Part shown: piece by piece, positions 1 to 64,000 of the stretch
Layout of the letters: every line of letters starts with the position of its first letter
How positions within the stretch are numbered: the first letter of the stretch is position 1
NCBI RefSeq assembly: GCF_020171315.1
Contig: NZ_JAIUZP010000004.1
Coordinates: 496,001 to 560,000 of the forward strand
Direction: 5' to 3'
Origin: Pseudooceanicola nanhaiensis
GTDB lineage: Bacteria > Pseudomonadota > Alphaproteobacteria > Rhodobacterales > Rhodobacteraceae
Length of the DNA stretch: 64,000 nucleotides
Position numbers and translations under genes: made by a program
The notes under the pieces: model-generated
What the model was told of the DNA's origin: nothing
The model's input: the letters and a program-made list of their open reading frames with translations, nothing else
Databases searched by the model: none

Positions 1-1167
1 GGGGCGAAGGCGATCCGCGTTTCTCCCGCCCTCGCCGCACAGGCCACCGAGGCGCTGGTCCGGCACCGCAGGGGCGGGCAAGGTGTGACCGCCGCGCTTG
101 CCGAGGCCGAGCGGCTCTGCGCCTCCACCGCCGCGAACGACTACAGCCAGGCGCTGCGCCTGCGGCTGATCTGGCGCTCATCGGGGCTCGACGCGGCCGA
201 GGCAGCCTTCTGGGACGCGATCGCAGCGGCGCCGCTGTCCAACCACCTGCTGCAGACGGCCCTTCAGATCCCGTTTCCCGAGGCAACCTGCGGCCGTATC
301 GCGCAGGATCAGGCGCCGCGCGTCGATCCCGCCCGGGCCAGCGACCGCACCGCCGCCCGGACGCTGGTCAAGCTGGCCCTGATCGCCGGGCGCCTCGACC
401 TTGCCCGCCAGATCGCCGAGCGTGGCACGGACCACTCCCCGCTGACCGAATTGGTCACCGCGGACCGGCTGCGTCTCAGCCCCCGGCTGGCGCAGAACTG
501 GCCCGAACTTCCGTTCCACGCGGCCCGCAGCCCCGGGGCCCGGGCCGTGCTGCTCTGCTTCCCGGCGGTCGAGCGGCTTTTCGGAGAGCTTCCCGTGCGG
601 GTCTTCGACAGTTATCTGGCTGAGCGCGGGATCGACGTGCTCTATTGCCACGATGCCTCCAACCAGCTCTTTTCCAAGGGCGCGCCGGGCTGCGGCGACA
701 GGTTCGAGGCGGTCGTGGCCCATCTGCGCGCGCAGCCGATGATCGCGCAGGCACCGCACCTCTGGACCCTTGGCGCGTCGCTCGGCGGCTTCACGGCGCT
801 GCGCTTCGGGCTGGCGCTCGGCGCCGAGGTCAGCCTCGCCTTCTCGGCCAAGACCACCCTCGTTCCGGGCCCCGACGCGCCCCGGGACCTGCTGCTGGAA
901 CGCGCCGCGCCCGCGATCCGCCAGATGCTGCCCGAGGGCACCGACCTGTGCGCCGCATGGCCCGGGCGAACCGCGACCCGCAGCCTGCTCTTCCATGGTG
1001 CCGACGCGCCGGTCGATCTGCACCATGCGCAGCGCCTTGCCGGTTGCGCCGGTGTCACCCTGCGGCCCACCGAGGGTGTCGGGGCGCACAACTCGCTCGC
1101 CCCGATGATCCTTGACGGCAGCTTCGGCGAACTGCTCGACAGCCTGCTGGAGACGGCCCCGGCATGA
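1..1167 (+). CDS. alpha/beta-hydrolase-like protein, 5' end outside window
   Basis: The reading frame is open from base 1. A GTG at 85 could start a 360-residue protein, but the frame upstream also codes, so the gene probably begins outside the window. The C-terminal half looks like an alpha/beta hydrolase: a nucleophile-elbow motif GASLGG lies about two thirds along, followed by a segment with a late His (VGAHNSLAP) that could complete a catalytic triad. The N-terminal half is helical and Ala/Leu/Arg-rich, with no recognised domain. The stop overlaps the next start by four bases (ATGA), so it belongs to the same operon as the pyruvyltransferase-like gene. Hydrolase fold is an inference from the motif; the substrate is unknown. 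It could act as an acyl-transfer or release enzyme for the acyl-carrier pathway downstream. Confidence 0.6.
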   Translation, partial: GAKAIRVSPALAAQATEALVRHRRGGQGVTAALAEAERLCASTAANDYSQALRLRLIWRSSGLDAAEAAFWDAIAAAPLSNHLLQTALQIPFPEATCGRIAQDQAPRVDPARASDRTAARTLVKLALIAGRLDLARQIAERGTDHSPLTELVTADRLRLSPRLAQNWPELPFHAARSPGARAVLLCFPAVERLFGELPVRVFDSYLAERGIDVLYCHDASNQLFSKGAPGCGDRFEAVVAHLRAQPMIAQAPHLWTLGASLGGFTALRFGLALGAEVSLAFSAKTTLVPGPDAPRDLLLERAAPAIRQMLPEGTDLCAAWPGRTATRSLLFHGADAPVDLHHAQRLAGCAGVTLRPTEGVGAHNSLAPMILDGSFGELLDSLLETAPA

Positions 1168-2465
1168 CCTTCGTCCCCAGCGAAACAACCGCGGCGCGCC
1201 CGAGCGCCCGAGACGCCAAGGACACCCTGCGGACGGTTGCCGTCTGCGGTGCCTTCGACATGCAGAACTTCGGCGACCTGCTGTTCCCGGTGCTTGCCGC
1301 GCACCGGCTGGCCAATCATGGCTACAAGGTCGTGACCCACGCGCCCACGGACAGCGACCCGGGGCTCGGCCTGCCAGCACCCCGCCCGGTGGAGGCGCTC
1401 TTCGATCCCGCGCAGGACGTCGACGCCGTGATGATCGGGGGCGGTTACATCGTGCATGGCTTCCCGGTCTCCCGCTTCGTCAAGCTGAACCGCGCGGAGG
1501 GCGAGACGGACAACCGGGCCGAGCTTCTGGATTGCTGGATGGGCGCCACCGTCGCCGCCGCCCTGCGCGGCGTGCCCGTGGTCTGGAATGCGCCGGGCGT
1601 GCCCTTCCCCTTCTCCGGGCGGCAGCAGGCCACGCTGGATGCGGTCACCGACGCGGCGGATTACCTCTCCCTGCGCGATGCGGGCAGCGCGGCCTTCCTG
1701 CGGCCCTCCGAGCTGCCCACGGCGCGGATCGTGCCCGATCCGGTCGCCGAGATCTCGCGCATCTGGACGGCCGCCAGCCTCGCCCCGGAACTGGCCGCCT
1801 TCCGCAGCCGCCATGCGGTGCCCGAAGACCGGCCCCTGCTCGCGATCCATGTCCGCGACCGCAGCCTGTCCGGCCTCGGGCCCGAGGGGCTGGCCCGCCT
1901 GATCGACGCCTTCGCGCAGGCGCATCAGCTTCTGCCCGTGCTCATCGCCGTGGGTGACGCCCATCACGACGCCCTGACCGCGCAGTCCGTGGCGCAGCAT
2001 ATGACCGGGCCGCAGGTCGTCCTCAATCAGGCGCTGAGCCTGCGGGAGATCGCCTCCGTCCTTGCCCATGCCCGTCTCTATGTCGGCGCCTCGCTGCACG
2101 GCTACATCGCTGCCAGCTCCTATGGCGTGCCCGGCGCCCTGGTCGCCCGCCCCGCCTATGGCAAGTTCGACGGCTACCTGCGCCACCTCGACCGGCTGAG
2201 CGACAAGTCGCTCGACTGGGCCGCGGCCTTCGACCATGCGGCGCAGCTGCTGGCGGGGCCGCAGACGCGCCCCCTGCCCCCGGCGGTCTTCGACGCACTC
2301 GACCGTCACTGGCAGGAGATGCGTGCCGCCCTCGACAGCGCGGGCCCCACCGCCGCCAGCCGCAGCGATTTCCTGCGCCGCTACATCGCGCTTTGCGTCA
2401 GCCGGTCCGGACCGGCCTGGCTGACATCGCCTTTCAACGCCACCATCAGAGGTATCCAGCCTTGA
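1164..2465 (+). CDS. polysaccharide pyruvyl transferase family protein
   Basis: The 433-residue protein matches the CsaB/WcaK-type pyruvyl transferase family. These enzymes transfer pyruvate from phosphoenolpyruvate to sugars of surface polysaccharides, and some family members are divergent. Visible signatures are the N-terminal N-F-G-D-L motif after a beta strand (AVCGAFDMQNFGDLL), the VMIGGGYIVHG turn near residue 100, and YVGASLHGYIAASSYGVP in the second Rossmann-like half, which corresponds to the family SLHG motif. ATG at 1164 overlaps the previous stop (ATGA). Its stop overlaps the TTG start of the acyl carrier protein gene, so translation is probably coupled. In this context it suggests a glycan or glycolipid product. 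Family is fairly certain; actual pyruvylation is not. Confidence 0.8.
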   Translation: MTFVPSETTAARPSARDAKDTLRTVAVCGAFDMQNFGDLLFPVLAAHRLANHGYKVVTHAPTDSDPGLGLPAPRPVEALFDPAQDVDAVMIGGGYIVHGFPVSRFVKLNRAEGETDNRAELLDCWMGATVAAALRGVPVVWNAPGVPFPFSGRQQATLDAVTDAADYLSLRDAGSAAFLRPSELPTARIVPDPVAEISRIWTAASLAPELAAFRSRHAVPEDRPLLAIHVRDRSLSGLGPEGLARLIDAFAQAHQLLPVLIAVGDAHHDALTAQSVAQHMTGPQVVLNQALSLREIASVLAHARLYVGASLHGYIAASSYGVPGALVARPAYGKFDGYLRHLDRLSDKSLDWAAAFDHAAQLLAGPQTRPLPPAVFDALDRHWQEMRAALDSAGPTAASRSDFLRRYIALCVSRSGPAWLTSPFNATIRGIQP

Positions 2466-2749
2466 CCCAAGCCGACGCTCCCGTCACCGAAATCCCCACG
2501 CCCCAAATCCCCCTTTCCGAAACCGAACTGAAGCAGTGGATGGTGACCTACATCGCACAGCTGCTGTCGCTCGACCCCGCGGGCATCAACACCGCCGACC
2601 GCTTTGACAGCTTCGGGATGGATTCCATCGAGGCCGTGGTGATGGCGGGCATCATGGAGGAGGAATTCGGCGTCCAGATCGAACCGATGCTGCTGGTCGA
2701 CAACCCCTCGATCGACCTCTTCTCCGCCGCCTTCGGCCGCAAGGACTGA
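2462..2749 (+). CDS. acyl carrier protein
   Basis: This is a 95-residue stand-alone acyl carrier protein. The 4'-phosphopantetheine attachment site is GMDSIEA, with Ser55 the expected prosthetic-group serine after Asp54. Helices before and after it have the usual ACP spacing, preceded by an acidic and Pro-rich N-terminal tail. I chose TTG at 2462 because it overlaps the upstream stop (TTGA), has a purine-rich site (AGAGG) about nine bases upstream, and gives a normal ACP length; an in-frame upstream start would run deep into the pyruvyltransferase gene. Its position directly before a fatty-acyl-AMP ligase gene suggests that ligase charges it. It is probably not the housekeeping AcpP, whose usual neighbours are fab genes. 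Confidence 0.88.
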   Translation: MTQADAPVTEIPTPQIPLSETELKQWMVTYIAQLLSLDPAGINTADRFDSFGMDSIEAVVMAGIMEEEFGVQIEPMLLVDNPSIDLFSAAFGRKD

Positions 2750-2752
2750 ACC

Positions 2753-4477
2753 TTGACCGCGTCCCGCGATCTCTGCGTCGTCATCGTCGCGCACCAGATG
2801 CAGCGCGAGTTGCCGCGCACGCTGCTGTCGCTCTCCGAGAGCTACCAGCAGTGGCGCGGCACCCCGGCGCGGCTTCAGGTGATCGTGGTGGACAATGGCT
2901 CCACCCCGCCGGTCGCGGCCGCGGATCAAGCCGCCCTCGGCCTCGACCTGACCGTGCTGACGATGGAGGCGCCCCAGCCCTCGCCCGTCGCCGCGATCAA
3001 CGCGGGCCTCGCCCTCGCCCGGGCGCCCCTGATCGGGGTCTGGATCGATGGCGCGCGGCTGGCTTCGCCCGGCCTGCTTCAGGCCGTGACGGATGCAGCG
3101 GCACGTCATCCGATGCCGGTGATCGCGCCGCTGAACTGGCAGCTGGGGCCGCAGCGGCAGTACATGGCCTCGCAGATCGGCTACGATCAGGCGGTCGAGG
3201 ATGCGCTGCTTGCGTCCATCGGCTGGCCCGACAACGGCTATGACCTCTTCGACATCGCCGTCTGCGAAACCCAGCCACAGCCGACCGCGCCGCTGCTGGA
3301 AAGCAATGCGCTCTTCCTGCCCGCCGCGCTGTGGCAGGCGCTTGGTGGCTACGACCCCGCCTTCTCGGCCCCCGGCGGGGAATTCGCCAATCCCGACATG
3401 CTGGTGCGGGCCTGCGCCCATCCCGGCACGCAGCTGGTGCGGCTGGTGGGCGAAGGCACCTTCCACCAGTTCCACGGCGGCGTCTCCACCTCGGATCAGG
3501 TGCAGGCCGCGCAGGGCGTGAAAGAGGCCAGCCGCAGCTACTACCGCCTGCGGGGCGTCCCGTTCCAGCCGGTGCGCGACATCGGACATATCCAGCGCAG
3601 AAAGGCCAGCAAGCCCATGCAACAGCCCAACCCCGACACCCTGCGCCAGCGCTACGCCCGCGACGGCTACATCGCGCCGCTGCGCATCCTCGACACCGCC
3701 CGCGTCGATGCCCTGCGCGCCCTCGTGGACAAGCTGGGCGCCGCCCGGGGCGGCCGCCTGCCGCCTGCGCTCAACATGAAGGCGCACCTGCTGATCCCCG
3801 AACTCTGGGACCTCGTGCATCATCCCGACATCGTCGGCCCCGTAACCGCCCTGCTGGGCGAGGATGTCCTGTGCTGGGGCAGCAGCTTCTTCGACAAGGC
3901 CCCCGGGACCGCCGACCACGTGCACTGGCATCAGGATTCGACCTACTGGGGGCTGGAACGCCCCGATGCCCTCACCGCCTGGATCGCGTTCACCCCCTCC
4001 ATCGGGGAGAACGGCTGCCTGCGTGTCGTGCCCGGCAGCCATGGGGCGCAGATGCGCCACCGCGATGCACAGGACCCCGCCAACATGCTGGGCGGCGGAG
4101 AGGTGCTCTGCGACGCGGTCGACGAGGCGACGGTGGTCGACGTGCCGCTTCAGCCCGGCGAGATGTCGATCCACCACCAGCGGCTCATCCACGGCTCGCG
4201 CCCCAACACCGGCAGCCTGCGCCGGATGGGCTTTGCGATCCGTTACATCGCCGGTGACCTGAAGGGCCTGAAGAACGACCAGAGCTATGCCACCCTCGTG
4301 AACGGGCGCGACCTCGGCGGCTTCGTCATGGAGCAGGCCCCGCGCAGCCTGATGGACCCGGAGGCCCTGCGCCGGCACGGGACGATCCTGCGCAAGTTCA
4401 ACACGATCATCCGGCGCGAGATCGACGAACACGCGGCCAGCAGCACGGCAGAGGCCCATGACACTGCTGATACATGA
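2753..4477 (+). CDS. glycosyltransferase family 2-like / PhyH dioxygenase fusion protein
   Basis: This 574-residue protein has two parts. Residues 1-285 resemble a GT2 glycosyltransferase: an opening strand (CVVIVAH), VVDNGS at 46-50, and an acidic VWIDG at 96-100 where GT2 enzymes place the metal-binding aspartates. Residues about 295-560 are a phytanoyl-CoA dioxygenase (PhyH) type Fe(II)/2-oxoglutarate oxygenase. It keeps the facial triad His393-x-Asp395 (HWHQDSTYWG) and distal His480 (RLIHGS), plus the 2-oxoglutarate-binding Arg region (RRMGFAIRY, 490-498). The aspartate argues for hydroxylation rather than halogenation. The start is TTG at 2753, four bases after the ACP stop, with AAGGA upstream. 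The 3' end overlaps the next gene by 20 bases. That gene carries a second PhyH domain. The substrate is unknown. Confidence 0.8.
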   Translation: MTASRDLCVVIVAHQMQRELPRTLLSLSESYQQWRGTPARLQVIVVDNGSTPPVAAADQAALGLDLTVLTMEAPQPSPVAAINAGLALARAPLIGVWIDGARLASPGLLQAVTDAAARHPMPVIAPLNWQLGPQRQYMASQIGYDQAVEDALLASIGWPDNGYDLFDIAVCETQPQPTAPLLESNALFLPAALWQALGGYDPAFSAPGGEFANPDMLVRACAHPGTQLVRLVGEGTFHQFHGGVSTSDQVQAAQGVKEASRSYYRLRGVPFQPVRDIGHIQRRKASKPMQQPNPDTLRQRYARDGYIAPLRILDTARVDALRALVDKLGAARGGRLPPALNMKAHLLIPELWDLVHHPDIVGPVTALLGEDVLCWGSSFFDKAPGTADHVHWHQDSTYWGLERPDALTAWIAFTPSIGENGCLRVVPGSHGAQMRHRDAQDPANMLGGGEVLCDAVDEATVVDVPLQPGEMSIHHQRLIHGSRPNTGSLRRMGFAIRYIAGDLKGLKNDQSYATLVNGRDLGGFVMEQAPRSLMDPEALRRHGTILRKFNTIIRREIDEHAASSTAEAHDTADT

Positions 4478-6857
4478 CCGCATCCTTCAGGCGGCCGACG
4501 CCGCCCCCGGGGCAGAGGCCCTGCGCTTCCTGCCCAACGGCGAGGAGGTCGGCGCGCGGCTGAGCTATGGCGCACTTGCGGCGCAGGGCCTGCAGCTGGC
4601 CCGTGCCCTTGCCCGGCGCGGGTTGACGGGCCGTCCCGTGGCGCTGCTGCTCGACCCCGGGCCGGAACTGCCTGTAGCACTTCTGGGGCTCTTCCGCGCC
4701 GGTGCGATCGCCACGCCCTTGCCGATGCCCGTGGGTGCCGGGCCCCTGCGCCGGGTCGAAAGCGCGCTTGCAGCGCTGCGCCCGGCGGCGATCCTCTGTG
4801 CCCCCTCGGTGGCGCAGCACCCGGCCCTGCGCCGCGCCGGTGTGCCCTGCCTCACGGTCGCGGAGCTGCTGGCCGAGGCCCGCGACAGCGGGTCGCCCGA
4901 CGGCCCCGCGCCCGATGCCCCGGCAGTCATCCAGTTTTCCTCCGGCTCCACCGCCGAACCGCGCGGCATCGTCCTGTCCCATGCCAATGTCGCCGCCAAC
5001 CTTGCCATGATCCGCGACTGTTCCGGCGCCGGGCCCGGCACCGTCACCGTGACGTGGCTGCCCCACAGCCACGACATGGGGCTTTTCGGCACGCTGCTGA
5101 CGCCGCTCTTTGCCGGGGCAACCATGGTGCAGATGCCCCCCAACGCCTTCCTGCGCCGTCCCTACCGCTGGCTGAAGGCGCTCAGCGACCATCGCGCCAA
5201 CTACACGGCCGCCCCGGATTTCGGCTATGCGCTCAGCCTGCGCAGGCTCAGCCCCGCCCTCTGTGAGGGTCTCGACCTTTCGGCCCTCTCCAGTGCCTTC
5301 ATCGGAGCCGAGCCGACGCGGATGAGCACGGTCGAGGCCTTTTCCACGGCCCTCGCGCCGGCCGGGTTCCGGCGCTCTGCCCTCGTCTCCTGCTACGGGC
5401 TGGCCGAGGCGACGCTGCTGTGCTCCGCGGGCCCTGCCCTGCCCGCCGGGCGCCATGCCACCTGTGGCAGCGCCGTCCCAGGGGTCCGGCTCACCCTGCG
5501 CCCGACGCCACTGAGCCCGGTGCCCGGCACCGGCGAGGTCCTTGTCGGTGGCCCCCATGTGGCGATCGGCCTGTGGCGCGGAGCGACGCAGGATCACGCG
5601 CCGTTTCCGGAAGAGGTCATCGACGCCGGCGGGCACCGGATGGTGCCCACCGGGGACCTTGGGCGGATCGAGGACGGACAGCTGCAGATCCTCGACCGGC
5701 TGAAGGACACGCTTGCCCTGCGCGGCGGCACGATCGGCCCGGCCGAGATCGAGGCCGAGGCCCGCGCCACCGATCCCCGGATCACCGCCGCCGCCGCCGT
5801 GCCCGCACCCGAGACCCCTGCCGGGACCCCCTCTGCCGATGTCGCCCTCGCGATCGAGATCGACAGCCGCCGCCTCGTACCCGGCGCAGAGGACGAGATC
5901 ACCCGCGCCGTCGCCGCGCGTCTGGCCGCGGCCTTCGGCCTGCAGGTGAGCCTGCATCCCTTCGCCCCATGGAAACTGCCACGCACGACCAGTGGCAAGA
6001 TCAGGAGATTTGCCGTGCGAGACCTCATCAGGGCCACCGCCGCCCCCACCGGACGCGCCCCCGCCCGCGTCTCCCCCGACCCGGAGAGCTTTGCCGAGGC
6101 GGGCGTCATCTCTCCCCTCACCGTGATGACGCCGGAGGCCACCGATGAGGTGCTTGGCGTCGTGCAGCGCCTCGCGCGGCTGCGCGGGGAGCTTCCGCCG
6201 GTCCTGCGGGCCAAGCCGCACCTGCTGGTGCCAGAACTCTGGGACCTCGTGCATGCGCCCGCCGTGGTGGACCCGGTGCGCCGTATCCTCGGGCCCGACG
6301 TGCTCTGCTTCGGGACCAGCATGATCTGGAAGCCCTCGGCGCGGGACCTGCATGTCTCGTGGCATCAGGACAGCACCCACTGGGGGCTGGAAACCCCCGA
6401 GGCGGTGACCGCCTGGCTTGCGCTCACCCCCAGCACGCGGGCGAATGGCTGCGTGCTGGTCGCGCCGGGCACGCACCGCAGCGTCGTGCCGCATGACCAC
6501 CCGGAGGACGCGCTGAACATGCTGGGCCGCAAGGAAGTCGCCCGCGCCGAGATCGCGCCGGAGCAGACCGTCGCGCTGGAACTGGCACCGGGGCAGATGT
6601 CGATCCACCATTCCCTCGTGCTGCATGGATCAGAGCCGAACCGCAGCGGCGGCGACAGGATCGGTTTTGCCATGCGGTTCATCCCCGCCGGGAATGGCCA
6701 GCGGGACGGGCGCCGCGGGACAGCGACGCTCGTCTGCGGCAAGAGCCACGACCGCTACGAACTGGAGGTCGGCCCCGAGAAGCTGATGGCGCCCGAGGCG
6801 CTGCGCCGCCATGCGCATATCCTGCGCCGCGGGCATGAGATCATCTACGGCTCATGA
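4458..6857 (+). CDS. fatty-acyl-AMP ligase / PhyH dioxygenase fusion protein
   Basis: This is a 799-residue two-domain enzyme. Residues 1-525 are an adenylate-forming ligase of the FAAL type: FSSGSTAEPRG (160-170) is the ATP-binding loop, then WLPHSHDMGL (200-209), SCYGLAEATLL (311-321), PTGDLGRIEDG (397-407), and LPRTTSGKI (507-515) with the catalytic Lys514. FAALs activate fatty acids as acyl-AMP and pass them to an ACP, which fits the ACP gene at 2462. Residues about 550-799 are a PhyH dioxygenase with His636-x-Asp638 (SWHQDSTHWG), distal His723 (VLHGSEP) and Arg734/Arg740. The arrangement suggests activation and oxidation of the same acyl chain, which is an inference. ATG at 4458 lies inside the previous gene's end. 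Confidence 0.85.
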   Translation: MTLLIHDRILQAADAAPGAEALRFLPNGEEVGARLSYGALAAQGLQLARALARRGLTGRPVALLLDPGPELPVALLGLFRAGAIATPLPMPVGAGPLRRVESALAALRPAAILCAPSVAQHPALRRAGVPCLTVAELLAEARDSGSPDGPAPDAPAVIQFSSGSTAEPRGIVLSHANVAANLAMIRDCSGAGPGTVTVTWLPHSHDMGLFGTLLTPLFAGATMVQMPPNAFLRRPYRWLKALSDHRANYTAAPDFGYALSLRRLSPALCEGLDLSALSSAFIGAEPTRMSTVEAFSTALAPAGFRRSALVSCYGLAEATLLCSAGPALPAGRHATCGSAVPGVRLTLRPTPLSPVPGTGEVLVGGPHVAIGLWRGATQDHAPFPEEVIDAGGHRMVPTGDLGRIEDGQLQILDRLKDTLALRGGTIGPAEIEAEARATDPRITAAAAVPAPETPAGTPSADVALAIEIDSRRLVPGAEDEITRAVAARLAAAFGLQVSLHPFAPWKLPRTTSGKIRRFAVRDLIRATAAPTGRAPARVSPDPESFAEAGVISPLTVMTPEATDEVLGVVQRLARLRGELPPVLRAKPHLLVPELWDLVHAPAVVDPVRRILGPDVLCFGTSMIWKPSARDLHVSWHQDSTHWGLETPEAVTAWLALTPSTRANGCVLVAPGTHRSVVPHDHPEDALNMLGRKEVARAEIAPEQTVALELAPGQMSIHHSLVLHGSEPNRSGGDRIGFAMRFIPAGNGQRDGRRGTATLVCGKSHDRYELEVGPEKLMAPEALRRHAHILRRGHEIIYGS

Positions 6858-8011
6858 CCCGCGCCGCACCTCCGATCCACGGGGCCGCCGCCCCGACCGA
6901 GCCACGGGCAGGGCCACGGGCCGCCGCCTGCCCCGAGACCCTCGTGGCAGGCCGCACCCGGCTGATCGCCAGCTACGACGGCGTGCGCGAGGACCTGCGC
7001 AAGGCGCGCTCTGCCCGCGGGCCGACGGCGACACAGATTGCACGCATGCTCTCTGTCACCGATCAGCCGCACGGGCTGCTTCTCGACCTGCTCAGCAGCA
7101 GCCCCTTCCTCTCGACCGGCGCGGATCACGCGGTGAAACGCCGCCGGGCGGTGCACATACTGGCCCGGCTCGGCCGCCTGTGGCCGCAGGAGAGGCTGGC
7201 GACCGAATACCGGCGGCGCCTGACCGGCCTGATGGAACGCGGCGGGGGCGATCTTTACCACGATCTCTCGCTGCCCTTCCTCAAGGCCGTGATCGCCGAT
7301 GCGATCGGCCTCGATGCGGCGCAGATGGAACAGGTCTTCAAGCCGGTGTCCGCGCTCTTCGCCACCGCGCAGCGGGATGACATGCGGCTGCAGGATTTTC
7401 AGTCCATCGCCGCCCAGATCGAGGGCCTGCGGCCGATCATCGACAGTGTCCCCGTCGAACCGCTGGAGGGGATGAGCCCGCAAAGTTCGCTGCTCCTGAT
7501 GGCGCAGTCACTGATCCCGCCGCTCCTCGTGCCGGCCAACAGCCTGACCTACGCGCAGCTCCACCTGGCCGAACACCCGGCCCTTGCGGCGCGGCTGACG
7601 GCGGGCCAGATCCGGATCTGCGATTACATCCACGAGAGCCTGCGCCACTTCGGCGCGCTGGACCGGACCGCGCCGGGCCGTGCCAAGGACGACCTCACCC
7701 TGCCCCGGGGCGAGGAGATCGCGCAGGGCGCGCTCTACACCTGTTCGATCGCCCGCGCCAATCGCGACCCGGCCCGTTTCGACAGGCCCGACGTGCTGGA
7801 CCCGGAGCGCGCCCTGCGCAGCGAGATCACCTTCGGCACCGGTCCGCACCGATGCCCCGCGGCCGGGTTCAGCCTGATCCTGCTGGAGACCGCCCTGCGC
7901 CTGCAGCTGGAGCTGTGCCGGATCGAGGTCGTGGGCGAGGTCAGCATCGCCCGCACGGCCATCGGGCCGCGCTACCAGACCGCCCCGGTGCGTCTGCATC
8001 CACTTGGCTGA
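6854..8011 (+). CDS. divergent cytochrome P450
   Basis: The 385-residue protein has the two most conserved P450 signatures: the K-helix ExxR (Glu261-Ser-Leu-Arg264) and the heme-thiolate loop FGTGPHRCPA (327-336) with Cys334 as the axial ligand. The final Gly of the canonical FxxGxxxCxG loop is Ala here. The region expected to be the I helix (about 210-240) lacks an obvious acid-Thr pair for oxygen activation, so the reaction may be unusual or substrate-assisted. No membrane anchor is seen, as for soluble bacterial P450s. It overlaps the FAAL-PhyH gene by four bases (ATGA) and is the last gene of the operon. With two PhyH domains it makes three potential oxygenases acting on the same pathway. 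No redox partner is encoded nearby. Confidence 0.82.
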   Translation: MTRAAPPIHGAAAPTEPRAGPRAAACPETLVAGRTRLIASYDGVREDLRKARSARGPTATQIARMLSVTDQPHGLLLDLLSSSPFLSTGADHAVKRRRAVHILARLGRLWPQERLATEYRRRLTGLMERGGGDLYHDLSLPFLKAVIADAIGLDAAQMEQVFKPVSALFATAQRDDMRLQDFQSIAAQIEGLRPIIDSVPVEPLEGMSPQSSLLLMAQSLIPPLLVPANSLTYAQLHLAEHPALAARLTAGQIRICDYIHESLRHFGALDRTAPGRAKDDLTLPRGEEIAQGALYTCSIARANRDPARFDRPDVLDPERALRSEITFGTGPHRCPAAGFSLILLETALRLQLELCRIEVVGEVSIARTAIGPRYQTAPVRLHPLG

Positions 8012-8221
8012 TCCGCGGGTGCCTCGCAGCCGGGCGTCAGACCATCGGGCGCGGGGACCCGGGCATCAGACGAAGTAGCGACGGCGCCAAGCACACCTGC
8101 GATGCCACGCAAATTCCGCCACCGTCGCGCCGTGGCGCGAGGCAGACTCACTGTGGCCCCCTTGGTGCGCGCCCTCGTAGACAGGGGCCCGTTAGACTTT
8201 GCCAGCGGTATCGCGCGCGGA

Positions 8222-11200
8222 TCATTCCGCAGGCTGGGTCGCCGCCTCCGTCTCCTGCCGCCGTGGCAGGAAACCCTCGACCAGCATGTAGATCACCGGC
8301 GTCACGAAGAGCGTCAGCACGAAGGCAAAGCTGAGCCCGCCCGTGATGACGAGGCCGATGGCCTGCCGGCTCTCGGCGCCCGCGCCTGCGGCGGTGGCCA
8401 GCGGGACCGCACCCAGAACGGTGGCAATCGTGGTCATGGTCACGGGCCGCAGCCGGGTCACCGCGCCCTCGATGGCCGCTTCGCGCAGGGAATGGCCCTC
8501 CTCGCGCAGCTGGTTGGAGAATTCCACCATCAGGATGCCGTTCTTGGCCATCAGCCCCACCAGCAGGACGAGGCCCACCTGGCTGAAGATGTTCACGCTC
8601 TGCCCGGTCAGCCAGAGGGTCAGCACCGCGCCTCCCAGCCCCAGCGGCACCGTCAGCATGATCACCAGCGGGGTGCGGAAGCTTTCAAACTGCGCCGCCA
8701 GCACGAGGAAGACGATCGCCATGGCCATGCCGAAGACCATCGTCATCCCGCCCGAGGCGCGGATGAAGTCCGCCGCCTGCCCGGTCCAGGCAATGGTGGC
8801 GCCGGCGGGCAGCGCCGCCACGGCGCTTTCCACCCGGCCCATGACCTGCGCAAGGTCCGCCCCCGCCGGCAGGTCCGCCTCCATCGAGACGGAATGCACG
8901 CGGTCGTAGCGCTCGATCGAGGGCACGGTGGCGGCGGTTTCGATCGTGGCGACGGAGGACAGCGGGATCAGGTCGCCGCGGCTGTTGCGCAGCAGGATCG
9001 ACATCAGGTCAGCGGGGTTGTCCCGGTCCTCGGGCGCGGCCTGAAGCACGACCGGATACTGCCGCCCGTCTGAGGTGTATTCCCCCACGGTCCGCGAGGC
9101 GACCAGCGTCTGCAGGGTGGAGGAGACCGTCTCGGCATCAAGGCCAAGGTCCTGCGCGCGCAGCCGGTCCACGGTCAGCGTGGCCCCGGGCTGGTTCGCG
9201 GCATAGCCCACCTCGACGTTGGAGAGGTCGGGATCGGGCTCCAACGTGACGGCCAGCTCCTGCGCCCATTCCGCGGCGCGGTCGATGTCGGGGGCGCCCA
9301 GCATGAACTGCAGCCCGCCGCGCCCGCTGCCGATGCCAAGACCGCCGGAGGGGCGCATCCCGGTCTGGACCTCGGTGATCCGCGACAGCGGCCCGCGCAG
9401 CCCGGCCATGACCTCGGTCACGCTCTGATCCCGCTGGTCCCATGGCACGAGGTTCACGAAAAGCAGCGCGCGGCGCAGCTCTCCCCAAAGCCCGACGATG
9501 GAGGTGACATTGACCACGACACCCTGTTCGCGCAGCGGATCGAGCAGCGCCTCGACCTCGCGCACGGCGGTGTCGGTGTAGTCGAGGCTCGCCCCCTGCG
9601 GGGCGGTCACGTAGATGCGGAACTGGCCGCGATCCTCGGGCGGGGTCACCTCCTTGGGCAGCGCGAGGTAGAGCGCGACGGAGCCCGCCACGATGAAGCC
9701 CGCGAAGGCCAGCAGGATCTCCGGCGCCTTCAGAACGGCGCGCAGGCCCGCGCGATACCCGCGCTCGACCTGATGGATGACCGCATCCACGACGCGGGTC
9801 AGCAGGTTGGGCCGGTCGTCGCTCGGCATCATCCGCGCCGCCAGCATCGGCGACAGCGTCAGCGCCACGAAGCCCGACACGGACACCGCCACCGCCAGCA
9901 CGATGCCGAATTCGGCGAACAGCTGGCCGATCTGGCCCTCCATGAAGCTGACCGGCAGGAAGACCGCGATCAGCACGGCGGTGGTGGCGATGACGGCGAA
10001 GTTCACCTGATTGGCGCCGCGCCGGGCGGCCTCGGACCGGCTCTCGCCCATGGCGCGGTGGCGCTGGATATTCTCCAGCACGACGATGGCGTCATCCACC
10101 ACGAGGCCGATGGCGAGGATCATCGCAAAGAGCGTCAGGATGTTCAGCGAGAAGCCCAGCAGGGACATCACCAGCGCCGCGCCGAGGATCGACACCGGGA
10201 TCGTGACCACCGGCACCATGGAGAGCCGCGCAGAGCCGAGGAAGAGGAAGATCACCGCCGTCACCAGCAGCACCGCCTCCATGAAGACCTGCCCGACCTC
10301 GTTCAGCGTCGTCTCGATGAAGAGCGCTTCGTCCGAGGTCACCTCCAGCCGCATCCCCGCGGGCAGCAGCGGGCGCATGGTGTCCAGCTCGGCCTTCACC
10401 GCCTTGGAAATGGAGACGGTATTGGCCTGTGCCTGCGGCTGGATACCGATGCCAAGGCCGGTCACGCCATTGGCGCGGTTGAGGCTTTCGTTGCTGGAGG
10501 GGCCCGGCTCGATCCGGGCCACGTCGCCGAGGCGCAGCGGACGCTCGCCGCCATCGCGGATCACCAGCTGGGCGAATTCGGCGGCAGAGGTCATCCGGGT
10601 CCGCGCCAGCAGCTGCAGTTGCCGCGCGCCGGTCTCGATCTCGCCTGCGGGCAGCTCGATGTTGTTGGATTGCAGCGCCGAGGTGATGTCGCCCGTGGTC
10701 ACGCCATGGGCCGCCATCAGCCCGGCGTCCAGCCAGATGCGCATCGCGGGCGCCCGCTCGCCGTAGAGCGCGGCATTGGCCACGCCGGGCAGCCGGGCGA
10801 GCCGGTCGGTGATGTAGCGGTCGGCATAATCCGACAGCTCCAGCGGGGTCATGTTGCTGGACGAGAGGGAGAGCCGCAGCACCGGGTCGCCCTGATCGTC
10901 GTTCTTGCGCACCACGGGGGCGTCGGCCCCGTCCGGCAGGTCGCGGGCCGCGCGGTCCACGGCGGTGCGCACATCGTTCGCGGCGCTCTCGATATCGCGG
11001 GAGGGATCGAAGACCAGCACCGTGCGGGCGCGGCCGCGCTCGCTCTCGGTATCCATGCTCTGCAGGCCGCTGACCCCGGCGAGCGCCCCCTCGACGACGC
11101 TGGCGACCTGACTGTCGACCACGTCGGGCGAGGCGCCGGTATAGCTGACGCTGACGGTGATCCGCGTGGCCTCGGTCTGGGGCAATTCGCGCACCGGCAG

Positions 11201-11293
11201 CCGCGACAGGGCGACGGCCCCCAGCAGCACGATCAGCAGGTTCAGCACCGTGGCCAGAACCGGGCGGCGGATGGAGAGATCGGGCAGGCTCAC
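8222..11293 (-). CDS. RND-family multidrug efflux permease
   Basis: The 1023-residue inner-membrane protein has the AcrB/MexB (HAE1) layout: an N-terminal helix after MSLPDLSIRRPVLATV, two large periplasmic loops, and twelve predicted membrane segments in two repeats. The proton-relay motif GLVVDDAIVVLENI sits in helix 4. The second half carries matching helices ending in VTPVIYMLVEGFLP. It should export hydrophobic or amphiphilic compounds using the proton gradient, together with the adaptor encoded immediately upstream (four-base overlap). No outer-membrane channel gene is adjacent, so an unlinked TolC-type protein is probably used. Substrate is unknown. Confidence 0.93.
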   Translation of the reverse strand: MSLPDLSIRRPVLATVLNLLIVLLGAVALSRLPVRELPQTEATRITVSVSYTGASPDVVDSQVASVVEGALAGVSGLQSMDTESERGRARTVLVFDPSRDIESAANDVRTAVDRAARDLPDGADAPVVRKNDDQGDPVLRLSLSSSNMTPLELSDYADRYITDRLARLPGVANAALYGERAPAMRIWLDAGLMAAHGVTTGDITSALQSNNIELPAGEIETGARQLQLLARTRMTSAAEFAQLVIRDGGERPLRLGDVARIEPGPSSNESLNRANGVTGLGIGIQPQAQANTVSISKAVKAELDTMRPLLPAGMRLEVTSDEALFIETTLNEVGQVFMEAVLLVTAVIFLFLGSARLSMVPVVTIPVSILGAALVMSLLGFSLNILTLFAMILAIGLVVDDAIVVLENIQRHRAMGESRSEAARRGANQVNFAVIATTAVLIAVFLPVSFMEGQIGQLFAEFGIVLAVAVSVSGFVALTLSPMLAARMMPSDDRPNLLTRVVDAVIHQVERGYRAGLRAVLKAPEILLAFAGFIVAGSVALYLALPKEVTPPEDRGQFRIYVTAPQGASLDYTDTAVREVEALLDPLREQGVVVNVTSIVGLWGELRRALLFVNLVPWDQRDQSVTEVMAGLRGPLSRITEVQTGMRPSGGLGIGSGRGGLQFMLGAPDIDRAAEWAQELAVTLEPDPDLSNVEVGYAANQPGATLTVDRLRAQDLGLDAETVSSTLQTLVASRTVGEYTSDGRQYPVVLQAAPEDRDNPADLMSILLRNSRGDLIPLSSVATIETAATVPSIERYDRVHSVSMEADLPAGADLAQVMGRVESAVAALPAGATIAWTGQAADFIRASGGMTMVFGMAMAIVFLVLAAQFESFRTPLVIMLTVPLGLGGAVLTLWLTGQSVNIFSQVGLVLLVGLMAKNGILMVEFSNQLREEGHSLREAAIEGAVTRLRPVTMTTIATVLGAVPLATAAGAGAESRQAIGLVITGGLSFAFVLTLFVTPVIYMLVEGFLPRRQETEAATQPAE

Positions 11294-12387
11294 GGCGACA
11301 CGCGGGTCAGGCTGGCGGCCTGCATCCCCTCGGCGGCCACCACCTCGGTGCCGTCGCTGACGCTGTGCAGGTTGGTGACGATGACGGGCATCCCCTCGGC
11401 CACGTCGCCGGTAACCTCGATCAGCGTGCCGCGCTGCATGCCGGTCACCACCTCGATCCGGCGCGCGACGTCGCCATCGACCACGTGGATGAAGCTTTGC
11501 GTGCCGGCAGAGGTCAGCGCGCGTTCCGGCACCGCCAGCCCGTCGCGGCGCGACAGCTCCAGCGAGGCCTGCATGAACATGCCCGGCCGCAGGCGGCGGT
11601 CACCGTTGGGCACCTCGGCGCGCAGCGCGATCGAGCGGGTCGAGGGATCGACCCGCGTGTCGAGCGCCGAGATCCGACCTTCGAAGGCTTGCTCGGCCCA
11701 GGCCGGCGTGGTGAAGCTGACCGCCTGCCCCGGCGCGAGCCGCGACAGGTAGCGTTCCGGCACGTTGAAGGCCACTTCGACCACCGAGAGATCGTCCAGC
11801 GTGGCGATCTCCGTCGCGGTGGTCACGATCTGGCCCGGCGAGACATCAGTCAGGCCCACGACCCCGTCGAAGGGCGCGGTGAGCCCGCGGTCCGACAGCG
11901 TGACAAGGGCAAGGTCGCGTTCCGCCTGCGCGCGCAGCAAGGTGGCGCGGGCGGCCTGAAGCGCGGCCTCGGAACTGCTGCCGCTCTGCTCCAGCCGCTG
12001 CTGGCGGTCGAAGGCGGCCTGCGCCTCCGAGACGGTCGCCTCGGCGGCGGCGAGGCTGGCGTGGGCCTCGGCATCTTCCAGTTCCAGCAGCAGGTCGCCC
12101 CGGCGCACCTCCTGCCCCGGGGTGATATGGACCTGCACGATCCGCCCCCCGGCAGAGGGTTGCAGCGTCACGGACTGGCGCGCGCGGGCCGAGCCCACGG
12201 CCTCGATCGTCTCGACGAAAGTCTGCTGCTGCACGGGTTCGGTGATCACCCGCACGGGGCCACGGGGGCCGCGCGGCCCCTGGGCCGCAGGGGAGGTGGC
12301 CGCCTGCATCTGGTCCGTCAGCTTGAACCCGGCGTAGGAGGCCCCCGCCAGCAGAACGACGCCCAGAAGGATGCGCAACAGCTTCAT
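11290..12387 (-). CDS. RND efflux periplasmic adaptor subunit
   Basis: This 365-residue membrane-fusion protein is of the AcrA/HlyD type. It begins with a hydrophobic segment (LLRILLGVVLLAG) that serves as signal or anchor. It then shows a lipoyl half-motif (GGRIVQVHITPGQEVRRGD), a coiled-coil hairpin of Ala/Glu/Arg-rich helices (about 110-170), the second lipoyl half (LTAPFDGVVGLTDVSPGQ) and beta-barrel domains. ATG at 12387 was preferred to an upstream in-frame start because an AAAGG site lies six bases before it and the signal segment follows directly. The stop overlaps the permease start (ATGA), so the two are co-translated. It bridges the permease to an outer-membrane channel. Confidence 0.92.
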   Translation of the reverse strand: MKLLRILLGVVLLAGASYAGFKLTDQMQAATSPAAQGPRGPRGPVRVITEPVQQQTFVETIEAVGSARARQSVTLQPSAGGRIVQVHITPGQEVRRGDLLLELEDAEAHASLAAAEATVSEAQAAFDRQQRLEQSGSSSEAALQAARATLLRAQAERDLALVTLSDRGLTAPFDGVVGLTDVSPGQIVTTATEIATLDDLSVVEVAFNVPERYLSRLAPGQAVSFTTPAWAEQAFEGRISALDTRVDPSTRSIALRAEVPNGDRRLRPGMFMQASLELSRRDGLAVPERALTSAGTQSFIHVVDGDVARRIEVVTGMQRGTLIEVTGDVAEGMPVIVTNLHSVSDGTEVVAAEGMQAASLTRVSP

Positions 12388-12662
12388 CAAATGCCTTTCA
12401 GTATCTCCCCGTGCGGCAGAATGAATACAGCCCTGAATTCCGGCAAGTGAAGAAACGAAGATGACTGCCCGGCATGACATTTCGTGATCACCTGCGCCCG
12501 GAAGTTGGCGGCCGGCCCGGCCCCGGCGCACAACCCCACGGAGAAACGGACAAAAGACATATCCGCTATCCCAATTTAGATGCCACTGCTACGATCCCTG
12601 CGGGTCAGCAGTTCGGCCCGGACCAGCCAACGCCTCAGTCGCCAGTTCCGGAGTTCCCTCAG

Positions 12663-13589
12663 ATGACAGATTTTCTCAGACCGCAGACCGCCCGTCGGAG
12701 CCTTGGCGCAGACCGGGCGGGCAGCAAACCAGCCCCGACCGCCGCACCGCTTGCCGCGCTGCTCGGGCTGGCGGCCCTCGCCGTGGCGGGCAGTGCCACC
12801 GCGCCCCGGGCCGAAACGCCGGCGGAGCGCGGCGCGACCCTCGTGCAGGGGATCATGGGCTGCGGCAACTGCCACACCCCGATGGGCCCCGAAGGCCCGG
12901 TGATGTCACAGGACCTCTCGGGCCGGCTGGTGGACAAGAACGACATGTTCACCGCCATCGCGCCCAACATTACCCCCGCAGGCCGGGTCGCGGACTGGTC
13001 CGACGCCGAACTGGCCCGCGCCATCCGCGAGGGCATCCGCCCCGACGGCAGCATCATCGGCCCGCCGATGCCCTTTGCCGCCTACCGGGCCATGTCGGAC
13101 GAGGACCTCGCGGCGGTCGTGGCATACCTGCGCACCGTCCCGGCGGTGGAGGCCGACCCGGGCCAGTCGACCTATGCCATCCCCCTGCCCCCGGCCTATG
13201 GCCCGCCGCTGGAGACGCCCGTTACCGCGCCGCCCGCCGGGGCGACGGTGGAGTATGGCGGCTACCTCGCCGCGCTGGGGCATTGCATGGAATGCCATTC
13301 GCCCCTGACCCCGCAGGGCCCCGACTGGGGCGAAGGCTTTGCCCGCGGCGGGATGGAGTTCCACGGGCCATGGGGCGTGTCCCACGCGCCGAACCTGACC
13401 AACCACGAGGACGGGCTGGCGGGCTACAGCGATGCAGAGCTGAAGACGATGATCGGCACCGGCACGCGGCCCGACGGGGCGCAGATGCTGCCGCCGATGC
13501 CCTACGGCTACTTCGGCCGACTGTCGGAGCAGGACATGGAGGCGCTGGTGCTCTACCTCCGGTCGATTCCGGGCAAGCCCGACCTGTGA
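12663..13589 (+). CDS. diheme c-type cytochrome
   Basis: The 308-residue exported protein has two c-heme attachment sites: Cys67-Gly-Asn-Cys70-His71 and Cys208-Met-Glu-Cys211-His212. Each lies at the start of a cytochrome c domain and is followed by Met-containing segments (PPMPFAAYRAM, LPPMPYGYFG) that could give axial ligands. A hydrophobic stretch at about 28-48 ending near ATAPRAE is a likely Sec signal peptide. ATG at 12663 keeps that signal; the frame is also open upstream but lacks such features. This layout is common in the cytochrome subunits of periplasmic dehydrogenases, but no dehydrogenase subunit is adjacent, so the redox partner is unknown. It is transcribed divergently from the RND pump. 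Confidence 0.88.
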   Translation: MTDFLRPQTARRSLGADRAGSKPAPTAAPLAALLGLAALAVAGSATAPRAETPAERGATLVQGIMGCGNCHTPMGPEGPVMSQDLSGRLVDKNDMFTAIAPNITPAGRVADWSDAELARAIREGIRPDGSIIGPPMPFAAYRAMSDEDLAAVVAYLRTVPAVEADPGQSTYAIPLPPAYGPPLETPVTAPPAGATVEYGGYLAALGHCMECHSPLTPQGPDWGEGFARGGMEFHGPWGVSHAPNLTNHEDGLAGYSDAELKTMIGTGTRPDGAQMLPPMPYGYFGRLSEQDMEALVLYLRSIPGKPDL

Positions 13590-13611
13590 CCGCGCCCGCT
13601 TGAGCCTTGCC

Positions 13612-13634
13612 GGGGCCGGCGAGAGACCGGCCCC
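13612..13634 (+). terminator. hairpin after the cytochrome c gene
   Basis: An 8-bp perfect GC stem (GGGGCCGG / CCGGCCCC) with a 7-base loop begins 22 bases after the cytochrome stop. There is no T-run behind it, so it may be a weak or Rho-assisted terminator. Confidence 0.4.
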
Positions 13635-13816
13635 GCACCGAGGGCACGTACCCGTGCCTGCCCCCTCTGCCGCCTCGCCCCGGTGGCCGGATGATTGATC
13701 CTTGGGCACTCTCCCCCGTGCCTCGGGCGACGACGCACCGTCACGGCTTCGTGTCCGCGGGAATTGATGCGGCGCAAAGTCAGCACTCGCGAATCTCCCT
13801 AGTCTGAACCGGTTGA

Positions 13817-15710
<1,894 letters not shown>

Positions 15711-15714
<4 letters not shown>

Positions 15715-16007
15715 CCGGGCCTGCCCCCAAGCCCCCCGGGGCCAACGACCACCTCGCCGAGGCTGCCCGCCGCACTGCCGCGCGCGACCAGATCGCGCAG
15801 GACACGCCCGAGCCCTCGCTCGGCGCGCGGCTGGGGCAGATCGGCATCCTCGGCTGGGCCGTGATCGTGCCCACGCTGATGGGGGTCGGTCTGGGCCGGA
15901 TGGCGGACCACTACTTCGACACCGGGGTGTTCTTCACCGCCCCGGCGATCATGCTCGGCGCCGCCATCGGCTTCCGGGCGATCTGGAAATGGATGCACAG
16001 ACAATGA
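15711..16007 (+). CDS. atpQ: N-ATPase subunit AtpQ (AtpI-like membrane protein)
   Basis: The 98-residue protein has a hydrophilic, charged first 40 residues and then two membrane helices (GILGWAVIVPTLMGVGLGRM and FFTAPAIMLGAAIGFRAIW). This is the AtpI/AtpQ pattern, a family linked to assembly of the c-ring or to cation handling. GTG at 15711 overlaps the atpC stop. AtpQ is one of two small membrane proteins that distinguish N-ATPase operons. Identification rests on topology and operon position more than on a catalytic motif. Confidence 0.85.
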
Positions 16008-16294
16008 CCCTCGACGCGCTGCTGACTGCCCCGCTCCTGCTTGCCGCCCTCGCGCTTGCCGCCGGTACCGGCGCGGGGATCGTGCATTTCGCCAGCCTCA
16101 GGCGGGTCACCGCGCTCTACCTCGAAGGTGGGCTGGCCGCGCGGACCGTGGCGCTGCAACTGCTGCGCCTTGCGCTGCTGGCCGCGCTGCTGGTGGGGCT
16201 GGCGCTGCTGGGGGCGCTGCCGCTGCTCTGCGGTACGCTCGGGCTGCTGCTGGGGCGGCAGATCGTGCTGCGCCGCGCACGGGGTGCCGCGTGA
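16004..16294 (+). CDS. atpR: N-ATPase subunit AtpR
   Basis: The 96-residue, very hydrophobic protein has three predicted membrane segments: LLTAPLLLAALALAAGTGAG, a middle LLRLALLAALLVGLALLG, and LLCGTLGLLLGRQIVL. Size and position between atpQ and atpB match AtpR, found only in N-ATPase operons and of uncertain function, possibly in rotor assembly. ATG at 16004 overlaps the atpQ stop (ATGA). The short TALYLEGGLAARTVALQL loop is the most polar conserved-looking part. Overlap with atpB at the 3' end suggests translational coupling. Confidence 0.85.
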   Translation: MTLDALLTAPLLLAALALAAGTGAGIVHFASLRRVTALYLEGGLAARTVALQLLRLALLAALLVGLALLGALPLLCGTLGLLLGRQIVLRRARGAA

Positions 16295-16989
16295 TGGACA
16301 ACCCGCTGACGCTGGAACCGCTGTTTCATGCGGGCCCCGTGCCGATCACCGCGCCGGTGCTCGTGACCTGGGCCATCCTGATCGGCCTCGCGCTCGGCTG
16401 CCGGATCGCGACGCGCCGCCTTTCGCTCACGCCCGGGCGGCTGCAGGTGGTGCTGGAGCTTTTCGTCACCGTGGTGGACGACCAGATCCGCGATACAATG
16501 CAGCGCCCCCCGGCGCGCTACCGCCCGCTGATCGGCACGATCTTCCTCTACGTGCTGATCGCCAACTGGTCCTCGCTCGTGCCCGGGATCGAACCGCCGA
16601 CCGCCCGGCTGGAAACCGATGCCGCGCTCGCGCTGATCGTCTTTGCCGCCACGGTCTGGTTCGGGATCGCGGCGCAGGGGCTGCGCGGCTACCTCAAGAC
16701 CTTCGCCGAGCCGACATGGGTCATGATCCCCCTGAACCTGATCGAGCAGGTCTCGCGCACGCTGTCGCTCGTTGTCCGCCTCTTCGGCAACGTGATGAGC
16801 GGCGTCTTCGTCATCGGCATCGTGCTGACCCTCGCAGGCCTGCTGGTGCCGATCCCGCTGATGGCGCTCGACCTGCTGACCGGGGCCGTGCAGGCCTACA
16901 TCTTCGCCGTTCTGGCCACCGTCTTCATCGGGGCCGCCGTCGGTGAACATTCTCCCTCTCCCGAAACCGCAAAGGACCTACCGCAATGA
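16294..16989 (+). CDS. atpB: N-ATPase Fo subunit a
   Basis: Subunit a is a five- to six-helix membrane protein forming the ion half-channels. The essential arginine is in SRTLSLVVRLFGNVMSG, matching the conserved helix-5 pattern with R-L-x-x-N. ATG at 16294 gives 231 residues; a GTG three bases earlier is an alternative that overlaps the atpR stop more fully. Its stop overlaps the atpE start (ATGA). The length is at the short end for the family, as is usual for N-ATPases. Confidence 0.93.
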   Translation: MDNPLTLEPLFHAGPVPITAPVLVTWAILIGLALGCRIATRRLSLTPGRLQVVLELFVTVVDDQIRDTMQRPPARYRPLIGTIFLYVLIANWSSLVPGIEPPTARLETDAALALIVFAATVWFGIAAQGLRGYLKTFAEPTWVMIPLNLIEQVSRTLSLVVRLFGNVMSGVFVIGIVLTLAGLLVPIPLMALDLLTGAVQAYIFAVLATVFIGAAVGEHSPSPETAKDLPQ

Positions 16990-17234
16990 CCGGAGACCTG
17001 ATCCAGATCGTCAGCATCCTCGCCGCGGCCATCGCCGTGTCGTTCGGGGCCATCGGCCCCGCCCTCGCCGAAGGCCGCGCCGTGGCGGCCGCCATGGATG
17101 CCATCGCCCGCCAGCCCGAGGCCGCGGGCACCCTCAGCCGCACGCTCTTCGTCGGCCTCGCCATGATAGAGACCATGGCGATCTACACCCTCGTGATCGC
17201 GCTGCTCGTGCTCTTCGCCAACCCCTTCGTCTGA
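16986..17234 (+). CDS. atpE: N-ATPase Fo subunit c
   Basis: The 82-residue hairpin protein has two membrane helices joined by the polar loop ARQPEA. The ion-binding Glu62 is in MIETMAIYTL. It is accompanied by Glu29 in helix 1 (GPALAEG) and Thr63. By alignment with the Ilyobacter Na+ c-subunit, Glu29 takes the place of Gln32, Glu62 of Glu65, and Thr63 of Ser66. A second carboxylate plus a hydroxyl next to the main Glu is the pattern reported for Na+-type N-ATPase rings, so Na+ translocation is plausible. The Thr67 equivalent is Met here, so it remains an inference. Confidence 0.94.
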   Translation: MTGDLIQIVSILAAAIAVSFGAIGPALAEGRAVAAAMDAIARQPEAAGTLSRTLFVGLAMIETMAIYTLVIALLVLFANPFV

Positions 17235-17247
17235 GCGCGGCCCAGCC

Positions 17248-17982
17248 ATGAGTATCGACTGGTGGACCCTCGGGCTGCAGGCGGTCAACGTCCTTGTCCT
17301 GCTGTGGATCCTCTCGCGTTTCCTGTTCCGCCCGGTGTCGGACATCATCGCCGCCCGGCAGGCCGCGGCCACGCAGGACCTCGACGCGGCGCAGGCCACG
17401 CGGGCCGAGGCCGAGGCCGCCCTCGCCGCCGCGCAGGAGCAGCTGGCAGGCGTCGCCGCCACCCGCGCCCAGATGCTGGCCGAGGCCCGCAGCGAAGCCG
17501 ACCGCAGCCGCGACCAGCTCCTCTCCGAGGCGCGGGCCGAGGTCGAGAAGCTGCGCACCGCGGCACAGGCCGACCGCCTGCACCGTCAGCAGGAGGCCTC
17601 CCATGCGATGCACGCGGAGGCGGCGGAACTGGCCGTGGACATCGCCCGCAGGCTGCTGGACCGGCTGCCCGCGACGGCCCGCGTGGCGGGCTTTATCGAC
17701 GGCCTCGCCGAGGCGGTGGCCCGCCTGCCCGAACGCACCCGCGCGGGGATCGGCGCCGAGGGCCCCGTGCCGCTGCGCGCGGCCGCCGAGATGAGCGGCG
17801 ACGAGGCCGACCACCTGCGCGAACGCCTTGCGCGCGTCACCGGGCACCCGGTGGCCCTTGCCGTCACCACGGACCCGACGCTGATCGCGGGCCTCGAACT
17901 GGACGCCCCCCATGCGGTCGTCCGCAACCACTTCCGCGCCGACCTCGACCGCATCCGGCAGGAGCTTCTGAAAAATGACTGA
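17248..17982 (+). CDS. atpF: N-ATPase subunit b with delta-like C-terminus
   Basis: The 244-residue protein has an N-terminal membrane helix ([20 protein letters not shown]), then a long Ala/Glu/Arg-rich coiled coil to about residue 135, as in subunit b. The final part, [20 protein letters not shown] through [17 protein letters not shown] to the end, resembles the C-terminal domain of subunit delta. N-ATPase operons have no separate delta gene, and none is found here. The protein thus appears to be the stator stalk carrying its own delta-like cap. ATG at 17248 lies 13 bases after the atpE stop, and the 3' end overlaps atpA by eight bases. Confidence 0.9.
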
Positions 17983-19501
17983 GACGCCATCCTCCGCAGA
18001 CTGGCTGAGCCGGGGCCGCGATGCGGTTGCCCGCACCAGCCTTGCCCCCGAGGCAGAGCCCATCGGCCGGGTGATCGCGGTCGCGGACGGCATCGCCCGC
18101 ATCTCGGGCCTGCCCGAGGCGCCGCTTGGCGCGTTGCTGCGGTTCGAGGGCGGACAGGCCGGTTTCGCGCAGGCGCTGGACGCCGAGGAGATCGACGCCG
18201 TCCTCTTCGATGCCGCCGACGGGGTGGAGGCCGGGCATCAGGTCACCGACACCGGCGACGTGGTGCGCGTGCCCGTGGGCGCGGGCCTGCTGGGCCGCGT
18301 GGTCGATCCGCTGGGCCGGCCGCTTGACGGCAAGGCCCCGCCCGAGGCCGAGGCCCTGCGCCCCATCGAACGCCCCGCGCCCAGCATCATCGAACGCGAT
18401 CTCGTCTCGGAACCGATGATGACCGGCGTGCTGGTGGTCGACAGCCTCTTTGCCCTCGGCCGCGGCCAGCGGGAGCTGATCGTGGGGGACCGGGCCACCG
18501 GCAAGACCTCCCTCGCCGTGGAGGCGATCATCAACCAGAAGACCACCGACGTGATCTGCATCTACGTGGCCGTGGGCCAGCGGGCGACGGCGGTGGAACG
18601 CGTGATCACGGCGGTGCGCGACCATGGCGCGCCCGAACGCTGCATCTTCGTGATGGGCGGCGCGGGCAGCACGCCGGGCCTGCAATGGATCGCCCCCTTC
18701 GCAGGCATGACCATGGCCGAGCATTTTCGCGACGCGGGCCACGATGTGCTGATCGTCATCGACGACCTGACCCGTCACGCCGCCACCCATCGCGAACTGG
18801 CGCTGCTCACCCGTGAGCCGCCGGGCCGCGAGGCCTATCCGGGCGACATCTTCTATCTTCACGCCCGGTTGCTGGAACGCGCCGCGAAACTGCCGCGCTC
18901 GGTCGGCGGGTCGATCACCGCGCTGCCGATTGCCGAAACCGACGAGGGCAACCTCTCGGCCTATATCCCGACCAACCTGATCTCGATCACCGACGGGCAG
19001 ATCGTGCTGGATGCGCATCTCTTCGCGGCCAACCAGCGGCCCGCGGTCGACGTGGGTCTGTCGGTCAGCCGGGTGGGCGGCAAGGCGCAGGCCCCTGCCC
19101 TCAGGGCGGTGTCGCGCCGGGTGCGGCTCGACTATTCCCAGTTTCAGGAACTGGAGATGTTCACCCGGTTCGGTGGCATTTCCAGCACCCGGGTCAAGAC
19201 GCAGATCGCCCGGGGCGAACGCATCCGGGGCCTGCTGACCCAGCCGCGCTATGCCGGGCTGCGACTCGTCGATCAGGTGGCGCTGCTGGCCGCGCTTGGC
19301 GAGGGCACGCTCGACACGCTTGCCGTCAGCGCCCTGCCCGAGCTCTGCAAGCGCCTGCCCGGCCGGATCGACCAGCAGGGCGGCGACGCGCTGACCACGG
19401 TCCAGCAGACCGGCGCGCTGAGCCCCGAACACCGCGCCGCCCTCGTGGCCGTGGTGGCCGATGTGGTCCGTGACCTGCCGCAGGCGGAGGCCGCGGGATG
19501 A
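17975..19501 (+). CDS. atpA: N-ATPase F1 subunit alpha
   Basis: The 508-residue alpha subunit has the P-loop GDRATGKTS, the [10 protein letters not shown] segment and [21 protein letters not shown], the alpha ATPase signature region. The N-terminus ([16 protein letters not shown]) differs from the housekeeping alpha, as expected for a paralogous N-ATPase. It overlaps atpF by eight bases and atpG by four. A standard set (atpHAGDC and atpIBEF) is expected elsewhere in the genome but is not in this window. Confidence 0.95.
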
Positions 19502-20355
19502 GCGGCAAGCTCTCCGAGGTCGAGGACCGGATCGGCACGGTTCACAAGCTCTCGGCCGTGATCGCCGCGATGCGGGGGCTTGCCGCCTCGCGGTTGCAGG
19601 ACGCCCATGACCACCTCGGGGCGATCCGCCTCTATGCAGAAACCATCGGCGATGCCATCGGCCACGCCCTGACCTTCCCGCTCTCCGCCCGGCCGGTGGA
19701 GACGCCCCCGCGCGAGGCGGGCGAGGTGCTGATCGTGCTCTGCGCCGAACAGGGGTTTGCCGGGGCCTTCTCGGCGCGGGTGCTGGAGGCGGCACGCGCG
19801 GTAGAGGCGGCTTCCCCCCGGCCCCACGAGATGCTGCTCGTCGGGGATCGCGGCCTGCTGGTGGCCGAGGAAATGGGCCTCACGGTGGACTGGACCGCGC
19901 CGATGATCGCCCATCCCGCGCGCACCCCGCATCTGGCCGGGCGGATCGTGGCGGCGGTGTTCGAGAGGATCTCAGACGGGCGCGCCACGGGCATCTCCAT
20001 CCTGCACGCCGTGCCCGGCGGCGCGGGCGGCTACGAGATCACGACCAAGCGGCTCGTTCCCTTCGATTATTCGCGCTTCCCCCTGCCCCGCACGGCGGTC
20101 CAGCCGCGGATCACGCTCGACCCAGCACAGCTGCTGTCGCAGCTGGTCGAGGAATATATCTTCGCCGAGATCAGCGAGGCGCTCATGCTCTCCTTCGCGG
20201 CCGAGAACGAGGCCCGGATGCGGGCCATGATCGCGGCGCATGAGAACGTGTCGAACTCGCTCACCAGCCTTGTGGGCCAAGCGCGGCGCCTGCGTCAGGA
20301 CGCGATCACCGAAGAGATCGTCGAACTGGCCACCGGCAGCCTCGCCCGGCGCTGA
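19498..20355 (+). CDS. atpG: N-ATPase F1 subunit gamma
   Basis: The 285-residue central-stalk subunit has the conserved N-terminal helix ([27 protein letters not shown]) and C-terminal helix ([22 protein letters not shown]) that form the rotor coiled coil. The middle domain is less conserved. ATG at 19498 overlaps the atpA stop. This is the last gene of the N-ATPase operon; its stop directly abuts the stop of the convergent ABC transporter gene with no spacer, so no separate terminator fits between them. Confidence 0.93.
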
Positions 20356-21414
20356 TCAGCCCCGCGCCCGCGCCTCGGCCAGCACCTTCAGCCGCGCAGC
20401 AAGCGCGGGCGGCCAGGGCCGTTCAATGGAGGTACGCTCCGTCGCCGCCTCGATGTGATGGCAGGCCACGCGGGCGGCACCGATCACCGTATCTCCGGGC
20501 CGCGTCGTCTTGCAGACCTCACTCGCCAGCGGACAGCGCGGGTGGAAGGCACAGCCCGACGGCGGCTTCAGCGCCGAGGGCGTGTCGCCCTGCGCGGCGC
20601 CCTCGCGGCGGGCCTGACCCGGCTCGGGCTTGGGCGCAGCCTCTAGCAGCATCCGGGTGTAGGGATGGCGCGGACGGGCAAAGATTTCCTCGACCGGCGC
20701 TTCCTCGACGATCCGACCAAGGTACATCACCGCGACCCGGTCCGCGATATGGCGCACCACGGAGAGGTCGTGGCTGATGAAGACATAGGCCATGCCGAAT
20801 TCGCGCTGCAGGTCCTGCAACAGGTTGACGATCTGCGCCTGAACCGAGACGTCGAGGGCCGAGACCGCCTCGTCGCAGACGATCAGCCGGGGGCGCGTGG
20901 ACAGCGCCCGGGCGATGCAAATCCGCTGCCGCTGGCCGCCGGAGAATTCATGTGGGTAGCGATCCGCGTGATGGGCCGAGAGGCCGACGGTCGTCAGCAG
21001 CGTTTCGACCCACTTGGTCGCGCGCTCCCCACTGGCCACCTCGTGCAGCAGCACCGGCTCCAGCAGGGTCTCGCGCACGGTCATGCGCGGGTTGAGCGAG
21101 CCGAAGGGATCCTGAAAGATCATCTGCATGTGCCGCCGCGCCGCGCGCAGCTGGCTGGGGGCGAGGCCGGTGATCTCCTCCCCGTTCAGCACGACGCGGC
21201 CGGAGGTCGGCTCCAGCAGGCGCAAGAGAGCACGCCCGGTGGTGGACTTGCCGCAACCGGATTCCCCCACGATGGCGAGCGTCTCGCCGGGTTTGAGCGA
21301 GAAGGACACATCCGTCACCGCCTGCACCGCCCCCTTGGGGCCGCGGAAGAGGCCACCGCCGACGGGGAAATGCTTGGTCAGCTTCTCGACTTCGAGCAGC
21401 GGGGGCGTGGTCAT
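20356..21414 (-). CDS. peptide-type ABC transporter ATP-binding protein (DppF/OppF-like)
   Basis: The 352-residue ATPase has Walker [10 protein letters not shown], the signature FSGGQRQR, Walker [13 protein letters not shown] and the H-loop ISHDLS. The C-terminal oligopeptide/dipeptide extension with [12 protein letters not shown] is typical of OppF/DppF. It energises uptake with the paired DppD-like ATPase, whose stop overlaps its start. The cluster's two amidohydrolases suggest that the imported molecule is an amide, amine or cyclic nitrogen compound rather than a simple peptide. It is the last gene of the minus-strand operon. Confidence 0.92.
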
Positions 21415-22406
21415 GCGGCGATCTCCTCAATGGGGGCACGCCAGCAGGCGACGAGGTGGCCGGTGCCCATCTCGCGCAGGGGCGGCTGGCTGGCGCGGCA
21501 CTGGTCGGTCGCAAGCGGGCAGCGAGAGGCAAAGCGGCAGCCCTCGGGCATGGCCCATGGCGGCGGCACGGTGCCGGGGATGGTTTCCAGCCGGTCGGAG
21601 CGCGTGTCGATCCGCGGCACGGCGGCCATGAGGCCAAGGGTATAGGGATGCATCGGCCCGGAGAAGAGCGCCGCCACCGGTGCGCGTTCCACCACCCGGC
21701 CCGCGTACATGACGACCACGTCATCGCAGGTTTCGGCCACGACGCCGAGGTCGTGGGTGATCATCACGATGGCCGCCCCGGTGCGGGTGCTGAGGTCGCG
21801 CAGCAGGTCGAGGATCTGGGCCTGGATCGTCACGTCGAGCGCGGTGGTCGGCTCATCCGCGATCAGCAGGTCCGGTTCGTTGGCAAGCGCAAGGGCGATC
21901 ATCACCCGCTGCCGCTGCCCGCCGGAGAGCTGGTGCGGGAAATCATCCACCCGCTCGGCCGGCGACGGCAGCCGCACGAGGTCCAGCAGCTCGATGGCGC
22001 GCTTGCGGGCCTTGGCGCGGTCGCGCATCCCATGGGCACGCAGGCCTTCGATGATCTGGTGACCGATGGTGTAGACCGGGTTGAGCGAGGTCATCGGCTC
22101 CTGAAAGATCATGCCCATGCGGCCGCCGCGCAGCGACCGGCGCTCCTTGGCGGACATGGTCAGCAGGTCGCGGCCCTCGAACTTGATCGACCCGCCCACG
22201 TAGCGGCCCGGCGGCTGCGGGATCAGCCCCATGATGCCGAGCGAGGTCACCGACTTGCCGCAGCCGCTTTCGCCCACGATGCCGAGGGTCTTGCCCCGCT
22301 CCACCGTGAAGCTGACGCCGTCCACGGCACGGAAGGCGCCGCCCTCGGTGCGGAACTCGATCCTGAGGTCCTCGACCTCCAGCAAGGGGCTGTGCTGATC
22401 CTGCAT
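21411..22406 (-). CDS. peptide-type ABC transporter ATP-binding protein (DppD/OppD-like)
   Basis: The 331-residue ATPase has Walker [10 protein letters not shown], the Q-loop at [13 protein letters not shown], signature LSGGQRQRV and Walker [13 protein letters not shown]. The C-terminal [12 protein letters not shown] segment belongs to the oligopeptide HPY domain. It pairs with the following DppF-like subunit (four-base overlap). A 12-base gap separates it from the amidohydrolase upstream, consistent with one transcript. Confidence 0.92.
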
Positions 22407-22418
22407 CCCGGTCTCCTC

Positions 22419-23867
22419 TCAGCTGTCGGCGAAGGTGATGGGGGCTGCGTCCCGGTCGGTCCGGCCGCGGAAGTCGAGCCCGGCAAAGGCCTCCCGCGCG
22501 CGGGCCTGCGCGGACTCCAGCCCGTCCAGCGCCGCCTCGAAGTCGAAGGCCAGCGGCTTGCCGTCGCGCACCACCGCGCGGCCGTCGACGAAGGTATCGG
22601 TCACCGCGCGTTCGGCAGCGACATAGATCAGCGAGGCCAGCGGATCACGGACCGGGCGCATGGCGGGGTGGCGCAGGTCGGCCATGAAGAGGTCAGCCTT
22701 GAGCCCCGGCGCCAGCCGCCCGATGTCGTCGCGCCCGAGGATCGCAGCCCCGCCGGTGGTGGCCGCGTTGAACACGTCCGAGGTGCGCAGGTCATAGACA
22801 TCGCCGCTCATCAGGCGGGAGTTGATCAGCGCGTGGCGCATCTCTTCCAGCATGTTGTGCGGGTAGGTGTCGGTACCGATCCCCATGGGGATGCCGCCCC
22901 GGATGTAACGCCCGAGCGAACGCATGGCGACGCCACGGCGCTGGAAGACCGTGGGGCAATGGGCAACCGCCGCGCCGGAGGCGGCCAGCAGGTCGAAATC
23001 CTTCGAGCCGGGCCAGCCCGCCCAGGGATGATCGTTGAGGAAGATGCCATGCCCGATGATCGTGCCCTCACGCAGCACACCAAGGTCATGCAGCCATTCA
23101 ATGGGCGTGCGCCCGTGGCGGGTGGTGATCTCGTTGAATTCGACCATGCTTTGGGCCGCGTGGATCTGCATCTTCAGCCCGCGCTCCTGCGCGGCGGCAA
23201 AGCTGTCGCGGATCAGGTCCGCGCTGCAGGTGTCGATCTGGGCGGGGGCGACCATGCCGGTCAGCCGGCCCGAGGGGTGTTTTTCGGCGGCATCGACGAG
23301 GGCAAGCGCCTCTTCCATCACGCCCCGACCGTCATCCTCGGCCCATTCGTAGTCGACCGAATGGCCGGTCTTGGTGAACCAGCGGGCGGAGCGGTACATG
23401 GGCGCGGCCACGGCGCGCAGGCCCGAGGCGCCCAGCAGGTCCAGCCAGCCGTCATGGGGCACGGCCAGATCGACGATCGTGGTGACGCCGGACATGGCCA
23501 GCTCACTCAACGCCACCTGCGTGGCATAGCGCGGCCCGTCGCCATCGGGGCGGAAGAGCGGCATGAATTCGTAAAGCGAGGACATCCTGAGGCCGGGAGA
23601 GCCGAGTTCGTCCAGCATCCCCTTGTTCATCGGTTCGGATGACAGGTGCGAGTGGATGTCCACGAGGCCGGGGCAGACGATCCGGCCCGCGCCGTCGATC
23701 ACCTCCTCCGCCGCGCCGGTCCATGTGCCGCCCACCTGCACGAGGCGGTCGCCGGTAAAGGCGACATCGCCGCCCTCGATCAGCCGGTGGCTCTGCCGCT
23801 CGGCGTCCCAGCCGAGGATCATGGCGCAATTGCGGATCACCGTGGTGCGTGCGGTCTGGTCGGTCAT
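22419..23867 (-). CDS. amidohydrolase family protein (deaminase/chlorohydrolase type)
   Basis: The 482-residue metal-dependent hydrolase belongs to the amidohydrolase superfamily, in the subgroup with SAH/MTA deaminases and triazine hydrolases. Metal-binding motifs are HSH (VDIHSHLSS), a mid-protein His in QIHAAQSM, the His in IGHGIFLND, and the catalytic Asp in GIGTDTYPHNM. Flanking beta-sandwich segments (GGDVAFTGDRLVQVGG, LAPGLKADLFMAD) are complete. ATG at 23867 was chosen because the upstream in-frame residues look non-coding. It probably removes an amino or other leaving group from the compound imported by the surrounding ABC transporter; the exact substrate is unknown. Confidence 0.87.
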   Translation of the reverse strand: MTDQTARTTVIRNCAMILGWDAERQSHRLIEGGDVAFTGDRLVQVGGTWTGAAEEVIDGAGRIVCPGLVDIHSHLSSEPMNKGMLDELGSPGLRMSSLYEFMPLFRPDGDGPRYATQVALSELAMSGVTTIVDLAVPHDGWLDLLGASGLRAVAAPMYRSARWFTKTGHSVDYEWAEDDGRGVMEEALALVDAAEKHPSGRLTGMVAPAQIDTCSADLIRDSFAAAQERGLKMQIHAAQSMVEFNEITTRHGRTPIEWLHDLGVLREGTIIGHGIFLNDHPWAGWPGSKDFDLLAASGAAVAHCPTVFQRRGVAMRSLGRYIRGGIPMGIGTDTYPHNMLEEMRHALINSRLMSGDVYDLRTSDVFNAATTGGAAILGRDDIGRLAPGLKADLFMADLRHPAMRPVRDPLASLIYVAAERAVTDTFVDGRAVVRDGKPLAFDFEAALDGLESAQARAREAFAGLDFRGRTDRDAAPITFADS

Positions 23868-23976
23868 GGAAGGCGCGTCCTGCTTGAGGCCCGTTGCGGG
23901 GCGGCGATGGGAGGGCGCGTGGGGCGCGCCCTCCCGAAGCGGTCCCGGTATTCTGGGACCGGGGTGTGCGTCAGGA

Positions 23977-25590
23977 TCAGTCGACGTAGCCGAGTTGCAG
24001 GCCCTTGTAGAGACCGGCACCGTAGATGTTGTGCGCCTCGAAGGGCTTGATCTCGGTCGTGTAGGCGATCTGCATCGGCTTGTGGTAGATCGGCAGCCAG
24101 ACGGCGGCCTCGTGCACCTTGGTCAGCACCTGGCCGTAGTCTTCGGCCCGCACGGCGGGATCGACAGCGGTGGCGCCCTCATAGAGCAGCTTGTCGGTTT
24201 CCGGGTCGTTCCAGTTCATCCGGTTCGGGGAGGGCATGTTGGCCGACAGGAAGTAGAGGTTCAGCGCGTCCCCGGCAGAGATATAGGGGAAGCCCATGGT
24301 GAACATGTCGAATTCCTGCGTCGCCGCCTTGCCCCAGTAGACCGTGGCGTCAAACGGCTGGATCTGCAGGTCGATGCCGACCTTCAAGAGGTCCGCCTGC
24401 ACCGCCTCGACCACCTGCGCCCAGCTACCGGTGAAGGTATAGGCGACCGGTTGCAGCAGCTCGCCGCCCTTTTCGCGCTTGCCGTCGGCGTTCAGCGTCC
24501 AGCCCGCCTCGTCCAGCAGCGCCGCCGCCTTCTCGGGGTCGTAGGTCAGCAGCTTGTCGTCGAGATCCGAGTTCCAGTCCAGCGCGCCCGAGGAGATGTA
24601 GCTGTAGGCCGGTTCCACCTCGCCGAAGAACAGGTCCTCGGCCATGGCTTCCTGATTGACGGCGAGGTTGATCGCCTGACGCACCAGCGGGTCGTTGACC
24701 ATGGGTTTGTCGATCTTGAAGCCGATGTAGTTGGTCCAGAACGCCTCGTCCGAGCGGACGACCTCGACGTTGGGGGCCATGCGCAGCTTCTCAAGGCCGA
24801 TGAAGGGCACGTAGGGACTGACCTGCCCTTGGCCGGTCATCAGCGCCACGGTGCGGGTCGCGGCCTCGGGCACCACTTGCCAGGTGATCTTCTCGACCTG
24901 CGCGGGGCCGGTGTTCTCGTAGTTGGCGGGGCCCCAGTGGTAATCCTCGTGGCGGGTCATGACCATCTGGTCACGGGGCGTCCAGCTCTCCCAGCAGAAC
25001 GGGCCGGTGCCGTTGAACCCGGTAACGCCGAAGTCCGCGCCGAGCGCCTCGACCGTCTCCTTGTCGATGACCGATCCGAAGCTCTGCGCCAGCTGGTAGA
25101 GCAGTTCGGAATGGGGCGCGTTCAGCGCGTAGACCAGCGTGGTGGCGTCGGGCGCGGTGATCGACTTCACGTCGCCCATGCGCCAGCGGACCGGGCTCTT
25201 GGTTTCCGGATCCTGCCAGCGGTTCAGCGAATAGGCCACGTCCTCGGCCGTCATCGCCTTGCCGTCGCAGAAGGTGACATCGTCGCGGATGGTGAACGTA
25301 TAGGTCAGCCCGTCGTCCGAGACCTCCCAGCTGGAGGCCAGCAGCGGCTCGATCGTCTTCATGTCCTCGGCCAGGCCCACCACGGTGTCGGCCAGCATGA
25401 AGAGAACCTCCGAACCCGCAAGCGCGGCGGTACGCGGCGGATCGTAGTGGTTGCTGTCGATCTCGCGGATGATCGTCAGATCCTTCGCGACGGCCGGCAT
25501 CGCCACGGCGATTGCCGTCGCCGCGAGCCCGGTTCGCAGCCCGGTTCGCAACATGGTGCGCTTGAAGGACATCTGGGACGGGGTCTTCAT
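23977..25590 (-). CDS. ABC transporter substrate-binding protein, family 5
   Basis: The 537-residue periplasmic solute receptor is of the DppA/OppA type. Its N-terminus has two arginines and a hydrophobic stretch ending AMPAVA before KDLTII, a clear signal peptide. Family-5 features include PPRTAALAGSEVLFMLADTV, TFTIRDDVTFCDGKAMTAED and the conserved IDKPMVNDPLVRQAINLAVN region. ATG at 25590 has a strong AAGGAG site seven bases upstream. It delivers ligand to the DppB/DppC-like permeases encoded just upstream in the operon. Confidence 0.93.
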   Translation of the reverse strand: MKTPSQMSFKRTMLRTGLRTGLAATAIAVAMPAVAKDLTIIREIDSNHYDPPRTAALAGSEVLFMLADTVVGLAEDMKTIEPLLASSWEVSDDGLTYTFTIRDDVTFCDGKAMTAEDVAYSLNRWQDPETKSPVRWRMGDVKSITAPDATTLVYALNAPHSELLYQLAQSFGSVIDKETVEALGADFGVTGFNGTGPFCWESWTPRDQMVMTRHEDYHWGPANYENTGPAQVEKITWQVVPEAATRTVALMTGQGQVSPYVPFIGLEKLRMAPNVEVVRSDEAFWTNYIGFKIDKPMVNDPLVRQAINLAVNQEAMAEDLFFGEVEPAYSYISSGALDWNSDLDDKLLTYDPEKAAALLDEAGWTLNADGKREKGGELLQPVAYTFTGSWAQVVEAVQADLLKVGIDLQIQPFDATVYWGKAATQEFDMFTMGFPYISAGDALNLYFLSANMPSPNRMNWNDPETDKLLYEGATAVDPAVRAEDYGQVLTKVHEAAVWLPIYHKPMQIAYTTEIKPFEAHNIYGAGLYKGLQLGYVD

Positions 25591-25637
25591 CAGGGTCACT
25601 CCTTGTTGGGTCGCTCGATTGTTGTGGGACCGGACCG

Positions 25638-26561
25638 TCAGGTCTGGAGGCGCGGGTCGAGCACGTCGCGCAGGGCATCCCCCGCCACGTTGGCGGTGAG
25701 GACGATCAGGAAGATGAGCACCGAGGGGATCACCGCGATATGCGGTGCGAAGAGAAGGTATTCCCGCCCCTGCGCGGCCATCATGCCCAGTTCGGCGGCG
25801 GGCGGCTGTGCACCGAGGCCGAGGAAGGACAGCGTGGCCCCGATCAGGATGATCTGGCCGAAGCGCAGCGAGAGGAAGATCATGATCGACGAGATGCAGT
25901 TGCGCAGCAGGTAGCGCCGGAACAGCGCCACGTCCGACAGGCCCACGGCGCGCCCGGCCTCGATGAACTCCTGCTTCATGACGCCCATGGCGATGCCGCG
26001 GGCGATCCGGGCGCAATCGGGCACCGAGGAAACGGCGAGCGCGATGATCACCGGCACGATCCCCTGCCCCATCACCGCCACGAGAGCGAGGCCCAGCAGG
26101 ATCGCCGGGAAGGAGAGCAGGATGTCGATGCCGCGCATCACCCAGGGGTCGAGCCGGGCATAGAACGCCGAGAGCAGTCCGATGAAGGAGCCCACCGCAC
26201 CCCCCAGCCCCACGGCCACGAGGCCGATCAGCAAGGTCAGCCGCGATCCGTAGAGCAGCCGCGAGAGGATATCGCGCCCCTGCCCGTCGGTGCCCAGCAG
26301 GTGTTCGGGCACGCCCCCCTTCATGAAGGACGGCGGCTTCATCACCGCACGGGAATTCAGCGCCGGATCATAGGGCGCCAGCCACGGCGCGAGGATCGCG
26401 CCGAGGCAGATCAGCGCCAGCAGCAGGATCGCGGCGGCGGCGGCCTTGTCGCGCAGCAGGCGGCGCAGCCAGTGCGCCCGCGGCGGCGGGGCCGCGACCT
26501 CTCCACCGTCGTTGGCGGGCATGGCGAGGGGGCGGTCGGCGGTGTCGGTTGCCATCGTCAT
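25638..26561 (-). CDS. peptide-type ABC transporter permease (DppC-like)
   Basis: The 307-residue inner-membrane permease has an N-terminal hydrophilic tail, a first helix AAAAILLLALICLGAILAPW, the LGTDGQGRDILSRLLYGSR motif typical of DppC/OppC, and the EAA loop EAGRAVGLSDVALFRRYLL. ATG at 26561 overlaps the stop of the partner permease gene (ATGA); an in-frame ATG two codons later is a possible alternative. It forms the membrane channel with the DppB-like subunit. Confidence 0.93.
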   Translation of the reverse strand: MTMATDTADRPLAMPANDGGEVAAPPPRAHWLRRLLRDKAAAAAILLLALICLGAILAPWLAPYDPALNSRAVMKPPSFMKGGVPEHLLGTDGQGRDILSRLLYGSRLTLLIGLVAVGLGGAVGSFIGLLSAFYARLDPWVMRGIDILLSFPAILLGLALVAVMGQGIVPVIIALAVSSVPDCARIARGIAMGVMKQEFIEAGRAVGLSDVALFRRYLLRNCISSIMIFLSLRFGQIILIGATLSFLGLGAQPPAAELGMMAAQGREYLLFAPHIAVIPSVLIFLIVLTANVAGDALRDVLDPRLQT

Positions 26562-27496
26562 TTGCGCACCCTCGGATCGAGCAGGGAGTAGAGGATATCG
26601 ACGATCAGGTTGATCGTGATGAAGCCGAGCGCGAAGAGCAGCACCGCGCCCTGCGCCACGGTGAAATCGGAGGAGAGGATCGCGCCGACGGCCAGCCGCC
26701 CGACGCCGGGCCATGAGAAGATCGTCTCGGTCACCACGGCCCCGCCGAGGAGGTAGCCCGCCTGAAGGCCGATCAGCGTGACCACCGGGATCAGCGCGTT
26801 GCGCAGCCCGTGCGCCAGCGTCACCCGCATCTCGGACAGGCCCTTGGCCCGCGCCGTGCGCACGTGGTCGAGCGAGAGCACCTCCAGCACGGAGGAGCGC
26901 GTCATCCGCGCCACCGGCCCGATCAGGATCAGCCCCAGCGAGAGCGCGGGCAGGAATAGCGCCATGAAGCCCTCGGCCGTGTACCACGGCCCCGGACGGC
27001 CGATGAAGGGGAACCAGCGCAGCACCACGCCGAGGTACTGGATCAGCAGCAGGCTGACGAAGAAGATCGGCAGCGAGACCCCCGCGACCGAGATTGCCAT
27101 GATCCCCCGGTCGATCCACGTGCCCCGCGTCACGGCGGCCAGCGTGCCCATGGCGATGCCGACGGGCACCGACCACAGCAGGCTGCCCAGCATCAGCTCG
27201 ACCGTGGGGCCGATGGCGGCGCCCAGTTCCTCGGTCACGGCCTTGTTGGAGATCATCGAGCGGCCGAAATCGCCGTGGGCCACCCGTTCGAGATAGGCCC
27301 AGAACTGCACCAGCAGGGGCCGGTCCAGCCCCATGTCACGGCGGATCGCCTCGACGACGTCGGGCGTTGCCGTGGGCCCTGCCATCACCTGCGCCGGGTC
27401 GCCGGGGACAAGCTGCAGCAGCAGGAAGCCGAAGAGCAGAACCCCCAGAAGCACCGGCACCGACAGCGCGAGGCGGTCGAGGACGGTCTTCAGCAT
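26558..27496 (-). CDS. peptide-type ABC transporter permease (DppB-like)
   Basis: The 312-residue permease has the DppB/OppB pattern: first helix LALSVPVLLGVLLFGFLLLQL, the VPGDPAQVMAG loop, GLDRPLLVQFWAYL, and the EAA loop TARAKGLSEMRVTLAHGLRN. It ends RVRK after a final helix and the YSLLDPRV segment. The start shares one base with the stop of the upstream YtcJ-like gene, so translation is likely coupled. Confidence 0.93.
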   Translation of the reverse strand: MLKTVLDRLALSVPVLLGVLLFGFLLLQLVPGDPAQVMAGPTATPDVVEAIRRDMGLDRPLLVQFWAYLERVAHGDFGRSMISNKAVTEELGAAIGPTVELMLGSLLWSVPVGIAMGTLAAVTRGTWIDRGIMAISVAGVSLPIFFVSLLLIQYLGVVLRWFPFIGRPGPWYTAEGFMALFLPALSLGLILIGPVARMTRSSVLEVLSLDHVRTARAKGLSEMRVTLAHGLRNALIPVVTLIGLQAGYLLGGAVVTETIFSWPGVGRLAVGAILSSDFTVAQGAVLLFALGFITINLIVDILYSLLDPRVRK

Positions 27497-29142
27497 CAGG
27501 CGATTTCCTTCGCGACGGTCTGGCCGGTCTCATAGACGATCTCGCCGCCAAGGATGGTCATGACGCAGGAGGTCTTGAGGATCTCTTCCGGTGCCACCTC
27601 GAAGAAGTCGGTGTCGAACACCGCAACATCGGCCAACTGGCCGGGGATCAGGCGGCCCTTCACGTTTTCCTCGTGCACGCCATAGGCGCTTTCATAGGTG
27701 CAGCAGTGCAGCGCCTGTTCCACCGTCAGCTCCTCGCCCGCGCCCAGCTTCTGGCCGGTGTCGGACGTCCGCGCGATCAGCCCGTAGAGCACCGGGAAGG
27801 GGCTGGCCGAGGTCACCGGGCAATCGGTCGAACCGGAGGGGTGCAGGCCGCTCTCCAGCCAGGTCTTGAACGGATAGCAGGTATGGGGCCGGTCCGGGCC
27901 GAGGCACATGAAATAGCCATCGCCAAAGAAGTAGAGGAAAGAGGGCTGACCGGCGGGGATCACGCCCATCTCCTTCATCCGCTCCAGCTGTGCGGGCGTG
28001 TGCCAGCCGCAGTGTTCGATCCGGTGGCGCCGGTCCGGCGCGGGCATCTGGGCATAGGCCTTCTCGTAGGAGTTCAGCACCATGTCGATGGCCGCATCGC
28101 CGATGGCGTGGGGCGCCATCTGGTAGCCCAGCGAATGCGCCTTCAGCACCAGTTCGTCGCATTGTTCCTGCGTCAGGCAGGGCACGCCGTAGTTCTCGGC
28201 GTCGTTGAAATAGGGCTCAGACATCCATGCCGTGCCCGCCCCCGCCGAGCCATCGGTGAAGATCTTCACCGGGCCGATGCGGAACATGTCGCAGCCCGCA
28301 CCGGTCACCAGCCCCTCGGCGTGGCACTCCTCGAGGATGTTCTTGTCCACGTCGCCCATCAGCGTGCCCGCGACACGCACCGGCAGCCGCCCGTCGGCCA
28401 GTGCCTTCTGGTAGGCGCGCAGCTCGGTCATGCCCTGCCCCTGAATGCCGATGGCGGCCTCCATCACCGAGGTGACGCCATAGGTCAGGTAGTCCTTGCC
28501 GCCCCGCTCGATCGCATCGACGAGGTCGTCGAGCGTCGGCTGCGGCATCGCCTTGTGGATCGGCGCGCGGGCGTTCTCGTAGAGCAGCCCGTTCAGCGCG
28601 CCGTTGCCGTGGCGGCCGATCTTGCCACCGAAGGGATCGGGGGTGTCCTCACTGATGCCGCCCGCCTCCAGCGCAAGGCTGTTGGCGATGGCGGTATGGC
28701 CGCAGGTCCGCACCAGGAACACGGGGTTGTCGGGCGACACCGCGTCCACCTCGGCGCGGGTCGGATGGCGCAGCTCGGCCAGCTTGTCATGGTCATAGCC
28801 GCGGCCCAGGATCCATGTGCCCTTGGGTGTGCGGGCCACGGCTTCCTTCACCTGCGCCAGCATGGCCTCGACCGAGGTCACGCCAGCGGCCGGGCGCAGG
28901 TCCAGTTGCAGCAGGTTCAGGCCGTAGTTGTGCAGATGCATATGGGCATCGTTCAGCCCCGGCGTCGCCAGCCGTCCGCCAAGGTCCACCACCTTGCAGC
29001 CCGGGGTCGCCATGGCCTCGATCTCGGCGGTGGTCCCGGTGGCCAGCACCCGCCCCTCCGCCATGGCGATCGCCTCGGCAAAGCCTTCTTCGAGGCCGCA
29101 CCAGATTTTTCCGTTGGTCAGGACAAGGGTGGGAGTGCTCAT
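27496..29142 (-). CDS. amidohydrolase, YtcJ-like
   Basis: The 548-residue amidohydrolase-3 family protein has metal-site motifs NDAHMHLHNYG, HAIGDAA and RIEHCGW, and the late STDCPVT segment. Members hydrolyse varied amides or are of unknown function; YtcJ is the Bacillus namesake. ATG at 29142 was picked over an upstream frame start because the beta-sandwich (LVLTNGKIWCG) begins directly after it. With the second amidohydrolase at 22419-23867, this cluster encodes two different hydrolases around one transporter, suggesting a two-step breakdown of an imported compound. Confidence 0.88.
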   Translation of the reverse strand: MSTPTLVLTNGKIWCGLEEGFAEAIAMAEGRVLATGTTAEIEAMATPGCKVVDLGGRLATPGLNDAHMHLHNYGLNLLQLDLRPAAGVTSVEAMLAQVKEAVARTPKGTWILGRGYDHDKLAELRHPTRAEVDAVSPDNPVFLVRTCGHTAIANSLALEAGGISEDTPDPFGGKIGRHGNGALNGLLYENARAPIHKAMPQPTLDDLVDAIERGGKDYLTYGVTSVMEAAIGIQGQGMTELRAYQKALADGRLPVRVAGTLMGDVDKNILEECHAEGLVTGAGCDMFRIGPVKIFTDGSAGAGTAWMSEPYFNDAENYGVPCLTQEQCDELVLKAHSLGYQMAPHAIGDAAIDMVLNSYEKAYAQMPAPDRRHRIEHCGWHTPAQLERMKEMGVIPAGQPSFLYFFGDGYFMCLGPDRPHTCYPFKTWLESGLHPSGSTDCPVTSASPFPVLYGLIARTSDTGQKLGAGEELTVEQALHCCTYESAYGVHEENVKGRLIPGQLADVAVFDTDFFEVAPEEILKTSCVMTILGGEIVYETGQTVAKEIA

Positions 29143-29167
29143 GGGACGCCTTTCGGAGGGAGGGGGT

Positions 29168-30127
29168 TCAGTAGCCTGCGCTGCGATCCACGGCGCCCGG
29201 GGCAGGTGCCCCGGCGCTGATCGCCTCGCAGTTCTCGACAAGCTGGCGGATCGTCTCGGCCCGGGTCGAGACGGAGGCCTTGTGCGGGGTCAGGACCACG
29301 GCGGGATGGGTCCAGAACGGATGCCCCTCGGGCAAGGGTTCCTGCCGGAAGACATCCAGCGACGCGGCGGAGATCTGGCCGCTGTCCAGCGCCGCCAGCA
29401 GGTCCTCCTCGATCATGTGCTCGCCCCGGCCCATCTGGACTAGCACCGCGCCCTTGGGCATCAGCGCAAAGAGACGCGCATCGAGGATGTCGCGGGTGCT
29501 TTCGGTCAGGGGCAGCACGTTGACGAGGATGTCGGCGCGCGCGGCGACCTGATCGACGGCCTCCGGCCCGCAGACCTGCTCGATCCCCGCAACCGGCGCG
29601 CCGTCGCGGTGCCGGGCCACCACCACGGTGAAACCCGCGGCCGCGATGGCCTCGGCGCAGGCGCGGCCCATCAGGCCGAAGCCCAGCACCCCCACGGTGG
29701 TTTCCCGGGGCGGGCGCGGCGTGAAGCTGCGATCCCACAGACCGGCGGCGTGGTTGCGCTGCATGTCGCCCATGCGGCGGTGGTGATGGATCACGTTCCA
29801 GACGGCAAAGCCTGCCATCAGGTGCGCCTGATCGTCATCGCGCACCCGGGCGACCGTGGCGCCCTGCGGCAGCGAGGGACAGGAGACGATGGAATCCACC
29901 CCCGCCGCGATGGACATCGCCAGTTCGATGTTCGGGAAGGCGGCAAAGGCCTCATCCGACGGGCACCAGCAGAGTGCGTAGCGGATCGCCTCCGGGTCCG
30001 TCACCTCTTCGGGGCGCAGGAGGCGGACGAAGGGCGCGGCCGACGCGCCAAAGAGCGCGATCAGGTCGAACGGCTCGGAGAGGACGACGACGTCGAAGAC
30101 CCCTGCCCCCGGCATGTCCAGCGTCAT
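29168..30127 (-). CDS. D-isomer-specific 2-hydroxyacid dehydrogenase
   Basis: The 319-residue NAD(P)-dependent oxidoreductase has the Rossmann motif GVLGFGLMGRACAEA, a catalytic Arg-containing segment near LVQMGRGEHM, and the late His in LTPHKAS that acts with a Glu in this family. It likely interconverts a 2-oxoacid and a D-2-hydroxyacid, or reduces glyoxylate-like products of the amidohydrolases. ATG at 30127 overlaps the stop of the class II aldolase gene by four bases. No signal peptide is seen, so it is cytoplasmic. Confidence 0.88.
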   Translation of the reverse strand: MTLDMPGAGVFDVVVLSEPFDLIALFGASAAPFVRLLRPEEVTDPEAIRYALCWCPSDEAFAAFPNIELAMSIAAGVDSIVSCPSLPQGATVARVRDDDQAHLMAGFAVWNVIHHHRRMGDMQRNHAAGLWDRSFTPRPPRETTVGVLGFGLMGRACAEAIAAAGFTVVVARHRDGAPVAGIEQVCGPEAVDQVAARADILVNVLPLTESTRDILDARLFALMPKGAVLVQMGRGEHMIEEDLLAALDSGQISAASLDVFRQEPLPEGHPFWTHPAVVLTPHKASVSTRAETIRQLVENCEAISAGAPAPGAVDRSAGY

Positions 30128-30906
30128 TGGTCGAAGCCCGGCGCAACCCGGTGGCACAGGCGCAGGTAGGCCTGCCACTCGGCATCCGGCTTGCCCGCGG
30201 CGTCATGCGCCTCGGCCCATGCCTCTTCCTGCCCGGCGGTGAACTCGGCCAGTTCGTCGGTCAGGCGGCACGGCTTGGCCTGCGTCTTCATGATCTCGAT
30301 CTGCGCCTTGCAGGCCCGCTCGAGGTCCATCATCCGGCGGAAGGCTTCGCCCACGGTGCGCCCGCAGGTCAGCAACCCGTGGTTGCGCAGGATCATCACG
30401 TCGAGGTCGCCCAGATCGGCCACCAGCCGCTCGCGCTCGTCAAGGTTCACGGCGATGCCTTCGTAGTCGTGATAGGCGATCCGGTTGAAGAAGGGCGCCG
30501 ACCACTGGTTGTAGGGCTGAAGCCCCTCATCCAGCGAAGAGATGGCCACGCCCGCGATCGTATGGGTGTGCAGAACGCAGGCCACGTCGGGCCGCGCGCC
30601 GTGGATCGCGGAGTGGATCACGAAACCAGCCTTGTTGATGCCCGCCTTGCCCGGATCGTTCAGGATGTTGCCGTCGAGGTCCACCGACACGAGGCCACCC
30701 GCCGTCACTTCCTCGAAGCGATACCCGTAAGGGTTGATCAGGAAGGCATGATCGCCCTCCTCTGCCGGGGCTTTGGCGGAGATATGGGTGAAGATACTGT
30801 CGTCGAGGCCGAAGTGGCCGATCAGGCGGTACGCCGCGGCCAGTTCCACACGTTCCTTGGGGTGTACGGCCAGCGAAGTTTTGTCGTCGAGCATTGGGTC
30901 CATCAT
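30124..30906 (-). CDS. class II aldolase/adducin family protein
   Basis: The 260-residue protein resembles fuculose-phosphate-type aldolases and adducin-head proteins. Zn ligands are visible in VLHTHTIAGVAIS and in the late RNHGLLTCG. Several ATGs lie at the 5' end (30906, 30903 and 30894); the first is used. It is the first gene of the minus-strand catabolic operon and is divergent from the GntR regulator with 139 bases between them. Many members of this family cleave or decarboxylate small hydroxy acids; the substrate here is unknown. Confidence 0.87.
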   Translation of the reverse strand: MMDPMLDDKTSLAVHPKERVELAAAYRLIGHFGLDDSIFTHISAKAPAEEGDHAFLINPYGYRFEEVTAGGLVSVDLDGNILNDPGKAGINKAGFVIHSAIHGARPDVACVLHTHTIAGVAISSLDEGLQPYNQWSAPFFNRIAYHDYEGIAVNLDERERLVADLGDLDVMILRNHGLLTCGRTVGEAFRRMMDLERACKAQIEIMKTQAKPCRLTDELAEFTAGQEEAWAEAHDAAGKPDAEWQAYLRLCHRVAPGFDQ

Positions 30907-30954
30907 CTGGTTTGAGTCTTGGCCACAACGTGGCGCGATTCCACAAATCGCTCA

Positions 30955-30966
30955 ACTGTCGACAGT
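30955..30966. promoter_or_regulatory. 12-bp palindrome, candidate GntR operator
   Basis: ACTGTCGACAGT is a perfect palindrome in the intergenic region between the aldolase and the regulator gene. GntR/FCD proteins bind short palindromes centred on GT...AC, so this is the best candidate site. It lies about 50 bases from the aldolase start and 80 from the regulator start, where it could control both directions. Confidence 0.45.
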
Positions 30967-30984
30967 CGATCACCGACAAATTTC

Positions 30985-31013
30985 TTGCCGCTCCCCGGTG
31001 GGCGCCCCATATT
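30985..31013 (+). promoter_or_regulatory. possible sigma-70-type promoter for the GntR gene
   Basis: TTGCCG and CATATT are separated by 17 bases and lie 33 bases before the regulator ATG. Each hexamer matches four of six consensus bases. It is a weak prediction. Confidence 0.3.
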
Positions 31014-31045
31014 GCATAGTATTACGGCGAGCCCGGGAGCTTCGA

Positions 31046-31780
31046 ATGATTGACCCCGAAGAGACGACGGAGGGCAGTGTTTTCACGGCCCTCGTCGCCA
31101 CGGATCTGACCACGCGGATTGCCGAGCAGGTGCTCGAAGCGATCCAGACCGGCCGCCTGAAACCCGGAGAGAAAATCGCCGAGGCCCGCCTTGCCCGGGA
31201 ACTGGGCACGTCCCGTGCCCCCGTGCGGGAGGCGCTGCGGCTGGTGGAGAGCCACGGGCTGGTCGTGTCCCATCCACGGCGCGGCTTCTTCGTCCATGCC
31301 TATGACGCGGGCGAGCTGGAAGATGTCTATGACCTGCGCGAATGCCTCGAATTGCACGCGGCCCAGGCGGCGGTGGAGCGGCTGACGCCCGAGGCCCTCG
31401 CCCGGGTCGAGACCCAGCATGCGCTGCTGGTGACGCTGGCCAAGGAAGGCAAGACCCAGAAGCAGGTGCAGGAAGACTATGCGCTGCACCGGATGCTGCT
31501 GGAGATCGCAGGCAACCGGCGGGTGCTGCGCACCTTCGACCAGATCGCGATGGAACTGCGGGCGGGCATCGCCCTGACCGGCGTGGTCTACGAGGATCCG
31601 CTGGAGCTGGCGCGGTCCCACGATGTGCTGGTGGAGGCGCTGCGCGCCCGCGACGCGGCGCTGCTGCGGGCCCGGTTGCAGGCCCATCTGGAAGATGCGC
31701 GCCATCACGTGCTGGCGCTGTTCCGCGCGGGCGCGGCCGAGGCCGCCGCCCAGGCCAGCCCGGCGCAGGTTCTCAGGTAA
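31046..31780 (+). CDS. GntR-family transcriptional regulator, FCD type
   Basis: The 244-residue regulator has an N-terminal winged helix (about 20-85) with IAEARLARELGTSRAPVREALRLVESHGLV, the canonical GntR recognition helix. A C-terminal all-helical FCD ligand domain follows, with YDLRECLELHAAQAAVERL and the metal-binding-type DYALHRMLLEIAGNRR and late SHDVLVEALRARD segments. ATG at 31046 has GGGAG upstream; the frame is open earlier but without coding character. It is divergent from the aldolase-led operon and most likely senses a pathway acid to control it. Confidence 0.92.
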   Translation: MIDPEETTEGSVFTALVATDLTTRIAEQVLEAIQTGRLKPGEKIAEARLARELGTSRAPVREALRLVESHGLVVSHPRRGFFVHAYDAGELEDVYDLRECLELHAAQAAVERLTPEALARVETQHALLVTLAKEGKTQKQVQEDYALHRMLLEIAGNRRVLRTFDQIAMELRAGIALTGVVYEDPLELARSHDVLVEALRARDAALLRARLQAHLEDARHHVLALFRAGAAEAAAQASPAQVLR

Positions 31781-31851
31781 ACGCCACGCCGGCCGGTCCG
31801 GCATCGAGCCACGATCGGGCCCGCGCCCTGTGACACCGGATGCGGGGGGGC

Positions 31852-32679
31852 TCAGCCCTCGGGCACCGAAAGCGCCTCGGCCAGGGCCTCTGCCGGCAGG
31901 TCGAGCCAGGTGGCGCCCATATCCTCGATGAAGCGCCGTTCCATCCGGGTCAGCGGCCCGGGCATGACGACGATGTGCCCCTCGCCCGAGCGCTTGGCGA
32001 TCTGGCGGGCGAAGATCCGCAACATCTGGTCGTCGAACCGGCAGCCGACGAAGAGGAAGGGCCGCCCGGTGCGGCGGTGCTGTACCTCGGCGGGGATCGG
32101 GCGCTGGATGTCGATCTCGGTCAGCACCTCGACGTAGTCACTGTCGGAGACGAGGAAGGACCGGTCGCCGGCGATCACGCCGTGGGGCTTGTAGATCAGC
32201 GTCTTCCAGGCGGGATCGGCCTCTGCCACCAGTTGGCCCGCGGCATCGTAGGCGCGGGTGAAGATGTCGATCCATTCGCCGTTGCGGCTGATCCCCTGCA
32301 CGAGGCCCCAATCCTGCTGGCCGAAGGCGCGCATCAGCCCGTCGTCGTACCAGCTGTCCACCACCAGCGGCGGGCGGACGCGGGCCAGCCAGTCATGCAC
32401 CGGGTTCGCCCCCGGCACGGGCACGTCGAAGGCGTCGCGCAGGATCGTGTTCAGCGTGGCGCGGAACTTGCGGCTCTCCACGTATTGCGCCACGGACCAG
32501 AGGTTGCCCGAAGCACGGCGCGGGGCGCGGACCTGCGCCTCGATCTGCGCGCAGAGCGCGGCGGGCGTGGCCGGCGCGGCAGAGCCCGACAGCGCCGAGA
32601 CATCGGGGCCGAGATAGGCGATGCGGGTGCCGGCGGCGACCTCGTTCATCGCGGCTTCAAGCTGGTCGAATACGGTCAT
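31852..32679 (-). CDS. SIR2-like domain protein of the nif cluster
   Basis: The 275-residue protein shows partial SIR2 (sirtuin) character: an N-terminal nucleotide-binding-like strand (TRIAYLGPDVSALSG) resembling the sirtuin GAG-S region, and a C-terminal FLFVGCRFDDQMLRIFARQIA, similar to the SIR2-2 domain. Clear catalytic sirtuin motifs are not complete. It lies three bases after nifT at the end of the nifB operon, a location where similar proteins occur in other diazotrophs. A protein deacylase, an NADase or a purely structural nucleotide-binding role are all possible. Part of the nif operon by position; function unknown. Confidence 0.7.
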   Translation of the reverse strand: MTVFDQLEAAMNEVAAGTRIAYLGPDVSALSGSAAPATPAALCAQIEAQVRAPRRASGNLWSVAQYVESRKFRATLNTILRDAFDVPVPGANPVHDWLARVRPPLVVDSWYDDGLMRAFGQQDWGLVQGISRNGEWIDIFTRAYDAAGQLVAEADPAWKTLIYKPHGVIAGDRSFLVSDSDYVEVLTEIDIQRPIPAEVQHRRTGRPFLFVGCRFDDQMLRIFARQIAKRSGEGHIVVMPGPLTRMERRFIEDMGATWLDLPAEALAEALSVPEG

Positions 32680-32682
32680 GGC

Positions 32683-32901
32683 TCAGGCCTCCCCATCCAG
32701 TGCGCGGCGCCGGGCCTCCACGGTCACCGGCAGTCGCGGCGGCGTGTCGAAGGCGGGCATCTCGAAGACCCAGCCGTTCGACAGCCGGGCCCACCCGCCC
32801 CAGAGCCCTTCCTTCTCGGTCTCGACGACCATCTCCTCGAGGTCCTTCTTGGGCACATAGGCCTCGATCCCCTTCGGGGTCTCGCGGATCATGACTTTCA
32901 T
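32683..32901 (-). CDS. nifT: nitrogen fixation protein NifT (FixU)
   Basis: This 72-residue protein matches NifT/FixU over its whole length: the opening MKVMIRETPKGIEAYVPKKD, a central VVETEKEGLWGGWARLSNGW, and a short acidic tail. Function is not established; deletion in other diazotrophs has little effect. It overlaps nifZ by four bases and is followed three bases on by the SIR2-like gene, so it is part of the nifB operon. Confidence 0.93.
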   Translation of the reverse strand: MKVMIRETPKGIEAYVPKKDLEEMVVETEKEGLWGGWARLSNGWVFEMPAFDTPPRLPVTVEARRRALDGEA

Positions 32902-33242
32902 TCGGCGGCCTCCTTCGGCTGTCGGGTGACGATGTGGGGCTGAAGCGCGGAAGAGTTGTCACCCCGGCGCGGGGCGGCGGGGTCTGCCGCCAGCAACTCG
33001 CGTTCCCGCATGCCCACCACCTCGCTGCGGTCGATGAAATCCACCGCGTAGATGTAGAACTGCTGCAGGAAGGTGCCAATGTCGCGAACATAGCCGACAT
33101 CGCCCTTCTTCACGACGGTCTCGCCGATCTCGACACCGGCCATGGTGCCGTCGTTTCGGATGTTCTTCTTCGAGATGACCTTGTCGCCGGGCTGGAAGGC
33201 CGGCTCTCGGTAGACCTCGATCTCGCGGTCGTCGGTAGACAT
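32898..33242 (-). CDS. nifZ: NifZ, nitrogenase P-cluster assembly accessory protein
   Basis: The 114-residue protein matches the NifZ family: FQPGDKVISKKNIRNDGTM, then IGETVVKKGDVGYVRDIGTFLQQFY and a YAVDFIDRSEVVGMRERELL end. NifZ aids maturation of the second P-cluster of the MoFe protein. Its start shares one base with the stop of the LRV gene and it overlaps nifT at the other end. The order nifB, ferredoxin, LRV, nifZ, nifT is shared with several proteobacterial diazotrophs. Confidence 0.93.
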   Translation of the reverse strand: MSTDDREIEVYREPAFQPGDKVISKKNIRNDGTMAGVEIGETVVKKGDVGYVRDIGTFLQQFYIYAVDFIDRSEVVGMRERELLAADPAAPRRGDNSSALQPHIVTRQPKEAAE

Positions 33243-33985
33243 CAGGTGGTCTCCTTCAGCTGTGCCAGCCTCTGGGCGGCGGTCTCTCGGATGATTTCTT
33301 CCGCGTCCTCCAGCAGCGACCGGACGAGGGCGGCATCGCCGGTCTCGGCCACGGTGTGACGCACGCGCAGGTCGGGGTCGGCCTGAAACAGCGCGGGACG
33401 ACGGGCGGCGGCCTCGCGGCGCACAAGCGGGTCGGGATCGTCGCGGAACCGGTCGAGATAGCTCTCCGGCAGGCGCCGGGCGACGATGCGGCGGATCTCG
33501 GGGTCGGCGTCGGCCATCATCTGGGCCAGCACCCCGTCCGGCGCGCGGCGCGCCACGATGGAGCGCACATAGGCATCCCCGTCCGCGGCCATCGGCAGCA
33601 GGTAACGCGGCTGAACCCGGTTCACCACCGCGATGCGCACGCGGCGGTCCGGGTCCGTCATGGCGCGTTCGGCATAGGGCCGCGGCAGGCGCAGTACCGC
33701 CATGGCCCGCACGCCCGGGTCCGGGTCCCCCAGCAGCCGCGGCAGGCGAAAGACCGAGGCGACCCGCGCCGCGTTCATGCGGGTCTCGAAATAGGGATGA
33801 TCGAGACAGGCATCGGCAAGGTCCGGGTTCATGAGGAAGAACCGCTCGATCCGCTTGGCGTAGCGGTCATGCAGGCAGGACCAGCCCAACCCGCATTGCC
33901 CGGTCTCCTGCCGGTCGGCATGGTCACAGCGCCCGCAATCGAGCGCGGTGCCCTGCCAGTCGACGGGGGCCGGACCCTCCAGCAT
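33242..33985 (-). CDS. LRV protein with N-terminal 4Fe-4S domain
   Basis: The 247-residue protein starts with four cysteines (Cys17, Cys20, Cys31, Cys37), forming the LRV_FeS4 cluster-binding domain. It is followed by leucine-rich-variant repeats: repeated units of about 24 residues such as DPGVRAMAVLRLP, DRRVRIAVVNRV and DPLVRREAAARRP. This matches the nif-linked LRV protein known from Azotobacter, a superhelical repeat protein carrying a 4Fe-4S cluster with unknown function. It starts three bases after the ferredoxin stop. A scaffold or redox-sensing role near NifB is possible. Confidence 0.88.
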   Translation of the reverse strand: MLEGPAPVDWQGTALDCGRCDHADRQETGQCGLGWSCLHDRYAKRIERFFLMNPDLADACLDHPYFETRMNAARVASVFRLPRLLGDPDPGVRAMAVLRLPRPYAERAMTDPDRRVRIAVVNRVQPRYLLPMAADGDAYVRSIVARRAPDGVLAQMMADADPEIRRIVARRLPESYLDRFRDDPDPLVRREAAARRPALFQADPDLRVRHTVAETGDAALVRSLLEDAEEIIRETAAQRLAQLKETT

Positions 33986-33988
33986 GGC

Positions 33989-35787
<1,799 letters not shown>

Positions 35788-35835
35788 GGGGGCGCGTTCC
35801 TCTCTGCTGGCAATGCTGTGCTTCAGGAAATTCCA

Positions 35836-35852
35836 AGCAAGCGCCGTGCCAA
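35836..35852 (-). promoter_or_regulatory. sigma-54 -24/-12 promoter of nifB
   Basis: On the minus strand this reads TTGGCACGGCGCTTGCT, matching TGGCAC-N5-TTGCT with the invariant GG and GC at the right spacing. Transcription should begin near 35826, about 40 bases before the nifB start. Confidence 0.9.
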
Positions 35853-35903
35853 GCGACCGGACCCTAAGAAAATAAGGAGTTTTGCCCCTGCGCCGGCGGG
35901 GAT

Positions 35904-35919
35904 TGTCGCAGAAGGGACA
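35904..35919. promoter_or_regulatory. NifA upstream activator sequence of nifB
   Basis: TGT-CGCAGAAGGG-ACA is a perfect TGT-N10-ACA NifA box, about 80-95 bases upstream of the expected nifB transcription start, a normal distance for activation by DNA looping. Confidence 0.85.
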
Positions 35920-36025
35920 ATGGCCCGACAATGTGGGACGGCGCCTGCGACCCTGCCCACGGCCCTGCCCTAGCCCTGCCCCGGCCCTCCACCTGACGGG
36001 CCCGCCTGCCCCCCAGACACGAAAA

Positions 36026-36049
36026 GGGCCCGGCCAGCTGGCCGGGCCC
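36026..36049 (-). terminator. terminator after nifA
   Basis: A 24-bp perfect palindrome (GGGCCCGGCCAG / CTGGCCGGGCCC) lies 20 bases beyond the nifA stop. On the minus strand it is followed by TTTTC, as in a Rho-independent terminator. It separates nifA from the nifB control region. Confidence 0.8.
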
Positions 36050-36069
36050 GTCCCGCGCGTTGGGAGGCA

Positions 36070-37821
36070 TCAGATCCTGCGCACTTCGATCCCGTGTTTC
36101 TGCAGGGCATAGGCCACCTGCCGGGGGGTCATTCCCAGCAGCCGCGCGGCCTTGGCCTGCACCCAGCCCGCCTCTTCCATCGCCGCGATCAGCTCTTCGC
36201 GGGCGGTATTGGCGGTCCTGCGGCGGGGGTAGTCGCCCGGCGCCACATCCGCGACGGGGGGCGCCTCCGGCGGCGGGGTCATGCGGACCGTGGGGGAAAT
36301 CACCTCTCCCGCGGCCAGCCCCCCGATGGGAGAGCTGTCATCCTGCAACCGCGACAGGACCGACGACAGGCAGGAGCCCTGCTGGCAGGCCAGTTCGCGG
36401 CCCAGCACCACCTCGCCATCGGACAGTGCGGCGGCGCGGCTCACGCAGTTCTCCAGTTCGCGCACGTTGCCCGGGAAGTTGCACCGGCAGATCGTCTCGA
36501 ACGCGTCGGAGGCAAAGCGCACATCGGTCCCGTTCGAGTTGTTGAACCGGTCGAGGAAGAGTTGCGCCAGCGGACGGATGTCGCTCTTGCGGTGGCGAAG
36601 CGGCGGCAGGACGATCGGCACCACGCAGATCCGGAAGTAGAGATCGGCGCGGAACTCGCCGTCGGCGACGCAGCGTTCCAGATCGCGGTTGGTGGCGGCG
36701 ACGATGCGCACGTCCACCTTGATCGTCCGCGTGCCGCCGACCCGTTCGAACTCTCCCTCCTGCAGGACCCGCAGCAGCTTGGTCTGGAAGGTGGGCGAGA
36801 TTTCCCCGATCTCGTCGAGGAAGAGCGTCCCGCCGTCGGCCATCTCGAACCGGCCCTTCTTGAGCGCGGTGGCGCCGGTGAAGGCCCCCTTCTCGTGCCC
36901 GAAAAGTTCCGATTCCAGAAGGGTTTCGGAGAGCGCGGCGCAGTTCACCCCGACGAAGGGCTTGCGCGCCCGGGGCGAGGCGGAATGCACGGCGCGGGCA
37001 AAGAGTTCCTTGCCGGTGCCGCTCTCGCCACGCAGCAGGACGGGCGTCTTCTTGGCCGCCACCCGGCGCACCTGCGCGATGACATCGGTGATCGCCGGGC
37101 TGTCGCCGACGATGCCGTCGATATGGACCGGAACCGGACGCTTGCCCTCGCGGTCGCTGACGCTCTGCAACAGGCGCTTGGTATCCGTCAGGGCACGCTC
37201 CCGGTCGCGGGCGATCCGGCGGCGGAACCGCAGGGCCTGTTCCAAGAGCGAGGCGACCATGGTCAGGACCCGGATGTCGCTGTCCGTGTTGTGGATCACC
37301 CCGTCGTCGTGGCTGCGGAAGGCGCAGAGCACCCCCAGCACGAAATGGCTGCGCTCGGGGTCGCGGATCGGGACGGCAAAGACGCTCTGCCCCACGCCGC
37401 GCAGGCGCTTGGGCACCGCCTCGACGCCGAATTCCTCCGCTAGGTCAAAGGAGACGAGCGGCACGCCCGAGCGGAAGACGATCCGCACGACCTCGTCCGG
37501 GATGACCTCTTCGGCGGGGGCGCCATCGCTGCGGGCAAAGGCAGTGGCGGCGATACTGTAGGGGTTCACGGCCCCCTTGCCCGCGGCCGCGCCCTGATCC
37601 GACAACAGGGCAAGCACCCCGTGTCGCAAGTCCAGGAAGGACGACAGCACGTTCAGGATGTCGGGCACGATGTCGATCGGGTCTGGCGCGACCGCGAAGG
37701 ACTTGGCGATCTCGAAAACCGCGTCGAGTGCCAGCCTGTCCCGGCTGGCGGATGCGCCGCGTCCCTTCTGGGCACGGGCGACAGTTTGAGTGGAGTCGTC
37801 TTGCATTGCACTGGCAGTCAT
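36070..37821 (-). CDS. nifA: NifA, sigma-54-dependent nif activator
   Basis: The 583-residue activator has an N-terminal GAF domain (about 30-190), a AAA+ core with Walker A GESGTGKE and the sigma-54 contact loop GAFTGA, and a C-terminal helix-turn-helix ([21 protein letters not shown]). Between the core and the DNA-binding end lies Cys447-x11-Cys459-x19-Cys479-x4-Cys484, exactly the cysteine pattern of oxygen-sensitive alphaproteobacterial NifA. Activity should thus be lost in oxygen without NifL. ATG at 37821 is preferred; a GTG three codons upstream and an ATG at 37806 are alternatives. It should drive the six sigma-54 promoters of this window. Confidence 0.96.
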
Positions 37822-37980
37822 GGCTGGCACTCCAAGGTGTTCTCAGTTCCTCCCGAACGTCCTGGATAGTCCGCCGACGCAGCCCGTCCTCCACAGGCCG
37901 CACGCGACCTGCCCAATTTAACAGAGAATTAAAATTCGCTTCGATTCTTTCATTCAAAAGGCTTTTTTTTGCTGGCTTTG

Positions 37981-37999
37981 GCCAAATCCGGCATTTGGC
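37981..37999. repeat. inverted repeat in the rpoN-nifA gap
   Basis: GCCAAAT and ATTTGGC form a 7-bp stem around CCGGC, next to an unusually AT-rich tract (37918-37970) in this GC-rich window. It lies between rpoN and nifA where a nifA promoter or operator would be expected. No clear promoter hexamers or NifA box were found. Confidence 0.4.
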
Positions 38000-38061
38000 T
38001 GCACAGGGTTTCGGCACCCGCCCCGGTTGTTCGCGGAAAAGCGCCGACCCGGGGCGGCGTT

Positions 38062-39348
38062 TCAGCCTGCAAGGGCCCGGCGGCGGCGCTCGTAAGAAGA
38101 CGCCAGCCCGAGGGTCGAGCGGTACTTGGCCACCGTCCGGCGCGCCAGTTGCAGGCCGGACCGCTCTGCCAGGGCCACGATGGCATCGTCGCTCAGCGGG
38201 TTCTTCGGGTCTTCGCGGCGCACTGCCTCCTCGACGAAGCCGAGCGCCCGGTCGCGCGAGATCGCGGGCGCCCCGGCGGCGGTGGAGACCGGGCGGGAGA
38301 AGAAGGCCCGCAGCGGCAGGGCGCGGGTCGGGGTCTGGATCATCCGGCCCGAAACGGCACGGCTGACGGTGGAGGCATGGACCCCCAGTTCGGTGGCCAC
38401 GTCCTCCAGCGTCAGGGGCGTCAGCCGCGCCGGGCCGCTGTCGAGGAAGGCGCCCTGCCGCGCCACCAGAACGGCGGCCGTGCGCAGCAGCGTGTCGCCG
38501 CGCCGTTCGATCGCCAGCGCCAGCGCCCGCGCCTCGGCCAGGGCCTTGCGCCGGGCCTTGCGCGCGGCAAGGTCGGCGACGCTCTCGGTCAGCCCGTCCT
38601 CCTGCACGGTGATCGTCGGCGTGGTCGCGCGGTTCAGTTCCACCGTCCAGCCCCCGGGGCCGCGGGTCGCGATCAGGTCGGGCGGGAAAACCGCCGCGGG
38701 CACATGGTCGAAGGCCAGCCCCGGCTTGGGGTCCAGCCCGCGGATCTGTGCCGCGATGTCGGGAATGTCGGAAGGTTCGCAATCGCACAGGTCCGCCAGT
38801 TCGGCGGTGCGCCCCTCGGCCAGCAGGTCGAGGTTGGCCAGCAGCATCTCCACTTCCCAGGTCAGGATGTCGGCCTCGCGCGCCTGAAGCGTCAGGCATT
38901 CGGCCAGCGAGCGGGCGAAGAGGCCGGTCGGCTCGAACCCCTGCAGGCGGGTCAGCACCGCCTCGGCCCGGGCCTGCGGCACCCCGGCCTGCAGCGCCAG
39001 CGTCTCGACCCCGAGGCCCAGCCAGCCGGTCGGCTCCAGCGCCTCGGCAAAGCGCAGGGCCAGCATGTGGTCGGCGGGATCGTCGAAGGCCAGTTCGATC
39101 TGCTCGGCCACATGGGCCATCAGACTGGGCCGGTCTGCGGCCACGGCGGCCACGGCGTCAAAGCTCTCTCCGCCGCGCGCCGCAAAGGCCGCGGGCGGGC
39201 GGTAGCGCAGGAAGGGATTGCTTTCCGCCTGCTCCGCCAGATGATCCGAGAGGTCGTCGGACGACATGCCGAGGATGGAGAGGGACTGGAGCATCTGCCC
39301 CCCCATCTGCATCACCTGGCGCTGAGAAACCGTCTGAACGAGTTGCAT
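38062..39348 (-). CDS. rpoN: RNA polymerase sigma-54 factor, nif-linked copy
   Basis: The 428-residue sigma-54 has the glutamine-rich region I (MQLVQTVSQRQVMQMGGQMLQSLSIL), the core-binding middle, the HTH segment LEDVATELGVHASTVSRAVSGR, and a C-terminal RpoN box ARRTVAKYR that reads the -24 element. Location directly upstream of nifA suggests a nif-dedicated copy, as in Rhodobacter species that carry several rpoN genes. It is shorter than enterobacterial RpoN (477) but normal for Rhodobacteraceae. A 170-base gap separates it from bfr, so it may have its own promoter or be read through from the iscA-led transcript. Confidence 0.95.
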   Translation of the reverse strand: MQLVQTVSQRQVMQMGGQMLQSLSILGMSSDDLSDHLAEQAESNPFLRYRPPAAFAARGGESFDAVAAVAADRPSLMAHVAEQIELAFDDPADHMLALRFAEALEPTGWLGLGVETLALQAGVPQARAEAVLTRLQGFEPTGLFARSLAECLTLQAREADILTWEVEMLLANLDLLAEGRTAELADLCDCEPSDIPDIAAQIRGLDPKPGLAFDHVPAAVFPPDLIATRGPGGWTVELNRATTPTITVQEDGLTESVADLAARKARRKALAEARALALAIERRGDTLLRTAAVLVARQGAFLDSGPARLTPLTLEDVATELGVHASTVSRAVSGRMIQTPTRALPLRAFFSRPVSTAAGAPAISRDRALGFVEEAVRREDPKNPLSDDAIVALAERSGLQLARRTVAKYRSTLGLASSYERRRRALAG

Positions 39349-39518
39349 GACGCGATCCTACCTCTTGTTGCCGCGTGGCCGGAGGGCCACGTGCCCCCGC
39401 CGGCCCTGCCCCGGCCCCTGCCGCCCCCGCCCTGCCGCCTTTTTCGCCATATCAAGGGCCGAGGGGCCCCCGGACAGGCGGGCGACGGGGACAGGTGCGG
39501 CGGACCGGGACAAGGGAC

Positions 39519-40010
39519 TCACGCCTCCGGCACCGTGTTGGCGGGCTCGGCGTTGAGTTGCGCGAAGTTCTGCGGCCCCACCGCCTCGAAGAGTTCGAGC
39601 TGGGTTTCGAGGTAGTCGATGTGGCCTTCCTCGTCCGCCATCAGCGTCTCGAAGAGCTTCATGGTGACGTAATCGCCCTCGGCGGCGCAGACCTCGCGGG
39701 CCTCCTTGTAGAGCGCGCGGGCGGAATACTCCGCCTCGAGGTCACATTTCATCGTTTCCTCGGGCGTCTCGCCGATGCGCAGCGGGTCGAGGGTCTGAAG
39801 GTTCGGGTGCCCTTCGAGGAAGATGATCCGGTCGATCAGATTGTCCGCATGGCCCATCTCCTCGATGCTTTCCTCGCGGCTCTTCGCCCCCATCTTCTGG
39901 AGCCCCCAGTCCATCTGGAGCCGGTAGTGCAGCCAGTACTGGCTCACCGCCGTCAGCTCGTGGCGGAGTGCCTTGTTGAGGTAGTCGATGACCTTTGCGT
40001 TGCCCTTCAT
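39519..40010 (-). CDS. bfr: bacterioferritin
   Basis: The 163-residue protein is a heme-containing ferritin of 24 subunits. Ferroxidase residues are in [10 protein letters not shown], in EEMGHAD with the heme-ligand Met, and in [13 protein letters not shown] near the end. It stores iron in the cytoplasm. It follows the bfd gene by 24 bases and belongs to the modABC-bfd-bfr segment of the nif operon. Co-expression would place iron storage and release under nitrogen-fixation control, which fits the high iron demand of nitrogenase. Confidence 0.95.
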
Positions 40011-40034
40011 GGGTCTCTCCTTCTGGTGTGTATC

Positions 40035-40241
40035 TCAGGACGCCCCGGCGCGGACCGCGGCGGCGTGATCGGTGATGGTTCGGTTGATCAGGCTGCTGCA
40101 GGCGCCGCAGCAGACGGTCCGGCCGCACAGGCGGAACACCCGGCCCGGGCTGACCTCTTCCGCCGCCCCGGTGTCGAGCACCTGCGCAGTGGCGGCGCGG
40201 ACCTCGGAACAGGTCAGGCGGTTGCAGGAACATAGGATCAT
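40035..40241 (-). CDS. bfd: bacterioferritin-associated ferredoxin
   Basis: The 68-residue [2Fe-2S] protein has CSCNRLTC near the start and CGRTVCCGACSSLI in the second half, the Bfd-type cluster ligands. Bfd reduces bacterioferritin to release stored Fe(II), and the bfr gene follows directly. ATG at 40241 overlaps the modC stop (ATGA). The helical end (LINRTITDHAAAVR) is also typical. Confidence 0.93.
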   Translation of the reverse strand: MILCSCNRLTCSEVRAATAQVLDTGAAEEVSPGRVFRLCGRTVCCGACSSLINRTITDHAAAVRAGAS

Positions 40242-40951
40242 GCCCGCCCCCCTGCCCGCAGCGGCAGGGCCCCGCCCCCGACCGGCACAAGGCGACAGCC
40301 CCGCGTGGTGCCCGCGCGGACCGGCCCCGCGATGCGGCCGCCCTCCATGGTCACCACCTCGCGGCAAAGCTGGCGGACTTCCTCGGGGGCGTGGCTGATG
40401 AAGATCATCGGGATCCCGGTGCGCCCCTGCACCCGCGCGATCAGCTCGAGCGTGCGGGCCTTCAGACCCGGGTCGAGCGCGGAAACCGGCTCGTCCAGCA
40501 GGAGGAGGTCGGGTTCGGCCATCAGGGCGCGGGCAATCGCGGCCCGCTGGCGTTCGCCGCCCGACAGCCGGCCGGGCCGGGCCTCCAGCAGATGCGCAAG
40601 GTCGAGCGCCTCGACCACCTCGTGCCAGAAGTCGGTGCCACGGTTGCGCGCGCCATAGGCGAGGTTCCGGGCCACCGACATATGCGGGAAGAGCAGCCCG
40701 TCCTGAAACACCACGCCGATGCCGCGCCGCGCGGGCCGCAGGTTGATCCGGGCCGTGCTGTCGAAGATCTGCCGCCCCGCCACGCGGATGCAGCCCCGCG
40801 CCGGCGTCACATGTCCGGCGAGGCAGGAAAACAGCGTCGACTTGCCAGACCCGGAGGGCCCGATCAGCCCGATGATGCCGTGCGCCTCCAGTTCGAGGTC
40901 GACGCGAAGGCTGAAATCGCCCTGCCGGTGGTCGATGTGGATCTCGATCAT
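40238..40951 (-). CDS. modC: molybdate ABC transporter ATP-binding protein, short form
   Basis: The 237-residue ATPase has Walker A GPSGSGKST, signature LSGGERQRAA, Walker B LLLLDEPVSALD and the switch His in FISHAPEEV. Usual ModC proteins are about 350-360 residues with a C-terminal molybdate-binding MOP/TOBE domain; that domain is missing here, and the protein ends soon after the ATPase core. Loss of this domain would remove trans-inhibition by molybdate. ATG at 40951 overlaps modB (ATGA); the stop overlaps bfd. Confidence 0.92.
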   Translation of the reverse strand: MIEIHIDHRQGDFSLRVDLELEAHGIIGLIGPSGSGKSTLFSCLAGHVTPARGCIRVAGRQIFDSTARINLRPARRGIGVVFQDGLLFPHMSVARNLAYGARNRGTDFWHEVVEALDLAHLLEARPGRLSGGERQRAAIARALMAEPDLLLLDEPVSALDPGLKARTLELIARVQGRTGIPMIFISHAPEEVRQLCREVVTMEGGRIAGPVRAGTTRGCRLVPVGGGALPLRAGGRA

Positions 40952-41646
40952 GCCGTGACCCCCTGCATCGGGGCCACCCGCCGGGCAATCAGCTCCGAGG
41001 CCATCAGGGCCGCCCCGGCAAGGGCCAGCGACAGCAGGCACAGCCGCAGCGCCGCCGCCTCTCCGCCCGGGCTCTGCGTGACGGAGAAGAGCGCCAGTGG
41101 CAGGGTCTGGGTCCGGCCCGGGATATTGCCGGCCAGCGTGATCGTGGCGCCGAATTCGCCCACCGCGCGGGCAAAGGCCAGCGTGATGCCGGTCAGGATG
41201 CCCGGTGCCATCAGCGGCAGCGTGACGGTCAGGAAGATGCGGGCCTCCGAGGCGCCCAGTGACCGGGCGGCACGGGCAAAGCGCGGGTCGATCGCCTCTG
41301 CCGACTGGCGGATCGCGCGGACCATCAGCGGGAAGCCCACCACGGCGCAGGCGATTACCACCGCCTGCGGGGTAAAGGCGATGCGGATGCCGAAGAGCGC
41401 CCCGAGCGGCGCGCCGATGGGCCCGTTGCGGCCCAGCAGGAGCAGCAGCAGGTAGCCCAGCACCACCGGCGGCAGCACCAGCGGCAGGTGCACCACGGCG
41501 TTGAGCGCCGCATGCCCCGGGAAGCGCCGGGTGCCGAGCAGCCAGCCCAGCCCCACCGCCAGCGGCAGCGAGACCAGCACGGCCCAGCCCGAGGCGGAGA
41601 GCGAGAGCATCAGCGCCTCGCGTTCAAGGGCGGTGAGCGGCGTCAT
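40948..41646 (-). CDS. modB: molybdate ABC transporter permease
   Basis: The 232-residue inner-membrane subunit has several hydrophobic helices (LVSLPLAVGLGWLLG, LPLVLPPVVLGYLLLLLLG) and the EAA loop ARAARSLGASEARIFLTVTLPL. The LPLVLPPVV run is characteristic of ModB. The start shares one base with the modA stop. It pairs with the ATPase ModC to import molybdate for FeMo-co. Confidence 0.95.
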   Translation of the reverse strand: MTPLTALEREALMLSLSASGWAVLVSLPLAVGLGWLLGTRRFPGHAALNAVVHLPLVLPPVVLGYLLLLLLGRNGPIGAPLGALFGIRIAFTPQAVVIACAVVGFPLMVRAIRQSAEAIDPRFARAARSLGASEARIFLTVTLPLMAPGILTGITLAFARAVGEFGATITLAGNIPGRTQTLPLALFSVTQSPGGEAAALRLCLLSLALAGAALMASELIARRVAPMQGVTA

Positions 41647-42386
41647 CAGTCGCCCTCCGGCGGCAGGAAGCCGAAGCGCGCCAGCACGGCCGCGCCCTCG
41701 GGCCCGGCAAGGTAGGCGATCAGGGCGGCCCCGCCCTCGGGGTCTTCGCCCTGGGCGACGGGGGCGATCAGGTAGCGGATCGGCGGGTGGCTGTCCTCCG
41801 GCACGGTCCAGACCACGGTCACGCCCGGCTGGCCTGCGGCGTCACTGGCATAGACCAGCCCGAGCGCCGCCTCGCCCGAGGCGACGGCCGCCACGGTGGC
41901 CAGCGTGTTGCGCATGGGCACGAGCGCCGCACCCGCAGCCCCCCAGAGACCGAGGCTTTCCAGCGCGGCCTTGCCATAGGCGCCCACCGGCGCGGTCTGG
42001 GGATCGGCCATGGCGAAATGTTCGCCCTCCAGCCGGGCGGCCATCGCCTCGGGCTGCAGCGGCGCGGCACCTGCGGGCGCGATCAGCACCAGCCGGTTCG
42101 ACATCAGCGTGACGACATCCTCGTCGCGCACGAGGCCCGCCTCGACGAGGTAGCGCATCCACTTCGGATTGGCCGAGAGGAAGACATCCGCGGGCGCCCC
42201 CTGCTCGATCTGGCGGGCCAGCATCCCCGAGGCGCCATAGGAGGTCAGCGCCGGGGTGCCGCCTTCGGCCAATGCCGCGTCGAGCGCCTTGCCGGTGGAG
42301 GCGGCGGCCAGCAGCATCGGTTCGGCCTGTGCGGGGGCCTGTGCAGTCAAGGCAAGCAGGAGCGTGGCGAGAAGGGTCCGGATCAT
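41646..42386 (-). CDS. modA: molybdate-binding periplasmic protein
   Basis: The 246-residue receptor has a signal peptide (IRTLLATLLLALTAQAPAQA) and then the ModA opening AAASTGKALDAAL and SYGASGMLARQIEQGAPADVFLSA, with Ser residues expected to hydrogen-bond molybdate. The later APVGAYGKAALESLGLW matches too. It lies ten bases after nifW, so Mo uptake is in the same transcript as the nif genes. Whether Mo represses it is not visible in the sequence. Confidence 0.95.
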   Translation of the reverse strand: MIRTLLATLLLALTAQAPAQAEPMLLAAASTGKALDAALAEGGTPALTSYGASGMLARQIEQGAPADVFLSANPKWMRYLVEAGLVRDEDVVTLMSNRLVLIAPAGAAPLQPEAMAARLEGEHFAMADPQTAPVGAYGKAALESLGLWGAAGAALVPMRNTLATVAAVASGEAALGLVYASDAAGQPGVTVVWTVPEDSHPPIRYLIAPVAQGEDPEGGAALIAYLAGPEGAAVLARFGFLPPEGD

Positions 42387-42396
42387 CGCAGCGCCC

Positions 42397-42750
42397 TCAC
42401 CCGGCCTTGGGCGCGAGGGTGAGGCTTTCGATCCCCACGAACCGCGCCTTCTGCTTGGCCTCCTCGTCCTTGAAGACCTTGAAGACCTTCTCCTTCAGCG
42501 GTGTGCTCTCGACGAAATCCCCGTAGGCCCGGGCCAGCGTCTCGCGGCAGGCCATGCGGATGTCGGGGGCATCCATGCCGGTGAACTCCGCCTGCGACAG
42601 GTAGCTGCCGAAGCGCTTCATGATGTGCAGCCGGGCGACGTTCAGCACGGCCGGCTCATAGGGCAGCGCGAGATAGGCAAAGATGTCCTCGGCGGAGGAC
42701 AGGCGCCCGATCTGGGCGAGGATGTCGTCTTCGGGAAGCGTGTCGGTCAT
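42397..42750 (-). CDS. nifW: NifW, nitrogenase-stabilising protein
   Basis: The 117-residue protein matches the NifW family: LSSAEDIFAYLALPYEPAVLNVARLHIMKRFGSYL, then CRETLARAYGDFVESTPLKEKVFKVF. NifW associates with the MoFe protein and protects it from oxygen or helps its maturation. It is 95 bases after cysE and 10 before modA. Sequence matching is strong. Confidence 0.94.
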   Translation of the reverse strand: MTDTLPEDDILAQIGRLSSAEDIFAYLALPYEPAVLNVARLHIMKRFGSYLSQAEFTGMDAPDIRMACRETLARAYGDFVESTPLKEKVFKVFKDEEAKQKARFVGIESLTLAPKAG

Positions 42751-42845
42751 CGGGGCTCTCCTTGCTGCTGTCGGATGTCGGACGTTGCTGCTCTCGGGTC
42801 TTGCTGCCGCGGGGCCGGGACGATCCGCCCGGGTCTCGGCGCGGC

Positions 42846-43583
42846 TCAGTTCGGACGATGGCTGTATGGCGGTGTCTGCGGCGCGGGGGCGGCGCCCTCG
42901 CCGCAGGCGGGCGACGGCGCGGGGCGGGCCGGATCGCGGGCCGCCAGCCGCGCCTCGAGGAAGGCGACACGATCGGCCAGCTGGGCCAGCGCCCGGCCCA
43001 CCGGATCGGGCACGAGGTGATGGTCAAGATCGACGCGCCCGCCCTGCCCCGTGCGCGGCCGGTCGGTGCGCACGATGCGGGCCGGGATGCCGACCACGGT
43101 CGCCTCGGCGGGCACGCTTTCCACGACGACGGAATTGGCGCCGACGCGGGCCCCGGCCTCCACGGTGATCGGCCCGAGGATCTTGGCACCGGCCCCCACC
43201 ATGACGCCATCGCCGAGGGTCGGATGCCGCTTGCCGGGCGACCACGAGGTGCCGCCGAGGGTGACACCGTGGTAGAGCGTCACGCCCTCCCCGATCTCGG
43301 CGGTTTCGCCGATGACGACGCCCGCCCCGTGGTCGATGAAGAGGCCGGGCCCGATCCGGGCCGCCGGGTGGATGTCGATCCCCGTCGCCATGCGCGCAAG
43401 GTAGGACAGCACGCGGGCCGTGCCGCGCCAGCCCCGCTGCCAGAGCCCATGGGCAATCCGGTGGGAGAAGAGCGCGTGCAGCCCGGGATAGGTCAGCGCC
43501 GTCTCCACCGGGCCGCGCGCGGCGGGATCGCGGTTGCGGATGGCGGCGAAATCGGCGCGGACGAGGGAGCGGAAGCCGGTCAT
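42846..43583 (-). CDS. cysE: serine O-acetyltransferase, nif-linked
   Basis: The 245-residue protein has a helical N-terminal domain and a left-handed beta-helix of hexapeptide repeats. The active-site region is [17 protein letters not shown], and [28 protein letters not shown] is the conserved loop. It makes O-acetylserine for cysteine synthesis, supplying sulfur that NifS mobilises. It overlaps nifV by four bases (ATGA), the well-known nifV-cysE order. A housekeeping cysE probably exists elsewhere. Confidence 0.95.
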
Positions 43584-44755
43584 GCCACGTCCTCCCGGAT
43601 CGCGGGGCCCCGGCGCGTCAGGCGGGCGACCATGCGGCGCAGGTCCTCGGCGGTCGCGGGGCGCTTGGCCCGCACGGCGTGGCGGCGCAGCAGGGGTTTC
43701 AGCCCCTGGGCGATGGCCTCGTCCGAGGGCAGCCCGGCCTCGGCCAGCGCCGCGCGCAGCCCGGCGATGCCGGAATGCTTGCCGATCACGATGCGCCGCT
43801 CGCGCCCGAAACGGGCGGGCGCGCAGCGCGGGTCCTCGTAGGTGTCGGCCTGCTTGAGGATCGCATCGACGTGGATGCCCGCCTCATGGGCAAAGACAAG
43901 CGCGCCGCTGATCGGCTTGGCCGGGTGCAGGGCCCGCCCCGAGGCGCGGGCGACGGTTTCGGAAAGCGCGGGCAGCGCGCAGAGGTCAAGGCCGGTTGCC
44001 ACGCCTCCGGCCTCCAGCGCGGCTCCGACCTCTTCCAGCGCGGCGTTGCCGGCGCGTTCCCCCAGCCCGTTCACGGTGACCGAGAGATGCGAGGCCCCGG
44101 CGAATGCGGCCATCATCGTGTTGGCCGTCGCCATGCCAAAATCATTGTGGGCGTGGAATTCCAGCGGCAGGCCGACCTGCCCCACCAGCTCCGCCACGAG
44201 ACGGTAGGCGGCCATCGGATCGAGCAGGCCCAGCGTATCCGCGATGCGGAAGCGGACCGCCCCCGCCGCGGCGGCGACCTGCGCCAGACGGGCAAGGAAG
44301 GCGGGATCGGCCCGGCTGGCATCCTCGGCCCCGACCGAGACCTCCAACCCCCGCTGGCTGGCGCAATAGACCAGCCCCGCGGTTTCGCTCAGGGCCCAGG
44401 CACGATCCGTACCGAGCTTGCCCGAGAGCTGCCGGTCGGAGGTCGGCACGGCGAAATGCACCCGCCGCACCCCGGTCTTGGCGGCCATGTCGAGGTCATG
44501 CATCCGCAGGCGGCACCAGGCCACCGGCACCGCCCGGCGCAGGCCACGCGTGAGCGCCCGGATATCGGTGACCTCGTCATAGCCCATGGCGGGAATGCCG
44601 ATCTCGATCTCGGCCACGCCCGCGCAGTCCAGCGCGTGGGCGATGGCCTTCTTCTCGGCGAAGGAGAACGCCACCCCCGCCGTCTGTTCCCCGTCGCGCA
44701 ACGTGGTATCGCAGATCGCGACGCTGCGGGGGCGGGTCTGGGGGTCCATGAACAT
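43580..44755 (-). CDS. nifV: homocitrate synthase
   Basis: The 391-residue enzyme condenses acetyl-CoA and 2-oxoglutarate to homocitrate, the organic ligand of FeMo-co. Visible features are [17 protein letters not shown] (metal/substrate site), [15 protein letters not shown] with metal-binding His residues, and [16 protein letters not shown]. The first ATG at 44755 is used; the third codon is a second ATG. A 20-base gap separates it from nifS. Its stop overlaps cysE. Confidence 0.95.
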
Positions 44756-44775
44756 GGCGTTCTCCTTTCGCGGGA

Positions 44776-45981
44776 TCAGGCGTAGGCCGGGGCGAAGCCG
44801 TCAGGCCGCGCGCCTTCCTCGGACCAGAAGGGCGACATCTGCCGCAGGCCCGCGATGATGTCGGGCATCACCTCCAGCACGCGGTCGATCTCGGCCTCGG
44901 TCGTCTCCCGCGAGAGCGAGAAGCGGATAGCGCCATGGGCGGCGGTGAAGGGAATGTCCATCGCCCGCAGCACGTGGGACGGCTCCAGCGAGCCGCTGGT
45001 GCAGGCCGAGCCGGAGGAGGCCGCGATCCCGGCGGCATTCAGCTTGAGCAGGATCGCCTCGCCCTCGATGAACTCGAAAGCCACGGTCGTGGTATTGGGC
45101 AGCCGGTCGAGCGGATCGCCGGTGACGAAGCAATGGCCGATCTGCTGTACCAGCCCCTGTTCCAGCCGGTCACGCAGCGCCGCCATGCGGAGGTTGTCCT
45201 CGGCCATGGAGGTCAGCGCCAGTTCGGCGGCGCGGCCCAGCCCGATGATCGCGGGGGCATTCTCGGTCCCGGCGCGGCGGCCGCGTTCCTGGTGCCCGCC
45301 CCGCAGCAGGGCGCGGAACCGCGTGCCCTTGCGCAGGTAGAGCGCGCCGAGGCCCTTGGGCCCGTGCAGCTTGTGCGAGGAGAGCGACAGCATGTCGATC
45401 TCGGTCGTCTTGAGGTCGATCGGCACTTTGCCCACGGCCTGCACCGCGTCGGTGTGGAAGAGCGCGCCATGGGCATGGGCCATCTCGGCCAGCCCATCGA
45501 CCGGGAAGATCGTGCCGGTCTCGTTGTTGGCCCACATGAAGCTGACCACGGCGACCCGGTCGGACAGCGCCGCGCGGTAGGCGTCGATATCGAGACGGCC
45601 CTGACGGTCCACCGGGATGCGGTGAACGACGACGCCCTCGTGTTTCTCAAGCCAGTCGCACAGCGACAGGATCGCGGGATGTTCCACCGCCGAGGTGATC
45701 ACCTCGTTCCGGCCCTGCTGGACCTGAAGCGCCGAGCGCAGCGCCGTGTTGTTGGATTCCGTCCCGCCGGAGGTGAAGATGATCTCGTGATCGAACTCCG
45801 CGCCGATCAGCGCCTGAAGCGAGCGACGGGCCTGGCGCAGCGCGCCGCCAACCTCGGAGCCGAAGGCATGGATCGAGGAGGCATTGCCGAACTGCTCGGT
45901 GAAATAGGGCAGCATGGCCTCCACCACGTCGGGAAAGACCCGGGTGGTGGCGTTGTTGTCGAGGTAGATCGGGGTGGTCAT
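44776..45981 (-). CDS. nifS: cysteine desulfurase NifS
   Basis: The 401-residue PLP enzyme takes sulfur from cysteine for Fe-S cluster assembly on NifU. Lys204 in SLSSHKLHGPKG binds PLP, and Cys327 in SSGSACTSGS is the persulfide cysteine. The N-terminus IYLDNNATTRVFPDVVEAM is the family signature. It follows nifU by 11 bases. Confidence 0.96.
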   Translation of the reverse strand: MTTPIYLDNNATTRVFPDVVEAMLPYFTEQFGNASSIHAFGSEVGGALRQARRSLQALIGAEFDHEIIFTSGGTESNNTALRSALQVQQGRNEVITSAVEHPAILSLCDWLEKHEGVVVHRIPVDRQGRLDIDAYRAALSDRVAVVSFMWANNETGTIFPVDGLAEMAHAHGALFHTDAVQAVGKVPIDLKTTEIDMLSLSSHKLHGPKGLGALYLRKGTRFRALLRGGHQERGRRAGTENAPAIIGLGRAAELALTSMAEDNLRMAALRDRLEQGLVQQIGHCFVTGDPLDRLPNTTTVAFEFIEGEAILLKLNAAGIAASSGSACTSGSLEPSHVLRAMDIPFTAAHGAIRFSLSRETTEAEIDRVLEVMPDIIAGLRQMSPFWSEEGARPDGFAPAYA

Positions 45982-45992
45982 CGCAGGTCTCC

Positions 45993-47027
45993 TCAGGATT
46001 TGGCGACAGGCATGACGCGGACCGAACGGCCGAGCGCCTGGCTGATCTTCTGCTGGATGCCGCCCAGCGTCTGCGCCGCCAGCTGGCAGCCCGAGCAGGC
46101 ACCGGTGAGGCTGACGAGGACGAGCGCGCCTTCCATGTCGACGAGTTCCACGTCCCCGCCATCGGCGCGGAAGGTGGGGCGCATCTCCTCGATCAGCCGG
46201 GCCACGAGGATCGCCTCCTTGGCCGGGGTGAGGGCTGACGCTGCGGCAGGCGCGGCAACCGGCGCTTCGGCGAGGGCCACGGCAGCGGGCGCGGGTGTCG
46301 GCATCGCGATCTGCACCGGGGCCGAGGGCTGCGCGGGCGGTTTCGGGGCGGGCGGCTGGTCGGGGATGACGAAGCCCTGCGCCTTCTTCCGCGCGGGTTT
46401 CGGGGCCGAGCCGAAGACATAGGCCTCGGCAGCGGCAATCGTGCCCTCGGCCACCATGGCCTTGTTCACATCGGCCAGCAGCTCCTCCAGCGGCTCGCGG
46501 CAGGAGTTACAGCCGCCGCCGGCCTTGGTGTAGAAGGTCACCATCTCCAGCGTGGTCAGCTTGTTGGTGCGGATCGCGCGTTCGATCATGCCGGCATCGA
46601 CGCCGAAGCACTTGCAGATCAGTGCGCCCTCCTCATGATCGTCCTCGTCCAGCGCCTCGCCGGTGTAGGCGGCGACGGCGGCGTGCAGCGCCTCCTGCCC
46701 CATGACCGAGCAATGCATCTTCTCGGGCGGCAGCCCGTCGAGGAAATCCGCGATGTCCTGATTGGTCAGCTTGCGCGCCTCGCTGATCGTCTTGCCGATG
46801 ATCAACTCGGTCAGCGCCGAGGACGAGGCGATGGCAGAGCCGCATCCGAAGGTCTGGAACTTGGCCTCCTCGATGATGTCGGTTGCCGGGTTGACCTTCA
46901 GCATCAGCTTGAGCGCGTCGCCGCAGGACAGGCTGCCCACCTCGCCCACGGCGTTGGCGTCCACCAGCGCCCCGGCGTTGCGGGGGTTGAAGAAGTATTC
47001 TTTGACCTTGTCGCTGTAGTCCCACAT
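45993..47027 (-). CDS. nifU: NifU, modular Fe-S scaffold
   Basis: The 344-residue scaffold has three domains: an IscU-like N-terminus (1-125) with Cys35, Cys62 and Cys106; a central [2Fe-2S] domain with Cys138, Cys140, Cys173 and Cys176; and an Nfu-type C-terminus with Cys311-Ser-Gly-Cys314. An Ala/Pro-rich linker of about 65 residues (around 205-270) separates the last two, longer than in many NifU proteins. It builds clusters with NifS, encoded 11 bases downstream. Start at 47027 lies 13 bases after the iscA stop. Confidence 0.96.
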
Positions 47028-47040
47028 CTGGCCGTTCCTC

Positions 47041-47361
47041 TCAGCAGAAAGACTTGCCGCAGCCGCAGGAGCTTGAGGCGTTGGGGTTGTCGAAGACGAA
47101 GCCGGACCCGTCGAGATTGGTGACGAAGTCGATCCGCGTGCCGTTCAGCTGCGCCTGGCTCTCGGGATCGACCAGCAGGCGGATTTCGCCGGCCTCGATG
47201 ACGGCGTCGTCGGGCTGCGCTTCCAGTTCGAGCGCCATGCCGTATTTCATCCCGGCACAGCCGCCGGACTGCACCATGAGCCGCAGCCCGGCGACGGGCT
47301 GACCTGCGCCCTCGATAGCGCTCTTGATGGCGGAGCGGGCGGGTTCGGTGACTTCGATCAT
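47041..47361 (-). CDS. nif-linked IscA-type A-type carrier protein
   Basis: The 106-residue protein has the A-type carrier cysteines: [10 protein letters not shown] and a C-terminal [11 protein letters not shown]. Family members carry iron or Fe-S clusters to targets. ATG at 47361 has AGAGA-rich sequence upstream, and the frame further up lies in the promoter. It is the first gene of a long operon running iscA-nifU-nifS-nifV-cysE-nifW-modABC-bfd-bfr. It is commonly called IscA-nif. Confidence 0.93.
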
Positions 47362-47423
47362 CTTTCTCTCTCCTCTTCGTCTGGCCGGCCCGGGGGGATC
47401 CGGGGTGTCTCGAAACAGGGAAC

Positions 47424-47440
47424 AGCAAGAAGCGTGCCAA
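47424..47440 (-). promoter_or_regulatory. sigma-54 -24/-12 promoter of the iscA-nifUSV operon
   Basis: On the minus strand TTGGCACGCTTCTTGCT matches TGGCAC-N5-TTGCT. Start of transcription is expected near 47414, about 53 bases before the IscA ATG. Confidence 0.9.
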
Positions 47441-47467
47441 GCGATCTGGCCCCTCTTTTGCTGGGGT

Positions 47468-47517
47468 TTGTCGCAACTGTCGGATGCGACCACCCGACAA
47501 TGGGGGCTTTGCGACAA
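47468..47517. promoter_or_regulatory. nested inverted repeats upstream of iscA
   Basis: A 9-bp perfect inverted repeat, TTGTCGCAA (47468-47476) and TTGCGACAA (47509-47517), encloses a second one, TGTCGG (47478-47483) and CCGACA (47494-47499). They contain TGT and ACA half-sites of a NifA box, but no pair has the standard 10-base spacing. They lie about 55-105 bases upstream of the expected start, where a NifA box would be expected. Confidence 0.5.
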
Positions 47518-47547
47518 CCGCCGGACCACCGGCCGATGTTTCGGGGA

Positions 47548-48027
47548 TTACGTGTCGGAGCCGCGTTCGACCTGCGCCAGCAGCCAAGCCCCGCCGAACC
47601 GGTCGGTGGGGTCGAGCGTGGCCGCCTTGGCCAGCAGTTCCAGCGCCGCGGCGCGGTCGCCGGTGCGCGCGGCGCAATAGCCCATGGCCACCAGTACCTG
47701 CAGGTAGAGACCCGGGGCATAGTCGTGGGCGGTGAAATCCGCATCCATCGGCCCGACCTCCTGCCAGTCCGGGCTGATGTTCAGCCGCCGCGCCACGTGG
47801 CCCAGCAGGACCTGCGCATGGATGCGGGCGGCGGTGTAATCGTGGGTGTAGTAGTAGAAGCGATAGGCCGCGAGGCGCACCTCCGCGTCATCGGGGGCGG
47901 CCTCCAGCGCGCGGGCGATCGCGGCCTCCCCTTCCTCGGGATGGCTGTGCGGGGCCTCTGCGCCGCTCAGAAGTTTGTGCAGGTCATTCCGGGGCAAAGC
48001 AATCCGCGCGTTCTTCGCAGGCGTCAC
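47548..48027 (-). CDS. TPR-like protein of the nif cluster, function unknown
   Basis: The 159-residue protein has an Ala-rich helical repeat at both ends (EAAIARALEAAPDDAEVRLAAYRFYYY; RTGDRAAALELLAKAATLDPTDRF), consistent with two or three tetratricopeptide-like units. The middle has LGHVARRLNIS and a HDYAPGLYLQVLVAMGYCAA segment. The best start is GTG at 48027, overlapping the nifQ end by 44 bases; no strong ribosome site is visible, so the true start may be further in. It is the last gene of the nifE-led operon. No function is assigned. Confidence 0.65.
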   Translation of the reverse strand: MTPAKNARIALPRNDLHKLLSGAEAPHSHPEEGEAAIARALEAAPDDAEVRLAAYRFYYYTHDYTAARIHAQVLLGHVARRLNISPDWQEVGPMDADFTAHDYAPGLYLQVLVAMGYCAARTGDRAAALELLAKAATLDPTDRFGGAWLLAQVERGSDT

Positions 48028-48559
48028 AGCTGGGCGAGAGGCAGAGCGAAAACGCCGCCTCCGAGCAGATCTGGCGATAGAAGAACTTCTTCCAGCGCAT
48101 GTTCAGCCGGTTGGCCGCATGGAGCCCCGGCAGGTGGCGGGCGATGAGCCCGGACAAGGTGGCGCGTGACGGCAGGCCGAGATCCTGCCAGAGGTGGTTC
48201 TGCTCCAGCGCGCGCCGCGCGAGGATGGCTGAGAACCAGCGGGCCTCGGGCGTGGTGCTGCCCGCCCGCCAGAGGATCAGCGTCGCGATGGCCTGCTGGT
48301 CGGCCGGCACCTCCGGGCCCGGCAGCGACAGGTCGGGCAACGCCGCGCCGGGCAGCCAGGCGTCGCGCAGCTGTGTCAGGGCTGCGCCCGAGAGGCCCAG
48401 CCTCTCGGTCAGGGGCCCTGCCCCGGCCTCGCGTTCGGCGAGGGCGTGATCCACGATGCAAGCCATGTCCGACACCGTCACCATCCGCGCGGCCAGCAGG
48501 TCGGCGGGGGGCGGGGTACCGGCGCAGGACCCGGGCACGGGATCAGTCCAGGGCTGCAT
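47984..48559 (-). CDS. nifQ: NifQ, molybdenum donor for FeMo-co synthesis
   Basis: The 191-residue protein ends with Cys173-x4-Cys178-x2-Cys181-x5-Cys187 (CLSPSCDACEERADC), the NifQ signature that holds a Mo-Fe-S cluster. It also has LFGLPSR-type (LGLPSRATLSGLIARHLP) and NMRWKKFFYRQIC segments of the family. The start ATG at 48559 overlaps fdxB by 17 bases. It lies between fdxB and the TPR-like gene in the nifE-led operon. Confidence 0.93.
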   Translation of the reverse strand: MQPWTDPVPGSCAGTPPPADLLAARMVTVSDMACIVDHALAEREAGAGPLTERLGLSGAALTQLRDAWLPGAALPDLSLPGPEVPADQQAIATLILWRAGSTTPEARWFSAILARRALEQNHLWQDLGLPSRATLSGLIARHLPGLHAANRLNMRWKKFFYRQICSEAAFSLCLSPSCDACEERADCFAPE

Positions 48560-48848
48560 GGGTCTGGCAGTCCGACGGGCAGACCCGGGCGCAGGCCCCG
48601 CAGCCGATGCAATTCTCGGGCGCGATCATCGCCATGACCGATTTCACGATCTCGTCCTCGACGTCGTCGTATTCATCGGTGCCCGGGCGGACGATCTCTC
48701 CGTCCTCGGTCAGCCCGTGCAGGGTCATCACGTCGCGACCGCAGACCTTGAAGCAGCGGCCACAGCCGATGCATTTGCCGGGGTCGATGGCCATCAGGAA
48801 CTCGGGCACGTATTCCGCCCCGCCGCGGGTGTAGGCGACCACGGTCAT
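48543..48848 (-). CDS. fdxB: nif-specific ferredoxin III
   Basis: The 101-residue protein has two 4Fe-4S motifs, CIGCGRCFKVCG and CIGCGACARVCP, separated by an acidic insert of about 40 residues. This matches the FdxB (ferredoxin III, nif-specific) family. It may give electrons to FeMo-co assembly or nitrogenase. It starts three bases after the DUF683 stop and overlaps nifQ. Confidence 0.93.
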   Translation of the reverse strand: MTVVAYTRGGAEYVPEFLMAIDPGKCIGCGRCFKVCGRDVMTLHGLTEDGEIVRPGTDEYDDVEDEIVKSVMAMIAPENCIGCGACARVCPSDCQTHAALD

Positions 48849-48851
48849 GGC

Positions 48852-49061
48852 TCAGGCCTCCTCGGCGGCCTTCTTCGCCGCCTTGAGCGCGCGCCGGGCG
48901 GCGGTCAGCTCCTTGAAGACAGCGAAGGTGGCCTCGGCGGTTTCGGGGATCTTCTCCCAGTCCACCGGCAGTTCCTCGGCGAGGTCGTGCAGGTTCATCT
49001 TGGCATCGGTGGCGCGCATCGACAGTTTCCTGACGCGGGTTTCCAGCTCTTCGAGGCTCAT
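48852..49061 (-). CDS. CCE_0567-type (DUF683) nif-associated protein
   Basis: The 69-residue helical protein (LEELETRVRKLSMRATDAKM, then LHDLAEELPVDWEKIPE and a coiled Ala/Lys tail) belongs to the DUF683 family, reported as small metal-binding helical proteins found next to nifX. Its start overlaps the stop of the upstream 46-residue ORF by four bases. Function unknown; tightly linked to FeMo-co genes. Confidence 0.9.
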   Translation of the reverse strand: MSLEELETRVRKLSMRATDAKMNLHDLAEELPVDWEKIPETAEATFAVFKELTAARRALKAAKKAAEEA

Positions 49062-49198
49062 GTCCGTGGTTCCTTTGCGGGTTTGGGGCTGCGCAGGTAG
49101 CGCGACAACGCGGTGCGCCCGCGCGAGGGCCGCAGCACCAGCGGCGGCAGCGCGGGGCGCGGCTTGCGCGGTTTCGGGAGGGGGGCGATCTGGATCAT
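49058..49198 (-). CDS. small basic Pro/Arg-rich ORF, candidate gene
   Basis: The 46-residue frame (opening MIQIAPLPKPRKPRPALPPL) fits precisely between two nif genes: its ATG comes seven bases after the DUF269 stop with GAGGCGG upstream, and its stop overlaps the DUF683 start (ATGA). The composition is strongly basic, with four PxP-type repeats. Without it there would be a 144-base hole in an otherwise gapless operon. No domain is recognised. Coding is an inference from position and overlap. Confidence 0.55.
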   Translation of the reverse strand: MIQIAPLPKPRKPRPALPPLVLRPSRGRTALSRYLRSPKPAKEPRT

Positions 49199-49205
49199 GG
49201 CCGCC

Positions 49206-49676
49206 TCAGGCCCGGGCCGCGTCGGGGTAGGCCTCGATCGTCTCGACCGCGGCCGCGACGACCTTGTCACCGCCCTCGGCCAGCTTTTCCCAGCTTTCGA
49301 AGCCGAAGCGGTGGATGTCGCGCAGGTGCTTGGACACGACGACCAGCTTGCCCGCGATCAGCACGATGCGGCCAAAGCCCTCGTGGCTCATCTTCTGCAT
49401 CTGGCTGGCCATGCAGCCCGTGCGCTTTTCGATCAAGAGGCCCACGGCGTCATAGAACTTGCCAAGCCGCCACATCACGTCCGGGTCCGGATCGCCGATG
49501 ATCGGGATCTCGCGCCGCTCGTCCCGGGTCACGATGAACTCGGCCATCAGGTCGGCATCGGTCTTGTCGTCCCATTGGCCATAGCTGTCCTCGGCCCGGA
49601 TCACGGCGGCAAGCTGTTTCAGGAAATCGCTTTCCACCATGGTGCCGCCACGCGGCTCGATCACGTCGGTGGTCAT
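49206..49676 (-). CDS. NifX-associated nitrogen fixation protein (DUF269)
   Basis: The 156-residue protein matches the NifX-associated family: FLKQLAAVIRAEDSYGQWDDKTDADLM, then EIPIIGDPDPDVMWRLGKFYDAVGLLIE and GFGRIVLIAGKLVVVSKHLRDIHRFGF. ATG at 49676 is preferred because it shares a base with the nifX stop (TGATG); an in-frame ATG three codons earlier is possible. Its role in FeMo-co synthesis is not defined. Confidence 0.93.
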   Translation of the reverse strand: MTTDVIEPRGGTMVESDFLKQLAAVIRAEDSYGQWDDKTDADLMAEFIVTRDERREIPIIGDPDPDVMWRLGKFYDAVGLLIEKRTGCMASQMQKMSHEGFGRIVLIAGKLVVVSKHLRDIHRFGFESWEKLAEGGDKVVAAAVETIEAYPDAARA

Positions 49677-50149
49677 CAGACCCACTCCTCTTCGTCCATG
49701 AAATCGGGTTTCTGCGCGGTGCCGAGGATCTTGCGCAGGAAGGGTGGCGGCGTGCCGTTCAGCATCACCTGCACCTGCTCGATCACGGCGGTGATCGGTT
49801 CGGGGTCCTTGCGCTTGATCGGGTGGATGCCCGCCTTGACGACCTTGGCCGCCGAGGGCCCGCCGATGGCGAGCGCAAAGAGCAACGCACAGCCGTCCAG
49901 CGCCTCGATCTTCGGCGTGATCTTGTCGTCCTGATCGTCGTGCTTGCCCTTCTGGGCAGTCACGTTGTCGAACTCATGCGCGGCGATGAACCGCGATCCG
50001 GTCTTCCAGACCTCGTAGATCGCGAACTTCTTGGCCGAGCCGAAGTGCGCGCCGAGGTATTCCATGTCGTTGGTGGCGATGGCAATGCGCAGGGGCGTTT
50101 CCTCCGGCGCAGGCCCGCCCCCGTCAATGACGCGTAGGCTGCGGGTCAT
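49676..50149 (-). CDS. nifX: NifX, FeMo-co precursor carrier
   Basis: The 157-residue protein has the NifX/dinitrogenase-cofactor-binding fold: LRIAIATNDMEYLGAHFGSAKKFAIYEV, then NVTAQKGKHDDQDDKITPKIEALDGCALLFALAIGGP. It shuttles NifB-co or the VK-cluster between NifB and NifEN. Its start overlaps the nifN end by 26 bases, the usual nifENX order. Confidence 0.95.
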   Translation of the reverse strand: MTRSLRVIDGGGPAPEETPLRIAIATNDMEYLGAHFGSAKKFAIYEVWKTGSRFIAAHEFDNVTAQKGKHDDQDDKITPKIEALDGCALLFALAIGGPSAAKVVKAGIHPIKRKDPEPITAVIEQVQVMLNGTPPPFLRKILGTAQKPDFMDEEEWV

Positions 50150-51509
50150 GGTCGAACTCCTCTGGGATGGGGGCGGCGCCGAAGTCCTGCGGCGTCGCGC
50201 GGTGGTGTTGGGCCTGCATCAGGTTGGCGAACTCGTAGAGAAACGCGCGCGACCCGCGGTATCCGGTGCGGCAGACATCCTGCGCACCGATACGGTCGAA
50301 GATCGGGAAGCCCGCGCGCAGCAGCGGCAGATGCAGGCGATGCGCCGCATGGCGGCCGTGGCTGTGGGTGATCAGCAGCTGCGCCCCCGCCTCTGCCGCC
50401 TGCCGTTCGAAATCGCCGAGATCGCCGAGGATCACCTGCTCGCAGGGCATCCGGTCGATCAGGGGCGTGTGCGGCGTGGTGGTGACGGCGGTCACGATCT
50501 CGGCCCCCATGGAGGCCAATGCCGTGCCCAGCGCGAACATAAGGTCGGGATCGGCCGCGATGGCCACCTTGACCCCGCCGGTGTGGAAATGCGCGTCCAG
50601 CGCGGCATCCAGCAGCCGGGCCCGGTCGCGCTTGACCGAGGGCGGCGGGTCCTGCACGCCCGACAGCCCCATCAAGGTGCGCACCAGCGCGTCCACCGGC
50701 TTCAGCCCGGTGACGGACTGGAACACCCGGTAGGGCACGAGGGCGCGGTCCTCGATGATCTGCGCCGCGCCGCGCATCTGTTCGCCGATCGCCAGCGTGA
50801 AGGCCGAGCGGGCAGCATCGGGGATGCGCGCCACGGGCGTGCCGCCCTGGGAACAGCCCGACCAATCGTCCGAGACATGGCCATCCAGCGAGGTGGAAAT
50901 ATCCGGCAGCACCAGCGGCTCCAACCCGAAGGCCCGGATCAGGCGCACCAGTTCCTCGATGTCGGCGGGCGTCAGGTGGCTGCCGCAGAGCAGGTTGACC
51001 TGCCGCAGGTCGCTGTCGCGTTCGGTCATCTCGGGCACCAGCGCGGTGACGATGGCCTCCACCGCCCGCGCCCAGCCGTCCTGCATCCCGCCGTCGAAAT
51101 CGGGGGTGGAGGCATAGACGACCTGCGTATCGGCGAAATCGGCCCGGCGGCGCAGGATCAGCTTCAGCTCGCCCGGCACGTCCTCGCCCCGGGTTTCGGT
51201 CAGCGCGGTCGAGGCGATGCCGATGAAGTCCGGCGCGGCCTTCTTGCGCAGGTTCTCGATCGCCTCCTCGATCTGGTCGGCCCCGCCGAGGATGGTGGAG
51301 ACCTCGTTCATCGCGGTGGTCTGAAGCGGCACCGCCTCCTTGAAGTGGCGCACCAAGTGAACCATCGCGAAGGCGGTACAGCCCTGAGAGCCGTGGAACA
51401 GCGGAATGGCCCGCGCGATCCCGAGATAGACCAAAGCCGCGCCGAGCGGGGCGGAACTCTTCAGCGGGTTGGTCGAGAGCGCCCGCCTTGGATGGATCAG
51501 CTTGGCCAT
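50124..51509 (-). CDS. nifN: NifN, FeMo-cofactor scaffold subunit
   Basis: The 461-residue paralogue of NifK forms the NifEN scaffold where NifB-co matures with Mo and homocitrate. Family features are NPLKSSAPLGAALVYLGIARAIPLFHGSQGCTAF with its cluster-binding Cys, TTAMNEVSTILGG, and the ISTSLDGHVSDDW loop. It starts two bases after the stop of a 65-residue ORF and overlaps nifX at the end. Confidence 0.96.
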   Translation of the reverse strand: MAKLIHPRRALSTNPLKSSAPLGAALVYLGIARAIPLFHGSQGCTAFAMVHLVRHFKEAVPLQTTAMNEVSTILGGADQIEEAIENLRKKAAPDFIGIASTALTETRGEDVPGELKLILRRRADFADTQVVYASTPDFDGGMQDGWARAVEAIVTALVPEMTERDSDLRQVNLLCGSHLTPADIEELVRLIRAFGLEPLVLPDISTSLDGHVSDDWSGCSQGGTPVARIPDAARSAFTLAIGEQMRGAAQIIEDRALVPYRVFQSVTGLKPVDALVRTLMGLSGVQDPPPSVKRDRARLLDAALDAHFHTGGVKVAIAADPDLMFALGTALASMGAEIVTAVTTTPHTPLIDRMPCEQVILGDLGDFERQAAEAGAQLLITHSHGRHAAHRLHLPLLRAGFPIFDRIGAQDVCRTGYRGSRAFLYEFANLMQAQHHRATPQDFGAAPIPEEFDHDPQPTRH

Positions 51510-51511
51510 GA

Positions 51512-51709
51512 TCAGAGCCCCCGGACCCCGCCCGCCGCCAGCATCGGCGGCAGCGGCGCGACCAGCGACACGGGGCGCGCAAGCCCCGCAGTGCTGCGCA
51601 ACCGGCCGCGGCCAAGCGACGAGGAGAGCACCGCTTCGAGGTGCAGCGTGGCCAGCCGCGTGGCGGCGGGACAGATGGCGGCAGACAGGTGGGCAGCGTG
51701 GCAGGTCAT
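51512..51709 (-). CDS. small ORF between nifE and nifN, candidate gene
   Basis: The 65-residue frame (opening MTCHAAHLSAAICPAATRLA) begins one base after the nifE stop with GAGGA about 12 bases upstream, and stops two bases before the nifN ATG. It thus fills the entire nifE-nifN gap, which in most diazotrophs is only a few bases. Two cysteines (Cys3, Cys13) lie in the first 13 residues. The rest is Leu/Ala/Arg-rich with a possible short hydrophobic tail (ARPVSLVAPLPPMLAAGG). No homologue is recognised. It could also be non-coding spacer with chance framing. Confidence 0.5.
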   Translation of the reverse strand: MTCHAAHLSAAICPAATRLATLHLEAVLSSSLGRGRLRSTAGLARPVSLVAPLPPMLAAGGVRGL

Positions 51710-51710
51710 C

Positions 51711-53372
51711 TCAGCAATCCTCGAAATCAGTGGTGGACGATGGCAGCGCGGAGAGCGCCGCGGGTGACAGGGTCGGTGACGTGGGAAAGGACGGGGTAAC
51801 GGACGATGGCGGCGCCTCTGCCAGGGAGGCGGCCCCATTCGGCATGACAGTCGCGGCATGGGGCGGAAGGTCCCCCGCGGCTTCGCCGGGGGCGTATGTG
51901 ACGGGACGGGCCGTGGCGGCCGCAGGCACACCGGTGACCGGGCAGGCCCCGCGGTGCGCGGGCAGGATCGCGCCCTGCTCCAGCGGCGTGTCCCAAGGGG
52001 CGGGGCTGCGCAGTTCCTCCCACATCGGGTTGTTCACCGCCCGGTCGATGGCGCGCAGCAGGTCGACCATGCCCATGTAGCCTGCGTAGGGCTCGTGCTT
52101 TTCCTGGTTCACGTCGACCCAGGGCATCTTTGCCTTGAGCGCCACGAACTGGCTGCGCCCGCCGGACATGAGCAGATCGGCCCCGGCCTCCTTCAGCAGG
52201 CGGTACATGTCCTTGGGGGCCATGTTGTCGAACATGTGCTTGTCGTCGCCCATGATCTCGACCACGCGGCCCTTGTCCTCCTCGGTGGCCTTGCGGACCG
52301 AGGTGCCGATGACCTCCATACCCAGTTCCTGAAGGGCAGCGACGACGGACCAGCTCTTGTGCCCGCCGGTGTAGAGCAGCACGCGCCGCCCGGCGACGCG
52401 GGGGCGGAAGGGTTCCAGCTGCGCCCAGATGGCGGCCTCTTCCTCGGCGATCAGCGCCTCGCAGCGGTCCAGCAGCGCGGCATCGGCGCCGCGCTCGACC
52501 AGCATCCGACACATGGTCCGCAGCGCCTCGGAGGTGTCGGAGATGCCGTAGAAGGAGCCCTCGAAGTAGGGAATGCCATAACGCTCCTCCAGCTTGCGGG
52601 CGACGTTGATCAGCGCCTTGGAGCAGACCATCATCGTCACCTTGGCGCGGTGCATCATGGCGACCTGCTTGTAGCGCGCATCGGCCGCCAGCGATCCGAG
52701 GATGCGGATGCCCAGCCGGTCGAGCAGCGGCTTCACCTGCCACAACTCGCCCGAGAGGTTGTAATCCCCCACGATGTTGATGTCGTAGGGCGTGGTCTCG
52801 GCAGGTTCGACCGTGCCGATCACGTGGTCCAGCATCGCCTCCCCCGCCAGCTTGTTGCCGAGGTTCTTGGAGCCCACGAAGCCGGGGGCGTTCACCGGGA
52901 TGCAGGGCGTGCCGAAGGTCTGGGTCGCCGCCTTGCAGACCGCGTGGATGTCGTCGCCGATCAGGGCAGGCACGCAGGTGGCATAGACGAAGACCGCGGG
53001 CGGCTGCTCGGCCTCGATCACCTCGCGCAGGGCGCGGTAGAGCTTGCGCTCGCCATGGCCCATGACGATGTCCAGCTCGGTCAGATCGGTGGTGAAGCCG
53101 GTGCGGTAGCGTTCCGAGCCCGAAGAGGCCGCGCCGCGGTTGTCCCAGCCGTTGCCCTCGCAGGCCAGCGGCGCATGGACGAGGTGCGCGACATCGACGA
53201 TGGGTTGCAGAGCGATCTTGGCCCCGTCGAAGGCACAGCCCCCGGCGGCGGCGCCGGGCGTCAGCGGCTTGGCACAGCCCTTCTTGCGCTGCCGCTCCTC
53301 CTTGTTGACGTTGTGATCGCAGCCCGGCTCGTCGAAGACATCGGCGATCTTGCTTTTCAATGCGTCGGACAT
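51711..53372 (-). CDS. nifE: NifE, FeMo-cofactor scaffold subunit with C-terminal extension
   Basis: The 553-residue paralogue of NifD carries Cys46 (GGCAFDGAK), Cys71 (APLACEGN) and a third Cys in YATCVPALIGDD for the bridging cluster. The conserved core ends near PWDTPLEQGAILPAHRG (about 475). A tail of roughly 70 residues, rich in Ala, Pro, Ser and Thr and ending TTDFEDC, follows; typical NifE proteins have no such tail. ATG at 53372 is preceded by AGGGAGC. It heads the operon running to the TPR-like gene. Confidence 0.96.
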   Translation of the reverse strand: MSDALKSKIADVFDEPGCDHNVNKEERQRKKGCAKPLTPGAAAGGCAFDGAKIALQPIVDVAHLVHAPLACEGNGWDNRGAASSGSERYRTGFTTDLTELDIVMGHGERKLYRALREVIEAEQPPAVFVYATCVPALIGDDIHAVCKAATQTFGTPCIPVNAPGFVGSKNLGNKLAGEAMLDHVIGTVEPAETTPYDINIVGDYNLSGELWQVKPLLDRLGIRILGSLAADARYKQVAMMHRAKVTMMVCSKALINVARKLEERYGIPYFEGSFYGISDTSEALRTMCRMLVERGADAALLDRCEALIAEEEAAIWAQLEPFRPRVAGRRVLLYTGGHKSWSVVAALQELGMEVIGTSVRKATEEDKGRVVEIMGDDKHMFDNMAPKDMYRLLKEAGADLLMSGGRSQFVALKAKMPWVDVNQEKHEPYAGYMGMVDLLRAIDRAVNNPMWEELRSPAPWDTPLEQGAILPAHRGACPVTGVPAAATARPVTYAPGEAAGDLPPHAATVMPNGAASLAEAPPSSVTPSFPTSPTLSPAALSALPSSTTDFEDC

Positions 53373-53402
53373 CGGGCGCTCCCTGTTGCTCGTTTGTGGA
53401 AC

Positions 53403-53419
53403 AGCAAGGAGCGTGCCAA
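53403..53419 (-). promoter_or_regulatory. sigma-54 -24/-12 promoter of nifE
   Basis: On the minus strand TTGGCACGCTCCTTGCT matches the consensus. Start of transcription is expected near 53393, leaving a leader of only about 20 bases before the nifE ATG. Confidence 0.9.
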
Positions 53420-53520
53420 GCCTGGAACCTGCAGGAATTGCGCCACACCCGCCGTGCCAAGCGGTTGAGAAGCGGTGAACTTTGCCCCCTGCCCTGTTCA
53501 ACACCGACGAAAGCGCAAAT

Positions 53521-53536
53521 TGTCGGGGAACAGACA
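53521..53536. promoter_or_regulatory. NifA upstream activator sequence of nifE
   Basis: TGT-CGGGGAACAG-ACA is a perfect TGT-N10-ACA box about 130-145 bases upstream of the expected nifE start. It is also 27 bases before the divergent gene at 53563. Confidence 0.85.
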
Positions 53537-53562
53537 AAGCCTGTGCGGCTTGATCCCCCGTC

Positions 53563-53910
53563 ATGACAGAAAGGACGAAGCCCTTGGTTCTACAGATGAT
53601 GCAGGCCGTGCAGGACTGGCAGACCCTCACGCTCAGTTCTGTCCGCGTGGCCTGCGACGCCGGGACGGTGATCCACATGCGCCTGATGCAGATCGCGCTC
53701 GGCCAAATGGAGGCCGAGGAAGCCACGCGCATGGTGCTGGAAAAACCCGCCACCTTCGCCCGGTCGGCCGAGATGTCGGCCCGGGCCCTTGCGGCCAACC
53801 GGGGCGTGGCGGCGGCGGCCATCGCGGGGATGAAGCCGATCGAACGGACCACCCGTTCCAACGCGCGGCGGCTGACCGGGGCCACGCCGCAACCCGCCCG
53901 CCGGCGCTGA
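53563..53910 (+). CDS. uncharacterised small helical protein, nifE-divergent
   Basis: The 115-residue protein is helical and Ala/Met/Arg-rich (QMMQAVQDWQTLTLSSVRVA; HMRLMQIALGQMEAEEATRM), with a basic C-terminus (ARRLTGATPQPARRR). Its amphipathic helical layout is loosely like phasins, but I do not assign that family. It lies between divergent nifE and convergent nifK, so its 5' region overlaps the nifE control region with the NifA box. It may therefore respond to nif regulation. ATG at 53563 is used; 53593 is an alternative. Confidence 0.65.
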   Translation: MTERTKPLVLQMMQAVQDWQTLTLSSVRVACDAGTVIHMRLMQIALGQMEAEEATRMVLEKPATFARSAEMSARALAANRGVAAAAIAGMKPIERTTRSNARRLTGATPQPARRR

Positions 53911-53923
53911 AGCCAAAGGAAAA

Positions 53924-53947
53924 CCGGCACCCCCGCGGGGATGCCGG
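53924..53947. terminator. bidirectional terminator between nifK and the plus-strand gene
   Basis: CCGGCA/TGCCGG with an inner CCCC/GGGG stem forms a strong hairpin between convergent stops at 53910 and 53969. On the minus strand it is followed by TTTTCCTTT, making it a good terminator for nifHDK. Confidence 0.8.
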
Positions 53948-53968
53948 CCAGCGTGCGACCCTGCGCGC

Positions 53969-55507
53969 TCAGCGGGTCAGGTCGAAGCTGTAGTCCGTTT
54001 CGCCCGGGATGATCGTATCCTGGTCGAGCTTGTCGAAGACCGTGTCGAGGATCTTGACCAGCGTGGTCAGCGCGCCCTGGTAGCCCCAGGTCGGGAACCG
54101 GTGGTGATGGTGCCGGTCGAAGATCGGGAACATCAGCCGGATCAGCGGCGTGCCGGTGTCGCGCTCAAGGTACTTGCCGTAGGAATTGCCGATCAGCATG
54201 TCCACCGGCTCGGTCGCCATGAGCGAACGCATGTGCCAGAGGTCCTTGCCGGCCCAGACCTTGCCCTGCTTGCCGAAGGGCGAGGTCGCGAGAAGCTCTT
54301 CCATCTTCGCGGCCCATTTCTTGGAGCCGTTGGTAGCCAGGCAATGCACCGGCTCGCCGCCCATCTCCATGACGAAGCGGGCCATGGCATAGACGAAATC
54401 GGGATCGCCGTAGATCGCGTAGGTCTTGCCATGCAGGTGCGCCTGGCTGTCGGCGAGCGCGTCGACGAGGCGGCCGCGTTCCTTCTTCAGGGTCTCGGGG
54501 ATCGCCTTGCCGGTCAGTTCCGAGATCTTCATCAGGAATTCGTCGGTGGCCTGCACCCCCATCGGGTAATGCAGCGCGGCGACCTCCTGCCCTTTCGAGG
54601 CGGCGTATTCCAGCGTCTTGGGCGAGCAGTATTCCTGCATCGACACGGTGGCCTTGGCGTTCAGGGCCGCGGCGGCCGCCTCCAGCGTGGTGCCGCCGTC
54701 ATACATGCGGAACTCACCGTCCGACGGGGTGTCGTAGACGTCCGAGACATCGGAGAGGAAGGTGTACTCCACCCCCATCTCGTCCAGCATCCGCTTGATC
54801 TCGCGGTTGTTCGCCACGGCGAACCCGTCGAAGCCGGGGATGATGTTGATGCTCTCGTTCGGGGTGCGCTCGGCCTTCTCCCAGAAGTTCTGGAGGATGC
54901 CCTTCTGCATGTTGTCGTAGCCGTCGACGTGGGAGCCGACGAAGGCGGGCGTATGGGCGTAGGGCACATTGAAGTCCGCCTCGACCGAGCCCTTCTCCTT
55001 GGCTTGCAGGATGAAGGAGTTCAGGTCATCCCCGATCACCTCGGCCATGCAGGTGGTGGAGACGGCGATCATCTTGGGATCGTAGAGCGCCTTGGTATTG
55101 GCGAGACCGTCGACCATGTTGTTGAGCCCGCCGAAGACGGCCGCATCCTCGGTCATCGAGGAGGACACCGCCGAGGCCGGTTCCTTGAAGTGGCGGCTCA
55201 GGTGCGAGCGGTAGTAGGCCACGCAGCCCTGCGAGCCGTGCACGAAGCTCATGGTCTTCTCGTAGCCTGCGGAGGCGAAGACCGCGCCGAGCGGCTGGCA
55301 GGCCTTGGCGGGGTTCACCGTCAGCGCCTCGCGGGCGAGGTTCTTCTCGCGGTACTCCCACGACTTGGTCCAGTCGCCGATTTCCTTGACCATCTCGTCG
55401 GGATGGCCGCATTCGAATTTGACCTTCTTGTTTTCCAGCATCTCCTTGTACTCGGGCTGCTGGAAGAGCGGTGCGTGGTCGAGCACCTTGTCCGCCGATT
55501 GAGGCAT
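53969..55507 (-). CDS. nifK: nitrogenase MoFe protein beta chain
   Basis: The 512-residue subunit has P-cluster ligands Cys70 (AKACQPLG), Cys95 (GSQGC) and Cys153 ([12 protein letters not shown]), at the same numbers as the Azotobacter protein. Position 188 is Ala (HTPAFVG) where Azotobacter has Ser, and position 99 is Tyr (VAYYRS) where Azotobacter has Phe. This Tyr99/Ala188 pair is known from Gluconacetobacter nitrogenase, where the Tyr binds the oxidised P-cluster. Other regions match NifK ([23 protein letters not shown]). It follows nifD by 104 bases. Confidence 0.97.
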
Positions 55508-55578
55508 GGGTCTGATCCTTCTCTTTGGCCGTCCGCATTCCGAGACGCGCCGGGTTGAGGAAACGTGGGGGGGAAGAT

Positions 55579-55602
55579 GCGCGGGGGCCGGGGTCCCCGC
55601 GC
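55579..55602. repeat. hairpin in the nifD-nifK spacer
   Basis: GCGCGGGG and CCCCGCGC form an 8-bp stem just downstream of the nifD stop. Such hairpins can block 3' exonucleases and set the nifD:nifK ratio. There is no T-run, so termination is unlikely. Confidence 0.5.
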
Positions 55603-55611
55603 CGCGTCAGG

Positions 55612-57117
55612 TCATTCAGCCGCGATCGCCGGGGTGTCCCAGGGCGCGTCGTACATGCCCCAGACCGGGTTGTTGATCGCGAGGTCCATGTCGCGGGCGA
55701 AGATCGCGAAGCCGTCGTAGCCGTGGTAGGGACCGGAGTAGTCCCAGCTGTGCATCTGACGGAACGGGATGCCCATCTTCTGGACCGGGTACTTTTCCTT
55801 GATGCCGGAGCCGACGAGGTCGGGGCGGATCTTCTCGATGAATTTCTCCAGCTCGTAGCCGGTGACATCGTCGTAGATCAGCGTGCCTTCCTTCACGTAG
55901 TGGCCGGTGCGTTTGTAGTCGTCGTTGTGGGCGAACTCGTAGCCCGTGCCGGCGATGACCATGCCGAGGTCGTCATAGGCGGTGACGACGTGGCGCGGAC
56001 GCAGGCCGCCGACGTAGAGCATGACCGACTTGCCTTCGAGACGCGGACGGAACTTGGCGATGACCTCGTCCACCAGCGGCTGGTACTTGGCGATGACCTT
56101 CTCGGCGTTTTCCTGGATCGTCTCGTCGAAGTTCTTCGCGATGGCGCGGAGCGAGGCGGCGATCTGGGTCGGACCGAAGAAGTTGTACTCCATCCAGCCG
56201 ATGCCGTGCTTCTCTTCCATGTAGCGGCAGATGTAGTTCATCGACCGGTAGCAGTGGATCAGGTTCAGCTTGGCCTTGGGGGCGCGCTCGATCTCGGCCA
56301 GGGTCGCGTCGCCGGACCAGTTGCCGACCACGTTCAGGCCCATTTCTTCGAGCAGGATGCGCGAGGCCCATGCGTCGCCGCCGATGTTGTAATCCCCGAT
56401 GACGTTCACGTCGTAGGGGCCGGGCTCATAGGCCTTCACGGCCTCGCTTTCCTCGGCCTCGAAGACCCAGTCACGCACCGCGTCGTTGGCGATGTGGTGG
56501 CCCAGCGACTGGGACACGCCACGGAAGCCTTCGCAGCGGACGGGAACCACGGTCTTGCCGGTTTCCTTCTTCTTCTTGCGCGCCACGGCCTCGATGTCGT
56601 CGCCGATCAGGCCGATCGGGCATTCCGACTGGATCGTGGTGCCATTGGCCAGCGGGAAGAGCTCGTTGATCTCGTCGATGGTCTTTTCCAGCTTCTTGTC
56701 ACCGCCGAAGACGATGTCCTTCTCCTGGAAATCGGTCGTGAACTGCATGGTCACGAAGCTGTCGACGCCGGTCTTGCCGATGTAGTAGTTGCGCCGCTGG
56801 GACCAGCTGTACTGACCGCAGCCGACGGGCCCGTGCGAGATGTGGACCATGTCCTTCACCGGGCCCCAGACCACGCCCTTGGAGCCTGCATAGGCGCAGC
56901 CGCGGACGGTCATCACGCCGGGGATCGACTTGATGTTGGATTTCTGGGTGTCGCACTTCGACGCGATGCCGGTGGTGGCATCGGGGGCCTCGTCGGTCGC
57001 CTTCGAAACCGTGAGGTGCTTGGCGCGGCGCTTCTTCGCCTTGTCCGGATAAGCCTCGAGCACTTCCTCGATGAGGGCCTCGTAGTCTTCCGGTCCGTTT
57101 ACGTGATCCTTGGCCAT
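55612..57117 (-). CDS. nifD: nitrogenase MoFe protein alpha chain
   Basis: The 501-residue subunit holds FeMo-co through Cys289 ([10 protein letters not shown]) and His456 (FRQMHSWDY). Cys74, Cys100 and Cys166 bind the P-cluster. The gating residues near the active site are present: Val71 (TVRGC) and His207 (SLGHH). These identify a molybdenum, not V- or Fe-only, alpha chain. It follows nifH by 71 bases with a hairpin between. Confidence 0.98.
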
Positions 57118-57155
57118 CCTTTTGGCTCCTTCTCGTTCACGGGGTTGGAGAGAGA

Positions 57156-57179
57156 GGGGCCGGCGCAGCGGCCGGCCCC
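57156..57179. repeat. hairpin in the nifH-nifD spacer
   Basis: GGGGCCGGC and GCCGGCCCC form a perfect 9-bp stem with a 6-base loop just after the nifH stop. It could protect the nifH 3' end and so raise Fe protein over MoFe protein. Confidence 0.55.
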
Positions 57180-57188
57180 GGCGTGGGG

Positions 57189-58205
<1,017 letters not shown>

Positions 58206-58243
58206 TCAGGGGCAACGGGTTAGAGCCCCCCCGCCCGAGCCAC

Positions 58244-58285
58244 GACAAATTGTCGGGTTTCGCGCCCTTTGCGACAAAGCCGACA
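58244..58285. promoter_or_regulatory. putative NifA-binding region of nifH
   Basis: No perfect TGT-N10-ACA occurs. The region contains the inverted repeat GACAA-A-TTGTC (58244-58254) and a near match TGC-N10-ACA (58270-58285), with three TTGTCG/CGACAA-like elements in 42 bases. Distance to the expected start (about 100-140 bases) suits a NifA site. Confidence 0.5.
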
Positions 58286-58372
58286 ACCGGCGGGATTCCG
58301 TCGGGGGGATTTCCGGGGATTTACAAGGCCGCGTCCCGGGCGCAGCCTCGGACCATCGAGGAGGAGATGCCC

Positions 58373-58804
58373 ATGAGCCCCGAGACACTGACCATCGACG
58401 CCCTGATCGACGCCCCGCCCGCCGCCGCGTGGCGTGCCTATACCGATCCCGCCCATATCACCGGCTGGAATTTCGCCTCAGACGACTGGCACTGCCCCTC
58501 GGCCTCCGCCGACCTGCGCCCGGGCGGTGCCTATGTCGCGCGGATGGAGGCCCGGGACGGCAGCTTCGGCTTCGACCTTGCGGCGACCTACGAGACGGTG
58601 GAGCCGCCGACGAAAGTGTCGATGCGGCTGGAGGACGGGCGCGGCGTGGAAACCACCTTCGCGCCCGAGGGCGACGGGACGCGGGTCACCACCGTCTTCG
58701 CGCCCGAAAGCCAGAACCCGGTCGAGATGCAGCGCGCCGGATGGCAGGCGATCCTCGACAGTTTTGCCCGCTACGTTACGGCCCACGCGGCGGAACTGGC
58801 CTGA
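58373..58804 (+). CDS. SRPBCC/AHSA1-type ligand-binding domain protein
   Basis: The 143-residue protein has the AHSA1 (Aha1/START-like) pattern: IDALIDAPPAAAWRAYTDPAHITGWNF, DLRPGGAYVARME, YETVEPPTKVSM and a C-terminal helix GWQAILDSFARYV. Such proteins bind hydrophobic ligands or act as co-chaperones. ATG at 58373 has GAGGAG seven bases upstream, better than the ATG two codons earlier. It is divergent from nifH with 299 bases between. No link to nitrogen fixation is known. Confidence 0.85.
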   Translation: MSPETLTIDALIDAPPAAAWRAYTDPAHITGWNFASDDWHCPSASADLRPGGAYVARMEARDGSFGFDLAATYETVEPPTKVSMRLEDGRGVETTFAPEGDGTRVTTVFAPESQNPVEMQRAGWQAILDSFARYVTAHAAELA

Positions 58805-59319
58805 CGGCCTGCCCCTGCGCGCCCTGTTGCCCTGTCGCCGCGTGTGACAGGGCGACGGCCCCGGCAGGGCCGCCGCCCCCTGCCCGCCCATGACAGCGCT
58901 TCTGCGCTGCGGCAATGGATTCACGCAAACCCGCAACACTCAATAAGGTGCAACAGGCGCCCCTCTATTAAAGGTTGCATTTTCGACCGACTGCGGCATC
59001 CTGAAGATGGGCACTCATATGTTAAAACAAGTCCAATGTGCCCGCGTGTTTTTTGGCAGGTACCCGCATGTTGCGGGATGGTTACGAGTATGATCGCAGA
59101 AGGACTTCTCCCCTAAGCAGACCACATCGCAGGCGGGTGCATTCGCACCGGCGCTGTCCGCGTCCCTGACGCCCTTATTCCGCGTTTCTGACGCCGAGCG
59201 GTGGATCTTCTCCAGCCCTCCCAGGTCCGTGTGCCCGCGCGCATCCGGCCTCTGGGTACTTGCATCCAATTTCCTTTCGGCCGGCGCCTCCGGGTCCGGC
59301 CGTACAGGCAGGAGGCTGC
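58805..59319. other. long intergenic region, AT-richer, no gene seen
   Basis: No convincing coding frame was found in this 515-base stretch. 58920-59110 is clearly more AT-rich than its surroundings. It contains an inverted repeat GGGCAC/GTGCCC (59009-59014 and 59038-59043) and a hairpin CCCGCA-TGT-TGCGGG (59063-59077). It may carry the promoter and leader of the Hint gene; no sigma-54 site was seen. Confidence 0.5.
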
Positions 59320-60660
59320 ATGGCACTTATCAATCTCAACCTCGGCGGGTCCGGGACAACGACGATCGATCAGGACAATGCGGACGACGGCGATACGCTC
59401 AACGTCACCGCGCTCGGCTCCCATACGCTGATCGTCGATGGCGTGGCGGTCTCCATCGACAGCATCGCCGGGGTCGAAGCCCTGTCGAACCCCACGTTCC
59501 AGGCGCAGAACGGCGGCAGCCTGACCATTGATCAGGGGCTGCTGAACATCGCGGCCCTGAACTCCATGACCTTCAACATCGTCGATGACGGGATGATCAC
59601 CCTCGACGGTTCGGCCCTCGACCTGCTGAGCGATGTCACAAACCTGCTCAACAGCTACACGGTCGATTTTTCCGGCACGGACGTGGGCACCTTCGTCTAC
59701 GATCCGCCCGCGGTCTCGATCCTCGGCTCGATCAGCTTCGATGTGACGGGGATGCAGGCGGGCGACACGCTCGACCTTGGCGGGCAGAACTGGGACAGTG
59801 GCAGCTACGACAACGGCACCGGCATCCTGACGCTGACCTCCTCGGGCCTCTTCGAACAGACCGTGGTCATGAATGTCGAGATGTCGGCGGCGGATTACCT
59901 GATCTATCAGGCCGATCCCTCGGCCTATCTCTCGGGCGATACCTTCGTCTATCCCGGCGCCATCGTCTGCTTCCGCGCGGGCACCCGCATCCTGACCGCC
60001 GAGGGCTATGTCGCCGTCGAGGACCTGCGCGAGGGGATGTTGCTGCGCACGCTGGAGGGCGGGCTGGCCCCCATCCTCTGGGTCGGCTCCAGCCATCTCG
60101 ACGCGACGCGCCTCGACCTGCTGCCGAACCTCTGGCCGATCCGCATCAAGCGCAACGCGCTTGGCAAGGGGTTCCCGGCCCGCGACGTGGAGGTCTCGCC
60201 GCAGCATCGGATCTACGTGAACGGCAAGGCGATCGAGGAGGTCGCCGATTGCGAGGCGGGGCTGATCGCGGCCAAGCATCTGACCAAGCTCAGCGGGATC
60301 AGCGTGGTGCGCCAGCCCGAGGACCTGACCTATTTCCACATCCTCCTGCCCGCGCATGAGGTCATCTGGGCCGAGAACCTGCCGGCGGAAAGCATGTACA
60401 TCGGGCCCTACACCGCGCAAAACCTTGCGCCCTCGCTGCGCTCCGAGATCGCGATGCTCTTCCCCGACTTTGCCCGGCGCTTCCGGGAGGGGGCCGAGAC
60501 CCGTTTCGCCCTGCTACGGGGCAAGGTCGCGCGCGACATCTCGGAAAGCCACGGCGCCTCGCGCACGATGTTCTTTGCACCGGGCAAGATCCGGCAGACG
60601 CAGATGCGGGCCGCCCGGCAGGTGCCCTGGACCCCGGCCCGGATGGCCGAGACCGCCTGA
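59320..60660 (+). CDS. Hint-domain protein (Hedgehog/intein type)
   Basis: The 446-residue protein has a repeat-like, Asp/Gly/Thr-rich N-terminal half (about 1-205: GGSGTTTIDQDNADDGDTLN, GGSLTIDQG, LDLGGQNWDSG) resembling secreted or adhesin-like proteins. A Hint_2 domain follows, opening at CFRAGTRILTAEGYVAVEDL with the conserved start Cys, and containing VSPQHRIYVNG and LTYFHILLPAHEVIWAEN. Hint domains can self-cleave; in Rhodobacteraceae such proteins are common and uncharacterised. No Sec signal is visible. ATG at 59320 has AGGAGG nine bases upstream. Confidence 0.85.
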   Translation: MALINLNLGGSGTTTIDQDNADDGDTLNVTALGSHTLIVDGVAVSIDSIAGVEALSNPTFQAQNGGSLTIDQGLLNIAALNSMTFNIVDDGMITLDGSALDLLSDVTNLLNSYTVDFSGTDVGTFVYDPPAVSILGSISFDVTGMQAGDTLDLGGQNWDSGSYDNGTGILTLTSSGLFEQTVVMNVEMSAADYLIYQADPSAYLSGDTFVYPGAIVCFRAGTRILTAEGYVAVEDLREGMLLRTLEGGLAPILWVGSSHLDATRLDLLPNLWPIRIKRNALGKGFPARDVEVSPQHRIYVNGKAIEEVADCEAGLIAAKHLTKLSGISVVRQPEDLTYFHILLPAHEVIWAENLPAESMYIGPYTAQNLAPSLRSEIAMLFPDFARRFREGAETRFALLRGKVARDISESHGASRTMFFAPGKIRQTQMRAARQVPWTPARMAETA

Positions 60661-60684
60661 CACCCCTGCCCGCCCGAAACAGAT

Positions 60685-60710
60685 CAGGCCCCGCCAATTG
60701 GCGGGGCCTG
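60685..60710. terminator. bidirectional hairpin between the Hint and peroxiredoxin genes
   Basis: A 26-bp perfect palindrome (CAGGCCCCGCCAA / TTGGCGGGGCCTG) lies between convergent stops at 60660 and 60749. T-richness after it is weak on both strands. Confidence 0.7.
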
Positions 60711-60748
60711 TGTCGTATAGGACTGTGTGGTATCGGCCTGCGCCGCGC

Positions 60749-61294
60749 TTACTGCGCCGCGACGGCCTGCCCCTGCAGATAGCCCAGCAGGGTTTCGGGG
60801 CTGGAGACGCCGTAGGGATCCTCCGGGCAGTTGTCCATCAGGCCGGGCTCTTCGAACCAGGCTTCGATCACCCCGTCATTCACCACGGCGGCATAGCGCC
60901 AGCTGCGCGGCCCGAAGCCGAGGTTGTCCTTGGCCACCAGCATGCCCATGCGACGGGTGAACTCTGCCGACCCGTCGGGGATGACCTTCACCTTCTCGAT
61001 GCCCTGCGCCTCGGCCCATTTGTTCATGGTGAAGCTGTCATTGACCGACAGGCAGTAGATCTCGTCGATCCCGGCGGCGCGGAAGGCGTCAAAGCCGCCC
61101 TCGAACCCGGGCAACTGGTAGGTCGAACAGGTCGGCGTGAAGGCCCCGGGCAGCGCAAAGAGGATGACCCGCTTGCCGCCGAAGTAATCGGCGGTGGTCA
61201 TGTCCTGCCAGCGGAAGGGGTTGGGCCCGCCGACCGTTTCGTCGCGCACGCGGGTGTGGAAGGTCACGTCGGGCAGTTTCAATCCGGTCTTCAT
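60749..61294 (-). CDS. peroxiredoxin, Prx5 type
   Basis: The 181-residue thiol peroxidase has its peroxidatic Cys in LPGAFTPTCST, the Prx5 active-site loop, and a possible resolving Cys in LMDNCPEDPYG. It removes H2O2 or organic peroxides. ATG at 61294 has AAGGAG at a normal six-base distance; the ATG at 61300 sits too close to that site. It lies 55 bases after the apbE start on the same strand, so it may be read from the fdxC-led transcript and protect nitrogenase. Its spacing allows an own promoter. Confidence 0.88.
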   Translation of the reverse strand: MKTGLKLPDVTFHTRVRDETVGGPNPFRWQDMTTADYFGGKRVILFALPGAFTPTCSTYQLPGFEGGFDAFRAAGIDEIYCLSVNDSFTMNKWAEAQGIEKVKVIPDGSAEFTRRMGMLVAKDNLGFGPRSWRYAAVVNDGVIEAWFEEPGLMDNCPEDPYGVSSPETLLGYLQGQAVAAQ

Positions 61295-61349
61295 CGTCAT
61301 CTCCTTGTGGCTGAACCCGGGGCACGGCCCCGGGCGGGAAAACAGGCGG

Positions 61350-62420
61350 TCAGCCGAGGCCCGGCAGGGCCACGACGCGCAGCGGTGTCGGAAAGGCCGC
61401 GCCCACCGGGGCGAGGCGCGCGGCCATGGCGGGGCTGGCCATCATCGCGCCGTCCTGCGCGATCATCAGCACGGCGCTGACCCCCATGGCAGAGGCGACC
61501 GCGGGCCAGTCGGCGCGGCCGGCCACGGCAAGGGCAGTGGCCGCCGCATCGGCGCGGGCCGGGTCGCTGTCGAGCACGGAGACCGAGACGATCTCCTGCA
61601 CCGGGGCCCCGGTCGCGGGATCGAGGATATGGGCGAAGCGGATGCCGCCGCTCTCGAAGAAACGTTCGTAATTGCCGGAGGTGTAGAGGCTTTCCCCCGG
61701 TGCCAGCTCGACCGAGGCGATCGCGCCCCAGACGAAGGGATCGCGGATCGCCACCCGCCAGGGCCGCGCCCCGTGACGGCCCATGACGGTCACGTCGCCG
61801 CCCGCGTTCAGCACCGCGTCCCGGATGCCCCGCGCAGCGAGGTGATCGCGGGCCAGCGCCAGTGCCGCGCCCTTGGCAAAGCCGCCGAAATCCAGCGAGA
61901 CCATGGCGTTGGTCGAGGTGATCCGCGTGCCCTCCACCCGCAGGTCGGCGATCGAGGGATGCGCGTCACGCAGGCGGGCGACCTCTGCGGGTGCAGGCGG
62001 CGCACCCTCGGGCGGGGTGTCCTGATGGAAGCCCCAGAGCCCGATCAGACGCCCGATCCCCGGCTCGAACCGCCCGCCGCTGGCGGCGGACAGGGCCTGC
62101 GCCCGGGTGACGAGGTCCGCGACCCGGGGCAGCACATCTGCCGCCTCACCCCGCGCGATGGCCTCGTTGAGCGTGGTCACCGCGCCGGGCCGCCAGGCGT
62201 GCCATTCGTTGTGCAGCTCCTGAAAAAGGGCGCCAAGGTCCGCGGCGGCGGCACGGGCCTCGGCCGGATCGGTATCCCGGATCACGATCTCCACCAGCGT
62301 GCCGAAGACATAGGCCGTCTGGTGCAGTTCCGCCTCGGGCCGCGCCCGCAGCAGGCCCGCGGGCAGCGCAAGCGCCAGCACCGCGATCCCCGCCATCAGA
62401 AGGCGCGGCGCCCGGGTCAT
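61350..62420 (-). CDS. rnfF: FAD:protein FMN transferase (ApbE/RnfF)
   Basis: The 356-residue protein is an ApbE flavin transferase: an N-terminal hydrophobic segment (LLMAGIAVLALALPAGLL), the FGTLVEIVI strand, the SLDFGGFAKGAALALA motif, GDVTVMG and a late THILDP-type HILDPATGAPV. ApbE attaches FMN to Thr residues of RnfG and RnfD. In Rhodobacter capsulatus the homologue is RnfF, encoded in the same place, divergent from rnfA. It overlaps the RseC-like gene (ATGA). Confidence 0.93.
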   Translation of the reverse strand: MTRAPRLLMAGIAVLALALPAGLLRARPEAELHQTAYVFGTLVEIVIRDTDPAEARAAAADLGALFQELHNEWHAWRPGAVTTLNEAIARGEAADVLPRVADLVTRAQALSAASGGRFEPGIGRLIGLWGFHQDTPPEGAPPAPAEVARLRDAHPSIADLRVEGTRITSTNAMVSLDFGGFAKGAALALARDHLAARGIRDAVLNAGGDVTVMGRHGARPWRVAIRDPFVWGAIASVELAPGESLYTSGNYERFFESGGIRFAHILDPATGAPVQEIVSVSVLDSDPARADAAATALAVAGRADWPAVASAMGVSAVLMIAQDGAMMASPAMAARLAPVGAAFPTPLRVVALPGLG

Positions 62421-62902
62421 TCGGCCGGTCCGGCTGGCAGGACCCGCTCGATCCGCAGCGCGGCCAGGTAGCGGCCACGCCGTTCCGCCACGGCCAGCGG
62501 CCCGAGGGCCAGCGCCAGCACCGGCAGGCAGAGGAGCGCGGTGGCCGCGTCCGACAGCCCGGCCCGCGCGGCAAGCGCCACGGTCAGCACCAGCGCCAGT
62601 GCAGGCGCGAGAAACGCCAGGGCCGCGGCGGCAAGGAAGACCCGCGAGGGCATCGCCACCTCGACCCGGTCACCGGGCGCGATGTCCGCCACCGGCTCGA
62701 GCGCCACCGGCTCCTGCGCCATGCGCGCGGCCTTGCGGGCCATGCCGATCTCGATCAGCGCCTTGGCCGCGCAGCCGGAGCTGACGACGCAGCTGCCGCA
62801 GCCCGAGGCGCGGTCGGCCTCGACCACGGCCTTGCCGTCGCGCACGGCAGAGACGGTCAGGTTCTGACGCAGGGCCCGCTGGGGGAGAGGACCGCCGCTC
62901 AT
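62417..62902 (-). CDS. RseC/MucC-like membrane protein of the rnf region
   Basis: The 161-residue protein has an N-terminal cytoplasmic part with Cys-x2-Cys-x5-Cys (SGCGSCVVSSGC), then two membrane helices (VFLAAAALAFLAPALALVLT and AATALLCLPVLALALGPLAV). This is the RseC/MucC family, members of which are part of the SoxR-reducing system and often lie with rnf genes. It overlaps the ferredoxin gene and rnfF by four bases each. ATG at 62902 is chosen for that overlap. Confidence 0.85.
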   Translation of the reverse strand: MSGGPLPQRALRQNLTVSAVRDGKAVVEADRASGCGSCVVSSGCAAKALIEIGMARKAARMAQEPVALEPVADIAPGDRVEVAMPSRVFLAAAALAFLAPALALVLTVALAARAGLSDAATALLCLPVLALALGPLAVAERRGRYLAALRIERVLPAGPAE

Positions 62903-63096
62903 GGTGCCGGCACGATGCAGTCGACTTCCATGCAGACCGACAGGCACTGGGGCATGTCGTGGTCCGGCTCGCACTCGGTGCAGATCTCCGGCTTGATGAA
63001 GAAGACGCCCTTCTTCGGGATGATCGCGCCGGTGGGGCAGACCGGCTCGCAGTCGCCGCAGGAGGTGCAGAGGTCGGCGTTGATGAACATGGCCAT
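62899..63096 (-). CDS. fdxN: 2[4Fe-4S] ferredoxin FdxN
   Basis: The 65-residue ferredoxin has CTSCGDCEPVCP and CTECEPDHDMPQCLSVCM, the same spaced second motif as Rhodobacter FdxN (ferredoxin I), the main electron donor to nitrogenase. ATG at 63096 is used; a second ATG two codons later is possible. It lies 65 bases after fdxC and is coupled to the RseC-like gene. Confidence 0.94.
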   Translation of the reverse strand: MAMFINADLCTSCGDCEPVCPTGAIIPKKGVFFIKPEICTECEPDHDMPQCLSVCMEVDCIVPAP

Positions 63097-63161
63097 GGAG
63101 TGTGATCCTTTCTCTGGGGTTGCTTTCGGTCGTGATCGTGAAACGGGGTCGCGCGCGCGGC

Positions 63162-63542
<381 letters not shown>

Positions 63543-63544
63543 TC

Positions 63545-63561
63545 AGCAAGCAGCGTGCCAA
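63545..63561 (-). promoter_or_regulatory. sigma-54 -24/-12 promoter of fdxC
   Basis: On the minus strand TTGGCACGCTGCTTGCT matches the consensus. Start of transcription is expected near 63535, about 85 bases before fdxC. Confidence 0.9.
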
Positions 63562-63621
63562 GCCCGCAGGCCCTTGTAGCAGAGGCCTGTCCCGCGCCCC
63601 GGCCCCGCTGTCCGACATTTT

Positions 63622-63637
63622 TGTCGTGAACCCGACA
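63622..63637. promoter_or_regulatory. NifA upstream activator sequence shared by fdxC and rnfA
   Basis: TGT-CGTGAACCCG-ACA is a perfect TGT-N10-ACA box, about 90-100 bases from the fdxC start site and 140-150 from that of rnfA. Confidence 0.85.
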
Positions 63638-63745
63638 CTGGCCCGGCCCCCTCCTATCGCCGGCCCTGTGCCTCCCCCGTCGCCCGCCCCCTCGACATGC
63701 GGCCAGAGCGCACCGTGGCCGGGGCAATCCACGACCGCGCAGGGC

Positions 63746-63762
63746 TTGGCACGGTGCTTGCT
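63746..63762 (+). promoter_or_regulatory. sigma-54 -24/-12 promoter of rnfA
   Basis: TTGGCACGGTGCTTGCT on the plus strand matches the consensus; start of transcription is expected near 63774, about 45 bases before rnfA. Confidence 0.9.
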
Positions 63763-63818
63763 GGTCCCCGGCAGGGACCGATCCCGGCCCCGCCGCCCGA
63801 CCAAATGGGGAGCCGCCT

Positions 63819-64000
63819 ATGAACGAGGTATTCATCATCCTTCTGGGCACCGCGCTGGTGAACAACGTGGTGCTGGTGAAGTTTCTCGGCCTCTGTCCCT
63901 TCATGGGGGTCTCGCGCAAGACCGATGCCGCCATCGGCATGGGGCTGGCCACGACCTTCGTGCTGACGCTGGCCTCTGCCGCCGCATGGGTGGTGGAGGT
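63819..64000 (+). CDS. rnfA: electron transport complex subunit RnfA, 3' end outside window
   Basis: The first 60 residues are present. They match Rnf[21 protein letters not shown], then [19 protein letters not shown] and a second helix start ([17 protein letters not shown]). The Cys in GLCPFMG corresponds to one ligand of the membrane [2Fe-2S] cluster shared with RnfE. Rnf uses the ion gradient to reduce ferredoxin for nitrogenase in Rhodobacter. ATG at 63819 has GGGGAG eight bases upstream. The rest of rnfBCDGE is expected to the right of the window. Confidence 0.95.

Follow-up and report, generated by a model that had tools for sequence, protein, structure and literature searches.

The window, a 64,000-nucleotide stretch of Pseudooceanicola nanhaiensis DNA, carries most of a six-gene operon that combines a fatty-acyl-AMP ligase (FAAL), an acyl carrier protein (ACP), a GT2 domain, a PF04230 protein, two PhyH oxygenase domains, and a cytochrome P450. 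The reading favored here, on which we are evenly divided, is that this patchily distributed operon oxidizes an acyl group held on its own carrier protein and then links that group to a sugar or glycan. It is supported because gene order is conserved, the fusions join exact neighbors, and the GT2 clade travels with an ACP. The operon would be a self-contained module that oxidizes an acyl group on its carrier and attaches it to a sugar.

Operon layout and encoded proteins

All six genes and the domains named in the preliminary description are present on the + strand, in the order first noted (Table 1). Their reading frames are open. The tight coupling by overlaps of 4 to 20 bases stands at four junctions: A/B (4 bases), B/C (4 bases, assuming the chosen ACP start, TTG at 2462; the ORF listing starts the ACP at 2393), D/E (20 bases), and E/F (4 bases). 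The C/D junction is instead a 3-base gap, which leaves four overlaps and one gap. Gene A begins 729 bases left of base 1. Inspection of that side, as had been advised, located its GTG start at L003:17272. To the right, colinearity with the sister genome G003 stops 211 bases beyond the last operon gene.

Table 1. Features of the operon, in window positions.
Feature	Position	Strand	Basis
Gene A, 3' part of 631-aa protein	1..1167	+	Sphingobium likeness; sub-cut-off Pfam matches
Gene B, PF04230 'polysaccharide pyruvyl transferase' family protein	1164..2465	+	PF04230, E 9.6e-17
Gene C, acyl carrier protein, 95 aa	2462..2749	+	PF00550, E 8.4e-13
Gene D, GT2-PhyH fusion, 574 aa	2753..4477	+	PF00535, PF05721
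Gene D, GT2-like domain	2753..3622	+	PF00535, E 8.1e-8, residues 8-121
Gene D, first PhyH domain, Fe(II)/2-oxoglutarate	3623..4474	+	PF05721, E 3.3e-29, residues 301-492
Gene E, FAAL-PhyH fusion, 799 aa	4458..6857	+	PF00501, E 1.6e-52; PF05721, E 3.6e-25
Gene E, second PhyH domain, Fe(II)/2-oxoglutarate	6057..6854	+	Same HxD...H...R set as first
Gene F, cytochrome P450, 385 aa	6854..8011	+	Heme Cys334 and ExxR kept

Gene A encodes an N-terminal TPR-like region and a C-terminal alpha/beta-hydrolase-like domain, both weakly recognized. It is named a hydrolase because of a candidate nucleophile motif (GASLG, near window position 772), its resemblance (28% identity across 212 aa) to the TPR-hydrolase gene occupying the corresponding position in Sphingobium sp. 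RAC03, and Pfam matches below the cut-off (PF12146, E 0.1; TPR_14, E 0.0065).

Gene B scores well within PF04230 (62.2 bits, cut-off 25.3) and is 40% identical to its Sphingobium counterpart. Against the CsaB model TIGR03609, among the NCBIfam matches listed, it reaches 45.7 bits of the required 213.1. The Arg of an R-x-H motif is reported to contact phosphoenolpyruvate (PEP) in CsaB (R306) and Pvg1p (R337). The equivalent residue is Ser in 10/10 aligned cluster PF04230 sequences (Ser310 in gene B), where E. coli WcaK has Arg. Equivalents of three other PEP-contact residues of CsaB, R148, H308, and K328, are kept. The residues were paired through shared motifs in a MAFFT alignment with WcaK at 19% identity; hhalign of the cluster PF04230 alignment with WcaK gave a probability of 5% (E 0.0078). 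A PDB profile search with the PF04230 alignment returned only spurious matches (amyloid-like protein 1 and a DNA-binding protein), and a PDB search with a single sequence returned none. Single-sequence AlphaFold models were unusable for gene B (pLDDT 37) and gene D (pLDDT 36). Among the genomes searched, the subfamily was found only in these clusters: a search of 390 genomes from the order gave six matches, in three genomes, and in a set of eight genomes all 12 matches, from six of them, lie inside the clusters. Because the PEP-contact Arg is absent, the pyruvyl-modified glycan of the preliminary description is not supported and a pyruvyl product of gene B is doubtful.

Gene C has its phosphopantetheine serine in the motif FGMDSIE, and Asp-Ser is found in 9/9 cluster ACPs.

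The FAAL part of gene E has fatty-acyl-AMP ligases among its top NCBIfam and PDB matches, and lies under the cut-off of every FAAL model among the matches listed (best 25 of 88 families). Its FAAL-type segment, read as a length proxy only, measures 24 residues between anchors, within the 23-26 of four annotated FAALs. The same segment is 17 residues long in five of six other AMP-binding proteins of the genus and 22 in the sixth; these six are the members with a measurable segment and were taken as acyl-CoA ligases. Segment length was unreadable in G259, G1276, G055, G254, L006, and L013. In a FAAL tree of 13 rows, five of them from outside the clusters, the window, Sphingobium, G055, and G254 sequences group at 100/99. 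G259, G1276, and G559 form a second group at 100/99, G067 is unsettled, and the window sequence sits on a long branch. The cluster FAALs are not recovered as one clade among these 13 rows, which counts against the favored reading.

The two PhyH domains score 105 and 94 bits against Pfam and are the sole matches genome-wide at E<=0.001. The first has WHQD at 3926-3937, a distal His codon at 4190, and an Arg codon at 4223. H103, D105, H190, and R201 are invariant in 8/8 cluster PhyHs; we presume from known PhyH motifs that these form the HxD...H triad and the 2OG-binding Arg. A 100/99 split places the second domain with the cluster PhyHs and apart from five other PhyHs of the family. Of the curated NCBIfam models among the matches listed, TIGR01762 is the nearest (88.6 bits for gene D and 65.8 for gene E, cut-off 226.3). 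In the PDB, the best relative is 6zyk (126 bits), followed by CytC3, SnoK, and SyrB2. The 6zyk entry, which we take to be the peptide hydroxylase ThoJ and not a carrier-protein enzyme, counts against the favored reading. CytC3 and SyrB2 are carrier-dependent enzymes, and by analogy the window domains would act on an ACP-bound substrate. In Fe(II)/2OG halogenases the triad Asp is replaced by Ala or Gly, as in WHQAAT of CytC3 compared to WHQDST of gene D. The window domains are expected to be hydroxylases rather than halogenases because this Asp is kept.

The GT2 domain of gene D reads IDGAR at 3044-3058, where other GT2s have D-x-D. DGA[RH] occurs in 27/27 rows of the GT2 family alignment, whereas chondroitin synthase has LDSDD at this place. 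The D-x-D motif alone decides nothing on GT2 function because the E. coli GT2 WcaE reads NSGD there. By its motif, the window domain may be something other than a conventional glycosyltransferase, a point against the favored reading. In the 27-row GT2 tree, the eight in-cluster GT2s form one clade (99/98). A tentative and rather improbable proposal is that this DGAR clade is an ACP-dependent, metal-independent transferase on a tethered acyl group, with its invariant Arg replacing the D-x-D metal and with PEP-free PF04230 partners. If true, this would amount to a carrier-tethered glycosylation pathway in which PhyH domains are fused both to the glycosyltransferase and to the loading enzyme. The database names of both subfamilies, the ACP-linked DGAR GT2s and the Ser-for-Arg PF04230 proteins, may mislead about their chemistry.

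Gene F belongs to a set of P450s in which the heme Cys and ExxR are kept in 7/7. The I-helix acid-alcohol motif AGx[ED][TS] is missing in the window, G259, and G1276 and is present in Sphingobium (AGADS), G055, G254, and G067. The best NCBIfam match among those listed is TIGR04515, the P450-derived glycosyltransferase activator (52.9 bits, cut-off 343). With its heme Cys kept and a score below the cut-off, gene F falls outside TIGR04515.

Conservation of the gene set

All eight parts recur on plasmid pBSY17_1 of Sphingobium sp. RAC03, in identical order and on a single strand (BSY17_RS00365 to RS00400): TPR-hydrolase, PST, ACP, GT2, PhyH, FAAL, PhyH, and P450. Identity to the window is 27-55% per part. 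In Sphingobium, the GT2, PhyH, FAAL, and PhyH parts are four separate genes, while in the window GT2 is fused to the first PhyH and FAAL to the second. Upstream, the Sphingobium locus has an additional PST along with two methyltransferases; downstream of it lies a GT4-GT4 gene.

Six further genomes carry rearranged, partly re-fused versions of the set, and G233 has a possible remnant. FAAL is fused to ACP in G259 and G559, and PST to the TPR-hydrolase in G259, G1276, and G559. The nine cluster loci comprise eight placed by the GT2 tree and G559, placed by its neighbors, as its GT2 lies in pieces on two contigs. ACP is present in 9/9 and a full FAAL in 8/9. PhyH is absent from four, PST from two, the TPR-hydrolase from two, and the P450 from one and additionally not seen at a second, broken cluster locus; the chemistry therefore varies between clusters, which speaks against the favored reading. 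In its favor, GT4-type glycosyltransferases occur in the Sphingobium and G259 clusters and ketosynthases in those of G259, G559, and G1276.

At the other DGA[RH]-GT2 loci, cluster components were found in 0/14 at E<=1e-4; one of these contigs, L090, ends ~400 bases after the GT2 and was covered on its left side only. For the lower-GC loci L052, L069, and L088, tblastn was used in place of gene calls. Scanning genome contigs with exact gene D peptide patterns turned up no more than one weak match, of PhyH type (24%).

Judged on gene content and order, the set is far beyond chance co-occurrence, because the order is the same in Sphingobium sp. RAC03 and the parts are found together in seven other genomes. 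The co-occurrence anticipated by the preliminary description is thus borne out beyond the strain, as is its view of a coherent set for acyl activation, oxidation, and glycan-type transfer. Its statement that it recognized no described pathway with this gene set agrees with our literature searches, which found none among open-licence papers.

Proposed pathway and alternatives

We infer all substrates and the order of steps. The FAAL part of gene E would adenylate a free carboxylic acid and load it onto the ACP of gene C. The PhyH domains of genes E and D would then introduce hydroxyls at two positions of the acyl group while it is on the carrier. The P450 of gene F could carry out a further oxidation or act as an atypical helper. 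The GT2 domain of gene D would attach a sugar at the hydroxyl so formed, or couple the acyl-ACP to a glycan in some other way, with gene B as a putative second (GT-B-like) transferase. The alpha/beta-hydrolase half of gene A would release or transfer the product. That the set recurs, and with four kinds of fusion between its members, strongly indicates a single pathway.

The closest alternative, possible and clearly less probable than the favored reading, is polysaccharide decoration. Here the oxidized acyl group would leave the ACP for a sugar in an exopolysaccharide, capsule, or O-antigen, transferred by gene A or D, and would not be glycosylated on the carrier. PF04230 and GT4 proteins are typical of glycan loci. 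Some GT2s related to the clade but outside it occur in such loci: in Rhodobacter sp. CZR27 close to rfbABCD, Wzz, and a sugar transferase, and in G742 next to a sulfotransferase and an ABC-2 exporter. However, the Pfam-scanned flanks and the annotation beside the Sphingobium locus showed no gene for a flippase, a polymerase, an initiating sugar transferase, or nucleotide-sugar synthesis, a weak negative given that most genes flanking the other loci lack annotation.

An unlikely alternative is a carrier-bound amino or hydroxy acid block of the SyrB2/CytC3 type. Here the FAAL-like enzyme would load a small acid, the PhyHs and P450 would hydroxylate it, and the product would be a small secreted molecule. 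The scores of the PhyHs, nearest to TIGR01762 among the matches listed and, after 6zyk, to CytC3, SnoK, and SyrB2, are consistent with this, as are the ketosynthases of three clusters. Against it, neither a condensation domain nor a peptide synthetase was found among the Pfam-scanned genes, and by score the activating enzyme resembles FAALs rather than amino-acid-adenylating enzymes.

Chance neighbors, or a decaying island lacking a single function, are very improbable. The distribution is patchy (FAAL-PhyH in 1/22 genomes of the genus), and the colinearity break with G003 and the possible G233 remnant would fit decay, but the open frames, conserved order, tight coupling, shared GT2 and PhyH clades, and four fusion kinds argue against it, and conservation of the gene set contradicts chance. 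Halogenation by the PhyH domains, suggested by the name 'chlorinating enzyme' of the nearest curated NCBIfam model for the gene D half among the matches listed, is ruled out for practical purposes by the triad Asp, present in 8/8 cluster PhyHs and within WHQD in both window domains.

Comparison with known systems

The FAAL-ACP loading systems of FadD32, FadD28, and similar enzymes resemble the proposed pathway in having an AMP-binding domain beside a free ACP; by the segment-length proxy, the domain of gene E is FAAL-like. Gene E differs from them in its C-terminal PhyH fusion, and no ketosynthase was found in window positions 1-20000.

SyrB2 and CytC3, halogenases of TIGR01762, are the closest curated family to the window PhyHs by score among the matches listed and appear among their PDB matches. 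Unlike these enzymes, the window domains keep the facial-triad Asp and are fused to GT2 or FAAL.

The pyruvyl transferases CsaB, Pvg1p, and WcaK share with gene B the PF04230 score and the R148, H308, and K328 equivalents. Gene B departs from them in having Ser for R306/R337 and in belonging to a subfamily found, among the genomes searched, only in these clusters.

GT2 glycosyltransferases share PF00535 with gene D, and GalT1 and chondroitin synthase can be aligned to its N-terminal half. The window clade differs in having DGA[RH] instead of D-x-D and in being tied to an ACP.

Operon layout and surroundings

The operon is composed of six plus-strand genes (A to F) in a single tightly coupled unit. 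Gene A encodes a TPR/alpha-beta-hydrolase-like protein. By Pfam, B is a PF04230 "pyruvyltransferase" (PST), C a PP-binding acyl carrier protein (ACP), D a GT2 then a PhyH domain, E an AMP-binding domain (FAAL) then PhyH, and F a P450. The PhyH domains of D and E give the only two PhyH matches in the entire genome (G000) at E<=0.001. The preliminary description had reported overlaps of 4 to 20 bases; the coupling stands with four overlaps (A/B, 4 bases; B/C, 4, assuming an ACP start at TTG 2462; D/E, 20; E/F, 4), but C and D are separated by a 3-base gap. Its range was window 1-8011, and inspection of the genes to the left places the first start further out. A sigma-70-like promoter was looked for in the leader and none was found, which says little.

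Coordinates of the window, gene A and additional features
Feature	Coordinates	Strand	Remarks
Window	G000:C4:496001-560000
Gene A	L003:17272-19167 (locus spanning the window's left edge)	+	631 aa; start outside window, 3' end at window 1-1167
PAN/thiol-activated cytolysin protein	L003:14332-16611	-	760 aa; PF01289, E 7.1e-19; lies about 1.4-3.7 kb beyond the window's left end, divergent from operon
RND efflux pump and HlyD-type adaptor	window 8222-12531	-	End is the synteny break with G003
Nitrogen-fixation genes	window about 33000-35700
FAAL-like scrap	G233 L052:9225-9398	opposite to ACP-GT2 pair	58 residues; cluster possibly decayed
PF04230 gene split into two frames	G254 L053:3612-4765		One of two in tandem; adjoining copy open
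SPASM-domain protein	G067 L051:13212-14045		Radical SAM match below cut-off; adjoins FAAL of a PhyH-less cluster

The sister genome G003 is colinear with G000 as far as C4:504222 (93.6%; 3,941 aligned columns). The efflux gene ends at this position, which lies 211 bases to the right of the last operon gene. The efflux proteins are 96% identical, and beyond this point G003 carries other genes across the stretch read. This right-edge break, together with the presence of the FAAL-PhyH fusion in 1 of 22 genomes of the genus, suggests gain or loss of the operon as a block. The window's nitrogen-fixation DNA is 73-78% identical to nifB and neighbours on Rhizobium, Sinorhizobium, Methylococcus and Paraburkholderia plasmids, among the ten matches listed.

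Related clusters and their distribution

Across 72,556 plasmid records, D matched 79 (one with at least 80% coverage), E matched 1,346 (one with 80%) and B matched five (one at 80%). The high-coverage match is in each case Sphingobium sp. RAC03; the other four for B are weak (57-61 bits; Caballeronia and Burkholderia). This plasmid has the window's gene order, but as separate genes: TPR protein (28% identity over 212 aa), PST (40%), ACP (55%), GT2 (51%), PhyH (54%), FAAL (42%), second PhyH (45%) and P450 (27%). The two fusions of the window thus unite precisely genes that are neighbours in Sphingobium.

Nine cluster loci were read (window, Sphingobium, G259, G1276, G559, G055, G254, G067 and G233), so the gene set is kept outside the strain, where its absence would have told against the preliminary description. 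ACP is present in 9/9, FAAL in eight (all except G233), and the PF04230 subfamily and the TPR-hydrolase in seven each. P450 is found in seven, with none seen in G233 or the two broken contigs of G559. The PhyH pair occurs in five (window, Sphingobium, G259, G1276, G559) and a ketosynthase in three (G259, G1276, G559). The G559 row is partly circular, as its GT2 is split across the contigs and the locus was counted by its neighbours. By comparison, 14 loci were read whose GT2 relative falls outside the in-cluster clade (seven from the phylum search, four from the order, one from the genus of G259, two plasmids). Eight types of component were looked for in them at E<=1e-4, and 0/14 has any.

Fusions include GT2-PhyH and FAAL-PhyH (window), FAAL-ACP (G259, G559), PST with TPR-hydrolase (one order in G259 and G1276, the opposite in G559) and, with a partner from outside the set, GT2-TylF methyltransferase (G067). 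Parts recombined in this way are difficult to account for unless all of them work in a single pathway.

Within the genus, E matches 9/22 genomes (E<=1e-20); outside G000 these involve the AMP-binding part alone (29-32% identity), so the FAAL-PhyH fusion occurs in one. The following genome samples overlap, and the family, class, phylum and order counts are minima, with the best 4-7 candidates per genome scored. D matches at least 71/295 family genomes (E<=1e-25), mainly via PhyH alone, and its GT2 half at least six (G000, G055, G067, G233, G254, G259). The GT2 profile A1 matches at least 2/385 genomes in the class (G000, G559), at least 8/349 in the phylum (G000 and seven with cluster-free loci), and at least 7/390 in the order (G000, G067, G254 and G1276 with the cluster, three without). 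It also matches 1/17 in the family of G559 and 2/3 in the genus of G259, one without the cluster. The PF04230 profile matches at least 3/390 order genomes (E<=1e-30), with all six scored matches inside clusters; among eight chosen genomes, six match (none in G067 or G233), and 12/12 matches lie inside clusters.

The eight placeable in-cluster GT2s form one clade (99/98, 27-row tree). The ten cluster PhyHs split from five others of the family at 100/99; the domain of D pairs with Sphingobium PhyH1 (96/96), and the position of E among the ten is not settled by the tree. For the FAALs, the tree does not establish one clade.

Proposed scheme and comparison with known systems

Parts, linkage and kept catalytic residues are observed. 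The general scheme, in which the FAAL loads an acid on the ACP, PhyH domains hydroxylate it and the product is coupled to a sugar, is as a whole given an even chance; we infer its substrates, order of steps and direction (sugar to acyl or acyl to sugar). The main rival is polysaccharide decoration, which is possible but distinctly less probable. No described pathway had been recognised earlier, and a search of open-licence papers found none either, although absence is no proof. No match was found there for FAAL with polysaccharide pyruvyl transferase and ACP; with phytanoyl-CoA dioxygenase, glycosyltransferase and P450; with exopolysaccharide, ACP, glycosyltransferase and hydroxylase; or with PhyH. 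FAAL in Rhodobacter biosynthetic gene clusters gave nothing beyond a reference-list mention, and a broader search found the gene set absent from the titles and abstract openings of the papers listed.

Excerpts of PMC10435577 and PMC4872226 give the PEP contacts as R148, R306, H308 and K328 in CsaB (R306 from docking, with no mutation) and R217, R337, H339 and K361 in Pvg1p. Cluster PF04230 proteins keep the equivalents of CsaB R148, H308 and K328, and R306 is Ser in 10/10; E. coli WcaK, in contrast, has Arg. Such a single-residue change does not disprove pyruvyl transfer, but that activity cannot safely be taken for granted, and the pyruvyl-modified glycan proposed earlier is doubtful.

The GT2s of the 27-row alignment carry DGAR (25) or DGAH (2) where chondroitin synthase has LDSDD. 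WcaE, the E. coli GT2 used for reference, has NSGD there, so a missing D-x-D is no proof of lost GT2 activity. DGA[RH] stands in place of D-x-D across a wider GT2-like family (L016, L018, L067-L073, L089-L093); some members lie in glycan loci, and those of L072, L090 and, per its record, L016 are fused to methyltransferase domains.

The haem Cys and ExxR are kept in 7/7 cluster P450s. Three PhyH-bearing loci (window, G259 and G1276) lack the I-helix motif; Sphingobium, also PhyH-bearing, has it, as do three loci that carry no PhyH. These numbers are small. PhyH may have replaced P450 in oxidation where the motif is missing.

PDB relatives of the PhyH domain include 6zyk (126 bits; labelled monooxygenase, probably ThoJ), CytC3, SnoK and SyrB2. 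TsaJ, a PF05721 enzyme, hydroxylates a peptide His according to excerpts of PMC8153245, so family membership does not imply a carrier-bound substrate. His103, Asp105, His190 and Arg201 are invariant in 8/8 cluster PhyH sequences. D has WHQDST where CytC3 has WHQAAT, and with these residues kept the PhyH domains are expected to be hydroxylases.
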